NCBI GenBank assembly: GCA_020849725.1
Contig: JADLAZ010000282.1
Location: 72,294 to 136,293, forward strand
Source of the DNA: Chloroflexota bacterium
Lineage (GTDB): Bacteria > Chloroflexota > Chloroflexia > Thermomicrobiales > JADLAZ01
DNA length: 64,000 bases
Direction: 5' to 3'
Shown piece by piece: positions 1 through 64,000 of this stretch. The notes beneath the pieces were generated by a model that did no database searches, had not been told where the DNA came from, and was given only the letters and a program-made list of their open reading frames with translations. The position numbers and the translations under genes were made by a program. The stretch's first letter is position 1, and the number at the start of each line of letters is the position of its first letter.

Positions 1-343
1 TGACGCGCCATGCCGATGACATCTGGCTGAGCAGCGGGGGCGATGCGCACGATGGCGCTTAACATCAAGCAGCTCCTGGAGGAGCTGGGCGAGCCACTCG
101 ACGGCCCAATCGCACCAGACTGAACAGCCGGTCGGGCACGGGCAAGAGTCCATGTAACCTGAGTTCTGCCTTCGTCGCGCTCGTTAAGATAGAGTCGTAC
201 CTCCGCGTCAGTTTTCACAGCGTCTCCTGTTGGACGCCATGCTAGACCGTGCCCGCGGCGGTCGACTCCACCGGCAATTCTAGTCGTCGTCGACCGGCAA
301 ACCTGATGCCGGAGGGTCGACACCGACGCCCTCCACCTTCATT
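1..343. other. Left-edge stretch without a convincing gene
   Basis: A plus-strand frame is open from the window edge to a TAA at 60-62 and could be the last 19 codons of a gene that starts outside. A 26-codon ORF (43-123, ending TGA) overlaps it. Neither is recognisable. From 124 to 343 there is only noncoding sequence with short inverted motifs, including GGAGGG (311-316) facing CCCTCC (329-334), which could fold into a weak hairpin downstream of parB. Confidence 0.3.
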
Positions 344-364
344 CATTGTCCGCGGCGGACAATG
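344..364. promoter_or_regulatory. Perfect 21-bp palindrome next to parB (parS candidate)
   Basis: The arms CATTGTCCGC and GCGGACAATG are perfect inverted repeats around one central G. The site lies 13 bp past the parB stop codon. There is no T-run after it, so it does not look like an intrinsic terminator. Because ParB-type proteins bind palindromes close to their own genes, this is a reasonable centromere (parS) candidate. That role is inferred from position and symmetry; the sequence is not the canonical chromosomal parS. Confidence 0.45.
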
Positions 365-377
365 AAACCGCTGGCCG

Positions 378-1673
378 TCAGCGCCGCGCCGGCGCCTCCC
401 CCTCGTCGTCGACGGGCACCGACGTGTACGTGGCGAGGATCATCTCGAACCGCCGGTGCAGGGTCAGGAGCAACGGCATCTGCTCCGCGATCGCACTGAG
501 CCTCACCCGCAGCCGGTCGGGGTCCAGCGCCGCCAATTCCGCCTCGAGCGCCAGGCAGCGGCGCTCGACGTCGCGCGGCACGGCGCTCAGCAACGCCTCC
601 CACGAGACGGCGGTGCGCTGCCGCGTCTGCTCCTCCTTCGCCAGCCGCGCCATCACCTTCGCCACGGCGTCACGGTCGCCGGAGCGGGCGACCTGCGCGA
701 GCGTGCCGATCTCCTTGCTGGTGAGCTGGCGCCTGATGGCGAAGGCGGTCACCTCGGCCTGCGCCTCGGCCGGCAGCGCCGTGATCGGGCGCAGATGGCT
801 CTCGGTCAGCCCGCGCCCCAGCGCCCGCGCCGTCGGCGCCAGCCGGTTGAGCGCCAGCAGCCGGTAATAGGCCTTCGGCGGCAGTCCGACCATGGCGCAG
901 ACGGCGTCGCGCACCTCCACCGCCACCTTGCGTGCGGCGCCGGTGATGGTCGACTTGCTGCCATTCTCCGCCGCGGCCCCGGCGCTGGCGTCCGCGTCAC
1001 CGCCGTCGGCCGAGCCGAGCAGCGCCACGAGGTCAAGCGGCCCGCCTCCGGCGGCGCCGGCCTGATCGGTCAGCCGCTTCGCCACCAGCAGCGCCAGCCG
1101 CAGCAGCGCCGCGCCCTTCTCGATCGGCGTCAGGTCCTGGCGCTGCAGGTTGACGATCAGGGGACGCGCCACCGCCTCCAATTCCGTCGGCTCGTCGACG
1201 ACGATGCCGGGCACCGTCGCGCGCTCCGCCAGCAGCGAGGCCAGGCTGCGCCGGTGGCCGTCGCGCACGACGTAGCGGCCGTCGGGCCGGATGACGACCT
1301 CGATCGGCTGCAGCACCCCCTGCGACCGGATGCTGCTGGCCAGCCCCTCGATCGACGCCAGCACCTCCCGATAGTAGGGATCCTGGTCGGCGGCGGCCCG
1401 CAAGGTCGCCAGCAGCGCCGCCGGCTGGGCGCGCCCCGCGGCGATCAACCCCTGGAGCGCCTCCTCCGGCACGATCTCGCGCGGCTGGCTCTCCAGCCAC
1501 AGCTCGTCGAGGCGCATCGCCTCCACCCGCTGGCCGACGGCCTCGCGGGGCGGCTCGGGTCGGTAGGGCACGTCGGACGTGGCCGGCGCGGCGCCGGAGG
1601 CGACGCCCGTCGGCTCGGCCGGCGGCTGGTCGACGTAGACCGGGCTGCGTTTGGGGGAACGGGTTCGCGGCAC
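378..1673 (-). CDS. parB: ParB/Spo0J-type partition protein
   Basis: 431 residues from a GTG at 1673, 17 nt after the parA stop, with GAGG upstream. Residues about 120-160 carry the ParB N-terminal (ParB/Srx-fold) signature, with VRDGHRRSLASLLAE corresponding to the GERR-type CTP-binding box of Spo0J/ParB proteins. The part that follows, rich in helices (about 170-330), fits the HTH DNA-binding region. The C-terminus (about 340-420) is helical and may dimerise. The protein should bind a nearby parS and act with the ParA ATPase encoded just upstream to segregate the replicon. The N-terminal 60-80 residues are longer and more proline-rich than in typical ParB. The family call is secure. Whether it acts on this replicon follows from context. 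Confidence 0.85.
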   Translation of the reverse strand: MPRTRSPKRSPVYVDQPPAEPTGVASGAAPATSDVPYRPEPPREAVGQRVEAMRLDELWLESQPREIVPEEALQGLIAAGRAQPAALLATLRAAADQDPYYREVLASIEGLASSIRSQGVLQPIEVVIRPDGRYVVRDGHRRSLASLLAERATVPGIVVDEPTELEAVARPLIVNLQRQDLTPIEKGAALLRLALLVAKRLTDQAGAAGGGPLDLVALLGSADGGDADASAGAAAENGSKSTITGAARKVAVEVRDAVCAMVGLPPKAYYRLLALNRLAPTARALGRGLTESHLRPITALPAEAQAEVTAFAIRRQLTSKEIGTLAQVARSGDRDAVAKVMARLAKEEQTRQRTAVSWEALLSAVPRDVERRCLALEAELAALDPDRLRVRLSAIAEQMPLLLTLHRRFEMILATYTSVPVDDEGEAPARR

Positions 1674-1690
1674 GCCTCACCTCGCATCGA

Positions 1691-2575
1691 TCAGGAATGG
1701 CCGGCGACGCCCAGCGGTGGGACGGTCACGGCGGCCTGGTCGCCGGCAGGCGTCGCGGCCGCCGCCTCGCCCCGCGGCCCCCGCCCCCAATCGGCCAGCA
1801 GCGTCCGCGCCACCTGCCGGTAGGCCTGGGCGGCTTCGCCGGCCGGCTGATATCTGGTGATCGGCAGGCCGGCGGCGGCGGCCTGGTTGATGGCGGTCGT
1901 GCGCTTGATCTCGCCCAGCAGCCGGAAGCGCGCCAGCTGCTGGATCACCAGCTGCTGCATCTCGCGGCTATGGGTCGTCCGATGGTCGACCATGGTCAGG
2001 ACCAGCCCGGCGACGCTCAGGCGCGGATTGAGGCCCGACGCCCGCAGCTCCTCGATCTTCCTGAACAGCACGTTCAGTCCCGAGATCGCCAGGAACTCGG
2101 GCGATACCGGCACGAGCAGCTGTTGCGCGGCGGTGAAGGCATTGGTCACCAGCAGCGACAGCGATGGCGGACAGTCGATCAGCACCACGTCGTACTGACC
2201 GTGGGCCGGCGTCAGCACGTTGTCCAGCACGTTCTCCCGCCGCTTGGCCGTCGCTAGGTCGTCGTCGGCCTGCAACAGGTCGAGGTTGGCTGGCAGCAGG
2301 TCGAGGCCCTCGCGCAGGGTGAGCCGGTAACTCGCCAGGGCCAACGGCTGATAGTGCTTGATCCAGTGCACCAGCGCCGAGTAGACCGTCAACTCCAACT
2401 CGACCGGATTCTGACCGGCCGCCAGCGTCAGGCTCGACTGGGGGTCGAGGTCGACCATGAGCACGCGCTGCCCGGCGTCGGCGAGCGCGTCGCCGAGGGC
2501 ATAGGTGGTGGAGGTCTTGCCGACCCCGCCCTTGCCATTGGCGATCGCCACCACCCGCGTCGACCCGCTTCCCAT
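1691..2575 (-). CDS. parA: ParA/Soj-type partition ATPase
   Basis: 294 residues. I place the start at the ATG at 2575, which has AAGGAGA 9 nt upstream. An upstream in-frame ATG at 2842 would add 89 low-complexity, arginine-rich residues and is rejected. The N-terminus reads VVAIANGKGGVGKTSTTYAL, the deviant Walker A (KGGxGKT) of ParA/MinD ATPases. It is followed by MVDLDPQSS (Walker A') and VVLIDCPPSLS (Walker B). The ATPase should bind nucleoid DNA nonspecifically and position plasmid-ParB complexes. It is cotranscribed with parB, and no N-terminal HTH extension (type Ia) is present with this start, so it is a type Ib/Soj-like ParA. Confidence 0.92.
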   Translation of the reverse strand: MGSGSTRVVAIANGKGGVGKTSTTYALGDALADAGQRVLMVDLDPQSSLTLAAGQNPVELELTVYSALVHWIKHYQPLALASYRLTLREGLDLLPANLDLLQADDDLATAKRRENVLDNVLTPAHGQYDVVLIDCPPSLSLLVTNAFTAAQQLLVPVSPEFLAISGLNVLFRKIEELRASGLNPRLSVAGLVLTMVDHRTTHSREMQQLVIQQLARFRLLGEIKRTTAINQAAAAGLPITRYQPAGEAAQAYRQVARTLLADWGRGPRGEAAAATPAGDQAAVTVPPLGVAGHS

Positions 2576-2834
2576 GCCTGCCGTCTCCTTGCCCGGCGCG
2601 CCGCCGGGCGTCCACTCCGCCGCGACCCTATACGTACACCGGCGCCGGGCTATGCTATCCGCACCCGCGGCGGTTGTCCAGCTCTGTGCCGGCGCGCATC
2701 GCCTGGCCGCCACCGGGCGCGCGGGCCGGCGCCGATCGACCATGTCCGCCACTGGCGAACGGGCTGGCACGTTAAGAACGCACGACGTCCGGTTGCGTGG
2801 CGGCCGAAGCGGGGCGACGGGCGAGCGAGGGCGG
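2576..2834. other. Divergent control region between parA and the putative rep gene
   Basis: 259 bp separate the divergent parA and rep genes. The only AT-containing islands are around 2627-2660 (TATACGTA and CTATGCTATCC), where -10 elements for either direction could lie. I cannot assign a confident promoter. Frames open through this stretch on both strands give arginine- and proline-rich proteins and look spurious. Confidence 0.4.
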
Positions 2835-4553
2835 ATGACCATCCAGCAGGAACGTGGGCGACCGGCACGAGACAGGGTCGAAGGCGGCCGGGGGACGATC
2901 CCGGCCCGGGCGGTCGGGACGCGTCGCGATATCGTCAGGGCCGACGTTGACGAGCGGCCAGAGCTGGTCCAGCCCGCGCCCGCGGGGGCGACGCCCGTGG
3001 CCTGGCTGCGGGCCGAGCTGGCGGCTGTCCTCGCTCAGCGGCCGCACGCCTCTGCCGCTGGCGCTCGCCTGCGCGTCTTTCTCGCCGAGCTGGCCGGCCT
3101 GGAGGACGCCGAGCAGCTGCGCATCGACCTCGGCGTGCTCAAGTCGCTGGTGGCCACCGTCGAGGCCTCCCTCGACCGCGACGACCCGCACGCCCTGGAG
3201 GCGGTCCGCCAGTGGCTGGCGACGCTGGCGGCCGAGGCGCCGCCGGAGGTGGTGGACGAGGGCGACGCTGGGCCGATCGCGCTCCTGGACCCGCCCCGTG
3301 ACGGGCGCGCACCGGCCGTCCGGCCGCTGCCGGTGCCGGTCAGTCCGGTCATGCTGGCGGCGTTGCAGGGCATCTACGCCGGCGGCCCGACGACGCGCTG
3401 GACGGTCGACGAGGCCGGACGGCCCCAGTACCGCTACGAGGCGCGCGGCGGCCACATTACGCTCTTCTTCGAGCGCGAGCCGCAGGGGGTCGAGGCGGTG
3501 GCGGCCGTGTGGGAGGCGGTGCGCGACCTGAGCGTGGAGACGGCCGACGTCTTCCTCATCCTGATGTCGCGCATCGCCGAGTTGCCCGACCCCCGGCGCG
3601 AGATCGCTCGCATCCGGCTCGACGAGATCGCCGAGTACCGCGCCGTGCGCCGCCGCCGCGGCACGCTCCACCGGCTCTATGAGGACTTCACGCGCGAGGT
3701 GCTCCGGCTGGCCGAGCTGCGGCTGACGATGGTCTGGCAGGACTATCGGGGCCGCGGCACGGTCGCCTTCGGCAAGCCGCGCCCGGACCACCTGCTCGAC
3801 ATCGTCGGCGTCGAGTTGACCCGGGACGGTGAGACGTGGACGGCCTTCGGCTTCCGCTGCGGCCAGGCGCTGGCCCACTTCCTGACGCCCAGCGACCTGC
3901 GCTGGGTCGGCCACTATGCGCGGGCGTTGCTGGAGCTGAATCCGCGCCAGGAGGCGCTGGTGAAGAAGATCGGCACCTACTGGGTGCTGATCGGCACGAT
4001 CGCCGGCAAGAAAGGGCAGGCGCCGCGGGCGACCATCCGCACGATCCTGGCCTTTTGCGGCGAGGAGCCGAACTGGGAGCGTCCGGGCCGCACCGTCGAC
4101 GCCGTCATCGAGGTGCACCAGCGCCTGCAGGAGATCGGCCTGCTGGACGAGCTGCCGGCGCTGGAGCCGCCCAATCGCCAGAAGGGCTTCTTCCGCGGCT
4201 GGCTCGACATGCCGATCAGCGTGCGCCTCTCCGAGGACATCTGGAAGATCTCCCAGGCGCCCGACCGCGCCCGGCTGCCGTCGCCACGCAAGCGCCGCCT
4301 CCCCCGTCGCGAGGCGGCCGACCGCCAGCCGCTGCTGCCGCTCGGCATCCCCGACAGCCCGGCGCGACTGCAGTCCGACCCGGCGCTGGTCCGGCGGTTC
4401 AGGATGCTCTACAACGTGCAGCAGGCCGAACTGGCGAGCGCCCTGGGGATCACGCGCGAGTCCTTATCCCGCTATGAGCGCCAGGTGCGCCCCCTGCCCG
4501 ACGCGGCGGCGACGCGCATCCTGGCCCTCTGGCGGCAGAAGGCCGGCCTCTAA
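2835..4553 (+). CDS. Putative plasmid replication initiator with C-terminal HTH
   Basis: 572 residues from the ATG at 2835 (weak GAGGGCGG upstream). The last 50 residues form an XRE-type HTH (QQAELASALGITRESLSRYE). The centre (about 150-430) is a globular region without an obvious catalytic motif. It contains a segment of about 60 residues around LVKKIGTYWVLIGT that looks like winged-helix initiator folds. Its position fits a Rep protein: divergent from parAB and directly upstream of a 98-bp-periodic iteron-like array (4694-4962). I do not recognise a named Rep family, so the function is inferred from context. A large DNA-binding regulator of the partition locus is the alternative. Confidence 0.5.
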   Translation: MTIQQERGRPARDRVEGGRGTIPARAVGTRRDIVRADVDERPELVQPAPAGATPVAWLRAELAAVLAQRPHASAAGARLRVFLAELAGLEDAEQLRIDLGVLKSLVATVEASLDRDDPHALEAVRQWLATLAAEAPPEVVDEGDAGPIALLDPPRDGRAPAVRPLPVPVSPVMLAALQGIYAGGPTTRWTVDEAGRPQYRYEARGGHITLFFEREPQGVEAVAAVWEAVRDLSVETADVFLILMSRIAELPDPRREIARIRLDEIAEYRAVRRRRGTLHRLYEDFTREVLRLAELRLTMVWQDYRGRGTVAFGKPRPDHLLDIVGVELTRDGETWTAFGFRCGQALAHFLTPSDLRWVGHYARALLELNPRQEALVKKIGTYWVLIGTIAGKKGQAPRATIRTILAFCGEEPNWERPGRTVDAVIEVHQRLQEIGLLDELPALEPPNRQKGFFRGWLDMPISVRLSEDIWKISQAPDRARLPSPRKRRLPRREAADRQPLLPLGIPDSPARLQSDPALVRRFRMLYNVQQAELASALGITRESLSRYERQVRPLPDAAATRILALWRQKAGL

Positions 4554-5172
4554 AGCCGCGCCCGGTGCCGACGCTATGCCTATCCGGCATGAGTCTACCG
4601 GCCGCCAACTGGCGGGCTGGACGGCGGCCGGCACCGCCCAACGGCCGGTGCCTCACGGTCACCAACCACCGACGCGGGCGCCTGAGCGGCGTCGGTCACA
4701 GGGGCGTCACCCCGCCTGGTACCATCGTCGGCGTGATCGGTGCCCGGAAGGCACGTCTCTCCGGCAAATGTCGCACGTGGCGCGGTGGCCCGGTCACGTC
4801 GCGATCACCCCGGTTGGCACCATGCAAGCAGGCATGCGTGACCAGCGGGCACACCCGGCCAGTGTCCCGCCTGGCGGCTGGCCACGCGCGGTCACATCAT
4901 GCTCACCCCGGCTGGCGCCAGCATCACCCCGGCTGGCGCCGTTCGCTCCCCGCCCGGCACCATGTGACCGGCACCGGCCGCGATCGGCCCGACAGTGCGG
5001 GCCAGATCGGCCGGTCACACGGCTTAAAGAGTCGTAGGAGTCTCTAGCGCTGTGATCAGCCCCGGCCGGATCCATGGCGCCTGCTACCGTGTGATCGGCA
5101 CGGGGCAGCTCGCGCCCGGTTGTCGGTGCCAGCAGCGACGCGGACGAGGGGCGCGCCGGCCGGGAGGAGACC
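4554..5172. other. 619-bp intergenic region holding the iteron-like array
   Basis: No credible gene. The region contains the 98-bp-periodic array listed separately. GTGATCGG occurs at about 4733 and again at about 5087, which may be further initiator or regulator sites. A strong GGAGGAG ribosome-binding site closes it just before 5173. Confidence 0.5.
4694..4962 (+). repeat. Iteron-like array with 98-bp period (candidate replication origin)
   Basis: A compound motif, GGTCAC then 7 nt then TCACCCCG followed by a TGG-CA tail, occurs three times at exactly 98-bp intervals: GGTCAC at 4694, 4792 and 4890, and TCACCCCG at 4707, 4805 and 4903. After the third copy the second half is repeated at 4924 and, degenerately, at 4945, giving a local 21-bp phase. 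The best unit is TCACCCCGGCTGGCGCCA (4903-4920). Further GGTCAC/GTGACC motifs lie at about 4657, 4839, 4964 and 5013. Flanked by a putative rep gene and a DnaA-I-like gene, this fits iterons of an oriV, but no clear AT-rich unwinding element is visible. Confidence 0.5.
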
Positions 5173-6447
5173 ATGACGATCACATCCGATCAGGCGTTGC
5201 TGACGCCAGGTGGCCAGCACGATGGTGCCGTTGCGATCCGGCAACAACTGGCGGCCATCCGTGCCGTGCTGGCACCACATCTCGACCGGCCCGGCGCGGC
5301 GCGCCTGCTGCTGCTGGCCGTGGACCTGCTGCTGGCCGGCGGCGGGCCGTGCCCGCTGAGCCTGACCGACCTGACGGCTCGGCTCGGCTGCGCCCGCAAG
5401 TCGGTCCTGCAGGCGTTGCGATTGGGCGAGGAGTTGGGTCTGCTGCGCGGCGCGCCGGGTCCTCGCGTCGACGGCCGGCGCGGCCCGGCGCCGACGGCAT
5501 GGGCCCTGGGCCTGGCGGCCGGCTCGGCAACCGGTTCGTGGGCGCCACCGGTTGCACCATCGGAGGGGGAAGGGGCCGTCCGAACCGGTGGCGAGGCGCT
5601 ACCGGAAGACGCGGGTGAGCGGGGCCACGAGCTGCCATCTGGTGCCGGCGTTGCACCAGAGACAGGTGCAGGTGGTGATCGGCGGCAACCAGTTTCGTCC
5701 GCGCCGATTCCCGGATCAGACTCGCCAGATTCAAAGGATCTGGTTACGGATCTGATCCAGCGCGCGGCCACACGGACGCACGAGCGACAGCCGTCGCGAA
5801 TGGCACGCTGTATGGGTCCTGTGCTGGCCGGGTTGGTCAGAGACGGCTGGGCAGCGGCCGACCTGAGGGCCTTGGTCGACGAGGCGATCGAGGCGACCGC
5901 TGCCTACCGGCCGGCTTATCCGGCCTCGTATCTGGCCCGAGTGCTTGAGCAACGGCTCGGGCGCGGCTACCCGCCAGCGGGACGGTCGTCGGAGGCGAGG
6001 CCGGCGCATGGCGCCATGTGCGGCCTGGATGGGGTTTCCCGAGAGACGGCAGGCGGGCTACCGGGTGCGGCGCCGGCATTGGCTGTCGCCACGGCGGTGG
6101 ACCAAGCCGAGGCCGCTTCGCCTCGCTGCCGGCCCCGTCGACTGCCGATCCCGGCACCCTCGGGCGTGCTGCCGCTTTCTGCGGAAGCGTTGTGGCGCGC
6201 CGCCCTCGATGATCTGGTGCGTCGCCAGCCACGCGAGGCGCAGTATCTCGCCGCCTCGGCGGGAGTGGGCTGCGACGGCGAGCAGTTCTTCGTCCGGGTG
6301 CCCAGCGTCTGGGTGGCTGATCGGCTGGAGGGGCGACTGCGCCGGGAGGTCGAGGCAGTGCTTCAGGTGCTCACCGGCCGGAGTATGACCATCGCCTGCG
6401 TCGTGCCGCCGGCCGACGAGCCGGCCGCGGTTCGGCTGGCGGTTTAG
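5173..6447 (+). CDS. Replication-type protein: N-terminal winged helix, C-terminal DnaA-domain-I-like
   Basis: 424 residues from an ATG preceded by GGGAGGAGACC. Residues about 30-100 look like a winged HTH (LTDLTARLGCARKSVLQALR). The middle (about 110-320) is low-complexity and linker-like with a helical part near 195-255. The last 85 residues, from LWRAALDDLVRRQPREAQYL to FVRVPSVWVADRLEGRLRRE, match the pattern of DnaA domain I: a leading Trp, then hydrophobic strands, then a final amphipathic helix. There is no AAA+ (domain III) or DnaA HTH (domain IV). It probably helps recruit helicase or initiator proteins at the adjacent origin-like array. That role is inference; the domain-I resemblance rests on pattern, not a search. 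Confidence 0.5.
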   Translation: MTITSDQALLTPGGQHDGAVAIRQQLAAIRAVLAPHLDRPGAARLLLLAVDLLLAGGGPCPLSLTDLTARLGCARKSVLQALRLGEELGLLRGAPGPRVDGRRGPAPTAWALGLAAGSATGSWAPPVAPSEGEGAVRTGGEALPEDAGERGHELPSGAGVAPETGAGGDRRQPVSSAPIPGSDSPDSKDLVTDLIQRAATRTHERQPSRMARCMGPVLAGLVRDGWAAADLRALVDEAIEATAAYRPAYPASYLARVLEQRLGRGYPPAGRSSEARPAHGAMCGLDGVSRETAGGLPGAAPALAVATAVDQAEAASPRCRPRRLPIPAPSGVLPLSAEALWRAALDDLVRRQPREAQYLAASAGVGCDGEQFFVRVPSVWVADRLEGRLRREVEAVLQVLTGRSMTIACVVPPADEPAAVRLAV

Positions 6448-6654
6448 CTGTGGCGGTCGGGATGGGTGATGGGGCCTCGAGCAGACCCCCTGTAGAGAAA
6501 GCGGTGGCGTTGGGTGGCTCAAGATATGAGGGGGTGGTGCTGATTCCGCCCTGGAGTGGCGATGTACGACGCTGTACCGCCCCCGCGGCGGGTAGGCCCG
6601 ACTCTGGGCATCGGCCAGTGCTATTGACCGCATTAGATTAGGTGGAGAGGGACA

Positions 6655-8268
6655 ATGGCGGGGCATGTGTTCATCGCGCGGGGGGATCTGCTGCGGCTCC
6701 ACTGCGACGCCTGGCTCGTGCCGTGCGACGCCGGGCTGCACGTCACCGGAGGGTTCCGGGCCAGCCTGCCCCCTGCGGCGCGCGACCACCTGGAGCGCCT
6801 GCGGCGAGGCGAGGCCCCGCGGCCGAGCGGCTGGGGGCGGCACGGGGCGCGTGTCGCCCCGCTCGACGGCGGGACCGGCTCTCCACCCGAGCCGCGCTCC
6901 TACCTGGTCAACGTCGGCGGTGGGTCTGCCGCGGGCGTCGAGTGGTTCTGCGACGGCGCGCGCCAGTTCGTCCGTGCCGTCGCCGAGGAGCGGCCGATGG
7001 CCCCGCTCACGGGCCGACCCAAGCCACTGGCGGCCCTGCCGCTGATCGGGACGGGTCGCGGTGGCGGGCGCGCGATCAAGGGCGGGATCGTCCTCGCCCT
7101 GGTCGGCGCGCTGCACGAGGCGGCGGCGGAGCACGACATCGATGTCGCGCTGGTGACGAACACCGGGCCGGCCTTCGCCGCCGCCCAGAACGCCCGCCGC
7201 CAATTCCTCGACGGAACCGCCGCCAGCGGGGGCATGGCCGCCTGGGCCGAGTTGGGGATCGCCCTCCAGGCGGAGGCCGATCGCCTCGCCGCGCTCGCGG
7301 CCGCCGGCCGGCTGGTGCTGTTCCTGGGGGCGGGCGTCAGCCAGGGGGCCGGCCTGCCTGGCTGGGACGGGCTGCTCGCGGCGCTGGCCGAGCGTGCCGG
7401 GCTGGATGAGGCCGAGCGCGTGGCCCTGGCGCGGCTGCACCAGCTCGACCGCGCCCGCATCATCCAGGCCCGGCTGGAGCACCGGGGGCTCGCCCTCGGA
7501 CCGGCCGTCGCCGAGCGCCTCATCGCCGAGCGCCACTCGCTCGCCCATGCCCTCCTGGCCGGCCTCCCGGTCGGCGAGGTGGTCACCCTCAACTACGACC
7601 AACTCTTCGAGCTCGCCGCGGCCGGCGCCGGCCGGGAGGCCGCCGTCCTGCCCTACCAGGCGGTGGCCGAGCACGGCCGGTGGCTGCTGAAGCTGCACGG
7701 CTGCGTCACCCACCCCGAGGACATCGTCCTGACGCGCGAGGACTACCTGCGCTACGCCGACCGGCGGGCGGCGCTGGTGGGCATCGTCCAGGCGCTGCTG
7801 ATCACCCGCCACATGCTCTTCGTCGGCTTCTCGCTCGCCGACGACAACTTCCAGCGCACCGTCGACGACGTGCGCAAGGCGGTGCGCGGCGCGGCCGGCC
7901 CGGCCGCAGGCGAGCCGTTCGGCACCGCCCTGCTGCTGGAGGAGGACCGGCTGCTGGAGGAGCTGTGGCGGGGCGACCTGCGGTTCGCGGCCATGGCCGA
8001 CTCGGGCGCGGGGCGGGGCGACGCGGCGCGGCGGCTGGAGATCTTCCTCGACGCCGTGCTGGCGGGCGCGGCGCACGGCGCGTCGCCGCTGCTCGCCCCG
8101 GCGTATGACGGCGTGCTGACCGCCGAGGAGCGCGAGCTGCGCGGGCTGGTGCACGAACTGAAGGCGCGGGCGTCCGATCGCCTGCGCCGGTCGGCTGCCT
8201 GGCAGCCGGTCGCGGCGCTGCTCGAGCAATGGGGCGGGCATCCCAACCCTGCTCCGGGACCATGGTGA
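6655..8268 (+). CDS. Macro-domain/SIR2 fusion protein (probable NAD-consuming defence effector)
   Basis: 537 residues, ATG with GGAGAGG upstream. Residues 1-210 resemble a macro domain: RGDLLRLHCDAWLVPCDAG parallels the GDIT...DAIVNAAN start, and LPLIGTGRGGG parallels the later phosphate-binding loop. From 220 a SIR2 (SIR2_2-type) domain begins with FLGAGVSQGAGLPGW (223-237). It continues with TLNYDQLF (about 312) and KLHGC, whose His348 is the candidate catalytic His. FVGFSLADDNF follows in the last Rossmann strand. SIR2-type proteins in defence islands deplete NAD+ on phage infection (ThsA and DSR families). A macro domain could sense or hydrolyse ADP-ribose derivatives. It appears monocistronic, with an intergenic gap on each side. 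Confidence 0.75.
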   Translation: MAGHVFIARGDLLRLHCDAWLVPCDAGLHVTGGFRASLPPAARDHLERLRRGEAPRPSGWGRHGARVAPLDGGTGSPPEPRSYLVNVGGGSAAGVEWFCDGARQFVRAVAEERPMAPLTGRPKPLAALPLIGTGRGGGRAIKGGIVLALVGALHEAAAEHDIDVALVTNTGPAFAAAQNARRQFLDGTAASGGMAAWAELGIALQAEADRLAALAAAGRLVLFLGAGVSQGAGLPGWDGLLAALAERAGLDEAERVALARLHQLDRARIIQARLEHRGLALGPAVAERLIAERHSLAHALLAGLPVGEVVTLNYDQLFELAAAGAGREAAVLPYQAVAEHGRWLLKLHGCVTHPEDIVLTREDYLRYADRRAALVGIVQALLITRHMLFVGFSLADDNFQRTVDDVRKAVRGAAGPAAGEPFGTALLLEEDRLLEELWRGDLRFAAMADSGAGRGDAARRLEIFLDAVLAGAAHGASPLLAPAYDGVLTAEERELRGLVHELKARASDRLRRSAAWQPVAALLEQWGGHPNPAPGPW

Positions 8269-8335
8269 AGGGCGATGAACGGCAGCGGCGCCGACAACTG
8301 GCTGGCGCGCCGGCGATCCGATCGCACCGCCGCTG

Positions 8336-8364
8336 ATTTCCGCTTTCCCGCCCGCGCCGTCATT
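8336..8364. repeat. 29-bp block shared with 18690-18718
   Basis: This block begins ATTTCCGCTTTC and ends CCGTCATT. It matches 26 of 29 bases of 18690-18718. Both copies lie roughly 100-170 bp upstream of the first gene of a defence-type operon. A common operator or a remnant of a shared boundary sequence are both possible. Confidence 0.6.
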
Positions 8365-8452
8365 ACGGCCTTCGACGGCGGCGTGATCGCCGACCGGTCC
8401 CGACGAGGCGCCATGACAGCCCGCGCGCGGCATCGAGACCATCACCCATTTT

Positions 8453-8499
8453 CGTGGAGTTCCGTGGACTTGCGTGGAAGAACGCGGATGCGCTATCAT
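8453..8499 (+). promoter_or_regulatory. Promoter with three CGTGGA repeats at 10-bp spacing
   Basis: CGTGGA occurs at 8453, 8463 and 8473, exactly one helical turn apart. The third overlaps a -35-like TTGCGT (8470-8475). After 18 nt there is a -10-like TATCAT (8494-8499), and the ATG of the next gene is only 7 nt further on. Transcription would therefore start at or next to the ATG, giving a leaderless message, which fits the lack of a Shine-Dalgarno there. The phased repeats look like an operator for a multimeric regulator. Confidence 0.5.
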
Positions 8500-8505
8500 C
8501 GCCGC

Positions 8506-9381
8506 ATGGAGAAGTCGGGTGGCCGGCCCGCCGGCGCGGGAATGTCGGAAGCCGCCCTCCGGAAGGCGCTGGCCCAGCTGGCGCAGCGGCACCAGGCGCT
8601 GCAGGCCGAGTTCGCGCGCGTGCTCCAGGACCCGCGGGCCGCGGCCGCGGCGATCGAGCGCACCCAGCGGGAGGTCAATCGCCTCGCGGCGCGGCAGGCG
8701 CAGCTGGTCGCCGAGCTCCGCCTCGCCCGGCTCGAGGTGCCGGACCGGTACGGCGCACCCGGCGGCCTGGCCGGCCAGAGGCCGCTGCGCGAGCTCGTGC
8801 TCGACACGCTGGCCGAGCTCGGCGTGCCGGCGCCGCCGCGCGTCATCAGCGACTTCGCGCTAGCCACCCGCGGGTACGCGCTCCCGACCGACCGCTTCGC
8901 TTCGCTGCGGCGGGATGAGGAGCGCGCCTACCAGAAAGCGCCGGCGACGCGGCCGGCCTGGGTGGTGCCGGCCATCAACGCGCTCGGGCTGGCCGCGCTG
9001 GCGCGCATCGTCGCCCACTCCGCCTGGGAGCCCGCGCGGCGCGTGATCGGGTCGCGCACCCTGCGCACCAACCACCTGCGCACGCTCCTGGCGCTCCTGG
9101 AGCACGCCGAGCGGCTGGACGGCGGCCCGGCACCGCAGCTGGCCGCCCTGATCGCCCGGTACGCCGAGTCGGCGCCGGCGGCGCTCGCGCTCGGCGCGCC
9201 GCCCGACCACGCCCGCATCCGCGCGGCGGCCGAGGCGGAGCTGGCCCGCATCGAGCCGGCCGACGCGGCCGAGCGGCGCGAGGCGGCGGCGCGCCTGGAG
9301 GCGCTGCCCGAGCGCTATCGGTTGTGGGGGCGGCCGGCGCTCGTCGAGACCGGGGCGCCGGCCAGGAGGTCGTCGCCATGA
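8506..9381 (+). CDS. Coiled-coil plus winged-helix-like protein, first gene of an unnamed operon
   Basis: 291 residues from the ATG at 8506. An upstream ATG at 8275 is in frame, but the extension is Arg/His-rich and would run through the promoter. Residues about 10-75 form a long amphipathic coiled coil (LAQRHQALQAEF, VNRLAARQAQLVAELRLAR). A region resembling a winged helix follows (PLRELVLDTLAELG ... FASLRRDEERAY, about 85-140), then a helical domain to the end. I do not recognise the family. The stop codon overlaps the next gene's start (ATGA), so they are translationally coupled. It could be the DNA-recognition or regulatory subunit of the nuclease/helicase set downstream, and could bind the CGTGGA repeats. 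Both are inference. Confidence 0.6.
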   Translation: MEKSGGRPAGAGMSEAALRKALAQLAQRHQALQAEFARVLQDPRAAAAAIERTQREVNRLAARQAQLVAELRLARLEVPDRYGAPGGLAGQRPLRELVLDTLAELGVPAPPRVISDFALATRGYALPTDRFASLRRDEERAYQKAPATRPAWVVPAINALGLAALARIVAHSAWEPARRVIGSRTLRTNHLRTLLALLEHAERLDGGPAPQLAALIARYAESAPAALALGAPPDHARIRAAAEAELARIEPADAAERREAAARLEALPERYRLWGRPALVETGAPARRSSP

Positions 9382-10499
9382 CCGCCGCGCCCGCGACCCG
9401 CCAGGCCCGGCTGCGCGGCGCGCTCGCCGCGGATCAGCTCGGCGCGCGCGGCCTCGAGCGCACGGCGCGCAACCCCGCCTGCGGCCTGCTGAAGGCCCTG
9501 ACCATCGCCGGCCTCGCCCCGGCCACCGTCGTCGCCGCCGTCTACGGCGACCCGCCGCGCGAGGGCCAGTCCCCGTTCGCGCTGGCGGCCGGCAATCGCT
9601 TCGAGGCCCAGCTCTTCGACAGCGGCGCCGCCCGCCTGTTGGAGCTCTACCGCGGCCGGGGCCGCCTTGGCGTGGACGAGTGCCGGGTGGTCAGCGTCCC
9701 AGACGCCGCGCCGGGGACCACGGCCGCGGCGATGGCGCGGCGCCGGACGCTCACGGCGCGCCTGCTGCGGCTGAAGCTGGACGGCGACCCGGCCGCGCCG
9801 AACCTCATCATCAAGCCGCGGCTGACGGTCGGCCTCCTCGGCCTCGACTTCACCATCGAGCCGGACGCGCTCGTGGCCGCCGACGGCGACGCCTGTTACA
9901 CGCCGATCGAGGTCAAGAGTTACCCCGACCGCGACGGCAAGACCGACGCCGCCGACGTGCGGAGCGCCTGCCGGCAGGCGGGCGTGGCCGTGATCGCGCT
10001 GCGCGCGGCCGTCGCCCGCCTGGGCGCGCCGGTCCCCGAGGATCTCGTCCCGGCCCGCGGCGACCTGATCCTGCGCGTGCCCGGCGCCTACCGGCCGACG
10101 CTGCGGCCGATGGCGTTGCGGGGCGAGGTCGACTCGCTCGTCCGCGCCCTGGCCGAAGCGCCGCGCGACCTGGGCGAGCTGGAGCGGCTCGTCGCCGCTA
10201 TTGGCCCGGACGCGACCCTCGACGACCGGGCGGTGCTCGAGCAGCTGCCGAACAACTACCGGGAGAGCTGCCGCGAGTTCTGCGCCTTGGCGTCGCGCTG
10301 CAAGGAGCGGGCGGTGGCGCTGGGCGACCCGATCCTGCTCGGCAACCGGGCGCGCGAGGAGTTCGCGGCCGCTGGCTCGCTCGTCAGGGTCATCGAACTG
10401 CTGGAGGGTCGCGGCGCGCCGCCCCAAACAGCTGCCGAACAGGCGCTCCAGGCGCGCCTCCAGGAGGAGTACGGAGCGTTGAGGAGGGCAGTGAGCTGA
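9378..10499 (+). CDS. Cas4/AddB-like PD-(D/E)XK nuclease with predicted 4Fe-4S cluster
   Basis: 373 residues from the ATG at 9378 (AGGAGG upstream, ATGA overlap with the preceding gene). The nuclease core shows Glu76 in RFEAQLF, a PD at 162-163 (EPDALV) and Glu178-x-Lys180 in TPIEVKSY, the PD-(D/E)XK signature. CRQAGVAVIAL follows, where Gln200 fits the Cas4/RecB motif. One cysteine near the N-terminus (Cys35, NPACGLL) and three clustered near the C-terminus (Cys298, 302 and 308 in ESCREFCALASRC) reproduce the split arrangement of Cas4 and AddB iron-sulfur nucleases. No cas1/cas2 or CRISPR array is in the window, so a CRISPR role is unlikely. It probably works with the SF1 helicase two genes downstream on DNA ends or forks. 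Confidence 0.72.
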   Translation: MTAAPATRQARLRGALAADQLGARGLERTARNPACGLLKALTIAGLAPATVVAAVYGDPPREGQSPFALAAGNRFEAQLFDSGAARLLELYRGRGRLGVDECRVVSVPDAAPGTTAAAMARRRTLTARLLRLKLDGDPAAPNLIIKPRLTVGLLGLDFTIEPDALVAADGDACYTPIEVKSYPDRDGKTDAADVRSACRQAGVAVIALRAAVARLGAPVPEDLVPARGDLILRVPGAYRPTLRPMALRGEVDSLVRALAEAPRDLGELERLVAAIGPDATLDDRAVLEQLPNNYRESCREFCALASRCKERAVALGDPILLGNRAREEFAAAGSLVRVIELLEGRGAPPQTAAEQALQARLQEEYGALRRAVS

Positions 10500-11947
10500 T
10501 GGCCGGCGACCTCGACCTGCTCGCGCGCCTGCTCGCCTACCGGGATGGGCGGGCCTATCCGCGGGCCTCCCACCGACATGTGTCCATCCAGCCGGACGCG
10601 CTGGTGCTGGCGCCGCTGGCGCTGGCCGGCGAGGACACGACCATCCACATCGTGGCCTACGGGCCGATCGGCCGCCCGCCCCGCCTCCTGTGCGTGCCCG
10701 ACCCCCGCCAGCGCGACGACCAGTACCGCCTCTTCGCCGAGCTGGGCGCCGACATCGAGGATTACTTCCGGCGCTGCCGGGACGCGGGGCGCTTCCCTCA
10801 GATCTGGGTGTCGTCCGCGCCGGTGGCGGCGCACCTCGACACGCTGGCCGACCGCCTCCGTTACAACCGGCTGGACCCCGCCATCAAGCGCTTCGGGGAG
10901 CTGCTCTCCTACGCGACCGGCCGCCTCCCGGTCGCCGGCCAGCAGGCGCTGCTCACCGCGACCGGGGTGCTGGCGCTGCACTGGGCGACCGGCCAGCAGG
11001 ACGGCGAGGACGAGCACCTGGGCGCGCTCCTCACCTGGCTCGAGCCGCCGCCGGGTCGCGGCATCCTGGCGGCGGTGGCGGCGGCCGAGCTGGAGCCGAT
11101 GGGCGTCAAGACCGACCCCGACTTCGACCGCGACGAGCTGGCGCCGCTGGTCGGCGCCTACAACGCGGCCGCGCGCGCCGGTGCCGCCCCCGCCGCCCTG
11201 CGCGCCCGCGCCCGCCTCATCCGCGACGCGCTCGCGCCGGTCGCACGCCGCATCTACGCGGCGACGCAGCGCGCCGTCGCGCTCCTCAGGGACAGCGGCC
11301 GGCCGCCCCTCCCGGACCTGCCGGCGATGGATGCGCGCGAGGCCGCCGAGTTCGAGGGCTTCATGGCGGCGCGCGACGCGGCCATCCCCCTCGCGCTGCG
11401 CGACTCGCCCAAGGCCGCCGCCTTCGGGCTGGCCGGCCGGGAGCACGCGCTGGAGACGGCCGAGACGGCCGTGCTCCGCGGCGACCGGGTGGCGCGCGCC
11501 CGCGGCCGCCTGTCCGGCCGGGTGCTGCTCGGCGAGGTCGAGAACCCGCGCTCCACCCGCACGGGGCCGCGGCGCGTCGCCTACGGCTTCGACGTCCGCA
11601 GCCGCCAGCGCGTGCTCCACCTCCGTCGGCGCGACGAGCTCTGCTGGGTCGACGATCCCCGGCTGCGCGTGGTGGTCGAGGACGTGCGGCGCGACGGCGG
11701 CGCGACGCGCGTCTCGGTGCGGCTCCTGGCCGGCCAGCGCGCCGTCGGGCTGCCGACGGCCGGCGCCACCCTCGAGCTGGTCGAGCCGGCGCCGACGTGG
11801 GACGACATCTGGCGGGTGCGCGGCCACCTGAAGACCGTCCTGGCGGCCACGCCCTGGACGCACGCCGACGGCGGCATCCCGGCCCCAGCGCCGCCGGCCG
11901 CGCCGCCGGTGCCCGATCCGCTCGCCGCCGTCGAGGCGCTGCGATGA
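10499..11947 (+). CDS. Unrecognised 482-residue protein of the nuclease/helicase operon
   Basis: 482 residues. The ATG at 10499 shares a base with the upstream stop (TGATG). No known motif is visible. The first 100 residues are strand-rich with short charged loops. Residues about 100-330 are mostly helical, including FGELLSYATGRLPVAGQQAL and a DPDFDRDELAPLVGAYN segment. The last 130 residues look like a beta-barrel or OB/Tudor-like fold (RVLLGEVENPRS, RVVVEDVRRDGG). It is coupled by overlaps to a Cas4-like nuclease before it and an SF1 helicase after it, so it likely forms part of the same complex. No function can be assigned from sequence alone. Confidence 0.6.
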   Translation: MAGDLDLLARLLAYRDGRAYPRASHRHVSIQPDALVLAPLALAGEDTTIHIVAYGPIGRPPRLLCVPDPRQRDDQYRLFAELGADIEDYFRRCRDAGRFPQIWVSSAPVAAHLDTLADRLRYNRLDPAIKRFGELLSYATGRLPVAGQQALLTATGVLALHWATGQQDGEDEHLGALLTWLEPPPGRGILAAVAAAELEPMGVKTDPDFDRDELAPLVGAYNAAARAGAAPAALRARARLIRDALAPVARRIYAATQRAVALLRDSGRPPLPDLPAMDAREAAEFEGFMAARDAAIPLALRDSPKAAAFGLAGREHALETAETAVLRGDRVARARGRLSGRVLLGEVENPRSTRTGPRRVAYGFDVRSRQRVLHLRRRDELCWVDDPRLRVVVEDVRRDGGATRVSVRLLAGQRAVGLPTAGATLELVEPAPTWDDIWRVRGHLKTVLAATPWTHADGGIPAPAPPAAPPVPDPLAAVEALR

Positions 11948-13299
11948 GCGCGCCGCTCGCGCTGGCGGCGCCCACTCCCGCCGAGCTCGCCGATGAGGCG
12001 GTGCGGGCCGTCCTGCGCGCGCAGTGGGAGGGCGTGGCGGCCGTCCGCCTGGACTCGCCCCCCGGCGCCGGCAAGACCGGCGTCGTCGAGCGGCTGGCCG
12101 TGCAGTCGCTGGCGCTGCTGCGCGAGCGCTGCATGGTCGCCACCATGACCAACGAGCAAGCCTTCGACCTCGCCCGGCGCCTGGCCGGTGGCTACCCGCG
12201 CCTGCCGTTCACGCTCTTCGTCCGCGACGGGCTGGCCACGCCCGACGACCTGCCGGGCCTGCCGAACCTGCAACTCGCCCGCGCCTCCGCGCAGGTGCCC
12301 GCGGCCGGGCCGTGCGTCGTGATCGCGAACGCCGCCCGCTGGTCGTGGAGCGACGCGACCGCGTTCGCCCGCTTCGATCTCCTGGTGGTCGACGAGGCCT
12401 TCCAACTGCCCGACCACCGGTTCCAGCAGATCGCCGGGCTGGCCCGCCGGCTCGTCCTGGTGGGCGACCCCGGCCAGATCCCGCCCGTCGTCACCGGCGC
12501 GGTCGAGCGGTGGCGGTGCGACCCGGCCGGGCCGCACGTCGCCTGCCCGCGCGCGCTCGTCGCGCGCCACCCGGGCATCCGCCGGCTGGCCCTGCCGGTC
12601 TCGCGGCGGCTGGTGGCGGACACCGTCTGGGTCGTCCAGCCCGCCTTCTACCCCGAGTTGCCGTTCACCGCGCTGGCGGCACCGGGCGAGCGGGGCCTGG
12701 TCACGCGCGTGGCCGGGGCGACGCCGCTCGACCGCGCGATCGACCTCGCCGAGCGCGGCGCGAGCCTGGTCCAGGTCGAGCTGCCGGCGCAGATCATGGG
12801 CGAGGTGGACGAGGCCGTGGCCGACACGATCGTTGGCCTGATCCGTCGCCTGGCGGATCGCGGGACGCGCGTCCGGGACGACGGCGCCGAGCGGCCGCTC
12901 GACCCGGGCATGGTCGGCGTCGTGTGCGCGCACGTCGCCCAGGTGAACGCGGTGCGCGAGCGGCTGCCACGCTCCTTCGCCGACGTGCTCGTCGAGACGG
13001 CCGACCGGTTCCAGGGCCTGGAGCGGCCGGTCATACTCGACTACCACCCGCTCTCCGGCCGGGCCGACGCCGACGAGTTTCACCTCGATAGCGGGCGCAT
13101 GTGCGTGGCGCTCTCCCGGCATCGGGTGGCGTGTTTCGTCGTCGCGCGGGCGGGCATCAAGGAACTGCTGCTGCGCCACGCGCCGGGCGGCGACCGGGTG
13201 CTGGGCAGCGACGAGGACCGCGAGTACGAGGGATGGCGGGCGCAGGTCTTCGTCGTACAGGCGCTCAGGCGCCAGGGGAGGGTCGTGGCGCTCGGTTAG
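11944..13299 (+). CDS. SF1-type DNA/RNA helicase
   Basis: 451 residues from the ATG at 11944 (ATGA overlap with the preceding stop). Superfamily 1 motifs are in order: Walker A SPPGAGKTG (39-46), motif II LLVVDEAFQ (about 148-155), motif III LVGDPGQIPP, motif V ETADRFQGLERPVI and motif VI MCVALSRHRV. The motif V/VI style resembles Upf1/DNA2-like SF1B helicases more than UvrD. At about 450 residues it is a minimal helicase with no accessory nuclease domain. The Cas4-like gene two positions upstream could supply that activity, mirroring the nuclease-plus-helicase make-up of AddAB or Dna2. It is the last gene of the 8506-13299 operon; a 145-bp gap follows. Confidence 0.8.
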   Translation: MSAPLALAAPTPAELADEAVRAVLRAQWEGVAAVRLDSPPGAGKTGVVERLAVQSLALLRERCMVATMTNEQAFDLARRLAGGYPRLPFTLFVRDGLATPDDLPGLPNLQLARASAQVPAAGPCVVIANAARWSWSDATAFARFDLLVVDEAFQLPDHRFQQIAGLARRLVLVGDPGQIPPVVTGAVERWRCDPAGPHVACPRALVARHPGIRRLALPVSRRLVADTVWVVQPAFYPELPFTALAAPGERGLVTRVAGATPLDRAIDLAERGASLVQVELPAQIMGEVDEAVADTIVGLIRRLADRGTRVRDDGAERPLDPGMVGVVCAHVAQVNAVRERLPRSFADVLVETADRFQGLERPVILDYHPLSGRADADEFHLDSGRMCVALSRHRVACFVVARAGIKELLLRHAPGGDRVLGSDEDREYEGWRAQVFVVQALRRQGRVVALG

Positions 13300-13444
13300 C
13301 GCATCGCTTCGGACACGAGGTCGGAACCGAGCGTCGAATCCGGGCGCGTCGGCGGTCAGCCTTCCGATTTCGACCGAGCGCCGCTATTGACAAGACGCGG
13401 GGCTGGCTCGCGGGGAGAACCGCAGGAAGGAGGACGCGACGTTG

Positions 13445-14272
13445 ATGGGAACCCAGCACCATGACCAGGAGGCGGGCGCGTCCATCGAACCGCTCACCCA
13501 CCGCAACGCCGACGGCGTGGTGTACCGGCGCGAGCCCGTCGTCGAGCGCCAGATCACCGCGGCGCTTGCGCTGTCGCCCGACCGGCTGCGCGAGCGGGCG
13601 GCGGTGGCCGACCAGCAGGCGGGCGAGTACCTCCAGGAGGAGTGTCTGGTCTACCTGATCCGCCATTACCACCGCGCCGGCGACTCGGCCCTCGTGAGCG
13701 ATCTGTCGGCGGCGCTGCTGCGCCGCTGCGCCAAGCTTATCGAGGGCCATCTGCGCCGGCTGGACGCCGAGGCGGCGCGGGACGGGTACCACGACGTGGT
13801 CGAATGGCTATTCGCCCCGATCCTGGACCTCGCGAGCGATCGCGGCGATTTCCTCCAGGTGCGCTTCTGGCGCGCCCTGGAGAAGTTCGCGGTGCGCGCG
13901 TTCAGCCAGCAGCTCACCCTGCGCAAGCGCGCCCAGGCCGCCGTGCCGCTGTCGGCGCTCGCCGGCTACGATCGGGACGGCGGGGACGAGCCGGCGCAGG
14001 TCGTGCGGCCGCGCGACCTGGCGGCCGTCACCTCGACCTCGGGCGAGACGGCCGTGATCGAGCATGACCTGATCCGCGACGCGCTGAGCCGGATCGATGA
14101 GCCGTTCCGGTCTGCCTTCCTGCTCCGCTATCGCTTCGATTGGCCGATCGAGGACCAGGACCCGGCGGTGCGGACGATCAGTCGGCAGTTCGGCAAAGAC
14201 CCGCGCACCATCCGCAACTGGCTCAAGAAGGCCGAAGAGACCCTCAAGGGATGGCGAGGAGAACAGCGATGA
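13445..14272 (+). CDS. Sigma-70-like protein
   Basis: 275 residues from the ATG at 13445, preceded by GGAAGGAGGA (a TTG one codon earlier is also possible). The C-terminal 65 residues resemble sigma region 4: ALSRIDEPFRSAFLLRY, then TISRQFGKDPRTIRNWLKKAE, an HTH ending in a basic helix. The N-terminal 190 residues are helical with VYLIRHYHRAGDSALVS near 70 and could correspond to a diverged region 2. It would be an ECF-like or orphan sigma factor driving a local regulon. The next gene overlaps it by 4 nt, the usual arrangement of a sigma factor with its regulator. A plain HTH regulator is the alternative. Confidence 0.6.
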   Translation: MGTQHHDQEAGASIEPLTHRNADGVVYRREPVVERQITAALALSPDRLRERAAVADQQAGEYLQEECLVYLIRHYHRAGDSALVSDLSAALLRRCAKLIEGHLRRLDAEAARDGYHDVVEWLFAPILDLASDRGDFLQVRFWRALEKFAVRAFSQQLTLRKRAQAAVPLSALAGYDRDGGDEPAQVVRPRDLAAVTSTSGETAVIEHDLIRDALSRIDEPFRSAFLLRYRFDWPIEDQDPAVRTISRQFGKDPRTIRNWLKKAEETLKGWRGEQR

Positions 14273-14922
14273 ACGACCAGCAGGAGCGCCAGGCGCTCGA
14301 GGACGTGCTCGACGCGTTTGTCGCGTCCGGGGCCGGCCCCAACGACGCCTCGCTCGCCGAGTGGATCCGCCGCTATCCGCAGTACGAGCGCGAGCTGACC
14401 GAATTCGCGGCGAGTTGGAGCCTGATGACGTGGCTCCCACCGTCGCCTGAGACCGAAGACGTCGACGAGGAGACGCTCGTGCTGCGCGGGATGAGCGTCG
14501 TCCAGAACCTGCTCCACAAGCAGCAACAGGCGCCGGCCATCGCGCCCACCGTGGCCGTGGCTCCGTTCGAGAGCCTGGTCGCGGCGGGGCGCGCCCGCGG
14601 CCTGGCGCCGCGGCAACTCGCCCAGGCCGCCGGGCTCGGCGTCAGCCTGCTGCGCAAGCTCGACCGCCGCCTGATCCGCTACGGCTCGATCCCGCGCGAG
14701 GCGATCGCGGCGCTCGCCGCGGCGATCCAGCGCGAGGCCGAGGCCGTGGCCCGCTACCTCCAACAGAGTCCAACATTCGCCGCCGCGGCCCAGCACCGCG
14801 CCGAGCAGGCGCCCGAGCTCGCCGAGCCGGAGGACTTCTTCGCCGCCGTCGGCGCCGACCCGACCATGACGGACGAGCAGCGCGCCCGCTGGCTGGCGCT
14901 CGCGCCCCGCGACGGCCGCTGA
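14269..14922 (+). CDS. HTH protein, possible sigma partner or anti-sigma
   Basis: 217 residues; the ATG overlaps the sigma-like gene's stop (ATGA). The first 60 residues are acidic and helical (WIRRYPQYERELTEFAASW), like the cytoplasmic part of some anti-sigma proteins. Residues about 105-150 form an HTH-like segment (LAPRQLAQAAGLGVSLLRKL). The C-terminus is helical and acidic, with no membrane segment. It lies between a sigma-like gene and an ImmA/IrrE protease. ImmA and IrrE proteins are known to cleave HTH repressors (ImmR, DdrO), so this protein is a candidate substrate. That is inference from order alone. Confidence 0.5.
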   Translation: MNDQQERQALEDVLDAFVASGAGPNDASLAEWIRRYPQYERELTEFAASWSLMTWLPPSPETEDVDEETLVLRGMSVVQNLLHKQQQAPAIAPTVAVAPFESLVAAGRARGLAPRQLAQAAGLGVSLLRKLDRRLIRYGSIPREAIAALAAAIQREAEAVARYLQQSPTFAAAAQHRAEQAPELAEPEDFFAAVGADPTMTDEQRARWLALAPRDGR

Positions 14923-14944
14923 GCACCACGAGAGGGCGACGGGC

Positions 14945-17900
14945 ATGGGCCACTGGGACGATCTACGACGGCAGGCGCGGGCACGGCGCGTCGCGGTGCT
15001 GGCCGAGGCGGGAGGCGACCCGTCGGCGGTGGCGCTGCTGGCCGCGGCCGACCGGCTGACCGGGTACGGGCGGGTCGGCGTGCCCGGCGGCGACCCGCTG
15101 CTGGACGGCGGGCAGGCGGTGCTGGACCCCGACATGGAGGTGATCTGGTTCAACCGCGACGTCGCGCCCGGCCTGGCCCTGTTCTACCAGGCACACGAGT
15201 ATGCCCACTTCTGGCTGCACCACGAGCACACCGCCTGCCGCGCGGCGGACCTCGATCCCGAGGCCGTCGAGGAGCCGGTCCAGCTCGGGGTGCAGCGCGT
15301 CGAGGGCTACGGCCCGGAGGAGCGGCGCGAGCGCGAGGCGAACGTCTTCGCGCGCGAGTTCCTGCTGCCCGCCGACTTGCTCCGTGCCTGGTACGCGGCC
15401 GAGGGCCTGGACGCGACGGCGATCGCCGCCCGCGTCGGCCTGCCCGAGGGCATGGTCCTGCGGCAGCTCGCCACGGCGCTGCTGACGCCCGAGCTCGCCG
15501 AGGAGGGCGCGGCGCCGGGCGAAGCGGCGCCGGAGCGCCCACTGGACCGGAGCCAGGTGGCGGCGGCGCACGCGCCGCGCGGCCCGCTGCTCCTCGAAGC
15601 CGGCCCCGGTACCGGTAAGACGGCCACGCTCATCGGGCGCGTCGTCTTCCTCTTGCAACAGGGGGCGCCGCCGTCCGCCATCCTGGCGCTGACCTTCTCG
15701 AACCGCGCCGCCGAGGAGATGCGGGCGCGCGTGGCCCGCACCGAGCCGGAGGCCGCGCCGCGGATCTGGATGGGCACCTTCCACGCCTTCGGCCTGGAGC
15801 TGCTGCGCAAGTACGGCGCCCGCCTCGGCCTGCCACCCCGCCCCGACGTGCTCGACCCGGCCGACGCGGTGGCCCTGCTCGAGCGAGCGCTGCCGGAGCT
15901 GGGGCTCGACCATTACCAGAACCTCTACGAGCCAACGACCTACCTGCGCGACATCCTGTCGGCCATCTCGCGCGCCAAGGACGAACTCGTCGGCCCGGAC
16001 GAGTACGCCGCCCTGGCCGAGCGGATGCGCGCCGACGCGACCGATGCGACGCAGGTGGAGGCCGCCGAGAAGGCGCTCGAGGTGGCGCGCGTCTACGCCC
16101 GCTACCAGGCGCTCCTCGACCGCGAGCACCGGCTCGACTTTGGCGACCTGATCGCCAAGGCGGTGCGCCTGCTGCGGGCGCACCCCGACGTCAGGGACGA
16201 GGTGCGCCGGAGCTACCGGCACGTCCTCGTCGACGAGTACCAGGACGTCAACCGCGCCAGCGGGCTGCTGCTGCGCGAGCTCGCCGGCGCCGGCGCGGGC
16301 CTCTGGGTCGTCGGCGACGCCCGGCAGGCGATCTACCGCTTCCGCGGCGCGGCGCCCGCCAACATGCGCCTCTTCCCTCAGGACTTCCCCGGCGCCTCGG
16401 TGAAGGTGCTCGGGCGCAACTACCGCTCGCAGCCGATGATCGTCGACGTCTTCGCCGGCCTGGCCCCGGCGATGCGCGCCGCGCGGGGCGGCGTGCCCTT
16501 CACGCCCTGGCAGCCCCACCGGCCAGACGACGGTGGCCGGGTGCTGATGGAGATCGCCGACGACCTGGCGGCGGAGGGGGACGGGCTGGCGCGGGAGATC
16601 GAGCGGCAGCGCGCGGCCGGCATCCCCTATCGCGAGCAGGCCGTCCTGTGCCGCTCGCACAGCTACCTCGGCAAGATCGCCGCCCAGCTCGAGCGGGCCG
16701 GCGTGCCCATGTTGTACCTCGGCGACCTGTTCGAGCGCCCCGAGGTGCGCGACCTGCTGGCCGTGCTGGCGCTGGCGTGCGAGGGCGACGGGCACGGCCT
16801 GATGCGCGTGGCGCGGTTCCCCGAGTACCAGATCCCGCTGGCCGACGTGCGCGCCCTGCTCACGCTGGCGCGCGAGCGGGATGTCCCCTTTCCGCGCGCC
16901 CTCGACCTGGCGCGGGACGCCGACGGCATCTCGCCCGGCGGCCAGGAGCGGCTCGCCCTCCTGGCGCGCCACTTGGACGGCCTCTGCTACGGCAGCCACG
17001 CCTGGCCGATGCTGGCGCGGTACCTGTTCGTCCGCAGTACCTACCTGCGTCCGGTGCTGGGCGACGAGTCGGTGGCCGGGCAGCAGCGTCGGCTGGCGCT
17101 CTACCAGTTCCTCCAGTTCGCCCACGAGCAGCGGTCCGCGGCGCCACCCGGCGCGTGGGTCGACCCGAAGCGGTTCTTCCTCCAGTACGTGCGCCGCCTG
17201 GAGATCTTCGGCGAGGAGCGGCAGCTCCGGCAGGTGCCGGGCTGGGCCGACGGCATCGACGCCGTCCGTCTGCTCACCGTACATGCCAGCAAGGGGCTCG
17301 AGTTCCGTGCCGTTTACCTGCCCGCGCTGGGGCAGGGGATCTTCCCGGCCCGGCGCCAGGGTCGGCCCTGCCCGCCGCCGGTCGGGATGCTCGCCGCCGC
17401 CGGCGACGACCACGACGAGGAGGAGGAGTGCCTGTTCTTCGTGGCGCTCTCGCGGGCGCGGGACGTGCTCTGCCTCGCGCGCGCCCAGCGCTACGGCAAC
17501 CAGAACAGCAATCCGTCCAGCCTGCTCCTGTCGATCGCCGGCCTCCTCCCCACGCGCCCCGGTGGCCCGGCCACCTGGCCGTCGGCGGCAACCGCGCCGC
17601 CGCCGGCGGCCGACCCGCCGCCGGCGGTACTGCCTTTCCATGTGGAGGCTCTGGACGTCTACATCGGCTGCCCGCGCCAATTCTTCTACGAGTTCGTCCT
17701 CGGCCTGAGCGGCAAGCGCGAGGACTCGGCCTACGTCCAGTTCCACGGCTGCGTCTACCGGGTGCTGCGCTGGATGGCGGACGAGCGGGCCGACGGCCAG
17801 CCCGTCGACGCGGCGGCGGCGCTGGCGCGCCTGGCGGAGGCCTGGGCGGAGCACGGCCCGCGCGATCACCCGTACGAGGCGCTCTACCGTCGCAGCGCCG

Positions 17901-18346
17901 AGGCGATGGTGCTGCGGGCGGCGGGCCGGCCGATCCGCTCGCGGGGGCCGGCCGCGCGCCCCGAGTGGGAGGTGCGGCTGCCGCACGGCCGCGTCCGGTT
18001 CACGCCGGACCACGTCGAGGCCCTCGAGGACGGCAGCGAGGTCGTGGAGCGGCTGCGCACCGGCCGCCCCAGCCAGAGCGAGCTTGCCAAGGATATCTAC
18101 GCCCTCTACCAGGTGGCGGCCCGGGAGGCGAGGCCGCGGGCGCCGCGGCGCGTGCAGGTGCGCTACCTGTCGAGCGACCACGTCGAGCAGGTCGACCTGA
18201 GCAGGCGGACAATCGAGACGCGCCTGGGCCGGTATGACGCGGCCATCGCCGGCATCCTGCGCGAGGAGTTCCCGGCGCAGCCCAATGACCGCGTCTGCCC
18301 GCGCTGCCCCCACTACTTCATCTGCCCGCTCGCCGAGGACGCCTGA
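14945..18346 (+). CDS. ImmA/IrrE protease - UvrD helicase - AddB-like C-terminal fusion
   Basis: 1133 residues. Domain 1 (1-185) is an ImmA/IrrE zinc peptidase with HEYAH at 84-88 and the family's second motif REREANVFAREFLLP ending at 142. Domain 2 (about 200-870) is a UvrD/Rep SF1A helicase: Walker A EAGPGTGKT (218-226), LVDEYQDVN (motif II), VVGDARQAIYRFRGA (motif III), VRLLTVHASKGLEFRAVYLP (motif V) and FFVALSRARDVL (motif VI). Domain 3 (about 895-1133) is RecB/AddB-nuclease-like with Cys909 and Cys1118, 1121 and 1127 placed as in 4Fe-4S nucleases. The expected DYKTG catalytic motif reads VVERLRTG, so the nuclease may be inactive or structural. It is a very unusual fusion that could couple DNA-damage or phage sensing to proteolysis of a regulator. 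Confidence 0.82.
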   Translation: MGHWDDLRRQARARRVAVLAEAGGDPSAVALLAAADRLTGYGRVGVPGGDPLLDGGQAVLDPDMEVIWFNRDVAPGLALFYQAHEYAHFWLHHEHTACRAADLDPEAVEEPVQLGVQRVEGYGPEERREREANVFAREFLLPADLLRAWYAAEGLDATAIAARVGLPEGMVLRQLATALLTPELAEEGAAPGEAAPERPLDRSQVAAAHAPRGPLLLEAGPGTGKTATLIGRVVFLLQQGAPPSAILALTFSNRAAEEMRARVARTEPEAAPRIWMGTFHAFGLELLRKYGARLGLPPRPDVLDPADAVALLERALPELGLDHYQNLYEPTTYLRDILSAISRAKDELVGPDEYAALAERMRADATDATQVEAAEKALEVARVYARYQALLDREHRLDFGDLIAKAVRLLRAHPDVRDEVRRSYRHVLVDEYQDVNRASGLLLRELAGAGAGLWVVGDARQAIYRFRGAAPANMRLFPQDFPGASVKVLGRNYRSQPMIVDVFAGLAPAMRAARGGVPFTPWQPHRPDDGGRVLMEIADDLAAEGDGLAREIERQRAAGIPYREQAVLCRSHSYLGKIAAQLERAGVPMLYLGDLFERPEVRDLLAVLALACEGDGHGLMRVARFPEYQIPLADVRALLTLARERDVPFPRALDLARDADGISPGGQERLALLARHLDGLCYGSHAWPMLARYLFVRSTYLRPVLGDESVAGQQRRLALYQFLQFAHEQRSAAPPGAWVDPKRFFLQYVRRLEIFGEERQLRQVPGWADGIDAVRLLTVHASKGLEFRAVYLPALGQGIFPARRQGRPCPPPVGMLAAAGDDHDEEEECLFFVALSRARDVLCLARAQRYGNQNSNPSSLLLSIAGLLPTRPGGPATWPSAATAPPPAADPPPAVLPFHVEALDVYIGCPRQFFYEFVLGLSGKREDSAYVQFHGCVYRVLRWMADERADGQPVDAAAALARLAEAWAEHGPRDHPYEALYRRSAEAMVLRAAGRPIRSRGPAARPEWEVRLPHGRVRFTPDHVEALEDGSEVVERLRTGRPSQSELAKDIYALYQVAAREARPRAPRRVQVRYLSSDHVEQVDLSRRTIETRLGRYDAAIAGILREEFPAQPNDRVCPRCPHYFICPLAEDA

Positions 18347-18820
18347 GCTCGACTTTCGCCATTCGGCGACTGAAACGTCGCACCAGGCGCGATCCGTTCC
18401 GCACCTTAAGGACTACTCAAGGGGCGATTGACCCCTTGCCAGGCCATTACCTTCGCCGCCGCCAATATGATCCTGTTTCATGCTCCTGACCGGCCGCGGG
18501 CCATCTGAACATTTCTGGATGTCGGGGCCAGCAGCGGACATTGAGAAAGTCTGGGAGCGCCCGATGCCTCGACGCGGAATGGCGCTCGCTGCCTCGGATG
18601 AGTGGGAGACGCCACGCGCCTGCGTCACCTACCATTCCCAATGGAATGGCCAAAGTCGAGCTGAGCCAACAGGCGACTCGATCGCGGCCATTTCCGCTTT
18701 CGCGTCCGCTCCGTCATTGATCTCTGTAGGAGCGGCGGGATGGGTGCTCGGCCAGAGAGCCCGGTAGTGCCCCGACTCTAACTTCATCAGGCCAGCCTAA
18801 GCGGGCAGGAGGACGCGACC
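18347..18820. other. 474-bp intergenic region upstream of the ubiquitin-like cassette
   Basis: No convincing gene; short open frames here lack ribosome-binding sites and resemble nothing known. An AT-leaning part around 18460-18540 may contain a promoter, but I cannot assign boxes. The 29-bp block shared with 8336-8364 lies at 18690-18718. AGGAGGA (18807-18813) precedes the next gene. Confidence 0.5.
18690..18718. repeat. 29-bp block shared with 8336-8364
   Basis: Second copy of the block described at 8336, 26 of 29 bases identical, about 100 bp before the Ubl gene. CGATCGC occurs a few bases before both copies. Confidence 0.6.
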
Positions 18821-19342
18821 ATGACCCAGCACGGCAAGCGTGACGAGATCGAGCTCTTCCTCCAAGGGGAGGGCATCCGCGACATCGCATTGATGCGGGT
18901 GCCGCGCGACGGCACCGCCCGCGACATCATCGAGGCCGCCCGGGCGCTCGGCCTGAGCGCCCCGTCCGGGGCAGAGACGCTGCTCCTGGTCGAGGATAGC
19001 GAGGAGCCGCTGGCGCTGGACGCGCCCCTCGAGGCGGCCGGCATCGCCCATCGGGGCCGCGTGCATGTACACCGGTGCCGGCGGGTGGCGGTGACGGTCA
19101 ACTTCAACGCCGACCAGAACATGGAGTCGTTCCCGCCCTCGACCACGATGGCGCGGGTGAAGCGGTGGGCGGTCGGCAAGCACGGCTTCGGCCTTTCGGA
19201 GATCGACGCCGCCGAGCACCTGCTCCAGGTGTGCGGCTCGACCGACCGGCCCGACGAGGACGTCCACATCGGCGCGCTGGTGACGGCGCCGGCCTGCGGG
19301 CTGTGCTTCGACCTCGTCGCCAAGCAGCGGGTGGAGGGCTGA
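18821..19342 (+). CDS. bilA: Ubiquitin-like modifier with two beta-grasp domains (BilA-like)
   Basis: 173 residues, ATG with AGGAGGA 7 nt upstream. Two tandem beta-grasp-like segments are visible. The first (about 8-88) opens IELFLQGEGIRDIALMRVPR. The second (about 88-170) opens VAVTVNFNADQNMESFPPS, echoing the strand-loop-strand start of ubiquitin-like and multiubiquitin domains. The C-terminus ends RVEG, a single terminal glycine after a basic/acidic tail, suitable for adenylation without processing. The double-Ubl layout is like ISG15 and like BilA of bacterial Bil antiphage systems, in which the modifier is conjugated to phage tail proteins. Gene order (Ubl, E2, JAB, E1) supports the call strongly; the fold is inferred from pattern. 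Confidence 0.78.
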   Translation: MTQHGKRDEIELFLQGEGIRDIALMRVPRDGTARDIIEAARALGLSAPSGAETLLLVEDSEEPLALDAPLEAAGIAHRGRVHVHRCRRVAVTVNFNADQNMESFPPSTTMARVKRWAVGKHGFGLSEIDAAEHLLQVCGSTDRPDEDVHIGALVTAPACGLCFDLVAKQRVEG

Positions 19343-19345
19343 GCG

Positions 19346-19834
19346 GTGTTCGAGACGCCGATCGCGCCGGACGAGCGGGTCTTCCGGGCGCACCTGGCGG
19401 CCGGCCCGTTCCAGAGCGGGGTCGACCGCGGGCGCTGGCGGCTGCTGTCGATCGCCTGGCCGCACGCGGTTGTCGCGGTCAGCGCGGCCGAGCGCCCGGG
19501 CGGCCCCGCCGAGTACGCGCTGCGCTTCGAGTGCTCGGACTACCCGCAGACCTCCCCGACCGCCCAGCCGTGGGACGCGGAGCGCGCCGCGCCGCTCGAG
19601 CATGCCCGGTGGCCGGGCGGCCGCTCGCGGCTCCCGCTCGCCTTCAACCCCGGCTGGAAGGGCGGCCGGTGCCTCTACCTGCCGTGCGACCGGCTCTCAA
19701 TCGAGGGCCACGACGGCTGGCGCAGCCAGCACCCCGCGTTGATTTGGTCCCCGGCCGGGGACATCACCCAGTACCTGAGGATCGTCCATGACCTTCTCAC
19801 TTCGGGCGACTATTCGGGCCCTCGCGGCGCCTAG
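19346..19834 (+). CDS. bilB: E2-like ubiquitin-conjugating enzyme (BilB-like)
   Basis: 162 residues from a GTG at 19346 with GGAGGG 6 nt upstream, 3 nt after the Ubl stop. The pattern fits UBC-fold E2s of bacterial systems: a central [12 protein letters not shown] (the YP...P signature of UBC beta strands), then [16 protein letters not shown] with Cys109 as candidate catalytic cysteine (Cys114 is the alternative). An alpha-helical end carries [20 protein letters not shown]. It would take the modifier from the E1 encoded two genes later and transfer it to targets. Its 3' end overlaps the JAB gene by 47 nt in another frame. Confidence 0.78.
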
Positions 19835-20309
19835 GCACCGGCTCTGCTGCTCGACCAGGCTCTGGCGGGCGGGGCTGGCCGAGCTCGCGCGGCGCGGCCA
19901 GGGACGGCGCGAGAGCGGCGCCTTCCTGCTCGGGCATCAGCGCGGGCCGCGCCGCGCCATCGAGCGGTTCGTCTACTACGACGACCTGGACCCGCATTGC
20001 CTGGACACCGGCATCGTCATCTTCGACGGTGCCGGCTATGGCCCGCTGTGGGCGCTGTGCCGCGAGACGGGGCTGCGCGTGGTGGCGGACGTCCATTCTC
20101 ACGGCTGCGCGCCGCGCCAGAGCTCACTCGACCGCGACAACCCCATGGTCGCCACGCCGGGGCACGTCGCGCTGATCGTGCCCGACTTCGCCCGGCGGGT
20201 GGTCGGTCCGGCAGAGCTGGGCGTCTACGAGTATCAGGGCGAGCATCGCTGGCGCGACCACAGCGGGTGCCAGGCGGGGCGGTTCTTCTACATGGGGATG
20301 TGGGGGTAG
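19788..20309 (+). CDS. bilC: JAB/MPN-family deubiquitinase-like peptidase (BilC-like)
   Basis: 173 residues; the ATG lies inside the end of the E2 gene. The JAMM zinc-peptidase motif is present: Glu42 (ESGAFLLG), then His103 and His105 with Ser112/113 and Asp115 in [15 protein letters not shown]. It is followed by [20 protein letters not shown], a tail typical of JAB proteins linked to bacterial E1/E2 genes. The spacing between the second His and the Ser is one residue shorter than in eukaryotic JAMM enzymes, which I associate with this bacterial subfamily. It would process the modifier or remove it from conjugates. Confidence 0.82.
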
Positions 20310-20311
20310 CC

Positions 20312-21688
20312 ATGACCAAGACGGTCCGACCCGACCAGCTGCACCGGCTGGTCAAGCTAGCGCTCGACAGCGGCGAGGCGCACAGCCTCGAAGAGGCCGA
20401 GCGGCTGTTCGCGGGCTACCGGCTCGGCGTCGATGTGGGGCGCGACGTGGCCGGCTCGCCGGCGCTGCAGGCGGCGGTCTTAACGGCCGTGAACACCGCG
20501 CGGCGCAGCTTCCTCGGCGGAGTCCAGGTCTCGGGTGACCTCGCGATGCCGCTTCGCGTGCCCTGGGGCCGCTGCCGGACGCTCGGAGAGGCGGTCATGG
20601 ATCTGCAAGGCTGCGTCGTCGGCAGCATCGACCGCGAGCTGCCGCGCATCGTCGTCGGCGACGGACAGGCGGGGACCGGGGACGGGCGGTTCGCCGTGCG
20701 CGCCACGTTCGACGGTTGGGCGGGCGGGGTGGTCCCACTCGACGACGGGCGCCGGCTGCCGGAGCGGCAGGAATGCGTGCCGGCCGGCGTCCTGGCGGGC
20801 GGACTCGCGGTCTCTGAGGCATTCCAGTTCGTCCGCGGCGGCAACGTCGCCGCCGGACGCCGGGAGGTGGGCCTGTCGCTCTGGCGCCCGGAACCGGAGG
20901 TGTCCTGGCTGGCCGCCGGCGACCCTGGGCCCGCGCTGGAGCGGCTGCCGTCGAGGCTGTGGGTGATCGGGCTCGGGCATCTGGGCCAGGCCTACCTGTG
21001 GACGCTCGGGTTACTGCCGTATGCCGAGTCGGATGAGGTGGAACTCGTCTTGCAAGACTATGACACGCTCGCGCAGGCCAACGACAGCACCTCGCTCCTC
21101 ACCAGGGCTTGCCTCCTCGGCCAGAAGAAGACCCGCGCCATGGCCTGCTGGTGCGAGGATCGCGGGTTCCGGACGACGATCCAGGAACGGCGCTTCGCCG
21201 GCGACTTCCGAATCGCGCCCGACGAGCCGAGCGTCGCCCTCTGCGGTGTGGATAGTGCGCTGGCGCGGGCCGCGCTAGAGGATGTCGGCTTTGGCCGCGT
21301 CGTCGAAGCCGGGCTCGGCGCCGGCCCGCAGGAGTGCCTGGCGTTCCAGATGCACTCCTTCCCGGCCGCTCGTGCGGCGCGGGCGCGCTGGGGCGGCGGG
21401 GACAAGGCGCCCGCCACCGAGGTGCTGCTCGACCGACCGGCCTACCGCGCGTTGGCCGAGGCCGGCGTCGACGAGTGTGGCCTCACCACCCTGGCCGGTC
21501 GCACGGTCGGGGCACCCTTCGTCGGGGCCGTGACGGCGGCGATCGTGGTGGCCGAGCTGCTGCGCATGGCCATCGGCGAGCACCGCTACGAGGTGATCGA
21601 CGGCAGCTTACGGTCGCTCGGGAACCGGCAGGCCGTGCGAAGCGACTTGGGCGGGCCATTCAACCCAGGGTCGACGCGGGCGGCGTGA
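20312..21688 (+). CDS. bilD: E1-like ThiF-family activating enzyme (BilD-like)
   Basis: 458 residues, ATG 2 nt after the JAB stop. The N-terminal 210 residues are a family-specific domain. The ThiF/E1 Rossmann domain begins at about 215 with LWVIGLGHLGQAYLWTLG (ATP-binding GxGxxG at 220-225), then LVLQDYDTLAQANDSTSLLT (Asp and Arg/Asn positions of E1 adenylation sites). Cys389 (VDECGLTTLAGRTVGAPFVG) is a candidate catalytic cysteine, followed by the helix AIVVAELLR found in E1-like proteins. It should adenylate the Ubl and pass it to the E2. It closes a compact four-gene operon, 18821-21688. Confidence 0.82.
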   Translation: MTKTVRPDQLHRLVKLALDSGEAHSLEEAERLFAGYRLGVDVGRDVAGSPALQAAVLTAVNTARRSFLGGVQVSGDLAMPLRVPWGRCRTLGEAVMDLQGCVVGSIDRELPRIVVGDGQAGTGDGRFAVRATFDGWAGGVVPLDDGRRLPERQECVPAGVLAGGLAVSEAFQFVRGGNVAAGRREVGLSLWRPEPEVSWLAAGDPGPALERLPSRLWVIGLGHLGQAYLWTLGLLPYAESDEVELVLQDYDTLAQANDSTSLLTRACLLGQKKTRAMACWCEDRGFRTTIQERRFAGDFRIAPDEPSVALCGVDSALARAALEDVGFGRVVEAGLGAGPQECLAFQMHSFPAARAARARWGGGDKAPATEVLLDRPAYRALAEAGVDECGLTTLAGRTVGAPFVGAVTAAIVVAELLRMAIGEHRYEVIDGSLRSLGNRQAVRSDLGGPFNPGSTRAA

Positions 21689-21933
21689 CCCAGGCCAGCG
21701 CCGACGGCCAACCAGCAGCACCCGTACCCCAACCGGCCACGAACGCTGACCTGACCGAGAGCCGCCTCGGGAGCGTTTCCCGCCACGGCTTCCGGTTTGG
21801 TCTGCCACGGTGCATTACCTACTCAGTCGGGACAAACGCAGAGCTTGCGCGTCTGCCCGGTAGCCCCGGCCAGCCCGCCAGATGAGCGGCTCCTCGGCGG
21901 CGCCGAGCGCTTGGTGAAGGAGGGATGCACACC

Positions 21934-22254
21934 ATGGTCACCGCCCAGCAACAGCCGACGTACACATTCACGCAGCACCCGCTCCACAAGATGCACGCAC
22001 GCCGGCTCTCGGCCGACGCCGTGACGGCAGCCCTGGCCTACGGCCGGGCGGCATGGACCCGCGGCGCAAGGATCTACGCCATCGGCCGCCGCGAGGTGGA
22101 GCGCTACCGCACCCTCGGCGTGGACCTCGACCCGTTCGAAGGGGTCCAGGTGGTCACCAAGCCCGACGGCGCCATCCTCACCGTCTACCGCAACCGCGAC
22201 CTCCGCGGCCTGCGCCGGGGCAACCATCTGCGGCACCGCAGGAGCGCCTGGTGA
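21934..22254 (+). CDS. DUF4258-like small protein
   Basis: 106 residues. I use the ATG at 21934, 10 nt after GAAGGAGG, because the ATG at 21925 directly abuts that site. FTQHPLHKMHARRLSADAVTAAL followed by a Gly-rich turn and RREVERY matches the DUF4258 layout (a conserved His and Arg, then an alternating strand pattern ending TVYRNRDL). Related proteins have been proposed as toxin-type RNases, but function is not established. It sits alone between the ubiquitin-like cassette and the ARPP-1-like gene, same strand. The last 12 residues are arginine-rich. Confidence 0.6.
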   Translation: MVTAQQQPTYTFTQHPLHKMHARRLSADAVTAALAYGRAAWTRGARIYAIGRREVERYRTLGVDLDPFEGVQVVTKPDGAILTVYRNRDLRGLRRGNHLRHRRSAW

Positions 22255-22420
22255 TAGCGGGCGCAGCGGTCCAGGCGCAAGCTCTCAGTTCCGGGTTGAC
22301 GCCGCTCGCAGCGGACTCAGCGCTGCAGGCCACATCGACTTGTGGCGGCGTTTCCGGCTTGAGCTCTCGCCGCGCATTGGCCTTGTGACGAAGCAGGCAG
22401 CCGCCGAGAGAGATAGAGAT

Positions 22421-23428
22421 ATGGACGACCGACAACAACCATTCACTCAAAAGACCGACCTGCTGGACGCGTGGTTGGCAGCGCTCCGGCTTGGGGACCC
22501 GATCTCGGACAGAGCGCTGGCGCTGGTCCCCCTGTACGCCGACGGGCGGAGCAGGACCGTGCCGTACCGGACGCTCGCCGCGGCGATCGCGCTCGGCGAG
22601 GTGATCGTCACCGAGTCGGCGCAGGCGACGGTGTCGACCCTCCAGCTCATCAACAAGGGCGAGTTGCCGGTGCTGATCCTCGACGGCGAGGAGGTGGTGG
22701 GCGGCCGGCAGAACCGGGTCGTGAACACGACGCTCCTGGTGCCGGCTTGCAGCAGCTTCGACCTACCGATGAGCTGCGTCGAGCACGGCCGCTGGCATGA
22801 GTTGCAGCCCGTGTTCGACGCCGGCGAGACGGCGTACCCCCGCCTGCGCAGTCAGAAGCATGAACAGGTGGCCGCATCCTACGCCGCGCGGGGGGCGCCG
22901 GTGGCGGACCAGGCGGCCGTATGGGATGAGGTCGCCGATCGTCACCGCCGCATCGGCTCGCGGTCTGACACCGGCGCGATGCGCGACGCGTACGCTGAGC
23001 GCCAAGAGGACTTGACCCGAGCTCAGCAGCAGCTACGGTCCCCGGACGACGGCCCCGTGGGTGTTCTCGCCCTCGTGAGCGGGCGCGCGGCGTGCGCGGA
23101 CATCTTTGACCAGACCGACACCCTGGCCGTCTACTGGACGCGGCTCGTGCGGTCCTATGCGCTCGAGGCACTGGGAGCAGAGCCGGCGACGCCATCGCTC
23201 GACTCGGCCCTGCGGCTCCTGCAGCGCCCATTCATGGCCCAGCGCACCGCCTTCCCCTCGCCGGGCCTCGGGCAGGACGTGCGGATCAGCGGCAATGGCG
23301 TAGTGGGCGCCGCGCTCGTCTGCGAGGGTGTCGCCATCCACACGGCACTCTTCAGGCACCGGCGCAGCGACACGAACGACCCAAGCACCCGCCGTCCGAG
23401 CCAGCGCACCCGTCGGTTTGCCCAGTGA
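22421..23428 (+). CDS. ARPP-1-domain-like protein
   Basis: 335 residues from the ATG at 22421; an in-frame start at 22340 would add 27 residues without a better ribosome-binding site. The N-terminal half shows the pattern I associate with the ARPP-1 (ARG and rhodanese-phosphatase-superfamily-associated) domain: LALVPLYADGRS, then the conserved core INKGELPVLILDGEEVVGGR with QNRVVNTTLLVPA, then a long helical section ending near KVVDI-type strands. The biochemical role of this domain is unknown. The last 25 residues are arginine- and threonine-rich and may be extra. It lies before the phosphorothioation operon on the same strand but separated from it by a promoter. Confidence 0.6.
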   Translation: MDDRQQPFTQKTDLLDAWLAALRLGDPISDRALALVPLYADGRSRTVPYRTLAAAIALGEVIVTESAQATVSTLQLINKGELPVLILDGEEVVGGRQNRVVNTTLLVPACSSFDLPMSCVEHGRWHELQPVFDAGETAYPRLRSQKHEQVAASYAARGAPVADQAAVWDEVADRHRRIGSRSDTGAMRDAYAERQEDLTRAQQQLRSPDDGPVGVLALVSGRAACADIFDQTDTLAVYWTRLVRSYALEALGAEPATPSLDSALRLLQRPFMAQRTAFPSPGLGQDVRISGNGVVGAALVCEGVAIHTALFRHRRSDTNDPSTRRPSQRTRRFAQ

Positions 23429-23506
23429 GCCGTCAGGACCGCGCACCCGGAACCCTGGGCAAGTGCGGAGGCCGCTACGCAATGTTCGCCGTTGTACGTC
23501 AAGTTA

Positions 23507-23535
23507 TTGTATTCTTATCTCGCGTCAGGTACATT
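23507..23535 (+). promoter_or_regulatory. Sigma-70-type promoter of the phosphorothioation operon
   Basis: TTGTAT (23507-23512), a 17-nt spacer, then TACATT (23530-23535) in the most AT-rich stretch of this part of the window. AGGAGG (23559-23564) and the ATG at 23573 follow. It probably drives the HTH gene and the long operon behind it. Confidence 0.55.
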
Positions 23536-23572
23536 AACGCAGCCCGAGGCGGGAGCCTAGGAGGATGCGTCA

Positions 23573-23785
23573 ATGCTACCAACGGACGAAGTTCTGACGG
23601 TGGACGAGGTCGCGGGGTACTTGCGCGTGCACCCGATGACCGTGCAGCGCTGGTGCCGGATAGGCGATCTTCCGGCCGCCAAGATCGGGCGCGCCTACCG
23701 AATCAAGAAGGGCGATCTCGACAAGTGGTGGGCGCGACGAATGCGCCCAGAGCGAGAGGGAGCAACGAGCGAGGAGCGCCACTAG
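23573..23785 (+). CDS. Excisionase/MerR-type HTH DNA-binding protein
   Basis: 70 residues, ATG preceded by AGGAGG. The whole protein is an HTH_17 (excisionase family) domain: LTVDEVAGYLRVHPMTVQRW, then IGDLPAAKIGRAYRIKKGDL with the conserved GR-x-YR wing. Small proteins of this type bind DNA as regulators or recombination directionality factors. As the first gene after the promoter, and overlapped by the next small gene (TAGTG), it is more likely the operon's regulator than an excisionase. No recombinase is adjacent. Confidence 0.8.
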   Translation: MLPTDEVLTVDEVAGYLRVHPMTVQRWCRIGDLPAAKIGRAYRIKKGDLDKWWARRMRPEREGATSEERH

Positions 23786-23943
23786 TGCTCCTGTTGGAGG
23801 GGAGCGGAACCGCTTTGCAGGAGGCTTGTTCATTCACCGTGCTGACGGCGCGGCTCCATGATGGAACGCTCTGCCCGCACGCCTCGCGCAACCTCATGTT
23901 TGCCATGTTGCGGGCGCTGCTGGAGAGTGAGAGGCGATCATGA
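23785..23943 (+). CDS. 52-residue small protein in the phosphorothioation operon
   Basis: A GTG start overlaps the upstream TAG (TAGTG), with GAGGAG (23770-23775) 9 nt before it. The TGA stop overlaps the next gene's ATG (ATGA). Signals at both ends therefore support translation although the protein has only 52 residues. The sequence is a short strand-rich start (LLLEGSGTALQEACSFTVL) then a helix ending NLMFAMLRALLESERR. No known motif. It may be a small partner of the regulator before or after it. Confidence 0.5.
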   Translation: MLLLEGSGTALQEACSFTVLTARLHDGTLCPHASRNLMFAMLRALLESERRS

Positions 23944-26438
23944 AGGGGCACGTGGGCCCTGCTCTGGCGCATCCCCAGCCCATGGCTACAAGCTCTGCGC
24001 CGGTCGAAAATGTCGGTCGCGAGTCACTGCGCCCCCAGATTGCGCTCACACAGGCAAGGTCGGTTGGAGGTACTAACGGCGAGCGGGAGGAGGTCGTTGA
24101 TGGCACGCTTGACGACGTCCACAAGGATGCAGCCGTCGTGGGGCATCCAGCCGGCGCGGAACTCAGGTCATCGTCGAGGCTGGATGCGGCGCTGCCGTTT
24201 CTTCGCCTACTTCCCATCGATGCCCTGCACTGCTTGGTGGAAGAAGCCTCGTCCTCGCTCTCGGCCTTCGAACTTCCCTCCACCGAAGTACAGCTACTTC
24301 TCGATGATGTGTCGCTGAGTGATTTCGCGCGCGCAGCCGCCGAAGTCGCCGTCGACTTCGTACCGGCCGAGGGGATTTTGCGGCGGCCGCTGGACAGTAT
24401 TGTTCGACCGCTATACCTGCTCAGCGGGCGTGCCATTACCGCCGATCATCTACCCCCGATGCTTCTAGCCGTAGTCCGACAGCATATGGCGGCTGACTGG
24501 GATGCGCTGGCGAGCATTTACCTCGGCGATGTGCTCGAGTGGCCCGCAGGTTCGGCGGGCTTGGTGAAGGAACTCCTCGCTTCGGCTATCCAGCGGGGAC
24601 TGGTCGCGTTGCAGTCCCGGGCGGACGTGGTAGGTGAGCCCGCGCCAGAGCACTCTCCCGGCGGGTGTACTCCAGCCGACGCCGATATCGTGCGAGCGAT
24701 TAGAACCATTGCTACTTGGGCGACGGCAGTCAGCGGTAACGCATCAGTCGCTGACGCGTTGTTGCTCGCGGCGCAGACTGTTGCCGTACCCTCAGAGGTG
24801 GCCGCTGCTCGCGAGCTTCTTGTCACTGCTGACGCTCGGTGCCTGGCGAGCAGTGGGGTCACCGCCTACGACCCCGATGCTGCGCTACACCGAGTGCTCC
24901 AATCGGTGCGTACGAGGGAACTGCCTGTTCTCCTGGCTCGGCCCCTGGCTCTACTCGACCCTCCGACACTCAACGAATTGGGTGATCGCGAGGGCATCAC
25001 ACGGGAGCGCATCCGCCAGCTAGAGGCGAAGGGGCTCCAAAAGCTGCGGAAGGCGCTCGGCAAACCGCAGAACCAAGCGATCTCGTCGGTGGCTCAACAG
25101 TTCGCTGCACGCTTCGGTGCGGCTGCGTCTGTGGTTGACCTGCTGGACTCATACCCGGACGCACTAGGGAATGACGTGAGTATCCTCAGCCAAGAAACAA
25201 TCCGAGCGCGCGTCCTCCTGTGGGTCGCGGGGCCGTACGAGGTCAAGGGGGAATGGCTCGTACGCGCGCCGTACAAAGAGTTGGTACGCCAGACAGTTGC
25301 AATCCTAGATCAAGTCACCGCAGCCGGCCCCGTACTGCGTGAGGAGGCGCTTTCCGCCCTCGGGCGCTTGGACGTAGCGCCACCATACCGCGAGCGTTGG
25401 CTAGACCACATGCCGGGTTTCCGCACCATCGACGGCCGGTTCGTGGCCTGGCGCGGCACGCTCGTCGACAAGGTGGAGACGGTCCTCCGCCTCAGCGGGG
25501 AGCCGCTCACCAAGGAGCAACTGGCGGAGGCAATCGGCTATTCATCTCCTCGCGCTATCGGCGATAGGGTTCTCGCAGATGCCCGTTTTGTGCGCCCTAG
25601 CCTGAAGCACATCGCCCTGCGTGAATGGGGGCTTGAGGAGTACTCTAGCGTCGAAGAGGAAATGGCCGAGGAAATACGGCGCCAAGGAGGAGAAGCGGAG
25701 ATCGATCACGTCGTCAATGTTCTCACCCGAAAGTTCGGTGTTTCCGAGCACTCGGTCCGGATGTACGCAGGGGGACCGAATTTCATCCAAGCTAAGCGTG
25801 GTGTAATCCGGCTCCGTAGGGAGGATGACCCACTCCCAGTTGCCCCGCCCGTAGACCAAGCGAGACGGTGCTATCGCCTAATGGAGGGCTGGGCCACTCG
25901 CGTGACATTGACGGCGGATGTCCTCCGTGGCTCTGGCACTCCAGTGCATCCGGGATTCGTCGGGCACGTCGGTGTTGCCTGCCTGGAGTCGAAGACGGTG
26001 CCATCAGTGTTCGGAGGTATTAGCATCGGGTGGTCCTCGCTGCAAGCATGGGTCGGATCGCTGCGCCAGCCGATCGAGGGACTCAGCGCTCAGGTCGGAG
26101 ACTACCTGTTCATCGAATATACGCCTCGCGGGGACTTCCAATACACACTCGTGCGAGCAGGCGAGCTCGATTCAGCAGCACCAGCTGAGCGACTCGCACT
26201 CGAAGTCGGGACACGCCTGGACCGGTGGAATGGCGACGTCCTCGCGGCGCTCGCCCATGCGCTTGGGCTAGGGATTGGTGGCGACCAGTCTCCGTCTGCG
26301 CTTCGCCTCCGTCTCCGTTCGAGGGGGGAAGAGGATCTCGTCTCGCTCCTAGACGAGTCGGCCGATGTCGTCCACGACGACCAGTCGTTACTGAAGTTGA
26401 TGGAATACGTGCTGCGTGGGCCTTCGTCGCAGGAGTGA
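23940..26438 (+). CDS. Large regulator with sigma-70 region-4-like HTH and winged-helix repeats
   Basis: 832 residues, ATG overlapping the small gene's stop. The N-terminal 80 residues look unstructured. Residues about 345-375 contain ELGDREGITRERIRQLEAKG followed by LQKLRKAL, an almost canonical sigma region 4.2 HTH. Downstream (about 400-620) there are at least two winged-helix-like units, e.g. LRLSGEPLTKEQLAEAIGYS, of the kind found in HARE-HTH/sigma-like restriction-associated proteins. The C-terminus (about 650-830) is mixed alpha/beta without visible catalytic residues. Proteins of this build occur in DNA-modification gene clusters. I infer transcriptional control or DNA recognition for the phosphorothioation system. 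No polymerase-binding region 2 is visible. Confidence 0.6.
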   Translation: MKGHVGPALAHPQPMATSSAPVENVGRESLRPQIALTQARSVGGTNGEREEVVDGTLDDVHKDAAVVGHPAGAELRSSSRLDAALPFLRLLPIDALHCLVEEASSSLSAFELPSTEVQLLLDDVSLSDFARAAAEVAVDFVPAEGILRRPLDSIVRPLYLLSGRAITADHLPPMLLAVVRQHMAADWDALASIYLGDVLEWPAGSAGLVKELLASAIQRGLVALQSRADVVGEPAPEHSPGGCTPADADIVRAIRTIATWATAVSGNASVADALLLAAQTVAVPSEVAAARELLVTADARCLASSGVTAYDPDAALHRVLQSVRTRELPVLLARPLALLDPPTLNELGDREGITRERIRQLEAKGLQKLRKALGKPQNQAISSVAQQFAARFGAAASVVDLLDSYPDALGNDVSILSQETIRARVLLWVAGPYEVKGEWLVRAPYKELVRQTVAILDQVTAAGPVLREEALSALGRLDVAPPYRERWLDHMPGFRTIDGRFVAWRGTLVDKVETVLRLSGEPLTKEQLAEAIGYSSPRAIGDRVLADARFVRPSLKHIALREWGLEEYSSVEEEMAEEIRRQGGEAEIDHVVNVLTRKFGVSEHSVRMYAGGPNFIQAKRGVIRLRREDDPLPVAPPVDQARRCYRLMEGWATRVTLTADVLRGSGTPVHPGFVGHVGVACLESKTVPSVFGGISIGWSSLQAWVGSLRQPIEGLSAQVGDYLFIEYTPRGDFQYTLVRAGELDSAAPAERLALEVGTRLDRWNGDVLAALAHALGLGIGGDQSPSALRLRLRSRGEEDLVSLLDESADVVHDDQSLLKLMEYVLRGPSSQE

Positions 26439-26444
26439 AGGACG

Positions 26445-27725
26445 ATGTCCGTCTCAAGACAAGCACAGAGTACGGCAACCTTTGACCCGCATAGGAGTAA
26501 GAATGGCAACCTAATTCCATGCCCGCTGACCAACGAGGATGCAACGGAAGCCGCAGCGGGGTTGGTGGACATCATCTACCTCGACAACAACGCATCTACG
26601 GCTCCGGAACCAGAGGTCTCGGAAGCGGTGGGGTGGGCACTTCGTGACCTGTACGCGAATCCCTCGAGTCAGCACCCAGCTGGCAGACGTGCCGCTGCGT
26701 CCGTGGAGCGGGCGCGGGAACAAGTCGCCGCGCTCATCTCGTGTGCGCCGAGGGCCATCACCTTCACCTCGGGTGCTAGCGAGGCCGACGGCCTGGCAAT
26801 ATGCGGTCTGTGGGAGGGAAACCGTGCGGTCGGCTTGCGCCGTAACACCGTCATCGTCGGCGCGACTGAGCATGCTGCGGTGTTGGAGTCCGCTCGTTCC
26901 CTGAGAGCTGCGGGCGCGCGCGTTATCGAAGCCCCTGTGGACCGGTTCGGGATGATCGCCCTCGACGCTCTCAGGAAGCTCGTGGACGAGGACGTCCTCC
27001 TAGTCTCCGTGATGGCGGCCAACAGTGAGACCGGCACCCTGGCGCCACTTTCCGAGGTGGCGGCTATCGCGAAGGAATGTGGCGCATACGTCCACACCGA
27101 CGCGACCCAGTATGTGGGTCGTCTCTCCCTAGATATGGAAGCGCTCGACTTGGACATGGTGTCTCTCAGCGGCCACAAGATGCACGGCCCTAAGGGCGTA
27201 GGGGCACTCGCTGTGCGGCGAGGGGTTCCGATAGCGCCGCGGATCCGGGGCGGTGGGCACGAGCGTGGGCTGCGTTCCGGTACCCTCAACACCCCCGGAA
27301 TCGTCGGGCTCGGCGTTGCGGCTGAACTTGCCCTAGGGCGCTTCGGGGACACCGAGGCAATGGCAGGCTTAAGGAATCGCCTCCATCAGGGGCTCAGTGC
27401 CCGATTGGACGGGGTCCACCTCAATGGCCATCAGACCGAGCGCCTTCCCAATACGGTCAACCTGCGATTCTCGGGGGCAGACGCCGAGGCGGTGATGACG
27501 TCGCTGAGGCGAGTGGCGTGCTCTGCTGGCAGCGCGTGCAGTTCGGGCATACCAGCCCCGTCGCATGTGCTCGTAGCCATGGGCCTAAGCCCCCAGGAGG
27601 CCCACCAAAGCCTGCGGTTCAGCTTATCGCGGAACACTACGACAGCCGATGTAGATGCTGCGATTGACGAGCTCGTCGCTGCGGTCACATTCGTGCGCGA
27701 GTCAAGTCCCGCTATGGGTGCCTGA
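26445..27725 (+). CDS. dndA: Cysteine desulfurase (DndA/IscS type)
   Basis: 426 residues. Class V PLP aminotransferase fold: IIYLDNNASTAPEPEV (about 43-58), NPSSQHPAGRRAA, then TSGASEADGLAICG, THTDATQ-type strand and SLSGHKMHGPKGVGAL, whose Lys245 is the PLP Schiff-base residue. The catalytic loop CSAGSACSSGIPAPSHVL holds Cys365 as persulfide acceptor. It supplies sulfur for DNA phosphorothioation together with the PAPS-reductase-like protein encoded at 32265. The first 40 residues are an unconserved extension; an alternative later start is possible but no better site is visible. The next gene starts 3 nt downstream. Confidence 0.88.
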   Translation: MSVSRQAQSTATFDPHRSKNGNLIPCPLTNEDATEAAAGLVDIIYLDNNASTAPEPEVSEAVGWALRDLYANPSSQHPAGRRAAASVERAREQVAALISCAPRAITFTSGASEADGLAICGLWEGNRAVGLRRNTVIVGATEHAAVLESARSLRAAGARVIEAPVDRFGMIALDALRKLVDEDVLLVSVMAANSETGTLAPLSEVAAIAKECGAYVHTDATQYVGRLSLDMEALDLDMVSLSGHKMHGPKGVGALAVRRGVPIAPRIRGGGHERGLRSGTLNTPGIVGLGVAAELALGRFGDTEAMAGLRNRLHQGLSARLDGVHLNGHQTERLPNTVNLRFSGADAEAVMTSLRRVACSAGSACSSGIPAPSHVLVAMGLSPQEAHQSLRFSLSRNTTTADVDAAIDELVAAVTFVRESSPAMGA

Positions 27726-27728
27726 GCT

Positions 27729-28745
27729 ATGAACCGTGTCGATGAAGCCGCCGCCGAGGTCTTCGCGCGTCACGAGACCTTTCACCCGCGTTACGGCTGG
27801 TTCCGAAAGGCGGTAATAGCGGCAGCGAAGGCGCCGGATGTGTTCACAAGAGAGGATGCTCCGGTCGAACTCGGGGTGGGCAAGAACATGGTGCGCGCCA
27901 TCCGTTTCTGGGGGAAGGCCGCGAAGCTGCTTGCAGACGTCGATGACCCACAAAGGCCACGCCTCGCGTCGACCGTCCCCTCTTGGAATGGGGCAGCTCT
28001 TCTTGGCGAACAGCCGGGCCTCGATCCTTATCTCGAGCTGCCTGGCTCCCTCTGGCTCCTCCACTGGTGGATGTTGGCCAAGCTGTCCTGGCTGCCTGTC
28101 TGGTGGATCACCTTCAACCAGTTCGGGTCGGTCGAGTTCTCTGAAGAGGATCTTCTAGGGGCTGTTCTGGATGAGTTGCGACGCGTACCTTCCTGGGCTC
28201 TGCCCGTCGAGGCATCCATTAAGAAGGATGTGGATTGCCTGCTGCGCATGTACGCCCCACGCGTTGCTGGTCGCTTCGCGCTCGATGACCTTCTCGACTG
28301 CCCCTTCCGTGAGTTGGGCTTGCTGGAGACTGTCTGGGACGATGCCCACCGGTACCGCTTCGTTATCGGCGCCAAGCCCACTTTGCCGGCCGAGATCGTC
28401 GCCTACGCCTCCCTGGAGTACCTCGCCGTAACCGATCCAAGCGCTCGCACCAGCACTTTAAGCCGCTTGGCGCTGAGCCATGGGGGACCCGGGCGGGTGT
28501 TCAAGCTTACCGAGCAGGCCCTCGCGACAGCATTAGAGGACTACGGAACGACACACAACGGCGTCTGGCTAACGTCGGCAGCCGGGGTGCTGCAGTTAGC
28601 CGTGGATGGTGATCCTAGGCAGCAGGCCGTCGAGGCGCTCCGGGCCTACTACCGACGGGCCGGCCACCGAGTAGAGGGTTCGCTCACGCTCGGTGAGCAT
28701 GCTGCTATGCGCGAGCTAGAGTCCGTTACGGGGGGAAGTCGCTGA
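27729..28745 (+). CDS. DUF4007 protein of phosphorothioation clusters
   Basis: 338 residues, start 3 nt after the desulfurase stop. The opening ARHETFHPRYGWFRKAV followed by ELGVGKNMVRAIRFW is what I recognise as DUF4007, a family found beside cysteine desulfurase genes in DNA-phosphorothioation and BREX-like loci. The N-terminus suggests a DNA-binding helical domain (GVGKNMVRAIRFWGKA), and the rest is helical with conserved Trp-rich segments (LLHWWMLAKLSWLPVWW). Its role is not established. The stop overlaps the next gene's ATG (TGATG), so stoichiometric production with the large ATPase is likely. Confidence 0.72.
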   Translation: MNRVDEAAAEVFARHETFHPRYGWFRKAVIAAAKAPDVFTREDAPVELGVGKNMVRAIRFWGKAAKLLADVDDPQRPRLASTVPSWNGAALLGEQPGLDPYLELPGSLWLLHWWMLAKLSWLPVWWITFNQFGSVEFSEEDLLGAVLDELRRVPSWALPVEASIKKDVDCLLRMYAPRVAGRFALDDLLDCPFRELGLLETVWDDAHRYRFVIGAKPTLPAEIVAYASLEYLAVTDPSARTSTLSRLALSHGGPGRVFKLTEQALATALEDYGTTHNGVWLTSAAGVLQLAVDGDPRQQAVEALRAYYRRAGHRVEGSLTLGEHAAMRELESVTGGSR

Positions 28746-31700
28746 TGGTCTTCGTGGCTCCCAGCCTCCAAGACATTGTTCGCGTGCGGCAGAGATACGC
28801 CCGCTCCGCGAATGTCGAACGCGATGCCGAGGGCGATGTGGTGGGAGGCTACCTGCCGACTGCCCGTGCGCTCGACGTGGTTGGCCGGGTGGCTGCGGCG
28901 ATCCTCGACCCGACCGCAGGGCGGGCAATCTCGGTGACGGGTCCCTACGGGTCCGGGAAGTCATCCCTTGCACTCTTCCTCGGCGCATTGCTGGGCCAAG
29001 CCACCGATGTCGCCAGGCACCGCGCGGATGAAGTGCTCCGTGAAGCGGATTCGGCGCTCGCCCTCCGTGTTGCCCGTGCTCGAGACGCATCAGGTGCTGG
29101 ATGGAATGGATTCATCCGGGCCGTGGTTACCGCCCAGCGTGAGCCTATCGCGGCGACCCTTATCCGGGCCCTACGGGTGGGCGTCACCCGATACGCGGGC
29201 GGGGAAACGGCCGCTTCAGCCGAGCCAGCGTTTGGGGCGGTGCTGCAAGCAGATCCCGCACAATCTAGGTCGACTTCTGACCTCCGACGTCTCGTCGCGG
29301 GAGTTGCGACGGTGGCCCCAGTGCTGCTCGTGATCGATGAGTTCGGCAAGACCCTGGAGCACGTCGCGTCCTCGGCGGCCGGGGGTGGTGCTGACGACCT
29401 ATACGTGCTGCAAGATCTCGCCGAGTGGTCTGCCGGTGATGCGCCCCTGCCCCTCATCATCGTCACGCTTCAGCACTTAGCGCTTGAGGACTACATGTCG
29501 GGGGTCTCAGTTGTGCAGCGTCGCGAGTGGTCCAAAGTTTTGGGGCGCTTCGTCGACATGCCCTACGTGGAGACCTCCTCTCAGGCGCAGGCCCTCATTG
29601 CGTCCGTGTTCGAGCAAACCACCCAGGCCAATCTGCGACGACGCTTGGATGCATGGGCGCAGGCTGTGCGGCGGGAGGTCGACGACGCTGGGTTGGTGGG
29701 CGCCCTGCACGTCGACCCGGCCTCGTGCTACCCACTCCATCCGGTCACGCTCGCCGCTCTCCCGGAACTGTGCGCTCGCTACGGACAGAACGAGCGGACG
29801 CTGTTCTCATTCTTGGCCGGAACCGAGCCCCTGTCCGTGCGCGCCTACCTGGCTGGCACCCCTCTCGAGGACGGCGGTGTGTTGCCGTCTGTGCGCCTGG
29901 ACCGCGTGTACGACTACTTCCTGGAGACGGCGTCGACCATGGTTGGCGCGTCTGCAACAGCATCGCGCTGGTTAGAGATCGAGACACGCATCCGTGACGC
30001 ACACGGGCTCTCCGCCGCCGAGCAACGCGTGCTCAAGACCATTGGCGTCCTCAACCTCATTTCTGCGGGTGGCGTGTTGCGCGCCTCGCGAAGCTTGGTC
30101 GCGATAGCCGCAGCCGACGGACGGAAGGGCACCGCGACTAGGTCGGCAGTTGAGTCAGTCATCACGGCCCTCGAAGCCAAGGGACTGGTCACGTATCGCG
30201 GCTTCGCTGATGAATTGCGCATCTGGAGCGGAACTGACTTCGATCTCAAGGGGGCAGTCGAACTCGCCCGACGCCGCCTCCGAGATGAGCCGGTTGCCGC
30301 CCTTCTGCAGCGTGCCAGACCGCTCCTCCCCGTGGTCGCGGCACGCCATAGCCAGGAGACCGGGACACTCCGTGTCTTTGAGCGCCATTACACCGACAGA
30401 ATAGCCACGGACATCGGTCCACTCCCGGCGTCATCACCCGCAGACGGGCTCGTGTTGCTCTGCGTAGATCCGGACGGCGCCTTGCCTGTGAGAAGCCTCG
30501 CGTCCGACCGTGATAAGCCCGTCATTGCCGGCTTTTCAGATGCAGTCTCGGTGATCGTGGAGGCTGCGCGGGAGTTGGCGGCGCATTTGGATGTCCTGAA
30601 CACCGCAGCCGACATCCAGAGCGACCACGTTGCTCGCCGCGAGCTCCGCGAACGGGCGGCCGTGGCCGCGCATGCCCTCGACGCAGCACTCGATAGAGCA
30701 TTCGGACCGGCAAATAGGGCAGTGCGGTGGATCCGTCTCCCAGGAGGTGGAGCTCTTCCGCCTTCGAGCGGCCTGTCGGGCGCGCTTTCGCACCTATGCG
30801 ACGAGCTTTATCCCTCCGCGCCGCAGTTCCGCAATGAGATGCTTGCTCGAAGAGATCTGACTTCCCAAGGGGCAAGAGCGCGGCGCGACTTGCTAGAGGC
30901 GATGGTGGAGCGAGGCGATCGCGAGCGGCTCGGCATCGAAGGGTACGGGCCGGAGCGCGCCATGTACGAGGCTGTCCTGCGACGGACGGGTATTCATCGT
31001 GTCGAAGATGGCACTTGGCGTTTCGGTGCACCAGACGACACGGACGAGTTCAACTTCAAGCCCGTCTGGTTCGCGATCGAGTCAGTGTTCGAGGAGGCCA
31101 CCGAACGCCAAGTCGTCATAGTCGAGCTCCACGAGCGACTGATGGCCCCACCCTTCGGTCTGAAGGATGGGCCGATCCCGGTCCTGGTCACCGCTGCCTT
31201 ACTTGCTCGGAGCGACGACGTCGCGCTGTACGAGGAGGGAACGTTCGTACCACGTCTGACCGCTGAGGTCGTGGAGCGGCTGGCGAGGAATCCTGACCGA
31301 TTCACGATTAAAGGCTACGCCACCCGGGCGGCGCGGGGACGAGTTCTCGAGGCCCTCAGCCACGCGCTGCAACTCGACCCGCGCCCGGCGGCCCGGGCGC
31401 GCGTGGGCAGCGTGGTCTCCGTTGCCTCGCCACTGCTCGCGCGGGCGCGGAGCCTCCCGGACTACGCCAAGCGGACAAAGGAGATCTCGGTCGCTGCGCG
31501 GGCAGTGCGGGACGCACTGTTCGCCGCGCGCGAGCCAGACGAGCTGCTGTTCTCGGCGCTCCCATCCGCCCTCGGGATGGCCCCTTTCACACCGCGCGCG
31601 GCGTTGTCGGAGGAAGCGGCGACCGACTACGCCACGGCCCTTGCGGCCGTGATGGCTGAGATCGAGGGCCTCAATCCCTCGCTACTCAACCACATCGAGC

Positions 31701-32272
31701 GCTCCCTTGCGAATGCCCTGGGAGCCCGCCTCGAAGTAGTGCGCGAGGATCTGCGCGTGCGAGCAGCGCGACTGGCGGGACAAATCCTCGAGCCGCAACT
31801 TCGCTCCTTTGCCTTGGCACTGAGTGACGAGGCGCTGGACCGGGATGAGTGGCTGACGTACGTGGGGATGCTGGTGGCGAGCAAGCCGCCCACCTCGTGG
31901 GTGGATGACGACAAGGCTCGCTTCGACCAGAGGTGCCGCCAGCTTGGGGAGGCGTTCAGGCGCGTCGAGAGCCTCCACTTCAGCCAGGCCTCTATCCCAG
32001 AGGATGGGTTCGACGCTGCCAGGGTGACCCTGACGCTTCCGGATGGAACCGACGCCGCCCGGGTGGTCTGGGTTGACGAGTCAGATCGCGAGACGGTCGC
32101 GGCGCTGCTAACAGACACGCTTGCCCGAGCGGCTCACGGTTTAGGCGACCGCGGGGCCGAGATGCTACTGGCGATGCTCGCCAAGCGGGTGCTGCTCCCT
32201 GAGGAGCAAGACGTGCCGACCTCGTCGGCGCAGGAGTACACAGAAGGGAGGAAGCGCCAAGCCAATGCCTGA
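28745..32272 (+). CDS. BrxC/PglY-like large P-loop ATPase
   Basis: 1175 residues. Walker A VTGPYGSGKSSLALFLG (about 65-80) and Walker B LLVIDEFGKTLEH (about 196-206) identify a P-loop ATPase. The size, the helical and beta-rich remainder, and a strand LIIVTLQHLALEDY after Walker B resemble BrxC/PglY of BREX and the large ATPase of phosphorothioation-linked BREX-like (Pbe-type) systems. DptF/DptH of the classic Dnd restriction module are less similar in layout. It may be the restriction-side motor that discriminates unmodified invading DNA. It overlaps the next gene by 8 nt. The annotation to a precise family would need a profile search. Confidence 0.65.
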   Translation: MVFVAPSLQDIVRVRQRYARSANVERDAEGDVVGGYLPTARALDVVGRVAAAILDPTAGRAISVTGPYGSGKSSLALFLGALLGQATDVARHRADEVLREADSALALRVARARDASGAGWNGFIRAVVTAQREPIAATLIRALRVGVTRYAGGETAASAEPAFGAVLQADPAQSRSTSDLRRLVAGVATVAPVLLVIDEFGKTLEHVASSAAGGGADDLYVLQDLAEWSAGDAPLPLIIVTLQHLALEDYMSGVSVVQRREWSKVLGRFVDMPYVETSSQAQALIASVFEQTTQANLRRRLDAWAQAVRREVDDAGLVGALHVDPASCYPLHPVTLAALPELCARYGQNERTLFSFLAGTEPLSVRAYLAGTPLEDGGVLPSVRLDRVYDYFLETASTMVGASATASRWLEIETRIRDAHGLSAAEQRVLKTIGVLNLISAGGVLRASRSLVAIAAADGRKGTATRSAVESVITALEAKGLVTYRGFADELRIWSGTDFDLKGAVELARRRLRDEPVAALLQRARPLLPVVAARHSQETGTLRVFERHYTDRIATDIGPLPASSPADGLVLLCVDPDGALPVRSLASDRDKPVIAGFSDAVSVIVEAARELAAHLDVLNTAADIQSDHVARRELRERAAVAAHALDAALDRAFGPANRAVRWIRLPGGGALPPSSGLSGALSHLCDELYPSAPQFRNEMLARRDLTSQGARARRDLLEAMVERGDRERLGIEGYGPERAMYEAVLRRTGIHRVEDGTWRFGAPDDTDEFNFKPVWFAIESVFEEATERQVVIVELHERLMAPPFGLKDGPIPVLVTAALLARSDDVALYEEGTFVPRLTAEVVERLARNPDRFTIKGYATRAARGRVLEALSHALQLDPRPAARARVGSVVSVASPLLARARSLPDYAKRTKEISVAARAVRDALFAAREPDELLFSALPSALGMAPFTPRAALSEEAATDYATALAAVMAEIEGLNPSLLNHIERSLANALGARLEVVREDLRVRAARLAGQILEPQLRSFALALSDEALDRDEWLTYVGMLVASKPPTSWVDDDKARFDQRCRQLGEAFRRVESLHFSQASIPEDGFDAARVTLTLPDGTDAARVVWVDESDRETVAALLTDTLARAAHGLGDRGAEMLLAMLAKRVLLPEEQDVPTSSAQEYTEGRKRQANA

Positions 32273-33086
32273 TGATCGCATCCGCCATGTCTTGGGGCTC
32301 TCCGGTGGCAAGGACAGCGCGGCGCTAGCCGTCTACATGCGAGACCGCGTGCCGGAGATGGAGTACTTCTTCTGCGACACGGGCAGTGAGCTGCCCGAAA
32401 CCTACGAGTACCTCGAGCGCCTTGAGGCGTACCTCGGTAAGCGCATCGCCAGGCTCAACTCGGGACGGGACTTCGACCATTGGCTGGCGCTATATCGCGG
32501 CACGCTTCCTTCACCGCAGATGCGTTGGTGCACGCGGCGCATGAAGATCGAACCGTTGGAAGCATGGATCGGGAACGACCTGGCCGTGAGCTACGTCGCC
32601 ATCCGCGCGGATGAGCCGCAGCGCCAGGGATACATCTCCACCAAGCCAAACATCACCACTCGCTACCCCCTCAAGGAGGACGGGATCGACAAGGATGGGG
32701 TGATGAAGATCTTGGCGGATGCGGGCGTAGGACTTCCGACGTACTACGAGTGGCGCACTCGATCGGGCTGCTACTTCTGCTTTTTTCAGCGCAAGGCGGA
32801 GTGGGTTGGCCTCGCGGAACGCCACCCGGACTTGTTCGAGAAGGCCGTTGCCTATGAGGACAAAGTGTCCTGGGAAGCTACTGCGATGCAAGGCCGTGCC
32901 TACAGATGGTCCCAGGGCGAAAGTCTCCGTGAACTTGTCGAACGGCGCGACGAGATCCTCGCCAAGCATCGAGCGGCTGTCGAGGCCGCCAACAAGCGCC
33001 GCAAGAACCTTCCTCTAATTGAAGTGCTTTCCGATGCACTCGACGATGATGATGACACCTCTCCGTGCCAGGTGTGCCACCTTTGA
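32265..33086 (+). CDS. dndC: PAPS-reductase/DndC-like sulfurtransferase
   Basis: 273 residues; start overlaps the end of the ATPase gene. The PP-loop SGGKDSAAL (13-21) and FFCDTGSELPETYEYL are the signature of PAPS reductase/DndC-family adenylation enzymes. MRWCTRRMKIEP and GCYFCFFQRK provide cysteines at positions used for an Fe-S cluster or persulfide relay in DndC/SspD-type proteins, and there is a terminal CQVCHL. It is much shorter than classical DndC (about 500 residues), so it belongs to a short, DUF4007-linked variant. It would activate the DNA backbone phosphate and insert sulfur received from the desulfurase. Confidence 0.8.
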   Translation: MPDDRIRHVLGLSGGKDSAALAVYMRDRVPEMEYFFCDTGSELPETYEYLERLEAYLGKRIARLNSGRDFDHWLALYRGTLPSPQMRWCTRRMKIEPLEAWIGNDLAVSYVAIRADEPQRQGYISTKPNITTRYPLKEDGIDKDGVMKILADAGVGLPTYYEWRTRSGCYFCFFQRKAEWVGLAERHPDLFEKAVAYEDKVSWEATAMQGRAYRWSQGESLRELVERRDEILAKHRAAVEAANKRRKNLPLIEVLSDALDDDDDTSPCQVCHL

Positions 33087-33092
33087 GGATCC

Positions 33093-35231
33093 ATGGCTAG
33101 TTTACGTGAGCTCGAAGAGGCCAGGCCAGTGTACCAGGTGCCGCGGCAGGATCTGGTTCGAGAGGTCATGGTGCCTGCTCTGACGGCATCGACCTCGGTC
33201 CGCTGCATGGTCGGCTACTTCGACTCGCGGTCCTTTCGCGCCCTCGCACCCGGGCTTGTGGCTTTTATCAGCCGCCCCGTTGGGCAGATGCAGTTGCTCG
33301 CCAGTCCCGTGATTTCGGAGTCAGATCAGCAGGCGATCCGCGACGCGGTCGCCAACCCTCAGGAGATCATCGAAAGGGTGGCACGGGAGATCTTCGCCGA
33401 AGCGCGGGTGAGCGAGGAGGTGCTCGTTCGCCATCACTACGATTGCCTCGCCTATCTGCTCGCGCGCGGGCGACTAGAGTTGCGCCTCGTAGTGATGAGA
33501 ACCCAGGGCATGTTTCACCCCAAGGTTTGGCTGTTCGCCGACAGCGAAGACACGGTTGCTCTGCACGGTTCGAGCAACGCAACGACATCCGGCCTTCTCT
33601 ACAACTTCGAGACCGTTCGTCTCGAGCGCCCTTGGCGTTCGATCGACGCGTTGCAGAGCGTGGCGGAGTTCGAGGATCTGTTCGACCGCGTGTGGAGCCG
33701 CCAAGACAAGGACACTATCGTGGTTGATCTACCGGAAGCTGTCCGCCTTGACCTCCTGCGTGACGGCGAGACCCGGCCCGCGCCCACACTCGACGAGTTC
33801 CTCGCTGCTTGGCGGGCTGCCCACCCCTCCTCGGACACGGGCGACGCTGTCTCCAAGCAACGGGCGAAGCCGCCACGGCTAGTTATCCCGTCCTACCTTG
33901 AATGGGAGCGCGGTCCGTTCGCCCATCAGGGTGCAGCCGTTCACGCGTGGGAGGCGGCTGGGAGGCGGGGGATCCTGGCGATGGCGACAGGTGCCGGCAA
34001 GACAATAGCCGCCCTCATCTGCGCCACCCGTGTGCTGGAGACGCATGCGCCGTTGCTGGTCATCATCTCGGCGCCGTACAGGCCGCTCGTTCAGCAGTGG
34101 CAGGACGAGGTGCGGGCATTCGGGGTGGAGCCACTTGAACTGACAGAGTTATCCGGCGACGACCGAGCGCGGCGCTTGTCTCAAGGGGTGCGTGAACTCC
34201 GGTATGGATTCGCCGATGTGCACGTCGCCGTGGTCACGACCGACTTCCTGGTCGACCATCGCTTCCGCCGCATTCTAGATGCCATCCCCGCTTCCATCCG
34301 GACCATGCTCATCGGCGACGAAGTCCACAACCTCGGCGCCGCCGGTTTCGTGAAGGATCCGCCTCAACGGTTCGACCTACGGCTCGGCCTCTCCGCCACG
34401 CCAGAGCGCCAGTATGACAGCGCTGGGACTGCCGAGCTCTTCGCCTTCTTTGGCGGCGATGGCCCCGTGTATGAATTCGATCTTCGCCAAGCCATCCGAG
34501 CCGGCTGCCTCGTGCCCTACACCTACCACCTCCATCCGGTGGAACTCGCAGAGGATGAAGCCGACGAATACGTCCGTTTCACCGACGAGCTCCGGAAGGC
34601 CGGCTTCCGGGGCGACGAGGAGGATGCATCTGACGACCGAATCAGACGCCTGCTAGTGAAGCGCAGGGCGGTTATCGAGAACGCGGCGTCCAAGATCGCG
34701 GAATTGCGGCGCCTCCTAGTTGCCGCCGATCCTCGGCGGCTCCGCCTCACACTTATATACGCCTCCGACAAGAACCCGGCGCAGTTGACTATCGTCAACC
34801 GCCTGTTGCGCGAGGAACTGGATGTGCTGTTCCACCAGCTCACGGCCGCCGAGACCGCCAGCAAGGCCAAGACGGAGGCGATCCTTGACCGGTTCGCCGC
34901 CGGCGGCATCCAAGTGCTCACATGCAAGCGAGTGCTGGACGAGGGCGTCAATATCCCACAGGTGACCACCGCCTATTTGCTCGCCAGCAGCACCGTGAGG
35001 CGCCAATGGGTCCAGCGTCGTGGCCGCATCCTGCGACAGTGCCCGTCGATCGGGAAATCGATTGCTCGACTGCACGACTTCATCGTCGTGCCACCGGACC
35101 CGACCACGCCCGCGGGGAAGTCGATCCTGAGGACCGAGCGAATGCGCGCCCGGGCGTTCGCCGAGGCGGCCGACAATGCGGGCGGAGAGGGTGACCCCTT
35201 CGCCGTAATCGATAGCCTGGACGAGCCGTAG
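33093..35231 (+). CDS. Phosphorothioation-linked restriction protein: PLD nuclease plus SF2 helicase
   Basis: 712 residues. The first 230 are a phospholipase-D-type nuclease domain with FHPKVWLFADSED (the HxK...D motif) and LHGSSNATTSGLLYNFE. From about 265 an SF2 helicase follows: AHQGAAVHAWEAAG, Walker A ATGAGKT, motif II GDEVH (a DEVH variant), SATPER (motif III), then TCKRVLDEGVNIPQV and RRQWVQRRGRILR (motifs V and VI). This layout corresponds to the Dnd-system restriction enzyme family (dnd_restrict_1). It would cleave DNA lacking phosphorothioate. It follows the sulfurtransferase by 6 nt. Confidence 0.8.
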   Translation: MASLRELEEARPVYQVPRQDLVREVMVPALTASTSVRCMVGYFDSRSFRALAPGLVAFISRPVGQMQLLASPVISESDQQAIRDAVANPQEIIERVAREIFAEARVSEEVLVRHHYDCLAYLLARGRLELRLVVMRTQGMFHPKVWLFADSEDTVALHGSSNATTSGLLYNFETVRLERPWRSIDALQSVAEFEDLFDRVWSRQDKDTIVVDLPEAVRLDLLRDGETRPAPTLDEFLAAWRAAHPSSDTGDAVSKQRAKPPRLVIPSYLEWERGPFAHQGAAVHAWEAAGRRGILAMATGAGKTIAALICATRVLETHAPLLVIISAPYRPLVQQWQDEVRAFGVEPLELTELSGDDRARRLSQGVRELRYGFADVHVAVVTTDFLVDHRFRRILDAIPASIRTMLIGDEVHNLGAAGFVKDPPQRFDLRLGLSATPERQYDSAGTAELFAFFGGDGPVYEFDLRQAIRAGCLVPYTYHLHPVELAEDEADEYVRFTDELRKAGFRGDEEDASDDRIRRLLVKRRAVIENAASKIAELRRLLVAADPRRLRLTLIYASDKNPAQLTIVNRLLREELDVLFHQLTAAETASKAKTEAILDRFAAGGIQVLTCKRVLDEGVNIPQVTTAYLLASSTVRRQWVQRRGRILRQCPSIGKSIARLHDFIVVPPDPTTPAGKSILRTERMRARAFAEAADNAGGEGDPFAVIDSLDEP

Positions 35232-35270
35232 GAAAGTACAACTACTACCAGATCGAAGGAGGATGACGGC

Positions 35271-35492
35271 GTGGCTTCAGCAAGGCTCGTGGTCGATGCG
35301 ATCAAGCGACGGTGCGGCGACGTTGAGCCGCGCTTCGATGATTACCAAGAGGAACTGCTCACCACTGTCGTCGAGATCCTTTCGCGAGAGCGCGAGCACC
35401 GCATTTCCCCGACGAACATCCAGCAAAAAGTGCAGGATCACATCGAGGTGTTGGGAGACCAGCTCTGGGGGAGCTCTGAGAGGAAGGCGTAG
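35271..35492 (+). CDS. Small phosphorothioation-associated protein
   Basis: 73 residues from a GTG at 35271 with AAGGAGGA 8 nt upstream, which makes translation convincing. Fully helical (FDDYQEELLTTVVEILSRER), ending GDQLWGSSERKA. It resembles the small proteins that accompany DndD-like CxC ATPases in DNA-modification clusters, and the DndD-like gene follows after 14 nt. No catalytic motif. It is probably a structural or regulatory partner of that ATPase. Confidence 0.65.
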   Translation: MASARLVVDAIKRRCGDVEPRFDDYQEELLTTVVEILSREREHRISPTNIQQKVQDHIEVLGDQLWGSSERKA

Positions 35493-35506
35493 GAGTACTC
35501 TATTCC

Positions 35507-37642
35507 ATGCTGTTGAAGCGAGCCCGCATCTACAATTTCAAACTGCTAGAGGATGTCGAGGTCGACTTCTCCGTCGATCGCGCCCGGTCCCTCACCGTCA
35601 TCCGGGCCGAGAATGCCAGTGGGAAGACCTCGCTCCTCACGGCCCTGCAGTGGGGCCTGTACGGCGAGCAGGCATTGGAAGACCGCGCCGTCCCACTTTC
35701 CTCCTCCCATTGGCCAGCAGGAGTGCCGTGCGAGATCTCGGCCGAACTCGCGTTCAGCCACACCGCCTTTACCGTGGTCGCTGGCCAGCAGCAGGTACGA
35801 ACGAGGGAGTACCTCCTGAAGCGGGTAGTCACCGAATTGGTCGAGGGCGGGAGACCGCAGCGCCCCAGAGAGCAGATCTCGCTGCTAGAGTTGACCGACC
35901 GCGGTGCCGAAACCATCCCTACGCCCGGACAATTATTAGAGCAAATTCTCAGCGCCGACTTGCGGCACGTGTTCTTCACGAACGGCGACGCGGCAATGAA
36001 CTTCATCTCGCCGCAGCTAACGCGCACGGACAAGCGAAACCAAGTCCGTGATACGATTAAGGCGCTGCTTGAAATCAGCGTCATCGAAGATGCGATCCAG
36101 CACGTTAAGAGGGTCCAAGCCGGTAAGCGCAGAGAGACTGGCTCTGTTGTCGGCGGGAATGTCGCCCAGCTCGCCAGCAAAGTCAACGAACTCGGGAATC
36201 GCTTGGAGGGACTAGAGGCCCAGAAGAAAGAGATCAGCGACGCCGTGGCGGACCTGGCGGCCCGGCACGAGCGCGCCGACCGCGCCCTCCAGGAGGCTCT
36301 GCAGCGGGGCAACCACGAGGAACTCGCTCGGCAGCTCGCGAGCATCAAGGAGCGGCTCAACCGTGCCCACCAAATGCGCACTGAACTCAGCCGCCAACAC
36401 CAGGGGCTATTCAACGCCGAGGCACTCTCCTGGTCGCTCATGGACCCGGGGCTTCGGGCCGGCGTGAGGGTCCTGAACCAACTGCATGATGCAGGAGTCA
36501 TACCCAAGACGGCTATACCGGTGCTGAGAGACCGGCTGGTGCTGGAGCGTTGCATCTGCGGTGCGTCGCTGGCGCCCGGGACTCCAGCCCGCGAGGCAGT
36601 CGAAGGCGAGATTGCTCGCCAACGGGCATCGGATGCGTTCCAGCAGCAACTGACGCGGCTTTACCACCAAGCGGAGGCCGGCGTCGCCGAGCGCGACGCC
36701 GGCCACTACTCTTGGGATCACCAATTGGAGCTCTTGATCACCAACCGCACTCAATGGGACAAGACGCTGCGGGAATGGAGTGCCGAAGAGGATTCCATTC
36801 GAAAGCAGATCGAGGCAATCGACAGGGCGGATATTGAGGAGAAGCGCCAGCACCGCAAGGCGATCGAGAGCGCTCTCACTGAGAAGCGGGAGCAGCTGCG
36901 GCAAGTGGAACTGGACATCGCAGTGACGCAGCAGTCGCTGACCGAGGTCCGTGAGCGTTACGACAAGGCCCGAAAACAGGATAACAAGCTCCGCCGCGTG
37001 AATGCCCAGCTGACCGCGACCCAAGATGTACTGTCAGTGCTCGACGGGGTGATGGAGGAACTGCAGGGAGTCTACTTGGATCGCGTGAGCCGCCGCATGG
37101 ACGAGTTGTTCCGGCGGATGATCGCGGCGGACGTCGATCTCCCCGACCAGATGCGTGTGATCACGGGAGCTTCGATCACGCCCGACTTCGACATCCTAGT
37201 ACACGCGGGAAATCGGACGCTGAACCCGGACCACGAACTGAACGGGGCGTCACAGCGGGCGCTGACCTTCGCCTTCATCTGGGCCCTCACCGAGGTGAGC
37301 GACACTGTCGCCCCGCGCGTCATCGACACCCCCTTGGGAATGATGTCGGGTTACGTGAAGCGGAGCGTCCTCGACCTCATCTCCGCGCCGGCCGCGGCGT
37401 CAGAGCCGGATCGCCAAGTGGTCCTGTTCCTCACCCGGTCGGAGATCGCGCAGGTCGAGAACCTATTGGATCAGCGCGCGGGCGTGGTCTTCACCCTGAC
37501 CAACACGGCAGCCGGGGATCTGACTTGTCGCCAGGAGGACACTCATCCTCGCATCGTTCGGTGTGAGTGCAACCATCGGCAGTACTGCGAGGTCTGCTCG
37601 CGCCTAGATGATGCTACCTACGGTCTCGTGCCCAGGGAATAG
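35507..37642 (+). CDS. dndD: DndD-like SMC-family ATPase
   Basis: 711 residues. The N-terminal RARIYNFKLLEDVEVDF and Walker A RAENASGKTSLLTALQWGLY are typical of DndD/SbcC/Rad50 ATPases. Long coiled coils (about 205-320 and 410-520) flank a central hook-like pair of cysteines (RCICGASLAP, near 348). The C-terminal half has the signature NGASQRALTFAFIWALTEV and Walker B APRVIDTPLGMMSGY, then a Cys-rich end (RCECNHRQYCEVC). DndD is essential for phosphorothioation and nicks or remodels DNA for sulfur insertion. The extra C-terminal cysteine cluster is not usual in DndD and could bind zinc. Confidence 0.8.
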   Translation: MLLKRARIYNFKLLEDVEVDFSVDRARSLTVIRAENASGKTSLLTALQWGLYGEQALEDRAVPLSSSHWPAGVPCEISAELAFSHTAFTVVAGQQQVRTREYLLKRVVTELVEGGRPQRPREQISLLELTDRGAETIPTPGQLLEQILSADLRHVFFTNGDAAMNFISPQLTRTDKRNQVRDTIKALLEISVIEDAIQHVKRVQAGKRRETGSVVGGNVAQLASKVNELGNRLEGLEAQKKEISDAVADLAARHERADRALQEALQRGNHEELARQLASIKERLNRAHQMRTELSRQHQGLFNAEALSWSLMDPGLRAGVRVLNQLHDAGVIPKTAIPVLRDRLVLERCICGASLAPGTPAREAVEGEIARQRASDAFQQQLTRLYHQAEAGVAERDAGHYSWDHQLELLITNRTQWDKTLREWSAEEDSIRKQIEAIDRADIEEKRQHRKAIESALTEKREQLRQVELDIAVTQQSLTEVRERYDKARKQDNKLRRVNAQLTATQDVLSVLDGVMEELQGVYLDRVSRRMDELFRRMIAADVDLPDQMRVITGASITPDFDILVHAGNRTLNPDHELNGASQRALTFAFIWALTEVSDTVAPRVIDTPLGMMSGYVKRSVLDLISAPAAASEPDRQVVLFLTRSEIAQVENLLDQRAGVVFTLTNTAAGDLTCRQEDTHPRIVRCECNHRQYCEVCSRLDDATYGLVPRE

Positions 37643-37650
37643 GAGAAGCC

Positions 37651-38121
37651 ATGCCCGTGAACGATGTCGTCAACCCCTTCCTCAATGCCTCCCTACGGAT
37701 TCCCGAGCGCGATTGGCCACTGGTGGAGAAGTTCACGACCACCCAGCAGGCGCAAGCTGATCCTGATAAGGCCCCATTCCGACGCTATGTGGATCTGTGG
37801 TGGGCCGGCTTGTGCGTCGGCGTGCGCGAAGGCCGTCGAACCGAACTGCCACCAAACGAGTGGCATCGATTCAATGACGGGACAGTGCTCTCCTCCGATC
37901 CCTGGAGGATCATCCACCTCCAGTTGTTGGCAGTAGGACAGACGGGGGATGCCAAGATCCTCGACGATCCTGGCGCGATTGTGCAGATGGCCAACGAGTT
38001 CGCCGCGACCGGATTGTCGCTCCTGCTAGTGGCGATGACCCAGAGTACCGAGCCAATCATGGTGGCCAGCGAGTTCTTGCGCGAACGCTGCGTGGTAGCA
38101 CAGGGAGCCGAGGAGGGCTAG
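37651..38121 (+). CDS. Unrecognised protein of the phosphorothioation operon
   Basis: 156 residues, start 8 nt after the DndD-like gene with AGGAG upstream. Mixed helices and short strands: FRRYVDLWWAGLCVGVREG, then DGTVLSSDPWRIIHLQLLA and IVQMANEFAATGLSLLLVAM. It is too long for DndE (about 110 residues) and lacks its basic stretch, but it sits in DndE's usual place after DndD. It could be a DndE analogue or one of the Dnd-associated orphan families. No reliable function. Confidence 0.55.
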   Translation: MPVNDVVNPFLNASLRIPERDWPLVEKFTTTQQAQADPDKAPFRRYVDLWWAGLCVGVREGRRTELPPNEWHRFNDGTVLSSDPWRIIHLQLLAVGQTGDAKILDDPGAIVQMANEFAATGLSLLLVAMTQSTEPIMVASEFLRERCVVAQGAEEG

Positions 38122-38154
38122 AATCGGGCATGTTTGCCCAAGGAGATCGCGGGA

Positions 38155-39654
38155 GTGGCCGTTGCTGTCGACCGCCACTGCACAGCCATCGAACGCACCG
38201 GCCTGTCACGGCCCGTTGCGCTGGTGCTCGACGAAGGCCTGCTCACGCCGGAGACGACCTTCTTCGACTATGGGTGCGGGCGCGGCGGTGACCTCCATCG
38301 CCTAGCAGTGCTCGGCTATGACGTAGCTGGCTGGGATCCAGCCTACCATCCGGAGGGTAAGATTCGGCCCTCCGATATCGTCAACCTCGGCTTCGTCATA
38401 AACGTAATCGAAGACCCTATCGAGCGGGTACAAGTGCTCCGGCGCGCTTGGGCGCTGGCACGTAGCGTGCTCGTGGTGGCCGCACGTCCTGATTGGGAAG
38501 CGCGGAGTGTGCCTGGACGTCCCTACGGGGACGGCATCCTGACGGCGAAGGGGACATTTCAGCGGTTCTACGCCCAAGAGGAGCTGCGGGCCTGGATCGA
38601 TGGCGTGTTGGGGGTGCGCAGCATCGCCGCTGCCCCCGGCGTCTTCTACGTCTTCCGTGATGAAGTGCGCGCCCAAGCGTTCCTTGCCGCCCGGGTGCGA
38701 GGACGACCCCTCCCTAGACCCCGAGAACCTGCCGTGCCTCGGTCGCGCGTCAGCGAAATGCTGTACGAGGCGCACCGGGCAATACTCGATCCGGTCGTGG
38801 CGTTCATCGAGGCGCGAGGGTGGGCGCCGGACCCCTGCGAGTTGCCTGCGGCGGCAGCCGCGCGGGAGCAGTTCGGGAGTGTGCGAGCGGCGCTCGCCGT
38901 TGTGCGACGGGTCACCGGCGACGTTTCGTGGCGCGCGGCACAGCTAGCCGCAACCGAGGATCTCACCGTGTACCTGGCGCTAGCCGCCTTCGGCGGCCGA
39001 CCGAGGTTCACCGGCCTGCCACTGGACATCCAGGTCGACGTGAAGACCTTCTTCGGATCGTACAAAGAAGCGTGCGCCGCCGCGGATGCCCTGCTCTTCA
39101 GTGCTGGCGATCAGTCAGCGATCGACAAGGCTTGCCGCGAGTCCACGGTAGGCAAGCTCACGCCGGAGGCGCTGTATGTGCATGTCGCCGCGCTGCCACG
39201 GCTGAGCCCGCTCTTGCGCGTATACGAGGGTTGTGCTCGGGCTCTCACCGGCACAGTCGACAGAGCGAACATCATCAAGCTGAATCGCATCGAGCCGAAG
39301 GTGGGATACCATGTCTACCCAGGCTTCGATCGCGACCCACATCCAGCCCTCGAAGCCTCAGTACGAGCCGACCTGAGGCGCCTTCACGTGAAGTATCGCG
39401 ACTTCACCAAGGCCGAGAATCCTCCGATCTTACACCGCAAGGACGCGTTCGTCGCGGACGACTACCCAGGACGGGATACGTTTGCCCGGCTCACAGCACA
39501 GGAGGAGAAGCTCGGCCTGCTGACGGACACTGCGTCGATCGGCACTAAAGAGCGGTGGGAGCAGGTCGTTGTGAGCAAGGGCATGCGCTTCGCAGGTCAT
39601 CGCCTTGTACGGACGAAGTTGCCGCCCCGTGAGGAACCGGATTGGAGTAGGTGA
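38155..39654 (+). CDS. DNA phosphorothioation-associated putative methyltransferase
   Basis: 499 residues from the GTG at 38155, which has AAGGAG 9 nt upstream. A TTG at 38134 would add 7 residues and place that ribosome-binding site inside the gene. The N-terminus (HCTAIERTGLSRPVALVLDEG) then TTFFDYGCGRGGDLHRL (SAM-binding motif I) and VVNLGFVINVIED are the hallmarks of the Dnd-associated methyltransferase family (dnd_rel_methyl). Substrate is not known. The C-terminal 290 residues are a family-specific helical domain. It is the last gene of the operon; an IS3-family element begins about 30 bp downstream. Confidence 0.78.
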   Translation: MAVAVDRHCTAIERTGLSRPVALVLDEGLLTPETTFFDYGCGRGGDLHRLAVLGYDVAGWDPAYHPEGKIRPSDIVNLGFVINVIEDPIERVQVLRRAWALARSVLVVAARPDWEARSVPGRPYGDGILTAKGTFQRFYAQEELRAWIDGVLGVRSIAAAPGVFYVFRDEVRAQAFLAARVRGRPLPRPREPAVPRSRVSEMLYEAHRAILDPVVAFIEARGWAPDPCELPAAAAAREQFGSVRAALAVVRRVTGDVSWRAAQLAATEDLTVYLALAAFGGRPRFTGLPLDIQVDVKTFFGSYKEACAAADALLFSAGDQSAIDKACRESTVGKLTPEALYVHVAALPRLSPLLRVYEGCARALTGTVDRANIIKLNRIEPKVGYHVYPGFDRDPHPALEASVRADLRRLHVKYRDFTKAENPPILHRKDAFVADDYPGRDTFARLTAQEEKLGLLTDTASIGTKERWEQVVVSKGMRFAGHRLVRTKLPPREEPDWSR

Positions 39655-39714
39655 GACCGCGAAGTCGAAGTGTGTGTACCGCCCCGGATTTCTTGGACAC
39701 CGTCGATCGGGTAA

Positions 39715-40623
39715 TCATGCCGCCGGCTCCTGCGGCGTGGCAAGGCGAGCCCGCGCCTGGGCCGGGGTCTGGAAGCCATGGCGTTCGATCAGCCACTCCT
39801 CGTTGTAGCGCCGCTTGAACGCGCCCAAGGCCTGCTGCAACTCGACGATGGTGGCGAACGACTCGACCCACAACAGGTTCTCTTTCAGGACTCGGACGAA
39901 CCGCTCGGCACAGCCATTGCCCTCGGGTTCCCGGACGAAGGCGGGCGAACTGGTGATGCCCAGGTAGGCCAGTTCATTCTGAAAGGTGGCGGAGAGATAG
40001 ACGCTGCCGTGGTCGTGGCGGACGGCCACCCCGGCGGCGATCTTGGCGCCGTACCGGCCGAAGCCGGCCTGCACGGCCTGACGGATGGGCTCCAGCGCCT
40101 CGAAGCGGGTCCCGCGCTTGGCGGCGTGCAGGCCGACGCACTCGGCGGTGCAGTGGTCGACGGCCAGGAAGATGCAGGCCGGCCCCTCCTTGGTGGTCCA
40201 GGTCATCGTCAGGTCCGTGCCCCACATGACGTCGGGCCGATCGGTGATGATCGCGCCATCGTGGGCGCGCGGACCATGGGGATGCCCGACGCGCTGCGGC
40301 GCCAGCAGGTTCGCCAGGCGCATCAGGCGCAGGACCCGGCCTTTGGAGGCGCGCACGCCCTGCAAGCGCAGCCGCGCCCAGACCTTGCGGTGGCCTTCGC
40401 CGTGGAAGCCGGCCGTGGTCAGGAGGGAGCGGATGCGCGTCGTCAGCTCCGCATCGGTCAGCCCCGTCCGCGGGCCGCGCCGCAGGGGAGCGGGCCGCTG
40501 CTCCGGCGGGATGGCGGCCTGGGCCCGCCGCCAATACACCGTCGAGCGGGCGACCCGCCAGACGCGGCAGACGCGGGCCAGGCCGTACCGACGCTGGGTG
40601 GAGGGCGAGTTGGCCCGGCTCAT
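39715..40623 (-). CDS. IS3-family transposase OrfB (DDE integrase)
   Basis: 302 residues. The rve/DDE integrase core shows the first Asp in MWGTDLTMTW, the second in FLAVDHCTAECVG, and the Glu in NGCAERFVRVLKENL. An N-terminal HTH_21 segment (HGRLPRRR-like in another frame, here GFHGEGHRKVWARLR) precedes it. The length is typical for OrfB. Its start overlaps the OrfA stop by 4 nt (ATGA), with no need for a -1 frameshift to read it. It appears intact. Confidence 0.88.
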   Translation of the reverse strand: MSRANSPSTQRRYGLARVCRVWRVARSTVYWRRAQAAIPPEQRPAPLRRGPRTGLTDAELTTRIRSLLTTAGFHGEGHRKVWARLRLQGVRASKGRVLRLMRLANLLAPQRVGHPHGPRAHDGAIITDRPDVMWGTDLTMTWTTKEGPACIFLAVDHCTAECVGLHAAKRGTRFEALEPIRQAVQAGFGRYGAKIAAGVAVRHDHGSVYLSATFQNELAYLGITSSPAFVREPEGNGCAERFVRVLKENLLWVESFATIVELQQALGAFKRRYNEEWLIERHGFQTPAQARARLATPQEPAA

Positions 40624-40991
40624 CGCCTCGACCTCCGGCGCGGTAAAGGGCGGTCGCCCTCCAGCCGGGCGATCTTCTCCTGCAAGAGTTCGTTGGCCAT
40701 GGTCAACTCGCCGATCTTGGCCTGCAAGCGACCGAGGTCCTCATCCTTCGGGTCGAGTTGGCGGCTCTTGAGCGCCGCCGTCCCGGCCTGCAGGAACTGG
40801 TCGCGCCAGCCGCTCAGCGTGGCGGCGGTCACGCCGATCTCGCGCGAGACGGTCTCGATCGGCTCACCGCGGAGCAGCCGCAGCACGACCTCCTGCTTGC
40901 GCCGGGCGGTGAACCGGCCCCGCTCCGGCCCGACGTCCGGGGGAGTCGGGCCGTCGCTGCCCCGCGGCGGCCCGGCCGTTGGTCTGCTCAT
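40620..40991 (-). CDS. IS3-family transposase OrfA
   Basis: 123 residues. The HTH region FTARRKQEVVLRLLRGEPIE and the following VSREIGVTAATLSGWRDQFL are the Transposase_8/IS3 OrfA signature. A C-terminal leucine-rich helix (LGRLQAKIGELTMANELLQE) mediates multimerisation. The family's OrfA-OrfB arrangement is complete. The N-terminal 25 residues are proline/glycine-rich and less conserved. Confidence 0.85.
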   Translation of the reverse strand: MSRPTAGPPRGSDGPTPPDVGPERGRFTARRKQEVVLRLLRGEPIETVSREIGVTAATLSGWRDQFLQAGTAALKSRQLDPKDEDLGRLQAKIGELTMANELLQEKIARLEGDRPLPRRRSRR

Positions 40992-41238
40992 CCGTCACCT
41001 CCTCGGGGCCATCGTGCCCCAATTCGGTGTCCAGGAAAACCCTAGAGCGCAGGACTGGCGATGTCGACGAGCAGGGTGCATTCGCTCATCCGGTCGGCCC
41101 TGAGCTGCCACGACGGGAACGGCAGTCGAGCCAGCCCGAGAGGCGTGGCGCACGCCTCGTTGGTTGGCGCGACCTGATGCTACACTCAGCGGGAACGACG
41201 GTTAGGCTCGAAAGAGCCGCGGGGCGGAGGGGCATCCC

Positions 41239-42102
41239 TTGGATGAGCTGGATAGGGCATTTCTCCACGACTACATGCAGTTTGGTTACATGAATCACAT
41301 CGTGGCGGCCATCGGCCTCTTCAACGCCGGAGCGAGGGCCGACGAGACGGCAGCCGTGCTGCGCGGCGAGGTCGAGCGGGTCGACGCCGAAAGGGCGCGA
41401 GCGATGGTGGCGGAACTAGGCGATGCCACCAGGGTTCAGAAGATCGTGGTCGCCAAGCTCATGGCCGAGTTTGCGGGCGCGGTGGAGGATTTCGGAGCGC
41501 TCTGCTCCGCGATTCGGCACCGGAAGACCAAGGGCATCTCCCGGAGATACGTGGATAGCTCGGTTGGGGAGGCGGCCGAGTTCTTCGATCACATTCTGGC
41601 GCACCCGGATGAAGACCTGGCGCAGTTGCTCCGCCTGCCAGACGCGACCCGCTTGCAGGAGGCGCTGGATTCGGAAAGGGCCGGCGCGGCCTTGGGCATG
41701 TTCGCCGCCTACCCAGAACGCTTGCGGGCGGTGGCGGAGATGTATCGCACGACGGCGGACGCGCCCATCGATACCCTGCAGGGCGGATGGCTTCCGTCGT
41801 CGGAAGGGCCACATGTTCATATCCTCCTCGGCGGCCCCGACGAAGCGAAGGACGGCGCGAAGGAAAAGCGAAACCCATTCGTCCTAGCGGCCAATAAGAT
41901 CAAGCACCGCTTTGTGGTGATTGAGGATCCGAGCGCCCTCGCCGCTGGCCTCGCCTCCGGCCAGGCCGTGCCCTACATAGATCCCGCGATGCACCCGGAG
42001 CGCGTTGAGAGGCTTTACCACAACATCATCGCCGTGGCCCTCTCGACAGTCGACGTGGCGGCCCTCGTCCTCGCCCTGGATGAGGCGGGGCTGCTCGGTT
42101 AG
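41239..42102 (+). CDS. Unrecognised 287-residue protein
   Basis: 287 residues from a TTG at 41239 with GGAGGGG 6 nt upstream; no in-frame ATG lies near. Mostly helical: FLHDYMQFGYMNHIVAAIGL at the start, a long middle helix region around MAEFAGAVEDFGALCSAIRH, and HNIIAVALSTVDVAALVLAL near the end. No motif I recognise. It lies between the IS3-family element and a stretch with integrase remnants, alone in its direction, so it may be cargo of a former mobile segment. Confidence 0.5.
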   Translation: MDELDRAFLHDYMQFGYMNHIVAAIGLFNAGARADETAAVLRGEVERVDAERARAMVAELGDATRVQKIVVAKLMAEFAGAVEDFGALCSAIRHRKTKGISRRYVDSSVGEAAEFFDHILAHPDEDLAQLLRLPDATRLQEALDSERAGAALGMFAAYPERLRAVAEMYRTTADAPIDTLQGGWLPSSEGPHVHILLGGPDEAKDGAKEKRNPFVLAANKIKHRFVVIEDPSALAAGLASGQAVPYIDPAMHPERVERLYHNIIAVALSTVDVAALVLALDEAGLLG

Positions 42103-42394
42103 GGCACCCACAAGCCGAACAATCGACCTCCCCCATGGCCGGCTCCACCTCGTCTCTGTCCCGCCCGCCGTTCCCACCCAATCATGCCCCGTCTGCGTCC
42201 GACCTGGCAGTCCTACCCGGTGCCGCGGAAGCGCACCCCCGTGAACGCCGAACCACCGGCCCGGGAGGCGGCTGTCGAGGTCGCACCACCCGCCTGGGGA
42301 GGCGCCCGGCGTCGGTGACGGCATCGGTGCGGCGGAAGGGAAGCGTGCGGACCGGCAGCGAGCGACCAGGCCCCCTTGGACTCGCGGGAGAGCG

Positions 42395-42520
42395 CGGGCT
42401 GCGGCGTTGTCGCGGAAGAGGCTGGCCTCTCGGACGTAGCGGTCGACTATCGCGCGCGCCGTATGGCCAGTCTGCTTCATGGTGGCGCGCTCGCCGGCCC
42501 CGGCCACGGCCGCCGCCGTG
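42395..42520 (-). pseudogene. Remnant of a tyrosine recombinase C-terminus
   Basis: The minus-strand translation contains MKQTGHTARAIVDRYVREAS followed by LFRDNAAARA, clearly the C-terminal catalytic segment (His and Tyr) of the recombinase encoded at 62326-63381. Upstream of it no recombinase core remains. The coding frame then runs into unrelated sequence. It is a leftover of a related integrase gene. Confidence 0.7.
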
Positions 42521-42573
42521 AGCAACATCTTGGTAATACTCAGACACATCCTGTAGCCCAGTCCCCGCCCGGT

Positions 42574-42660
42574 TCACAGCCCGATGTGACCAGCCGGGTT
42601 GTCGCGGAAGAGCGAGCCCTCACTGACGTAGCGACGGGCGGCCTTGCGGCTGGTGACATG
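42574..42660 (-). pseudogene. Second remnant of a tyrosine recombinase C-terminus, with stop codon
   Basis: The minus strand reads HVTSRKAARRYVSEGSLFRD, then NPAGHIGL and a stop at 42574. This parallels the last residues of the intact recombinase at 62.3 kb (TSREMVDRYIRDGDLFRD, NAAARVGL, stop). The TCACAGCCCGA motif at the stop is also shared. Only about 29 codons remain. Confidence 0.65.
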
Positions 42661-42780
42661 GTCCTTAGCTCAGGGCCGCATACGTTGCCCGTAGGTCACC
42701 GCCTGCCCCCAGTTTGGCACGGGTTCCAACCGCACGGAGAGCGTGACGCCACCCGCGTGGCAGGGGGCGGAGTTGACGAA

Positions 42781-42798
42781 TTAGAGCATATGTTCTAA
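42781..42798. promoter_or_regulatory. LexA (SOS) box upstream of imuA
   Basis: TTAGAGCATATGTTCTAA is an 18-bp near-perfect palindrome containing GA(A/G)C-N4-GTTC, the LexA box of Gram-positive-type SOS systems. It lies 45 bp before the imuA ATG, so imuA, imuB and dnaE2 would be damage-inducible. Transcription probably starts within or just after it. Confidence 0.75.
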
Positions 42799-42842
42799 GA
42801 TTGCCTCGAATGCCCGCGCGGGCGGGCGGGAGGCGAGTTGCC

Positions 42843-43628
42843 ATGATGCCGTCGGGGCCGGCCGGGACGGACCCGGCGTGGAGGGCCGTGAGCGGGGGAC
42901 GTGCCGACGACCCGCTGGGCGAGGTGCGCTGGCTGCTGCGGCGCCTCCACGGCGCGGCGGCCGAGGCCCGGCCGCCGCGCGCCGTCGCCACCGGCCTGCC
43001 CGCCCTCGACGCGCTCCTCCTCGGCGGCGGCCTGGCGCGCGGCCGCCTGACCGCCCTCGCCGGCCCCGGCGGCACCGGCCTGGCCCACCGCGCCGTGGCC
43101 GCGGCGACGCGGGTGGGGACGGCCGCCTGGCTCGACCCGCCCGGCCGCCTGGCCGGCCTGGCGCTGCTGGGGGCCGGCGCCGACCTGGCCGAGGTGATCG
43201 TCGCCCGACCCGCCCCCGGCCGGTCGCTGCGGCGAGCCATCCGCATCCTGCTGGAGACCGGCGCTGTCGACCTGCTCGTCGTCGACCTGCCCGACGCCGA
43301 CGAGCACGTCGTCCGCCGGCTGGCGCAGCTCGCCCGGCTGGGGGCGACCGCGACCATGCTCCTGACCGAGCCGCGCCCCTGGTTGGCCGCCGCCGCCGAC
43401 GCGGTACTGCTGACCCGCCGCGCCGCCTGGCGGCAGGACGGCCTGGCGCTGCGCGGCTGTGAATTGGCGGTGACGGTCGCCCGGCAGCGGGGCGGGCGCG
43501 CCGGGGACGAGGCTCGCGTCGCGCTCGCCTACGCCCGCCCGCTGCCGCCGCTGCCGGGGCTGGAGGCGGTCCGCTTCGGCGCCGATGCCGGCCGGGTGGC
43601 CCGGAGGGTCGGCGATGGCGCGGGCTGA
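42843..43628 (+). CDS. imuA: ImuA (RecA-like mutasome component)
   Basis: 261 residues from the ATG at 42843, with GAGG upstream. The pattern is RecA-like without a true Walker A: ATGLPALDALLLGGGLARGR, then LTALAGPGGTGLAHRAV where the P-loop Lys is missing (GPGGTG), as in ImuA/SulA-like proteins. LLVVDLPDADEHVVRRL matches the Walker B strand and TMLLTEPRPWLAAAADAVL the next. ImuA cooperates with ImuB and DnaE2 in translesion mutagenesis. It overlaps imuB by 14 nt and lies under an SOS box. Confidence 0.82.
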   Translation: MMPSGPAGTDPAWRAVSGGRADDPLGEVRWLLRRLHGAAAEARPPRAVATGLPALDALLLGGGLARGRLTALAGPGGTGLAHRAVAAATRVGTAAWLDPPGRLAGLALLGAGADLAEVIVARPAPGRSLRRAIRILLETGAVDLLVVDLPDADEHVVRRLAQLARLGATATMLLTEPRPWLAAAADAVLLTRRAAWRQDGLALRGCELAVTVARQRGGRAGDEARVALAYARPLPPLPGLEAVRFGADAGRVARRVGDGAG

Positions 43629-45141
43629 CCGGCCGCCGGCGCGGGTCGCCTGCGTGCTGGTGCCGGACGTCGCCTACCAGGTCATGGCCCGCGCTCGCCC
43701 GGCGCTGGCGCGCCGCCCGGCCGCCGTCGTGCGCGACGGGCGCGTGGTCGCGGGTGGCGCCGCGGCGGCGGCAGCGGGCGTGGTCGTCGGGTTGACCGCC
43801 ATCCAGGCCCGGTCGCGCTGCCCGGCGCTGGCGCTGCTGCCGGCCGACGAGGCGGCCATCGCGGCGGCCGGCGGCGCGCTGCTGGCCGTGCTCGACCGCT
43901 TCAGCCCCCTCGTCGCGGCGGCGCGCGCGGGCGTCGCCTTCGCCGACTGGGGCGGCCTGGGCGCCCAGCCGGACGGCGAGGTCGCCCTGGCGCGCCGGCT
44001 GCTGGAGACGCTGCGCGCGGAGCTGGGCCTGGCGGCGCGGGTCGGCATCGCCGACGGGCCGTTCGTCGCCGCCGTCGCCGCCTATCACCGCGCCGACGCC
44101 GGGCGGCCGTTCCGCGTACCGCCCGGCGCGGGCGCCGCCTTCCTGGCGCCCTTCGCGACGATGATCCTGCCCGGCGTCGGGGCGCGCCTGGCGGCCCGCC
44201 TGCGCGACCTCGGCCTGGCGGACGTCGGCAGCCTGGCGCGGGTGCCGCCGACCGCCCGCCTGCTGCGCGCCGACCCGGTCCTCCTGCGAGCCCACCGGCT
44301 CGCCAACGGCGCGGACGCCCGCCCGCTACGCCCCCACGCCGGCCCGGCCGAGCGCGCGCGGACCATCGACCTCGACCCGCCGGAGGACTCGCTCCTCCGG
44401 CTGCTGGACGCGCTCCGCCGCGCCGCCCGGCCGCTGTGGGACGACCTGGAGGCCGAGGGGCTGACGGCCGACCGGCTGGTCGCGACGCTGCACGCCGGCG
44501 GCGCGGAGCCGCTGCGGCTGACCGTGCCGCTGCCGGCCGTCGACGGTGCCGACCGGGCCGCGATCGAGGGGCTGCGCGCCGCGCTCGACGGCGCGACGCT
44601 GCCGGCGCCGGTGGCGGCGCTGACGGTGACGCGGGCGGGCGTCGGCTGGCCGCTCGGGCGGCAGCTCCTGCTGACGGAGGCGGGGCGCGCGGCCCGCCGG
44701 CCGGACCAACTGGCGGCGGTCGCCCGGCTGTGGGCGCTGCTCGGCCCCGCCGGCGCGCTGCGGCTGGAGCCGCGCCCGGCGCGCTTGCCGGAGGACGCCC
44801 TGGCGGAACGCCCGTGGGACGACGCGCCCAACGGGGAGCCGCCCGACCCGGCCGAGACGCCCCGGCTGCTGGCCGTGCCCCCGGGGCTGCGCTGGGCGAC
44901 GCCGGCGCGGCCGGCCGTCGTCCGGGTGGCGGATGGCCGGCCGGTGGCGCTGCGCGAAGGGACCGGCTGGCGGCGGCTCAACGCCAGCGACGGCCCCTAC
45001 CGCGTCGAGACGGGCTGGTGGGCCGCCGCCGCGAGGCCGGTCGCGCGCGACTACTGGCTGGCCGCCGACGCCGACGGCGGCCTGCTGCTGCTGGCGGCCG
45101 ACCACGGCGGCGACTGGCTGGTGGCCGGTGAGATCGATTGA
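43615..45141 (+). CDS. imuB: ImuB (inactive Y-family polymerase homologue)
   Basis: 508 residues from the ATG at 43615, inside the end of imuA. Y-family fold: VACVLVPDVAYQVMAR at the start, RRPAAVVRDGRVVAGG, then AARAGVAFADWGGLG, where the palm strand lacks the catalytic acidic pair of true Pol IV, as in ImuB. LPGVGARLAARLRDLGLADV is the HhH of the thumb. The C-terminal 130 residues form the ImuB-specific extension ending GGDWLVAGEID. ImuB links the beta clamp, ImuA and DnaE2. It looks intact although its partner dnaE2 is broken. Confidence 0.85.
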   Translation: MARADRPPARVACVLVPDVAYQVMARARPALARRPAAVVRDGRVVAGGAAAAAAGVVVGLTAIQARSRCPALALLPADEAAIAAAGGALLAVLDRFSPLVAAARAGVAFADWGGLGAQPDGEVALARRLLETLRAELGLAARVGIADGPFVAAVAAYHRADAGRPFRVPPGAGAAFLAPFATMILPGVGARLAARLRDLGLADVGSLARVPPTARLLRADPVLLRAHRLANGADARPLRPHAGPAERARTIDLDPPEDSLLRLLDALRRAARPLWDDLEAEGLTADRLVATLHAGGAEPLRLTVPLPAVDGADRAAIEGLRAALDGATLPAPVAALTVTRAGVGWPLGRQLLLTEAGRAARRPDQLAAVARLWALLGPAGALRLEPRPARLPEDALAERPWDDAPNGEPPDPAETPRLLAVPPGLRWATPARPAVVRVADGRPVALREGTGWRRLNASDGPYRVETGWWAAAARPVARDYWLAADADGGLLLLAADHGGDWLVAGEID

Positions 45142-45156
45142 GCCGGGGAGCGCGCC

Positions 45157-46766
45157 GTGGCGACCGAGCGCCCGTTCGTCCATCTGGATGTCGCGTCCGC
45201 CTTCTCATTCCGCACAGGCGCCTCGTCGCCGGAGGCGTTGGTCGAGCGGGCGGCCGAGCTCGGCTTCGAGGCGCTCGCCCTGACCGACCGGAACGGGCCG
45301 TACGGTGCGCCGCGCTTCGCGGCCGCCGCCCGCGCGGCGGGCATTGAGGCGATCGTCGGCGCGACCGTGACCGTCGAGCCGGGCGGGCGGCTCGTCCTGC
45401 TCGCCCGCGATGCGGCCGGCTGGCGCTCGCTCTGCCGGCTCATCACGACGGCCAACTTGTCCGGCAAGAAGGAGGCGCCGCGCCTGGACCTCGCCACGCT
45501 GGCGGCCAATGCCGCCGGTCTGACGGCGCTGGTCGGCCCCGGCAGCGCCGTCGCCGAGCGGCTGCTGGCCGGCGACCCGGCCGGCGCCCGCCAGGCGCTC
45601 GACCACCTGCGAGCGCTCTTCCCGGCCGCGCCCGCCTCGGGGCCGGCCTCCCTCTAGCTGGAGCTGGTGGACCACCTCACTAGCGCCGACCGGCTGCGCA
45701 ACCGGGCGCTGGCCGCCCTGACCCAGGAGACCGGGATCGGTGTCGTCGCCGCCAATATGGCCGCCTTCGCCGCGCCCGAGGACGGGCCGCTGCACGATGT
45801 GCTGGCGGCCATCCGCCACCGCACGACCGTCCAGCAGGCCGACGGGCGCCTGGCGCTCAACCGCGAGGCGTACCTCAAGGCCGCCGGCGAGATGGAGGCC
45901 CTGTTCGCCTGGTGCCCGGCGGCCATCCCCAACGCCGGGCGGGTCGCCGCGGCCTGCGCCTACCGGCTCGACGCGGCCGGCGAGCGGCTGCCGAGCTACC
46001 CGCTGCCGGCGGGCGAAACGGCCTACTCCTACCTGCGGGTGCTGGCGTTGCGCGGCGCCGAGGAGCGCTACCGGCCGATGACGCCGGCCGCCGACCGCCG
46101 GCTCACCCACGAGCTGGCGATCATCGAGCAGCTCGGCTGGTCGGGCTACTTCCTGGTGATCTGGGACATCGTGCGCTTCGCCAGGGAGCGGGGCATCCGC
46201 GTCCAGGGGCGCGGGTCGGCCGCCAACAGCGTCGTGGCCTACGTGCTCGGCGTGACGAGCGTCGACCCCCTCCAGTTCGACCTGCTCTTCGAGCGGTTCC
46301 TGTCGCCCCAGAGGACCGAGGCCCCGGACGTGGATCTGGATGTCGAGCGCGACCGGCGGGAGGAGGTGATCGCCTATCTCTACGACCGCTACGGGCGGGA
46401 CAAGGCGGCGATGGTATGCGAGTACATCTGCTGGCGCGCCCGCTCGGCCGCCCGCGACGTGCGCCGCGCCCTCGGCCTGGCCGGGGAGGTGGAGGCCACG
46501 CCGGCGGCGGGGGCGGGCGGCGCGGCGGGCGGTGGGGGCGCTGCCGGCGCCGCCGCCGCGGCCGATGCCCCCCTAGCCGCCGGCGACGACCCAGCGGCGC
46601 AGGTAGCGCGCCTGTGCCGCCGGGTCGACGGCCTGCCCCGCCACCTGGGCATCCATGTCGGGGGGATGCTGCTGACGGCCCGACCGCTGATCGAGAGCGT
46701 GCCGGTCGAGCGGGCGACGATGGACGGCCGTACCGTCAGCATCTGGGACAAGGACGACCTGGAACG
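45157..46766 (+). pseudogene. dnaE2: dnaE2, 5' part, with internal stop and 3' truncation by an IS
   Basis: Starts at the GTG at 45157. The PHP-domain N-terminus is clear (FVHLDVASAFSFRTGASSPE, then FEALALTDRNGPYG). An in-frame TAG at 45655-45657 interrupts it, where the reading would otherwise continue LELVDHLTSADRLRN in the same frame; TAC to TAG (Tyr) is the likely change. The polymerase part continues with GYFLVIWDIVRFARERGIRV, RGSAANSVVAYVLG and PDVDLDVERDRREEV (the catalytic PDxDxD Asp residues), then ends at IWDKDDLER where the ISL3 element begins. The middle and 3' portion are missing here; the 3' end is found after the IS. Confidence 0.85.
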
Positions 46767-46847
46767 GGCTCTCCCGCGCTTCGCGTGACGGCCAAGGCCA
46801 GGGTAAGATCGACCCCTTAGCTGCGGTCTCGTCAGGAGGGGCCGGCC

Positions 46848-48506
46848 ATGTTCGTCACCGCCGTGCTGCCGCCCGACAGCGGCTTGGTCGTCGAGGGCGT
46901 CAGCGCCGACGCCGAGCGCGTCATCGTCCGCCTGGCCGGCACCCGCCAGACCGCCGCCTGCCCGGCCTGCGGGGTGGTGACGGGCCGCGTCCACGCGGCC
47001 TACACCCGGACGCTGACCGACTTACCCTGCCATGGCCTGGCGGTCGTCCTGCGCGTGCGCGTCCGGCGTTTCCGCTGCGGCCGAGCCGGCTGCCCGCGCC
47101 GCACCTTCGCCGAGCGCCTGGACGGCCTGGCCGCCCCGCGCGCCCGGCGCAGCCGCCGCCTCGGCGCCCTCCACGTCGCCATCGGCTTGGCCCTCGGCGG
47201 CGAAGGCGGCGCCCGGCTGGCCGCCGAGGTCGGCGTGCCGATCAGCGCCGACACGCTGCTGCGCGCCATCACGGCGGCCCCGTTGCCGGCCGCGCCCACG
47301 CCGCGGGTGCTGGGCGTGGACGACTGGTGCTGGCGGCGCGGCCACCGCTATGGGACGATCCTTATCGATCACGAGCGCCGCCGCGTCGTCGACCTGCTGC
47401 CCGATCGCACCGCCGACGGCCTGGCGCGCTGGCTCGCCGCGCACCCCGGCGTCGAGCTCGTCACGCGCGACCGGGCGGGGGCCTACGCCGACGGCATCCG
47501 CCGCGGCGCGCCTGACGCGGTCCAGATCGCCGACCGCTTCCACGTCGTCAAGAACGTCGGCGAGGCGCTCGCGCGCGTCCTCCAGCGGCATCACCGGCGC
47601 CTCACGGCGGCGGCCAAGGCGGTCGACGACGCGCGCCGGGCCGCGGAGCCGGCGCCCCCGGTCGTCCCGCCGCCCCCGCGGCCGCCGACCGCCCGGCAGG
47701 CGGCGGTCCAGGCGGCGCGCGAGCGGCGGATGGCGCTCTACACCGAGGTGCGCGCCCTGCACGCCCGCGGGCTGAGCCAGCGCGCGGTCGCGCGCCAACT
47801 CGGCGTCAGCCGGGCGACGGTCGCCAAGTTCGTCGCCGGCGAGGTCTGCCTGGAGCGGGCGCTCTACCCGCCGCGCGCGCCCCAGCCGACCACCATCCTC
47901 ACGCCCTACGAGCCGTATCTGCGCGAGCGCTGGGCGGCGGGCTGCCACAACGCCTGGCGCCTCTGGGAGGAGATCCGGGCGATGGGCTTCGCCGGCTCGC
48001 GCTCGCTGGTGCGGCTGCGGCTGGCCGCCTGGCGCACCGAGCCGGGCCGAGGCGGGCGGCCCGCCCCCGGCGCCGCCGAACCCGGCCCGCCGGCGCGCCC
48101 GACGGCGCGGGCGCTCTCGCCGCGCCAGGCGCGCTGGCTGTTGGTCGCTCCGGTGGACGAGGTCGAACCGGCGCACCTAGCCGTCCTGGACCACCTCTGT
48201 CGGCACTGCCCGGACGTCCCGATCGCCCAGCGGCTGACGCTGGCGTTCGGTCGCCTCGTCCGCGAGCGCGACGTGGCGGCGTTCGCGACCTGGCTGGCCG
48301 ATGCGACGGCGAGCGGTGTAGCGGAGTTCCGCGAGCTGGCCGCCGGCATAGCGCGCGACCGAGTGGCCATCGAGGCGGCGCTCCGGCACGAGTGGAGCAA
48401 TGGCCGGACCGAGGCCCACGTACTGCAGCTGAAGGCGGTCCGTCGCCAGATGCGGGGGCGCGGCGGCTTCGAGTTGCTGCGCCGGCGCGTCATCAAGGCC
48501 GCGTAG
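46848..48506 (+). CDS. ISL3-family transposase
   Basis: 552 residues. An N-terminal zinc finger (CPACGVVTGRVHAAY, then CGRAGCPRRTFAE) precedes the DDE core: VLGVDDWCWRRGHRYGTILI gives the first Asp, LVTRDRAGAYADGIRRGAPD the second, and QIADRFHVVKNVGEAL follows. An HTH (GLSQRAVARQLGVSRATVAK) is inserted in the middle, and HEWSNGRTEAHVLQLKAVRR carries the Glu. This is the standard ISL3 (IS1167/IS204) layout, full length. RBS AGGAGG is 9 nt before the ATG. Expected to be active. Confidence 0.92.
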   Translation: MFVTAVLPPDSGLVVEGVSADAERVIVRLAGTRQTAACPACGVVTGRVHAAYTRTLTDLPCHGLAVVLRVRVRRFRCGRAGCPRRTFAERLDGLAAPRARRSRRLGALHVAIGLALGGEGGARLAAEVGVPISADTLLRAITAAPLPAAPTPRVLGVDDWCWRRGHRYGTILIDHERRRVVDLLPDRTADGLARWLAAHPGVELVTRDRAGAYADGIRRGAPDAVQIADRFHVVKNVGEALARVLQRHHRRLTAAAKAVDDARRAAEPAPPVVPPPPRPPTARQAAVQAARERRMALYTEVRALHARGLSQRAVARQLGVSRATVAKFVAGEVCLERALYPPRAPQPTTILTPYEPYLRERWAAGCHNAWRLWEEIRAMGFAGSRSLVRLRLAAWRTEPGRGGRPAPGAAEPGPPARPTARALSPRQARWLLVAPVDEVEPAHLAVLDHLCRHCPDVPIAQRLTLAFGRLVRERDVAAFATWLADATASGVAEFRELAAGIARDRVAIEAALRHEWSNGRTEAHVLQLKAVRRQMRGRGGFELLRRRVIKAA

Positions 48507-48528
48507 GGAGAGCGGAGCCGTGGGCGGG

Positions 48529-48687
48529 ATGATCGTCAGGTCCGAGTGGAGGCGCCACGGCGTGGTCGTCCTCCTGCTGGCTGCGGCCGTCGTCACGCCG
48601 ACGCCGCCGGCGCTGGCCGGGGCGCTGGTGGTCGTCTCGATCGCGCTGCTCGCGCTGACCGCCCGACGGAGCCAGCGTCACCCCTGA
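48529..48687 (+). CDS. Possible 52-residue membrane passenger of the ISL3 element
   Basis: An ORF from ATG 48529 (GGAG about 12 nt upstream) to TGA 48685-48687, within the IS after the transposase. It has two hydrophobic stretches (GVVVLLLAAAVV and ALVVVSIALLALTA) separated by a Pro-rich turn, and charged ends, so a double-spanning membrane protein is possible. No family is recognised. Because the IS is GC-rich, chance openness is possible. Confidence 0.3.
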   Translation: MIVRSEWRRHGVVVLLLAAAVVTPTPPALAGALVVVSIALLALTARRSQRHP

Positions 48688-48745
48688 TCCCGGCCCGCGG
48701 CCATTGACGAGTCTGGTCCCGATTCACGCGAAGCGCGGGAGAGCC

Positions 48746-49479
48746 ACGATCCGGTTGACATTTACACGGTCGAATGCCGGCCGGACGGGACGCCGGCGCT
48801 GCGCGTGGGGCTGCGCTGCGTGGCCGGCGTCGGGCCGGAGCACCGGGAGCGCCTGGAAGCGGCCCGGCGCGACGGCCCCTACCGCGACCTGGCCGACCTG
48901 CGCCGGCGGAGCGGGCTGTCGCGCGCGGCGCTGGCCAACCTGGCCCGCTGCGGCGCGCTGGCCGCCTTGGAGCCGGACCGGCGTCGGGCGCTGTGGGCGG
49001 TGGTGGCGCTGGGCGAGCCGGACGACCGGCCGACGTTGCCGGGGCTGGGCCTGGCGGAGGCGCCGCCGCCGCTACGGCCGATGACGCGGGCGGAAGAGCT
49101 GCTGGCCGACGAGGCGGCGCTGGGCTTCTCGCCGGCCGGCCATCGGCTGGAGCTGGCGCGGGCGCGGCTGGACCGGCTGGGGGTGCGGCCGCTGGCGGTG
49201 CTGGCCGGGCTGGCCGACGGGGCGCGGGCGCGGGTGGCAGGGGTGATTGAGGTCGCCCAATCTCCCCCCACGGCCCGGGGCATGGTCTTCCTGGGCATCG
49301 ATGACGAAACGTCGGTGCTGGACGTGGCGCTGCGGCCGCCGGTGGCCGCCCGACACCGGGCGCTGCTGACGGGCAGCACGGCGGTGGTGGTCGAGGGGGT
49401 CGTCCAGCGGGATGGCCCGGTCGTCAGCCTGCTGGCGACGCGCCTGACGCGACTGGACGAGGCGACCGGGCGGCGCTGA
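48746..49479 (+). pseudogene. dnaE2: dnaE2, 3' remnant after the IS
   Basis: The frame is open from 48746 and reads HDPVDIYTVE then RVGLRCVAGVGPEHRERLEA, RDLADLRRRSGLSRAALANL and the OB-fold region ARVAGVIEVAQSPPTARGMV with FLGIDDETSVLDV. This is the C-terminus of DnaE2. The fingers and part of the palm between IWDKDDLE (46766) and this point are lost, so no functional polymerase can be made. The stop is at 49477-49479. Confidence 0.85.
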
Positions 49480-49540
49480 CGGACACCCGGCGGTCGGTGG
49501 CCGCGCGAGCGAGCGCCCATCACGACGCGGCCGTGTCGCT

Positions 49541-49562
49541 CGAACTGATGTTCTGGTACACT
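49541..49562 (+). promoter_or_regulatory. LexA box and -10 of the truncated lexA
   Basis: CGAACTGATGTTCT (49541-49554) contains a perfect GAAC-N4-GTTC LexA box. A -10-like TACACT (49557-49562) begins 3 nt after it, so LexA binding would cover the promoter. The lexA ATG is 65 bp downstream. The same box type precedes imuA. Confidence 0.7.
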
Positions 49563-49627
49563 CGTGCCAGGCGGGCACCGCATCGGGCGGTGCGTCGGCG
49601 CGCACTTGTGTGGAGAGGGTACGAGAC

Positions 49628-49846
49628 ATGGGCGTTCAAGCGGCGGGGGCGGACGTGACGGGGCTGAGCCGGCGACAGGCGACGATCCTGGAGGCCATCC
49701 GGCGGGCGATCACCGCGCGCGGGGTAGGGCCGACGGTGCGCGAGATCACCGCGGCGTGCGGCCTGGCCTCCCTCTTGTTCTACCACAAGCGCGACGCCCA
49801 GTCGGCCGTACATCATGAGTGGCAGAGGATCGGAGGAAAGGCGTGA
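49628..49846 (+). pseudogene. lexA: Truncated lexA, DNA-binding half only
   Basis: 72 residues from the ATG at 49628 with GGAGAGG 9 nt upstream. LSRRQATILEAIRRAITARG then GPTVREITAACGLAS is the LexA winged-HTH start. The rest (LLFYHKRDAQSAVHHEWQRI) diverges and stops before the hinge, cleavage site and Ser/Lys protease domain, so it cannot self-cleave. An isolated N-terminal LexA domain might still bind weakly as a monomer or titrate boxes. The TGA overlaps the next gene's GTG. Degeneration of a full lexA is the likeliest origin. Confidence 0.72.
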
Positions 49847-50412
49847 GCGATACGAGCACCGGAACTGGCAAGGTGGTCGTGAACCGGTCGATGTCGCTTG
49901 ACGGCTTCATCGCCGGTCCCGGCCACGCGATGGACTGGATCTTCGACTTCATGGCGCCGGACGCCTTCCCGGAGATCGCGGCGGCCACCGGCGCCATGCT
50001 CGTCGGCCGGCGGACCTACGAGGTCGGCAACCGCATGGCTGCCGGCAAGGAGCGGGGGGCAGCATCGAGCGGCGAAACGTACCCCTTTGCCGGGCCGGTG
50101 TTCGTCCTGACCCACGCGCCGCCGGACCCGCCGGACGCGGCGGTCACGATCCTCACCGGCGACATCGGGGACGCGGTCGCCACGGCGCGCCGCGCCGCGG
50201 GCGGCAAGGACCTGGAGGTCCTCGGCGCCGACGTGGCCGGCCAGTGCCTGCGGCGCGGGCTCGTCGACGAGGTCCTGGTGTATGTCCTGCCGGTGCTGCT
50301 CGGCGACGGCATCCGCTTCTCGTCCCCGGGCCTGGCCAGGGTAGACCTGGAACCGGTCAGCAGCAGGCGGTCGGGCGCCGTCACCCTCCTCCGGTTCCGC
50401 GTCCGCCGGTAG
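49843..50412 (+). CDS. Dihydrofolate-reductase-family (RibD C-terminal-like) protein
   Basis: 189 residues from the GTG at 49843 (GTGA overlap with lexA', GGAGG 6 nt upstream). VVVNRSMSLDGFIAGPGHAM is the typical start of small DHFR/RibD-C-fold reductases. GAMLVGRRTYEVG follows, then VFVLTHAPPD and LEVLGADVAGQCLRRGLVDE, with VLVYVLPVLLGDGIRFSSP at the end. Members are NADPH-dependent reductases of unknown substrate. Intact. It does not obviously belong to the SOS cassette. Confidence 0.85.
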   Translation: MSDTSTGTGKVVVNRSMSLDGFIAGPGHAMDWIFDFMAPDAFPEIAAATGAMLVGRRTYEVGNRMAAGKERGAASSGETYPFAGPVFVLTHAPPDPPDAAVTILTGDIGDAVATARRAAGGKDLEVLGADVAGQCLRRGLVDEVLVYVLPVLLGDGIRFSSPGLARVDLEPVSSRRSGAVTLLRFRVRR

Positions 50413-50438
50413 TCCGTGGAAGGAAGGAGCGCTCCGTC

Positions 50439-50525
50439 ATGGCAATGACGCAGCCGTCGGGCTCAACGGCGGCCAGCGGCGCGGAGCGTAGCGGCGGCAC
50501 CGCGTCAGGGGACCTTCCTGCGTGA
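50439..50525 (+). CDS. Possible 28-residue peptide or truncated gene start
   Basis: ATG at 50439 after a strong GGAAGGAGC. The frame stops at 50523-50525. The peptide is Ser/Gly/Thr-rich (MAMTQPSGSTAASGAE) with no motif. The good ribosome-binding site suggests either a real small peptide or the beginning of a gene cut off by rearrangement. Low certainty. Confidence 0.25.
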   Translation: MAMTQPSGSTAASGAERSGGTASGDLPA

Positions 50526-50625
50526 CACCCGCCCGCGCGCCGGCACGGGGCGGGGGAGCCGGCTGCGCTACAATGGACCGACGCGGCCGGGCCGGGCCGA
50601 GGACGTGGGGCAGCGAGGGGGTGGG

Positions 50626-50958
50626 ATGGCGGCGGAGGCGGCGTTCCGCGACGCGCTGGCCGGGCTGGAGCCGGCGTGGCGGCGCCTGGCCGGCGACCGC
50701 GCGACGGCCCGCCTGCGCGAGATGATGGCCACGCTCGGGGCGGTGCGCATGGCCGTGCGCCTGCTGGCCGGCGACCTGGGCTGGGAGGGCTTCACCGCCC
50801 TGTCGCTGGCCGGGCGGCTCGACCTGGGGGTGGAGGCGCAGGTGCTGCGACCCGAGTTCGCGGGGCTGTTCGACGAGACGGACCGGCGGTGGGCACGGGC
50901 GCGGCTGGCGCAGTTCGGCTACGCAGCGCCCTGGGAAGTGCCAGCGGACTCGGTCTAG
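50626..50958 (+). CDS. Small helical hypothetical protein
   Basis: 110 residues from the ATG at 50626 (GAGGGGG upstream; a GTG at 50605 would add 7 residues). All-helical with alanine- and arginine-rich amphipathic segments (LREMMATLGAVRMAVRLLAG, DLGWEGFTALSLAGRL). No family is recognised. It is followed by a convergent PIN-domain gene. Base composition like its GC-rich neighbours. Confidence 0.4.
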   Translation: MAAEAAFRDALAGLEPAWRRLAGDRATARLREMMATLGAVRMAVRLLAGDLGWEGFTALSLAGRLDLGVEAQVLRPEFAGLFDETDRRWARARLAQFGYAAPWEVPADSV

Positions 50959-51032
50959 CGCCGCCCGGACCGGGGGTGCGCCCAGACCGCCTGCCCACGC
51001 CGCCGCACCGCGATCCGCATTGGTCCTCATTA

Positions 51033-51770
51033 TCATGGGGGCGACGCGATCGCCTCCCGTCGCCGCAACTCGAACCCGGCCGCCGACAGATTCGGCGCGA
51101 AGGCGAGTCCTGCGGCCTGGAAGTCGGATATCAGATCGGGGTGGAGGTGACCGCGGACGCTGTCGGTATAGTCGCGCGCATTGGTCGTCAGGAAGACGGC
51201 CGGCTCGGCGAAGCCGATGCCCCGCAGGCGACGCACGACCTCCAGATACGTCTCGATGATCAAGCAGTCCTTATACGATTGCTTGGTGGGCGTTGCCGGC
51301 GCGCGGGCGGAGACAACCCGCGCTGACGCCCGCCTGATGCAGTCATCGACCTCGTGGACCGCGTGCGCGACGGCCACGATCCGGTCGACGGCGGCGCGGG
51401 CGACGGCCGGGAAGGCCAGGGCTGACAGGTCGGGCCGGGCCGACTCGGCGATCAGGCCGTGGGCGGCCATGATGCCGAACACGCGCGCCAACATGCCATC
51501 CAACTGCCGGAGCGCCCCGGCCGTCTCGTCGCGCACGCGGTCTATGTGTTCGTCGAGCTCGCGGACGACCTGGCCGGCCAGTACCCCAGTCAGTGTGGGC
51601 GGGCTCGCCTCCGCCCGAGCCAGCAGTTCCAGCGCGGCCCGGGCGTGGCGGCCGTCGAACCCGTCGCGCCGCGGGTCGCGCAACACGTCGAGCAGCGCGC
51701 AGGTGTCGAGGCAGAGGACCGGCGCGGCAGCGGCACCGATGCGCCCGACGGCTTCGTCGACGGTGATCAT
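51033..51770 (-). CDS. PIN-domain protein
   Basis: 245 residues. VLCLDTCALLDVLRDPRRDG near the N-terminus places Asp22 as the first catalytic acidic residue of a PIN nuclease. The second half has a helix KDCLIIETYLEVVRRLR (acidic pair) and AVFLTTNARDYTDS, the last conserved Asn/Asp strand of PIN folds. It is longer than typical VapC toxins (about 130 residues), so it is a larger PIN subtype. Its start overlaps the upstream gene's stop by 4 nt, suggesting a two-gene unit, possibly toxin-antitoxin-like. Confidence 0.68.
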   Translation of the reverse strand: MITVDEAVGRIGAAAAPVLCLDTCALLDVLRDPRRDGFDGRHARAALELLARAEASPPTLTGVLAGQVVRELDEHIDRVRDETAGALRQLDGMLARVFGIMAAHGLIAESARPDLSALAFPAVARAAVDRIVAVAHAVHEVDDCIRRASARVVSARAPATPTKQSYKDCLIIETYLEVVRRLRGIGFAEPAVFLTTNARDYTDSVRGHLHPDLISDFQAAGLAFAPNLSAAGFELRRREAIASPP

Positions 51771-52462
51771 GGCTCGTCGTCGTAGGCGCTCAGGAGATCG
51801 CGGGCGAACTCGAACTCACCGACCAGACCACTCGCCGTGTCCTCTGGCCAGCCCTCGATCTCGACCAGCCAGCGGCGCAGGGTGGGGGCGTCGAGGCGGG
51901 AGCGTTCCCGGTGCACTTGGATCAGGAAGGCCGCCCAGCGCCGAAAATCGAGCGGATGGCCTGATCCCGTGCTCATGTTAGCGGCCTGGGAGAAGGTCGT
52001 GAGGCGGCGGGCTGCCTCCGGGCTCAGCCAGAAGGTGAGTGGCTGCCGATCGGGGGAGATCCGTAGCGACAGCCCGAGCACCGCCGCAGCCGGGCCGGCG
52101 ACCCGGGCGGCGAAATCGTCGAGCACCGCATTATATTGGGAGCGCGTGAGGGATCCCAGTTCCTGCGGCACGATGTTGGTGACCCGACAGTGACCAGGGC
52201 CACACACCAGGAAGAGGTCGGTGGGCGGGATATCGCCCATGCTATCGCGGCGAAACCACAGCCGGCGCTCGTCGCTCAGCGGTAGCCGCTCTCCATTGCG
52301 GCGCTCGCCCTCCAGGTAGCGCGCCCAGCCCACCGCCGACGGGTGCGCCACGGCCGCGATGAAGGCGCCCAGGGCAACCATGTCGCCCTCAACGTCGAGT
52401 TCCTTGAGCACCTCGAGCATGACCTCGCTCCGTCCTGACAAAGCGGCTGTATCCTCGCTCAC
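51767..52462 (-). CDS. Partner of the PIN protein, unrecognised
   Basis: 231 residues, coupled by overlap to the PIN gene. Acidic, largely helical, with LWFRRDSMGDIPPTDLFLVC near 68-88 and a C-terminus EFEFARDLLSAYDDEP. No DNA-binding motif is visible, so it is not a typical antitoxin by sequence. As the first gene of the pair it could regulate the PIN nuclease or be a structural partner. Function unknown. Confidence 0.5.
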   Translation of the reverse strand: MSEDTAALSGRSEVMLEVLKELDVEGDMVALGAFIAAVAHPSAVGWARYLEGERRNGERLPLSDERRLWFRRDSMGDIPPTDLFLVCGPGHCRVTNIVPQELGSLTRSQYNAVLDDFAARVAGPAAAVLGLSLRISPDRQPLTFWLSPEAARRLTTFSQAANMSTGSGHPLDFRRWAAFLIQVHRERSRLDAPTLRRWLVEIEGWPEDTASGLVGEFEFARDLLSAYDDEP

Positions 52463-52812
52463 TGTCCCCAGGTTATAGCGGGTGTCGGTTAGGCAGGCAA
52501 TCCGTCGGGATGAGGCGGGTGCGCGTCAAAGTCTTGCGTGGGCAGCCCAACCAGGACACCAGCGATTCGGCATCGCCGGTCGATCGGTTCGATGGGTCGC
52601 ATTCGTCACATTAGTGTGCCACTTCTATTGCATGAGGTGCCTGGGCCGTCGGGACGGTGAGCGATGCTCCTTGACCTGTACACCCGCCCGTTCGTGCCTA
52701 GCCGGAAATGTCAGGATGGCGCTTCCGTAAAACTTGACAATGTCAGGACAGCTCGGTATGATGCTGATGAGACCGGCGAAGCGCGTGCTGGGACAGATTG
52801 GGGAGTTGGGCG
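52463..52812. other. Divergent intergenic region before the QueC-like operon
   Basis: 350 bp between the minus-strand pair and the plus-strand operon. It contains the consensus promoter at 52734-52762. The 10-mer AATGTCAGGA occurs twice 32 bp apart (52707 and 52739), the second copy overlapping the -35. Otherwise nothing recognised. Confidence 0.6.
52734..52762 (+). promoter_or_regulatory. Consensus sigma-70 promoter with overlapping operator-like palindrome
   Basis: TTGACA (52734-52739), 17 nt, TATGAT (52757-52762): nearly perfect spacing and boxes. TGACAATGTCA overlaps the -35 and is palindromic except at its centre. A repressor bound there would block this strong promoter, which fits the XRE-type protein encoded in the operon. 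Confidence 0.75.
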
Positions 52813-53445
52813 ATGCCTGATGGCGATGTGGTCCTGGTTGGCGTTCCCGGTCCTTACCAAGACATCCTCCGAGAGATCCGCGACAACCAATTCTCTGACG
52901 AAGTCCTCGCCCACGACACGCTTCGGTGCCTGCGGCGCGACCTAGTGCAGTATGGCGATGAGCCATTGCGCCTGCTCATGCGGATCCATGAGTTGCTTGC
53001 CCAGATTCCCCGCGAGCCGTTGCTCCGGCTGGAGACCGATTGGCGGCAACTGACGAGCCGCCTCGAAGAGCTCGATCGCCTTGCCGAGGGGCCCGATGTC
53101 GCCCTCACCCTGGCGCTCCAGGCGAGCAAGCAACATGTCACCAGGGTTCGGCGGGGGGAAGCTGATCCGTCTTCCATTCATGCGCTGGTCGCTACCTACA
53201 TCATGGAGATCTACCAGTTCCGTTTCGCGGGGCGCATCCCTGGTGGAGGAATTGGCCCCCAGCGGGCTGAAGCACCGATCCCAACGCGCCTGGCCGCGAT
53301 GCGGACCCATTTGGAGTCGGCTATCGAGACGCTCGCCGCCCGAGTCGTTCGGCGCGGCAGTGTTAGAGGCGTGCGTCTGCCGTCGAGGCCGCGATCGGTA
53401 GCGCCAATCACGCTCGACACCGATCTGGCGTCGCTGGGGAGGTAG
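52813..53445 (+). CDS. Unrecognised helical protein, first gene of the QueC-like operon
   Basis: 210 residues from the ATG at 52813, with GGGGAG 6 nt upstream (a TTG at 52798 would add five). Starts MPDGDVVLVGVPGPYQDILR then helices (LLMRIHELLAQIPREPLLRL, LEELDRLAEGP). The end is basic (RLPSRPRSVAP). No domain is recognised. It is encoded 8 nt before a QueC-like enzyme. QueC homologues in some defence systems attach a deazaguanine to a partner protein, so this is a candidate partner; nothing in the sequence proves it. Confidence 0.5.
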   Translation: MPDGDVVLVGVPGPYQDILREIRDNQFSDEVLAHDTLRCLRRDLVQYGDEPLRLLMRIHELLAQIPREPLLRLETDWRQLTSRLEELDRLAEGPDVALTLALQASKQHVTRVRRGEADPSSIHALVATYIMEIYQFRFAGRIPGGGIGPQRAEAPIPTRLAAMRTHLESAIETLAARVVRRGSVRGVRLPSRPRSVAPITLDTDLASLGR

Positions 53446-53453
53446 GCAGCGCC

Positions 53454-54845
53454 GTGGACAGCGTCGATTACACCTTCATCTTCCATGCCATCACCGCCAC
53501 GGGCGGCTTGGTCCAGTTCACCGATCACCGGTCCCGACAACGGCGCGACCTACGGCTGGCCATGAACGACGATCACCTCATATTGGCGACCGGACGCCCA
53601 ATGCTCTCAATCCTGGCCGATATCGTCGATCTGGCCGGCGCCGTCTACGTCGCCGACCGCCTCTCGCTCCAACGCACCCCGCGCCGCGTTCGCCTCGAGG
53701 TCGCCCTGCCGGTGCGGCATCCCGACGTACTCGGCAGCGCCGCGGTGCAGGCACTGCTCCGCGAGATCCTCTTTTGGTACACCGGCCGTCATTGGCGCTT
53801 CGACTTCCTGCCGCGCCGGGCGGTCGGTCGCCGGGCCGAGCTGCAACGCCCCCTGCCCCACATCATGTCGGCACCGGCGACCGAGGTGGCCCTGTGGAGC
53901 GGCGGTCTGGATGCCCTGGCCGGGCAGATCGGGCGTGCGCTCGCCAACCCGACCGCGATGGCGCACCCGGCGCTCTTCGGCACCGGCGCCAATGGCGCCA
54001 TCTTCAGGACGCAGCGTGACCTGGTCGACCGCCTCGAGCAGATGTTGCCGGGCCAGCGCAAGCTGATCCAGTTGCCTATCCGCCTGACCGGCGTGGACGG
54101 GCTGCCGACGAACGGCCGGGCGCGGGCGCGTGGCTGCGTCTCCTTGCTGCTCGGGGCTGTCTGCGCGGTGATGGAGGGCCAAGCAGTGCTCCACCTCTAC
54201 GAGAACGGGGTGGGCGCCGTCAATCTGCCGCTCCGGGCGGCGTCCATCGGCCTTGCCCATGCCCGCTCGGTCCATCCCCGCTCGCTGCTCCTGATCGGAA
54301 GGCTGATGTCAGGTCTCTTGGGGCGGCCCTTCCGCTACGAGAATCCCTTCCTCTTCGCGACGAAGGCCCAAATGTGCCGCGCCCTGGTAACGGCGGGGGC
54401 GACGGAGTTGGTGCCGTTCACCGTCTCCTGCGACCGCCGACATCGTCAAGCGCCGCACCAATGCGGCTACTGCTCGTCCTGTCTCCTGCGGCGTCAGGCG
54501 CTCACCGTGGCTGGCATCCCGGATCGAACTGATTACCGCCTCTTCACCCCGGCGAGGCGTCCGCGCCCCTCCGATGGCGACCATTTGAGGGCGATGCTTG
54601 ATCAGGTGGACTCGCTCGACCGATGCCTTCGGCAGCCCGATCCGTGGTCCGCGAGCGCGGACCAGTTCCTGCCGCTGGTCGACATCGTCGACTGGATCGG
54701 CGAACACGACGGTCAGGCTGCCGCTGCCCGGACTCAGCAGGATCTCGTTTCCCTCTACCGTCGCTACGTGCTGGAGTGGGAGGTGGCACGCCCGAGCCTC
54801 GGTGAAAAGCTGCTGACCGACCACGTCCACCCCACGGCGGCCTAG
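53454..54845 (+). CDS. QueC-like PP-loop enzyme (7-cyano-7-deazaguanine synthase family)
   Basis: 463 residues from a GTG at 53454. The PP-loop ATP-binding motif LWSGGLDALAGQ lies at about 147-158. The C-terminal part has FLFATKAQMCRALVTAG and the zinc-binding array CDRRHRQAPHQCGYCSSC followed by LLRRQALTVAGI, as in QueC. The N-terminal 130 residues are an extension absent from ordinary QueC (about 230 residues). No other queuosine genes are near. Longer QueC-like enzymes occur in antiphage loci (QatC, type IV CBASS). This one is in an operon with an XRE/ImmA-like protein and a PIN protein. Confidence 0.75.
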   Translation: MDSVDYTFIFHAITATGGLVQFTDHRSRQRRDLRLAMNDDHLILATGRPMLSILADIVDLAGAVYVADRLSLQRTPRRVRLEVALPVRHPDVLGSAAVQALLREILFWYTGRHWRFDFLPRRAVGRRAELQRPLPHIMSAPATEVALWSGGLDALAGQIGRALANPTAMAHPALFGTGANGAIFRTQRDLVDRLEQMLPGQRKLIQLPIRLTGVDGLPTNGRARARGCVSLLLGAVCAVMEGQAVLHLYENGVGAVNLPLRAASIGLAHARSVHPRSLLLIGRLMSGLLGRPFRYENPFLFATKAQMCRALVTAGATELVPFTVSCDRRHRQAPHQCGYCSSCLLRRQALTVAGIPDRTDYRLFTPARRPRPSDGDHLRAMLDQVDSLDRCLRQPDPWSASADQFLPLVDIVDWIGEHDGQAAAARTQQDLVSLYRRYVLEWEVARPSLGEKLLTDHVHPTAA

Positions 54846-54876
54846 CACGCCAGCCGCTCGTCGAAAGGAGCAGACG

Positions 54877-56079
54877 GTGGACACCAACATCCTCGACACC
54901 ATCGACCCGCGCCGGCTCGCCGCGGAACTCCAGCAGGCGCGCAAGCAGCGCGGCCTGACCCAGGAAGAGGCGGCCGGGATCATCGACGTCGCCCGCACGA
55001 CGATCGTCGCCATCGAGAAGGGCGAACGGCGCCTGCGGGCGGCCGAGTTGGTCAAGCTGGCGCGCGCCTACGGCCGGCAGGTCAGCGACTTCGTCCGCCC
55101 CCGGCCGCCGATAGCGCCGGTGCCGGTGCAGTTCCGCGGGCCGAGCCAGCCGACCGAGCGGGACCTGGCCGCCGTCTCCCCGGTCATCGCCCAGCTCCAG
55201 GATCTGGCGCGGGATTACCTGGAGCTTGAGGAGCTAACCGCCTCGCCGCTCGTCCGCAAGTACCCGCCGGAGTACCCGGCGGCCGGGCCGCCCGAGCCGG
55301 TGGCCGAGGCCATCGCTCTCGATGAGCGCAACCGGCTCGGCCTGGGCGACGGGCCGATACCGCGCCTGCGCGACCTCTTGGAGCAGGACGTCGGTCTGCG
55401 CATCTTCTACCTGCCGCTCCCGCCGCGCTATTCCGAGACGTACATCTTCAGCGACGTCCTGGGCGCCTGCATCGCCATCAATCGGCACCACCCGCCGGAG
55501 CGGCAGCGGTGGTCGCTGACCCACGCCTTCCTCCACTTCCTCTGCCATCGGGCTGAGTCGGTCGTGTTCGCCGCCGACGCCTACCAGCGACGACCGGAGG
55601 GCGAGCGGCTGGCCGACGCCTTCGCCGACTTCTTCCTGATGCCGTCCGGCGGCCTCTCGCGGCGCTTCACGGACATCGTGCGCACCAAGGGCAAGGCCAC
55701 GCCGGCCGACCTGATCACGCTGGCCCACTACTACGGCGTCTCGGTCGAGGCGATGACCCGCCGCCTAGAAATGATGAAGCTGCTACCGGCCGGCCTGTGG
55801 GAACGGCTGCGCGAGGGCGGCTTCAAGGTCCGTGAGGCGCAGCAGCAGCTCGGGCTGGAGTCCCCGCCGGAACGGATCAGCACTTTCCCACTGCGCTATC
55901 AATTCCTGGCGATCGATGCCTTCGTGCGTGGACTGATCACGGAAGGACGGCTGGCTCGGCTCCTCGACGTCGACCGCGTCGAAGCACGGCTCCTCGTCGA
56001 GCAACTCCGCCCGGACATGGACGACGCGATCGGCGAGCTCGTCCCGGACTTGGACGCCCCTCGGCCGTCGGACGCGTAG
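54877..56079 (+). CDS. XRE - ImmA-like regulator with altered HExxH
   Basis: 400 residues from a GTG at 54877 (AAGGAG upstream). Residues 10-65 are an XRE HTH (RKQRGLTQEEAAGIIDVART). The ImmA/IrrE-like domain follows (about 150-300). The zinc motif reads SLTHAFLHFLCH, so His216 and His220 are present but the catalytic Glu is Ala217. The second motif is kept (ERLADAFADFFLMPSG). The domain may therefore bind metal without cleaving, acting as a sensor or repressor rather than a protease. A probable autoregulator of the operon through the palindrome at 52735. Confidence 0.78.
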   Translation: MDTNILDTIDPRRLAAELQQARKQRGLTQEEAAGIIDVARTTIVAIEKGERRLRAAELVKLARAYGRQVSDFVRPRPPIAPVPVQFRGPSQPTERDLAAVSPVIAQLQDLARDYLELEELTASPLVRKYPPEYPAAGPPEPVAEAIALDERNRLGLGDGPIPRLRDLLEQDVGLRIFYLPLPPRYSETYIFSDVLGACIAINRHHPPERQRWSLTHAFLHFLCHRAESVVFAADAYQRRPEGERLADAFADFFLMPSGGLSRRFTDIVRTKGKATPADLITLAHYYGVSVEAMTRRLEMMKLLPAGLWERLREGGFKVREAQQQLGLESPPERISTFPLRYQFLAIDAFVRGLITEGRLARLLDVDRVEARLLVEQLRPDMDDAIGELVPDLDAPRPSDA

Positions 56080-56089
56080 GAGCAGCAGC

Positions 56090-56653
56090 GTGTCGAGAAG
56101 CGCCTCCGCACCGACCGAGCGGCTCCTCCTCGACGCCTGCTGTGTCATCAACCTGTACGCTTCGGCCCGCATGGAGGCAATCCTGAGCACCTGGCCGGTC
56201 GGCGTCGCCGTGGCAGACTACGTCCGCGACACCGAGGCCTTGGCGGTGCGAGCCGGCACCGACGCGAGCGCGCTGCCCGCCGAGCAAATCGATCTGGCGC
56301 GCCTCATCGGCCGGGGGTGGCTGGAGCTGGCATCGCTCCACGACACCGAAGCCGAGACGTTCGTCAATCTGGCGGCGGTGCTCGGCGGCGACGGCGAGGC
56401 GGCCACGGCCGCGATCGCCATCCACCGCGGGTGGGCGATGGCCACCGACGATCGCCGCGCCACCACCGTCCTGGGCCGGCTGGTGCCCCAATTGCGGCTC
56501 ATCACCACGCCGGAACTTCTTCGCCACTGGGCGCAGATCGAGGCAGTCTCCCCGGAGGTGCTGCGCCAGGTGCTCAGCAATGTGCGCACCCGCGCACGGT
56601 ATGAGCCGCGTGGGTTGCACCCGCTGCGTGGCTGGTGGCTGGCCAACCGGTAG
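56090..56653 (+). CDS. PIN-domain protein of the QueC-like operon
   Basis: 187 residues from a GTG at 56090 (GGAG 8 nt upstream). ERLLLDACCVINLYASARME gives the first PIN Asp (15). The core continues GDGEAATAAIAIHRGWAMAT then DDRRATTVLGRLVPQLRLIT, the Asp-rich strand and helix at the PIN C-terminus. A predicted RNase or nicking nuclease. It lies 10 nt after the ImmA-like gene, so it may be the effector arm controlled by that regulator. Confidence 0.7.
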   Translation: MSRSASAPTERLLLDACCVINLYASARMEAILSTWPVGVAVADYVRDTEALAVRAGTDASALPAEQIDLARLIGRGWLELASLHDTEAETFVNLAAVLGGDGEAATAAIAIHRGWAMATDDRRATTVLGRLVPQLRLITTPELLRHWAQIEAVSPEVLRQVLSNVRTRARYEPRGLHPLRGWWLANR

Positions 56654-56803
56654 TTGCAGCGGACTATTCCTGCCCCAGGCCTCTGTAGGGGCTGCCCGAT
56701 TTCCATCGAGTCTACGCCGAGAAGAGACTGGTGAACCGCCAGGCCCAGGTGAGCTAGTCGATGCGGCCGACACCATTGGCCGGCCCAGAAACGGGAGAGA
56801 TCA

Positions 56804-58264
56804 GTGGTCGACATCTATTTCTCGGATTTCTTCGGGATCAATGCCGAGGTAGTTGAAGAGTACGGTGCCCTGGACATCTCGCTAGTGAGTGACCTCCCTC
56901 TCTTCATCGATCCGTTTCTGCTCTTCAATAGCGACAACCCCATCTACCAGCAGCTTCATGAAGGTATCATCCACTATCTCAAGTTCCTGCGAGGCAAGTC
57001 CACTTCGGAGCTAATCAATCCCGGCCTGCTCAGGGCCTGGTATTGCTTCGGCGAGGTCAAGCAGAACTGGCTCGGCTATTCGTCGGTCGGCAATAGCGGC
57101 AGCGGCCTCGGCGCCGACTTCGCCCGCTCCCTGCACGCCAACCTCCACGCTATCTTTCACAGCTTCGGCGACGAGCAGGTCACCCACGGGAGCCACCTCG
57201 AAAAGCTCTGCCTCGTCTCCAAAGGAGTCGGCCGCGACAATATCAGCGACTTCACGACCAACCTGATTAAGGAGTTCTTGCTGGACTACAGCCAGACCTT
57301 CGCCCGTACGCACCTCCGCGCCGACCAGCGGAGGGTCTTCGCCGTCGACCGCGTCCGGTTCAACTACGCGACCGAGAGCTGGGAGCGCGGCTGGTGCGAA
57401 CTGCCAGCCTTCGAGGATGCTTATGTCCTCCTCACGCCGAAGGACATTCTGACGAAGGAGGACATCTGGATCAGCAGGAGCGGACTGGTCGATCACTTCG
57501 AGGACATCGCCGATGCTGTCCCGAATGAACAGTTGCGGGCTGAGATCAACAACTACTTCCGCTCGCAGCTGTCCAAGGACGCGCCGAAGAAGGAGCGGGA
57601 CGAAGCCATCGACCGGACGTTGCGCAAGTTCCCGGAAGTCATCGAGTACTATATCCGAGAGCGGGAGGAGCGCGGCGACGAGGCCGCAGCCGTCAGTGGC
57701 GCGGATGTGGCCGCCGTGCAGCGCCTCTTCATCGAGCAGGTCCGCGATTTCGTTCGGCGCCACCTCGACGGGACGAGCTTCTACGAACAGCGTGGGGACA
57801 CGTACGAGGAAGCACGGGAACGCGCGCTGTTCCTTAAGGATCAGATCGAGAATAAGGACGGCTATCGCATCTTCTACCTCGATGGGAAGCCGATCAAGCG
57901 CGAGCAGGATGTGCAGATCCTGTACAACCTCACCTGGCGCGCCTCGCCGTCCGACGTCAACCGGGAGGTGAACAACGGACGCGGCCCAGTCGATTTCAAG
58001 GTCTCCCGAGGCAGCCGGGACCGAACGGTCGTCGAGTTCAAGCTCGCGAGTAACAGCCAATTGAAGAGGAACTTGGAGCGGCAGGTTGTGATCTACGAGC
58101 AGGCGAGCGGCACGAAGAGATCGATCAAGGTCATCCTTTACTTCTCCGAACAGGAGCATCAGAAGGTGATCGCGGTGCTCAAAGACCTCGGGTTACTTGG
58201 CGACACCGGCATCATCCTCATTGATGCCCGCGATGACAACAAGCCGTCGGCCTCCAAAGCTTAG
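56804..58264 (+). CDS. Putative PD-(D/E)XK nuclease-like protein
   Basis: 486 residues from a GTG at 56804 (GGGAGAG upstream). The N-terminal 340 residues are a large helical domain (VDIYFSDFFGINAEVVEEYG; FIDPFLLFNSDNPIYQQLHE) of a family I know only as hypothetical proteins in defence-type neighbourhoods. The C-terminal 110 residues look like a restriction-endonuclease fold: GRGPVDFKVSRG then RTVVEFKLASNSQLKRN, with Asp and Glu-x-Lys at nuclease spacing, and RQVVIYEQA. GC content is lower than that of the neighbours. Standalone gene; a possible nuclease effector. Confidence 0.6.
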   Translation: MVDIYFSDFFGINAEVVEEYGALDISLVSDLPLFIDPFLLFNSDNPIYQQLHEGIIHYLKFLRGKSTSELINPGLLRAWYCFGEVKQNWLGYSSVGNSGSGLGADFARSLHANLHAIFHSFGDEQVTHGSHLEKLCLVSKGVGRDNISDFTTNLIKEFLLDYSQTFARTHLRADQRRVFAVDRVRFNYATESWERGWCELPAFEDAYVLLTPKDILTKEDIWISRSGLVDHFEDIADAVPNEQLRAEINNYFRSQLSKDAPKKERDEAIDRTLRKFPEVIEYYIREREERGDEAAAVSGADVAAVQRLFIEQVRDFVRRHLDGTSFYEQRGDTYEEARERALFLKDQIENKDGYRIFYLDGKPIKREQDVQILYNLTWRASPSDVNREVNNGRGPVDFKVSRGSRDRTVVEFKLASNSQLKRNLERQVVIYEQASGTKRSIKVILYFSEQEHQKVIAVLKDLGLLGDTGIILIDARDDNKPSASKA

Positions 58265-59083
58265 GTCTCGGTTTTCCCCACCGGCTGAAGTCCCAATGCC
58301 CTGCCTTCTCGCACGCCCGTGCCGCAGCTACGAGCGGGAGTAGTAAGGCGTTCTCAGAGTCGCGTCAACCCGTCTACCCAAGACGAGGCTCACGCCACGC
58401 TCGGCCACTTGGGAACATATCCCTAGCGATCTGTCGAGTGCGTGCCGGGGCGGCCCTGCGATGGCCGCAGTGGCCTTTTGACCATGGAGTGACGGCTCAC
58501 GGGCCGAGATAGGCGGCGCGGGACCGCGCGGGACCGCAGACGAGGCCGCCTTGCGGATGTAGCGGTCGAGCATCGCGCGCGGGGTGCGGCCGGACCGGCG
58601 CGGGCGGCGGTGGCCGGGTCGGCGCGAAGGCTGCGGCGGGCGTAGGGCACCGGCTCGTGCCCTGCCCGCACCGCATCGCTCTGCCACAGCGCCAACCTGT
58701 CGTCCATTGAGAATGCACCGGCTCCGTGAGCATCATCGGAGCTGGAATCTGGTGCGAGGCGGATGCATGGCGGCCAGTGCCGCGACATCGCCCGGCCGGG
58801 TGGTCGTGGGCGACGCCCCCGCGCTGCTGGAGGGGACTGCGGCGGCCGGCCTGCCGCTGTGGTGGGAGTTGGAAGCAGCGTGGCGACCCACCTGGATTCG
58901 CGTTCGTGCGCCAATACCTGTCAGTGTGATTCACCACGGCGGTATGCCCACACCGCGGGCTGCGGCGGCCGCCGTTGACAGGAAGTCCCCGCCCGTGTTA
59001 CCGCTTGATGCCTGGCCGGCAACCGGCGCATCGGGCGGGCCCGACGGGCGAGCGGCCGGCCCTTGGACTGGGGAGGGTGGGGC
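58265..59083. other. 819-bp region with an integrase remnant
   Basis: Apart from the recombinase remnant near 58540-58600 I see no supported feature. Frames open here are GC-driven and lack ribosome-binding sites. Confidence 0.55.
58540..58600 (-). pseudogene. Third remnant of a tyrosine recombinase C-terminus
   Basis: The minus strand reads GRTPRAMLDRYIRKAASS, parallel to GHTSREMVDRYIRDGDLF of the intact recombinase at 62.3 kb. About 20 codons only. The invariant His is already replaced by Arg. Confidence 0.55.
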
Positions 59084-59437
59084 ATGCAAGCAGACAACCA
59101 GGTGCCGACCGACAACCCGATCGGCGATGCGCTGGTCTTCGAGGACGACCGCGTGCGCGTCTGGCGCATCGTGCTGGAGCCGGGCGAGGAAGCGCCCTGG
59201 CATACGCACGAGCTGGACTACACCAGCGTCAGCATCGAGGGCGACCAGATCGAGCGGCTGAACGAGGACGGCACGGTCGACCGCATCGCGGTGCGGCCGG
59301 GGGCGTTCACGCGGTGGCACCAGAGCACCCAACGGCACATGCTGCGTAATGTCGGTGCCACCCGCTTCGCCAACGTGATCGTCGAGCTGAAGGGGGTGCC
59401 GGTCAGCTTCGAGGGCGGGGCGCCTGGCCGCAGTTGA
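59084..59437 (+). CDS. Cupin-domain protein
   Basis: 117 residues from the ATG at 59084, GGGGAGGG upstream. A single cupin: VWRIVLEPGEEAPWHTHELD supplies the first metal-binding His pair, then RWHQSTQRHMLRNVGATRFA the second motif. Small cupins of this type bind a metal and a small acidic ligand; substrate unknown. Intact and monocistronic, directly before the IS21-family element. Confidence 0.82.
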   Translation: MQADNQVPTDNPIGDALVFEDDRVRVWRIVLEPGEEAPWHTHELDYTSVSIEGDQIERLNEDGTVDRIAVRPGAFTRWHQSTQRHMLRNVGATRFANVIVELKGVPVSFEGGAPGRS

Positions 59438-59619
59438 GGCCCCGGCGGCGGCACGCCACCGCCGCCACGCGCCGCCGCCCACCGGCAGCGACCATTCTGT
59501 AGAATCCGGTGAAGAAGTGATCCGAGCGCCGGGATAATGGGCACCCGGCCGCTGTCGTAGTAGAACCTCCGGCGCGTGGCGGAGGCGGTCATCCCTCCGC
59601 CCTTGAGCGGAGGAGAAAG

Positions 59620-61161
59620 GTGCTACGACAGATGGAACGGAGTGCGATCAAAGTGCTGGCCAAACGCGGCAAGAGTCAACGTCAGATAGCCCAGGATCTC
59701 GGCCACAGCCGGGTGACCATCCGGCGCGTGCTGGCCGAGCCGGTCGACAAGCAGCCCATCCGACGGCGGCGGGCCTCCAAGGTGGACACCTACGCGCCGC
59801 AGATCACGGCGTGGGTCAAGGAGAACCTGAGCATCGTCCGCATGCTCGAACTCGCCCGGGCCGACCCCGAGCGGCCCTACACCGGCGGCCGGAGTGTCTT
59901 CAGCGACCATGTTCGGCGCATCCGGCTGGAACTGGAGCGGGCCGGGGCGGACGTGGCGGTCCGCTTCGAGGGGCTGCCGGCCGAGTACCTGCAGGTCGAT
60001 TGGGGCGAGGTCCGCCACCTGCCCTTCACCCAGCGGCCGGCGGGTACGCGCTACTTCCTGGCCTGCCGGCTCAAGTACAGCCGCTGGGTCTGGGTGCGCT
60101 TCACCACCGACATGCGCCAGGAGACGCTGTTCCGGGGGCTGGTCGACTGCTTCGTGGCGCTCGGCTTCGTACCCTGGGTGCTGGTCTTCGACAACATGGC
60201 CACCGTCACCAGCGGGCGGGATGCCAGCAACCAGCCGATCTGGACGCTGGCGGTGCTCCAGCTAGCGGCCGAGTTCGGCTTCCATCCCGAGGCCTATGCC
60301 CCCGGGATGGGCCAGCAGAAAGGCGCCGTGGAGCGTTTAATCAATTGGACGAAGACCAATTTCCTCCCTGGCCGGTCGTTCGCCGACGACCCCGACTTGG
60401 CCACCCAACTGGCCGCCTGGCTGGAGGCGGCCAATACCCGGCCCTCGTCGGCGACCGGGGCGGCGCCGGCCGCGGCGCTCGGGCGCGAGGCGGCCCAGGG
60501 CGGGCGGCTGCCGGCCACTGCGGCGGACTATGGGCTGCTGCTGGCCGGCCAGGCGTCGGGCGAGGCGTTGGTGACGGTGCTGGGCAACCAGTACTCGGCG
60601 CCGGTCGCCCACGCCCGGCTGCCGGTGACGGTGCGGCTGCACCGCGACCGGGTCCGCCTCTTCCGAGGGACAGACCTGGTTGCCGACCACCCACGTGCCC
60701 CCGACGGCGCCCGCCGCCGGGTGGTCGCGGTCGAGCACTACGCGCCGCTGTTCGCCGCCAAGCCGCGGGCGCAGGTGATGCTCTACCGGCAGGCGTTGCT
60801 GGAATTGGGCGGCGCGGCCGAGCCCTTCCTGACCGAATTCTCGCGCCGGCAGCGGGCGCGGCTCGGGCTGCAGGTGCGGCAAGTCTATGCCCTGTACCAA
60901 GCGCATGGGGCCGGCGAGCTGCTGGCGGCGATGGCGCTGGCCAGTCAGGCCGGCAGCTACAGCGCCGAGGCGCTGGCCGGCCTGCTGGCGCGGCCCGGCC
61001 CCCAGCCGGTGGTCGGGCCGCTGGTGCTGCCGGGGGTGCCCAGCCAGGCCGAGCTCGACCGCCCGTTGAGCGTCTACGAGGCGCTGGTCCAGGTCGACCA
61101 GGCGCTGGAGGCGCCGCTGCCGGTGGCCAGCGCCGCCGCCGCGGGCTGGGAGGTGGCCTGA
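59620..61161 (+). CDS. istA: IS21-family transposase IstA
   Basis: 513 residues from a GTG at 59620 (GGAGGAG just upstream; an ATG at 59632 is an alternative). HTH start IKVLAKRGKSQRQIAQDLGH. DDE core: EYLQVDWGEVRHL (first Asp), VLVFDNMATVTSGRDASN (second Asp) and GQQKGAVERLINWTKTN (Glu). The C-terminal domain is the Mu-transposase-like beta barrel (GEALVTVLGNQYSAPVAHAR). Full length. It couples to istB by a TGATG overlap. Confidence 0.92.
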   Translation: MLRQMERSAIKVLAKRGKSQRQIAQDLGHSRVTIRRVLAEPVDKQPIRRRRASKVDTYAPQITAWVKENLSIVRMLELARADPERPYTGGRSVFSDHVRRIRLELERAGADVAVRFEGLPAEYLQVDWGEVRHLPFTQRPAGTRYFLACRLKYSRWVWVRFTTDMRQETLFRGLVDCFVALGFVPWVLVFDNMATVTSGRDASNQPIWTLAVLQLAAEFGFHPEAYAPGMGQQKGAVERLINWTKTNFLPGRSFADDPDLATQLAAWLEAANTRPSSATGAAPAAALGREAAQGGRLPATAADYGLLLAGQASGEALVTVLGNQYSAPVAHARLPVTVRLHRDRVRLFRGTDLVADHPRAPDGARRRVVAVEHYAPLFAAKPRAQVMLYRQALLELGGAAEPFLTEFSRRQRARLGLQVRQVYALYQAHGAGELLAAMALASQAGSYSAEALAGLLARPGPQPVVGPLVLPGVPSQAELDRPLSVYEALVQVDQALEAPLPVASAAAAGWEVA

Positions 61162-61922
61162 TGCCGGTCCATCCCAGCATCCTGCTCGACCACCTCGGCC
61201 TGGCCACCGCCGCCAGCGTCAGCCAGCCGTGGCTCGACCGCGCCGCCCAGGAGGAGTTGAGCTACGCCGACTTCCTGGAGGGGCTGCTGGAGGAAGAGGT
61301 CGTGGCGCGCAAGACGGCCGCCACCGAGCGCCGACTGCGCGAGGCGGGCTTCCCGTATGCCGCCAGCATCGAGCAGTTCGATTTTCGTTTCCGGCCCGAC
61401 CTCAAGCGCCAACTGGTCCTGCGCTACTTCGACAGCAGCCTGATCACCCAGGCGCTCAACCTGCTGCTGATCGGGCCGCCGGGCCTGGGCAAGACGATGT
61501 TGGCCATCTGCATCGCCACCCGCCAGGTCCAGCTCGGGTCCACTGCCCGCTTCATCACCGCCCAGCAGCTCGCCTACCAACTCGGGCGGTCGGCCACCGC
61601 CGTCGGCCGACGCCGGCTGCTGGCGCCGCTGCTGGGGTGCGACGTGCTGGTGCTCGATGAGTTGGGCTACTTGCCTGCTGAGCCGAGCTTCGGACCGGCG
61701 CTCTACGAACTGATCGCCGGGCGCGCCGGCCGGCGGCCGACGCTGATCACCTCCAACAAGAGCCTGACTGATTGGTCAATGGTGGTCCAGGATACCGCGC
61801 TCGCCGCCGCCGTGGTGGACCGACTGGTCGAGCGGGGCCAGGTCTTCTATCTGAAAGGACCGTCGTGGCGGGCGCGGGGCCGGATGGCCGACGGCCAACT
61901 CGACCCGGCCGCCGCCGGCTAG
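61161..61922 (+). CDS. istB: IS21-family ATPase IstB
   Basis: 253 residues. AAA+ helper ATPase of IS21 transposition: Walker A LLIGPPGLGKTMLAICIA, Walker B VLVLDELGYLPAEPSF, sensor-type TLITSNKSLTDWSMVVQD and the C-terminal RGQVFYLKGPSWRARGR (the arginine-rich tail). N-terminal residues 1-70 are the family helical domain. DnaC/DnaA-like in fold, DNA-target-selecting in role. Confidence 0.93.
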   Translation: MPVHPSILLDHLGLATAASVSQPWLDRAAQEELSYADFLEGLLEEEVVARKTAATERRLREAGFPYAASIEQFDFRFRPDLKRQLVLRYFDSSLITQALNLLLIGPPGLGKTMLAICIATRQVQLGSTARFITAQQLAYQLGRSATAVGRRRLLAPLLGCDVLVLDELGYLPAEPSFGPALYELIAGRAGRRPTLITSNKSLTDWSMVVQDTALAAAVVDRLVERGQVFYLKGPSWRARGRMADGQLDPAAAG

Positions 61923-61980
61923 GTGGATCAGTTCTTCCCCGGATCCGGGGTGGATCACTTCTATCCCGGATGGCCCGGCC

Positions 61981-62325
61981 ATCCGGACCCCAATCAGCCC
62001 GGCGGCGGTGACGGGCCGCCGCCCGTCGCCGACGGCGGGTCGCCAGCGCGCTAGCGCTGGCGTTCGGTCCCACCCCCAGGAGGTTGAGCAAGCGCCAGAT
62101 GGCTCGCTCCCAGACATGAACCTGGTGGCAGCGGTGCGGGAGCCTCATTTTATCCCGGATCCTGGATCAGTTGACAACCGGCGCCTACACATTCCACCGC
62201 ACAGCGGCGGCGCTGCGCGAACCAGCCACGGTAGGGGGCGATCCCTGTCTCGAAGGCGAGGCCGGCCGTCCACTGCGGAGCGCACCTCGGTATCAGACAT
62301 ATCCCGCCAGCCAGCGCCCATCGCG
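61981..62325. other. Intergenic region with a solo IS21-like end
   Basis: No gene. At 62148-62176 there is a further inverted copy of the IS21 end-type sequence (ATCCCGGATCCTGGATCAGT then TGACA), which may be a remnant of another copy or the true outer right end of the element. Confidence 0.45.
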
Positions 62326-63381
62326 TCACAGCCCGACGCGGGCGGCGGCGTTGTCGCGGAAGAGGTCGCCGTCGCGGATGTAGCGGTCGACCATCTCGCG
62401 CGAGGTGTGGCCGGTCTGCTTCATGATGGCGCGGTCGCTGGCCCCGGCCAGGGCGGCGGCGGTGGCCAGCCCGGCGCGCAGCGAATGGCCGGCGTAGGCG
62501 GCCGGGTCGAGGCCGACGGCGGCGGCGGCGCGCTTGACCAGACGGGCGACGTGCTCGGGGTGGAGCGCCTTCGCCAGCGGCTCGCGGTTGCGGTTGAGCT
62601 TGCGGAAGACCGGGCCGGCGGTCAGCCCGGCCGCCGCGCGCCAGGCGCGGTAGGCGGCCACCGGGCAGGTGGCCGGGTCGGCGCCGGCCGGCAGCGCCAC
62701 CCGCCGCCCCTGGCCGTCCTGATCGGTCTTGGAGCGGCGCAGGGTGACGACCAGGCCCTCGCCCGCGACGCGGATGTCCTCCACGCGCAACGCGACCAGC
62801 TCGGCGCGGCGGAAGGCGCCCAGGAAGCCGAGCACCAGCAGGGCGCGGTCGCGCAGGCCGGCCAGGTCGCGCGGCAGGGCGGCGACCATGGCGCGGACGT
62901 CGTCGGGCAGGAGGGCCGCCTTCTGGGCCGGGGCGACGCCGAGTTCGCGGCGGGCGCCGGCGAGGGTGTCGCGCACGGTCGGGTCGCGCGTGGGCGGCGG
63001 ATGGCCGGCGGCGCGGTGGCGGTGGGCGATGGCGGCCAGGCGGCGCTGGAGGGTGCTGGGGCGGCGGCCGCGCTCGACGAGGGCGGCCAGGTAGGCGGCG
63101 ACGGCGTCGGGGGCGGCCGGCAGCGGGGCCAGGCCGTGCTCGGCGCACCAGGCGGCGAAGTCGGCCCAGTCGGCGGCGTAGGCGCGGGCGGTGGCCGGGG
63201 CGCGGGTGCGGCGGGCCAGGTCGGCGGCGCGGGCGCGCTGGCGCGCGAGGAGGGCGGCGGCGCGGGCCGCGTCGGCCGGCGCCGGCGCGCGCGACGCCGG
63301 CTCGGCGGGCGCGGTCTCGGGTTCCGGCGCGACCGCGCTGGGCGCGGCGGGCTGATCGGCGGCCGGCGGGCGACGCGGCAC
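62326..63381 (-). CDS. Tyrosine recombinase (integrase/XerC-like)
   Basis: 351 residues from a GTG at 63381, with GAGGAGGAG 7 nt upstream. An upstream ATG at 63570 would add 63 residues through a low-complexity stretch. The SAM-like N-terminal domain contains TARAYAADWADFAAWCAEHG. All catalytic residues are visible: Arg in LGFLGAFRRAELVAL, Lys in LRRSKTDQDG, HSLR in AGHSLRAGLAT, His in MKQTGHTSRE and Tyr in MVDRYIR. It would integrate or excise an element or resolve plasmid multimers. Its 3' end is the source-like sequence of the three remnants at 42.4, 42.6 and 58.5 kb. Confidence 0.9.
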   Translation of the reverse strand: MPRRPPAADQPAAPSAVAPEPETAPAEPASRAPAPADAARAAALLARQRARAADLARRTRAPATARAYAADWADFAAWCAEHGLAPLPAAPDAVAAYLAALVERGRRPSTLQRRLAAIAHRHRAAGHPPPTRDPTVRDTLAGARRELGVAPAQKAALLPDDVRAMVAALPRDLAGLRDRALLVLGFLGAFRRAELVALRVEDIRVAGEGLVVTLRRSKTDQDGQGRRVALPAGADPATCPVAAYRAWRAAAGLTAGPVFRKLNRNREPLAKALHPEHVARLVKRAAAAVGLDPAAYAGHSLRAGLATAAALAGASDRAIMKQTGHTSREMVDRYIRDGDLFRDNAAARVGL

Positions 63382-63508
63382 GGGTGGCTCCTCCTCGATG
63401 GTCGACTGAGCTAACGGCAGGATTAGGTCGGATAACACTACCTTCTCCCACCGAATAACGCGCCGCCCCGCCCCCGGTTGCGCCGGTGGCTGCGGCGAGG
63501 GGCGGCCG

Positions 63509-63814
63509 TCACGCCCGCCCGTGTGACTTTGGCCCGCGCTTGGCGCCGCGCTCGGCCATCCGCTCCTCATAGTCGAGCAGGTCGGCCCGCTGTATCAGCC
63601 AGTATGGTCGGGGTTGGAGCGGCGAGACGTGCTGCTCGGCCCGCAGCAACCCGCGCGCGATCGCCAGCCGCAGGCCGCCGGGCGAGCGCCGGATCCACGC
63701 CGCCGCCTGGCCGACCGTCAACTCCGCCGGCATGGCGCCGTCGTCCGCCTCGGGTGCCCCCGGCGGCCCCGGGTCGAAGGCTGGCCGCGTGTCGCGTTCG
63801 CCGCTCGCGCTCAT
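63509..63814 (-). CDS. Excisionase/HTH_17-like small protein
   Basis: 101 residues from the ATG at 63814 (GGGGGGAG upstream; an ATG at 63865 is an alternative). ELTVGQAAAWIRRSPGGLRL then PYWLIQRADLLDYEER is an excisionase-type winged HTH with its wing and C-terminal helix. It lies 128 bp upstream of the recombinase start, same strand. It could be its directionality factor or repressor. The rest of the protein is Pro/Gly-rich. Confidence 0.6.
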   Translation of the reverse strand: MSASGERDTRPAFDPGPPGAPEADDGAMPAELTVGQAAAWIRRSPGGLRLAIARGLLRAEQHVSPLQPRPYWLIQRADLLDYEERMAERGAKRGPKSHGRA

Positions 63815-64000
63815 GGCTCCCCCCACCGCCTCGACCGCACCGCCCGGGGCGATAATACACGACATCGCTTAATTGTGATGTTTAGACTACCTGGGGCAGC
63901 CTGACCCGGAGGCGGTGGGTGCAGCGCCAGGTGGGAGGGGGTGATGGCGTGGTGGCGGCGTCAGGCGGCCTTCGGTCGGGCCGTGCGGGGCGTGCGCCGG

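Follow-up and report, generated by a model that had tools for sequence, protein, structure and literature searches.

Four tightly packed genes in a window of 64,000 nt from a Chloroflexota bacterium (the whole stretch of DNA analysed) raise the question of which machine they encode and whether it serves in defence. In this study, the four proteins, P0001 to P0004, were analysed together with their families and genomic surroundings. The best explanation overall, to which we assign a probability of about 0.6, is a split Dna2-type defence helicase-nuclease, for which we infer the complex, its polarity, its substrate and the defence role.

All four open reading frames lie on the forward strand and overlap in series by 4, 1 and 4 nt, in agreement with the initial annotation, which had described overlaps of 1-4 nt. 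Gene 1 (P0001; 8506..9381, +) has an uncertain start: an ATG at 8506 yields 291 aa, an ATG at 8542 yields 279 aa and the database gene call comprises 297 aa. Codon scanning favours the ATG at 8542 as the likely true start, as does the size of homologous proteins, most of which have 279-286 aa. Gene 2 (P0002; 9378..10499, +) encodes 373 aa, gene 3 (P0003, referred to as the orphan; 10499..11947, +) 482 aa and gene 4 (P0004; 11944..13299, +) 451 aa. The immediate surroundings contain a SIR2 gene, an IrrE/ImmA-UvrD-PDDEXK gene and BilA/BilD. Thereby, the ImmA-UvrD/ubiquitin-like region proposed initially was recovered, as was the SIR2 part of a supposed macro-SIR2 gene; for its macro part, Pfam returned no domain at E ≤ 1e-3.

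P0004 is a minimal SF1B helicase core of the Upf1/Dna2-like type beginning at RecA domain 1A. It matches Pfam AAA_12 above the cut-off (E = 1.2e-9) and, among PDB sequences, IGHMBP2 (residues 196-260 and 364-610; E = 8e-11), Dna2 (E = 5e-10) and Upf1, which supports the minimal SF1 helicase assigned initially; Dna2 and IGHMBP2 (DNA-binding protein SMUBP-2) are the top matches. The Walker A motif G41-A42-G43-K44 (12064..12075, +) is invariant (17/17) and has just ~40 residues ahead of it. P0004 lacks the stalk and the OB/beta-barrel (domain 1B) before motif I, the barrel being predicted in P0003 instead. A stalk plus OB-fold is described as a hallmark of this family (PMC11090510).

The structural model of P0003 (pLDDT 93.4, pTM 0.88) suggests two halves. 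Residues 301-447 (11399..11839, +) are predicted to form the stalk and beta-barrel of Upf1-like helicases, and this C-terminal half was aligned structurally to the N-terminal stalk/barrel of IGHMBP2, SETX and Sen1, with an rmsd of ~7 Å for SETX and Sen1. Dna2 was also among the Foldseek matches (prob 0.97; aligned range not given); all Foldseek E-values exceeded 0.001 and TM-scores by query were at most 0.2. The P0003 region corresponds to residues 6-159 of IGHMBP2 and P0004 to residues 196-610, so that P0004 begins approximately where the barrel ends. Residues 32-270 of P0003 (10592..11308, +) form in the model a DEDDy exonuclease-like fold that seems to have lost its catalytic acids. An active exonuclease was judged unlikely, no Exo I acid pair being present in the 29 alignment rows viewed, and, when 132 rows were assigned by eye, the columns with an acidic share of 95% or more formed no clear DEDD set. 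One invariant glutamate, E45, directly follows strand 1 and may be a vestige of the active site or belong to a site that has shifted. PF13482 (RNase_H_2) did not match P0003 at E ≤ 1, TIGR03491 was absent from its NCBIfam matches at E ≤ 0.01, and none of the 120 family members listed carries a Pfam domain. A new fold was considered for P0003 and received no support from the fold searches.

P0002 is presumably a Cas4/Dna2-like Fe-S nuclease of the PD-(D/E)XK type, an assignment for which we matched its conserved residues (E76, E161/D163, E178-x-K180 and C35/C298/C302/C308) to known nuclease motifs; no Pfam, NCBIfam or PADLOC model backs the Cas4-like label. C35, the first of the four putative Fe-S cysteines, is encoded at 9480..9482 (+), the other cysteine codons lie at 10269, 10281 and 10299, and E178-V-K180 (the ExK motif) is encoded at 9909..9917 (+). 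In the family alignment, C35 is kept in 153 of 154 gap-free rows and C298, C302 and C308 in 176 of 176. The copy in the window has the intact active-site pattern required for the Dna2 type (E, D, ExK and four cysteines). Position 178 is acidic in 158 of 177 rows and non-acidic in the other 19; with a degenerate nuclease in these rows, DNA degradation cannot be the function of every member.

For P0001, the predicted structure (pLDDT 90.5) comprises a coiled coil, a core and a helical C-terminus, and the succession of helices and strands makes a winged HTH the likely identity of the core. PDB matches covered little beyond the coiled coil, and the protein may be an accessory subunit.

Comparison with known systems points to Dna2, whose domain plan combines a Fe-S Cas4-like nuclease with an Upf1-like motor carrying stalk and barrel. 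The cassette resembles it in the nuclease pattern of P0002, the motor match of P0004 and the Foldseek match of P0003, but it distributes these parts over three separate genes, has an additional exonuclease-like domain and a fourth wHTH/coiled-coil protein, and shows no full-length sequence homology to Dna2. The TM0106 family (TIGR03491) has an order of nuclease, DEDDy fold, unassigned stretch and SF1B motor that the cassette, with the predicted DEDDy-like fold of P0003, would share: the four fused proteins of this type tested read nuclease, RNase_H_2, 230-260 unassigned residues and AAA_11/19/30. These are single polypeptides with a recognisable RNase_H_2 domain, whereas P0002 and P0003 match neither TIGR03491 nor PF13482. 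In a profile-profile comparison with 24 of 33 extracted fused TM0106 proteins, the match of P0002 was weak but had its motif in register (prob 3%), and P0003 was unmatched (prob 0.5%); a profile link between the orphan and these 24 proteins was thus not found. A helicase-nuclease built on the Dna2/TM0106 plan but divided where its domains meet is very probable. AddAB/AdnAB also combine a helicase and a Fe-S nuclease in a single operon, but their motors are UvrD-like SF1A enzymes and UvrD-helicase matched P0004 below the cut-off (E = 0.25); AddAB/RecBCD is therefore unlikely. From the likeness to a split Dna2/AddAB noted initially, the Dna2 part was retained and the AddAB part dropped, and the orphan, then placed outside the Dna2 plan, is now predicted to supply in its C-terminal half the stalk/beta-barrel absent from P0004. 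CoCoNuT CnuH, Mokosh, Hhe, ProA and PLuB likewise have an Upf1-like motor, and P0004 weakly matches the models MkoA, MkoC, Hhe, ProA and PLuB, but these are models of large single proteins with ~1100-1900 positions. PADLOC-DB 2023 contained no family for P0001-P0003 at E ≤ 0.01, and a literature search found no description of the cassette.

In the proposed mechanism, P0004 would be the motor, and 5′-to-3′ polarity would be expected, as for the SF1B family in general. P0003 would supply the stalk and 1B barrel in trans on the scaffold of an apparently dead DEDDy exonuclease, the Fe-S nuclease module P0002 would receive the translocated strand, and P0001 would act as DNA-binding/coiled-coil adaptor of the accessory form. 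The complex may load on DNA ends or on single-stranded DNA exposed by a partner, with linked SbcCD, pPIWI-RE nucleases, Wadjet or an attack on unmethylated DNA as candidates. It would then unwind DNA and, where the nuclease is intact, degrade it, so that phage or plasmid DNA is removed.

The quartet was found in the same gene order in Alphaproteobacteria and actinobacteria, the order being identical in loci L001-L014, L022-L024 and L147-L158. Among 64 short loci fetched with the orphan (62 distinct places), a nuclease ORF precedes the orphan in all 64 and a helicase ORF is present in 61; the arrangement is not due to chance. None of the 64 loci contained a gene fusion; long open frames in Streptomyces, considered as fusions proving a complex, turned out to be GC-rich read-past frames. 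A phage origin was also rejected, since phages and viral contigs searched gave no match and predicted viral structures nothing convincing.

How far this distribution speaks for defence depends on the form of the locus. Of 199 Streptomyces genomes, 187 carry an orphan homologue (near-core), as do 29 of 197 from the same class, and the Streptomyces loci examined are chromosomal three-gene loci without gene 1 that have conserved ordinary neighbours; among ten proteins flanking one of these loci, none gave a strong defence match. The machine is therefore not only a defence system, and the orphan might belong to a repair or chromosome-end maintenance enzyme, for which plasmid and island copies would be spare repair enzymes and defence neighbours incidental. 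The SbcCD partner described below, itself a repair complex, would fit as well. We nevertheless regard this explanation as unlikely, since the four-gene form is patchily distributed: it was found in none of 384 other genomes from the class to which genome G004 belongs and in 3 of 146 genomes, the query's own included, and it lies close to both ends of two chromosome-sized contigs. It also adjoins defence genes such as pPIWI-RE, Wadjet or a methyltransferase. Furthermore, gene 1 tracks extra copies of the orphan in Streptomyces: whole-genome searches, which were used here instead of 4.5-kb loci, detected it in 10 of the 11 genomes selected from the genus Streptomyces that had at least two orphan matches versus 0 of 19 with a single match. 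For 4.5-kb loci, the tree label 'trio' is unreliable: L131 coincides with the quartet L158, and L136 with L156. Housekeeping loci, which the initial annotation would have counted against a defence system, thus have a partial counterpart in the near-core Streptomyces trio, while the patchy four-gene form lies beside defence genes.

In 14 actinobacterial quartets examined, SbcCD genes adjoin eight, pPIWI-RE four and neither of them two; these contexts, like the others, were drawn from few, partly closely related lineages of our choice. All six SbcCD-linked genomes (6/6) have the linked SbcD as an additional copy, and no such copy is present in 5/5 others. Wadjet accompanies two of the 14 quartets (L022 and L023) and was rejected as a constant partner. 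SbcCD, Wadjet and pPIWI-RE are adjacent modules in actinobacteria, not the cassette itself; the pPIWI-RE paper, in the part available, names a three-gene operon and has no occurrence of UPF1 (PMC3702460). Neighbours within defence islands can be bystanders. Recurrence beside defence genes, which had been suggested as a check, was observed as same-order sets in unrelated bacteria with varied immune neighbours, and the defence role considered plausible at the outset has stayed so; for the four-gene form it is probable, whereas end-processing beside SbcCD is a serious possibility of slightly less than even odds.

In the alphaproteobacterial loci with full flanks, a DNA methyltransferase, c4, adjoins 13 of 14, and in nine of these 13 it shares the strand of the quartet and lies ~55-125 bp upstream. 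This would suit a restriction-modification-like system, with the methyltransferase labelling self DNA and the helicase complex acting on whatever lacks the label, but L009, L011, L013 and L155 have c4 in reversed or divergent orientation, relatives of it were found neither in the window nor in those actinobacterial loci that were searched, and the P0002 copies linked to a methyltransferase have no acidic residue at position 178 in 12 of 13 cases, which renders this explanation improbable. The Fe-S cysteines are retained in these copies, as they are in the pPIWI-RE-linked ones, of which 4/4 have lost the nuclease residues; the losses occurred in separate lineages. An action on RNA-DNA hybrids like that of Sen1/senataxin, e.g. 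clearing or sensing invader R-loops, is very improbable: Sen1, SETX, Upf1 and Aquarius do occur among the matches found by structure for P0003 and by sequence for P0004, but Dna2 and IGHMBP2 head those of P0004, the operon carries a Cas4/Dna2-like Fe-S nuclease, and the neighbouring SbcCD, Wadjet and methyltransferases act on DNA.

For the split Dna2-type helicase-nuclease, a tentative proposal, somewhat less likely than not, is a modular defence engine: an obligately split SF1B helicase would be combined with one of several modules for recognition (pPIWI-RE, Wadjet, a methyltransferase or a dedicated Mre11-Rad50 pair), the nuclease would disappear where the partner leaves it without a task, and a reduced version would have been domesticated as a Streptomyces core enzyme.

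Upf1/Dna2-type helicases normally hold stalk and barrel within the motor, and a widespread natural split would make the two halves assayable separately. The combination of Mre11-Rad50 and Dna2 parallels eukaryotic end resection, and an extra Mre11-Rad50 (SbcCD) copy beside a Dna2-like engine may offer a tractable two-module model of this process in bacteria. Finally, a testable function is offered for the P0003 family, which has at least 360 members, and for a Streptomyces locus that is very common yet apparently unnamed.

The four cassette genes lie on the + strand as gene 1 (P0001; 8506-9381, likely start 8542), gene 2, a Cas4/Dna2-like Fe-S nuclease (P0002; 9378-10499), gene 3, the orphan (P0003; 10499-11947), and gene 4, a minimal SF1B helicase (P0004; 11944-13299). 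Successive overlaps of 4, 1 and 4 nt bear out the initial annotation of four genes overlapping by 1-4 nt. Judged by its homologues, which are mostly 279-286 aa long, gene 1 probably starts at 8542 and encodes 279 aa. GC content of the window is 0.62-0.80 in 2-kb steps, and no tRNA was found in the 64 kb. P0001-P0003 matched no Pfam family at its cut-off and no PADLOC model at E<=0.01; P0002 gave one NCBIfam match, below cut-off, and P0004 five PADLOC matches, all weak. The P0001 model (pLDDT 90.5) has an antiparallel coiled coil at 16-78, three helices and two strands in winged-HTH order at 95-172, and a helical end; PDB matches covered little apart from the coiled coil.

The best reading of the cassette is a split Dna2-type helicase-nuclease, for which we infer the steps of the mechanism beyond gene content and predicted folds. 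Four TM0106-type proteins, retrieved by TIGR03491, carry nuclease, RNase_H_2, 230-260 unassigned residues and AAA_11/19/30 in a single chain. The cassette shares this domain order, spread over three genes, but its proteins do not belong to that family by sequence; working like Dna2/TM0106 is therefore kept apart from being one. An OB-fold with a stalk is described in a passage of PMC11090510 as characteristic of UPF1/DNA2-like helicases. No paper describing such a cassette was found in the open-licence PMC literature searched.

P0003, with a predicted DEDDy-like fold, probably does not act as a DEDDy exonuclease. No Exo I acid pair was seen by eye in 29 alignment rows; by the same means, the Asp at the putative Exo II position was found retained outside actinobacteria and missing within them, and E170/D171 were found to persist in the family. 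Because E45, D210, D302 and D329 are invariant across 132 rows, a shifted site is still conceivable.

Relatives of P0003 (at least 360), P0002 (at least 179) and P0001 (at least 123) were found by searches that scored best candidates only and listed proteins, most of them without a name, in the absence of their neighbourhoods; the nearest named P0003 relative among the matches listed is P0060 from a Chloroflexota MAG (61% identity). Scanning genome contigs with three peptide patterns yielded 21 loci, genome searches yielded more, and a plasmid search yielded three, one in an 11.85-Mb record; phage records and viral contigs gave no match. The four-gene set does recur in other genomes, a point that the initial annotation proposed to check: L001-L014, L022-L024 and L147-L158 have the order gene 1-nuclease-orphan-helicase (in L001 the helicase match spans 251 aa; L008 is truncated inside gene 1). 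Alphaproteobacterial homologues keep the overlaps, mostly 4, 8 and 4 or 1 nt, and Streptomyces plasmids have ~50 nt between genes 1 and 2. Using the orphan as bait gave 64 short loci at 62 distinct places; the nuclease adjoins it in all 64, and 61 have a helicase; no helicase match was found in L127, L128 and L135, the last at a contig start. L127 (G919) and L128 (G823) are actinobacterial nuclease-orphan pairs with no recognisable helicase in ~1.5 kb downstream, where the motor may have been replaced.

In the nuclease alignment (177 rows, some places represented twice), C298, C302 and C308 occur in 176/176 rows and C35 in 153/154, the exception being W. Position 178 is non-acidic in 19/177 rows, namely alphaproteobacterial L003-L014 and L155, pPIWI-RE-linked L149, L150, L151 and L156 (L156 appearing a second time as L136), and P0143. 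Copies linked to pPIWI-RE additionally have H at 76 and R at 180, and L006, L010 and L012 have lost D163 too. The pattern is intact in methyltransferase-linked L002 and all seven printed SbcCD-linked copies. As read from the alignment, the nuclease pattern is lost at least twice with the Fe-S ligands retained, so neither cluster nor motor looks dispensable, whereas cutting does.

Partner genes differ between lineages. A DNA methyltransferase adjoins 13 of 14 alphaproteobacterial loci with full flanks (L001 is without; L008 and L015 are cut off, L009/L011 near-identical); that of L005 matches N6_N4_Mtase at 1.4e-14. It is in reverse orientation in L009, L011 and L013 (~5.3-8.0 kb), and the ORFs between it and the L009 cassette are presumably RES-like and Xre-like. 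Fourteen actinobacterial quartets with context were compared (L022-L024, L147-L154, L156-L158; those of G875, G786 and G856 left out). Divergent SbcC/SbcD genes lie next to gene 1 in eight (L022, in pieces, L023, L147, L148, L152, L153, L154, L157), pPIWI-RE genes in four (L149, L150, L151, L156), and neither was found in L024 and L158; L022/L023/L147 are closely related, as are L149/L150/L151/L156, and independent events are fewer than these counts. The pPIWI-RE calls rest on HMMs for L151 and on clustering for L149, L150 and L156, and the PIWI gene itself is inside the fetched stretch only for L150 and L151. For pPIWI-RE, PMC3702460 gives an operon of three genes, and UPF1 does not occur in its text. 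In 6/6 tested SbcCD-linked genomes the SbcD beside the quartet is a divergent additional copy (105-126 bits), another SbcD of 179-200 bits lying elsewhere, and G663 has a further pair near its ends (185 bits); four pPIWI-RE-linked genomes and G007 have a single SbcD only. JetABCD lies downstream of the quartet in L022 and L023. Large downstream neighbours are a ResIII/HA helicase (L157, 11909-14149), a SNF2-like helicase (L151, 13234-16410; PADLOC C3a139) and a protein of 1013 aa that matches no Pfam family (L152, 13552-16593).

The neighbours named in the initial annotation were largely confirmed: the window holds SIR2, for which Pfam gave no macro domain at E<=1e-3, ImmA-UvrD-PDDEXK, BilA and BilD. 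Bil ubiquitin-like genes at 18821-21688 comprise BilA, DUF7665, a sub-cut-off Prok-JAB match and BilD. An Ssp/Pbe-type (phosphorothioation-like) region at 26445-37642 comprises SspC, SspD, PbeA, PbeC, DUF4007 and an ORF we take to be IscS-like; its GC is ~0.62-0.66 versus 0.71-0.77 in the window's first 22 kb. At 13445-18346, a Sigma-70-region-4-like gene (below cut-off) shares 4 nt with a gene for 217 aa that matches no Pfam family, followed by the IrrE/ImmA-UvrD-PDDEXK fusion (1133 aa). The stretch 42843-49479 has an ImuB-like gene (IMS domain) and apparent pieces of a gene, presumably DnaE2-like, with an ISL3 transposase ORF (46848-48506) in between. In a sample that is small and selected and carries no statistical weight, five of ten large alphaproteobacterial flank proteins matched PADLOC models at <=4e-27 (PDC-M01A and PDC-M01B in L003, PDC denoting candidate models; PD-T7-1 in L009; TmtA in L013; SoFic in L002) and five had no match at 1e-5, whereas ten proteins flanking the core trio in one Streptomyces locus produced two matches, both weak (1.4e-7), and no others.

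With at most 4 candidates scored per genome, matches were found in 0/384 genomes of the class of G004 (Alphaproteobacteria) besides the query's own, and in 3/146 of the genus of G005 (Bradyrhizobium), counting the query genome and the L011 genome; the orphan occurs in 29/197 of the class of G007, and in 187/199 Streptomyces genomes. On the Streptomyces chromosome (L016-L020) the locus consists of nuclease, orphan and helicase, lacks gene 1, and has the same ordinary neighbours throughout. In L016, Pfam places the trio between PAP2 and luciferase-like monooxygenase genes, and most other loci of L016-L021 share its gene clusters. Gene 1 was found in 8/27 and 6/16 genomes of two chosen sets. Among the Streptomyces-genus genomes tested, it is in 10/11 that have at least two orphan matches (the miss, G714, possibly having two fragments of one) and in 0/19 that have a single match. 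Another nine genomes of the class have the orphan without gene 1 (G919, G823, G787, G802, G867, G876, G838, G857, G828). G663 and G584 have gene 1 at ~24 kb from each end of a chromosome-size contig, as expected for terminal inverted repeats. An orphan tree (60 rows, midpoint root, some long branches and unreliable labels) places quartets basal and the Streptomyces trio nested in the actinobacterial clade, which suggests that the trio lost gene 1.

The orphan as a defence-only component agrees with the patchy four-gene form elsewhere but not with its near-core presence in Streptomyces, as a trio among ordinary neighbours. The earlier interpretation was partly right, with its split Dna2-type design kept as the best reading and its defence role narrowed: on this reading, the four-gene form is accessory and defence-linked, and the three-gene form is domesticated in Streptomyces.
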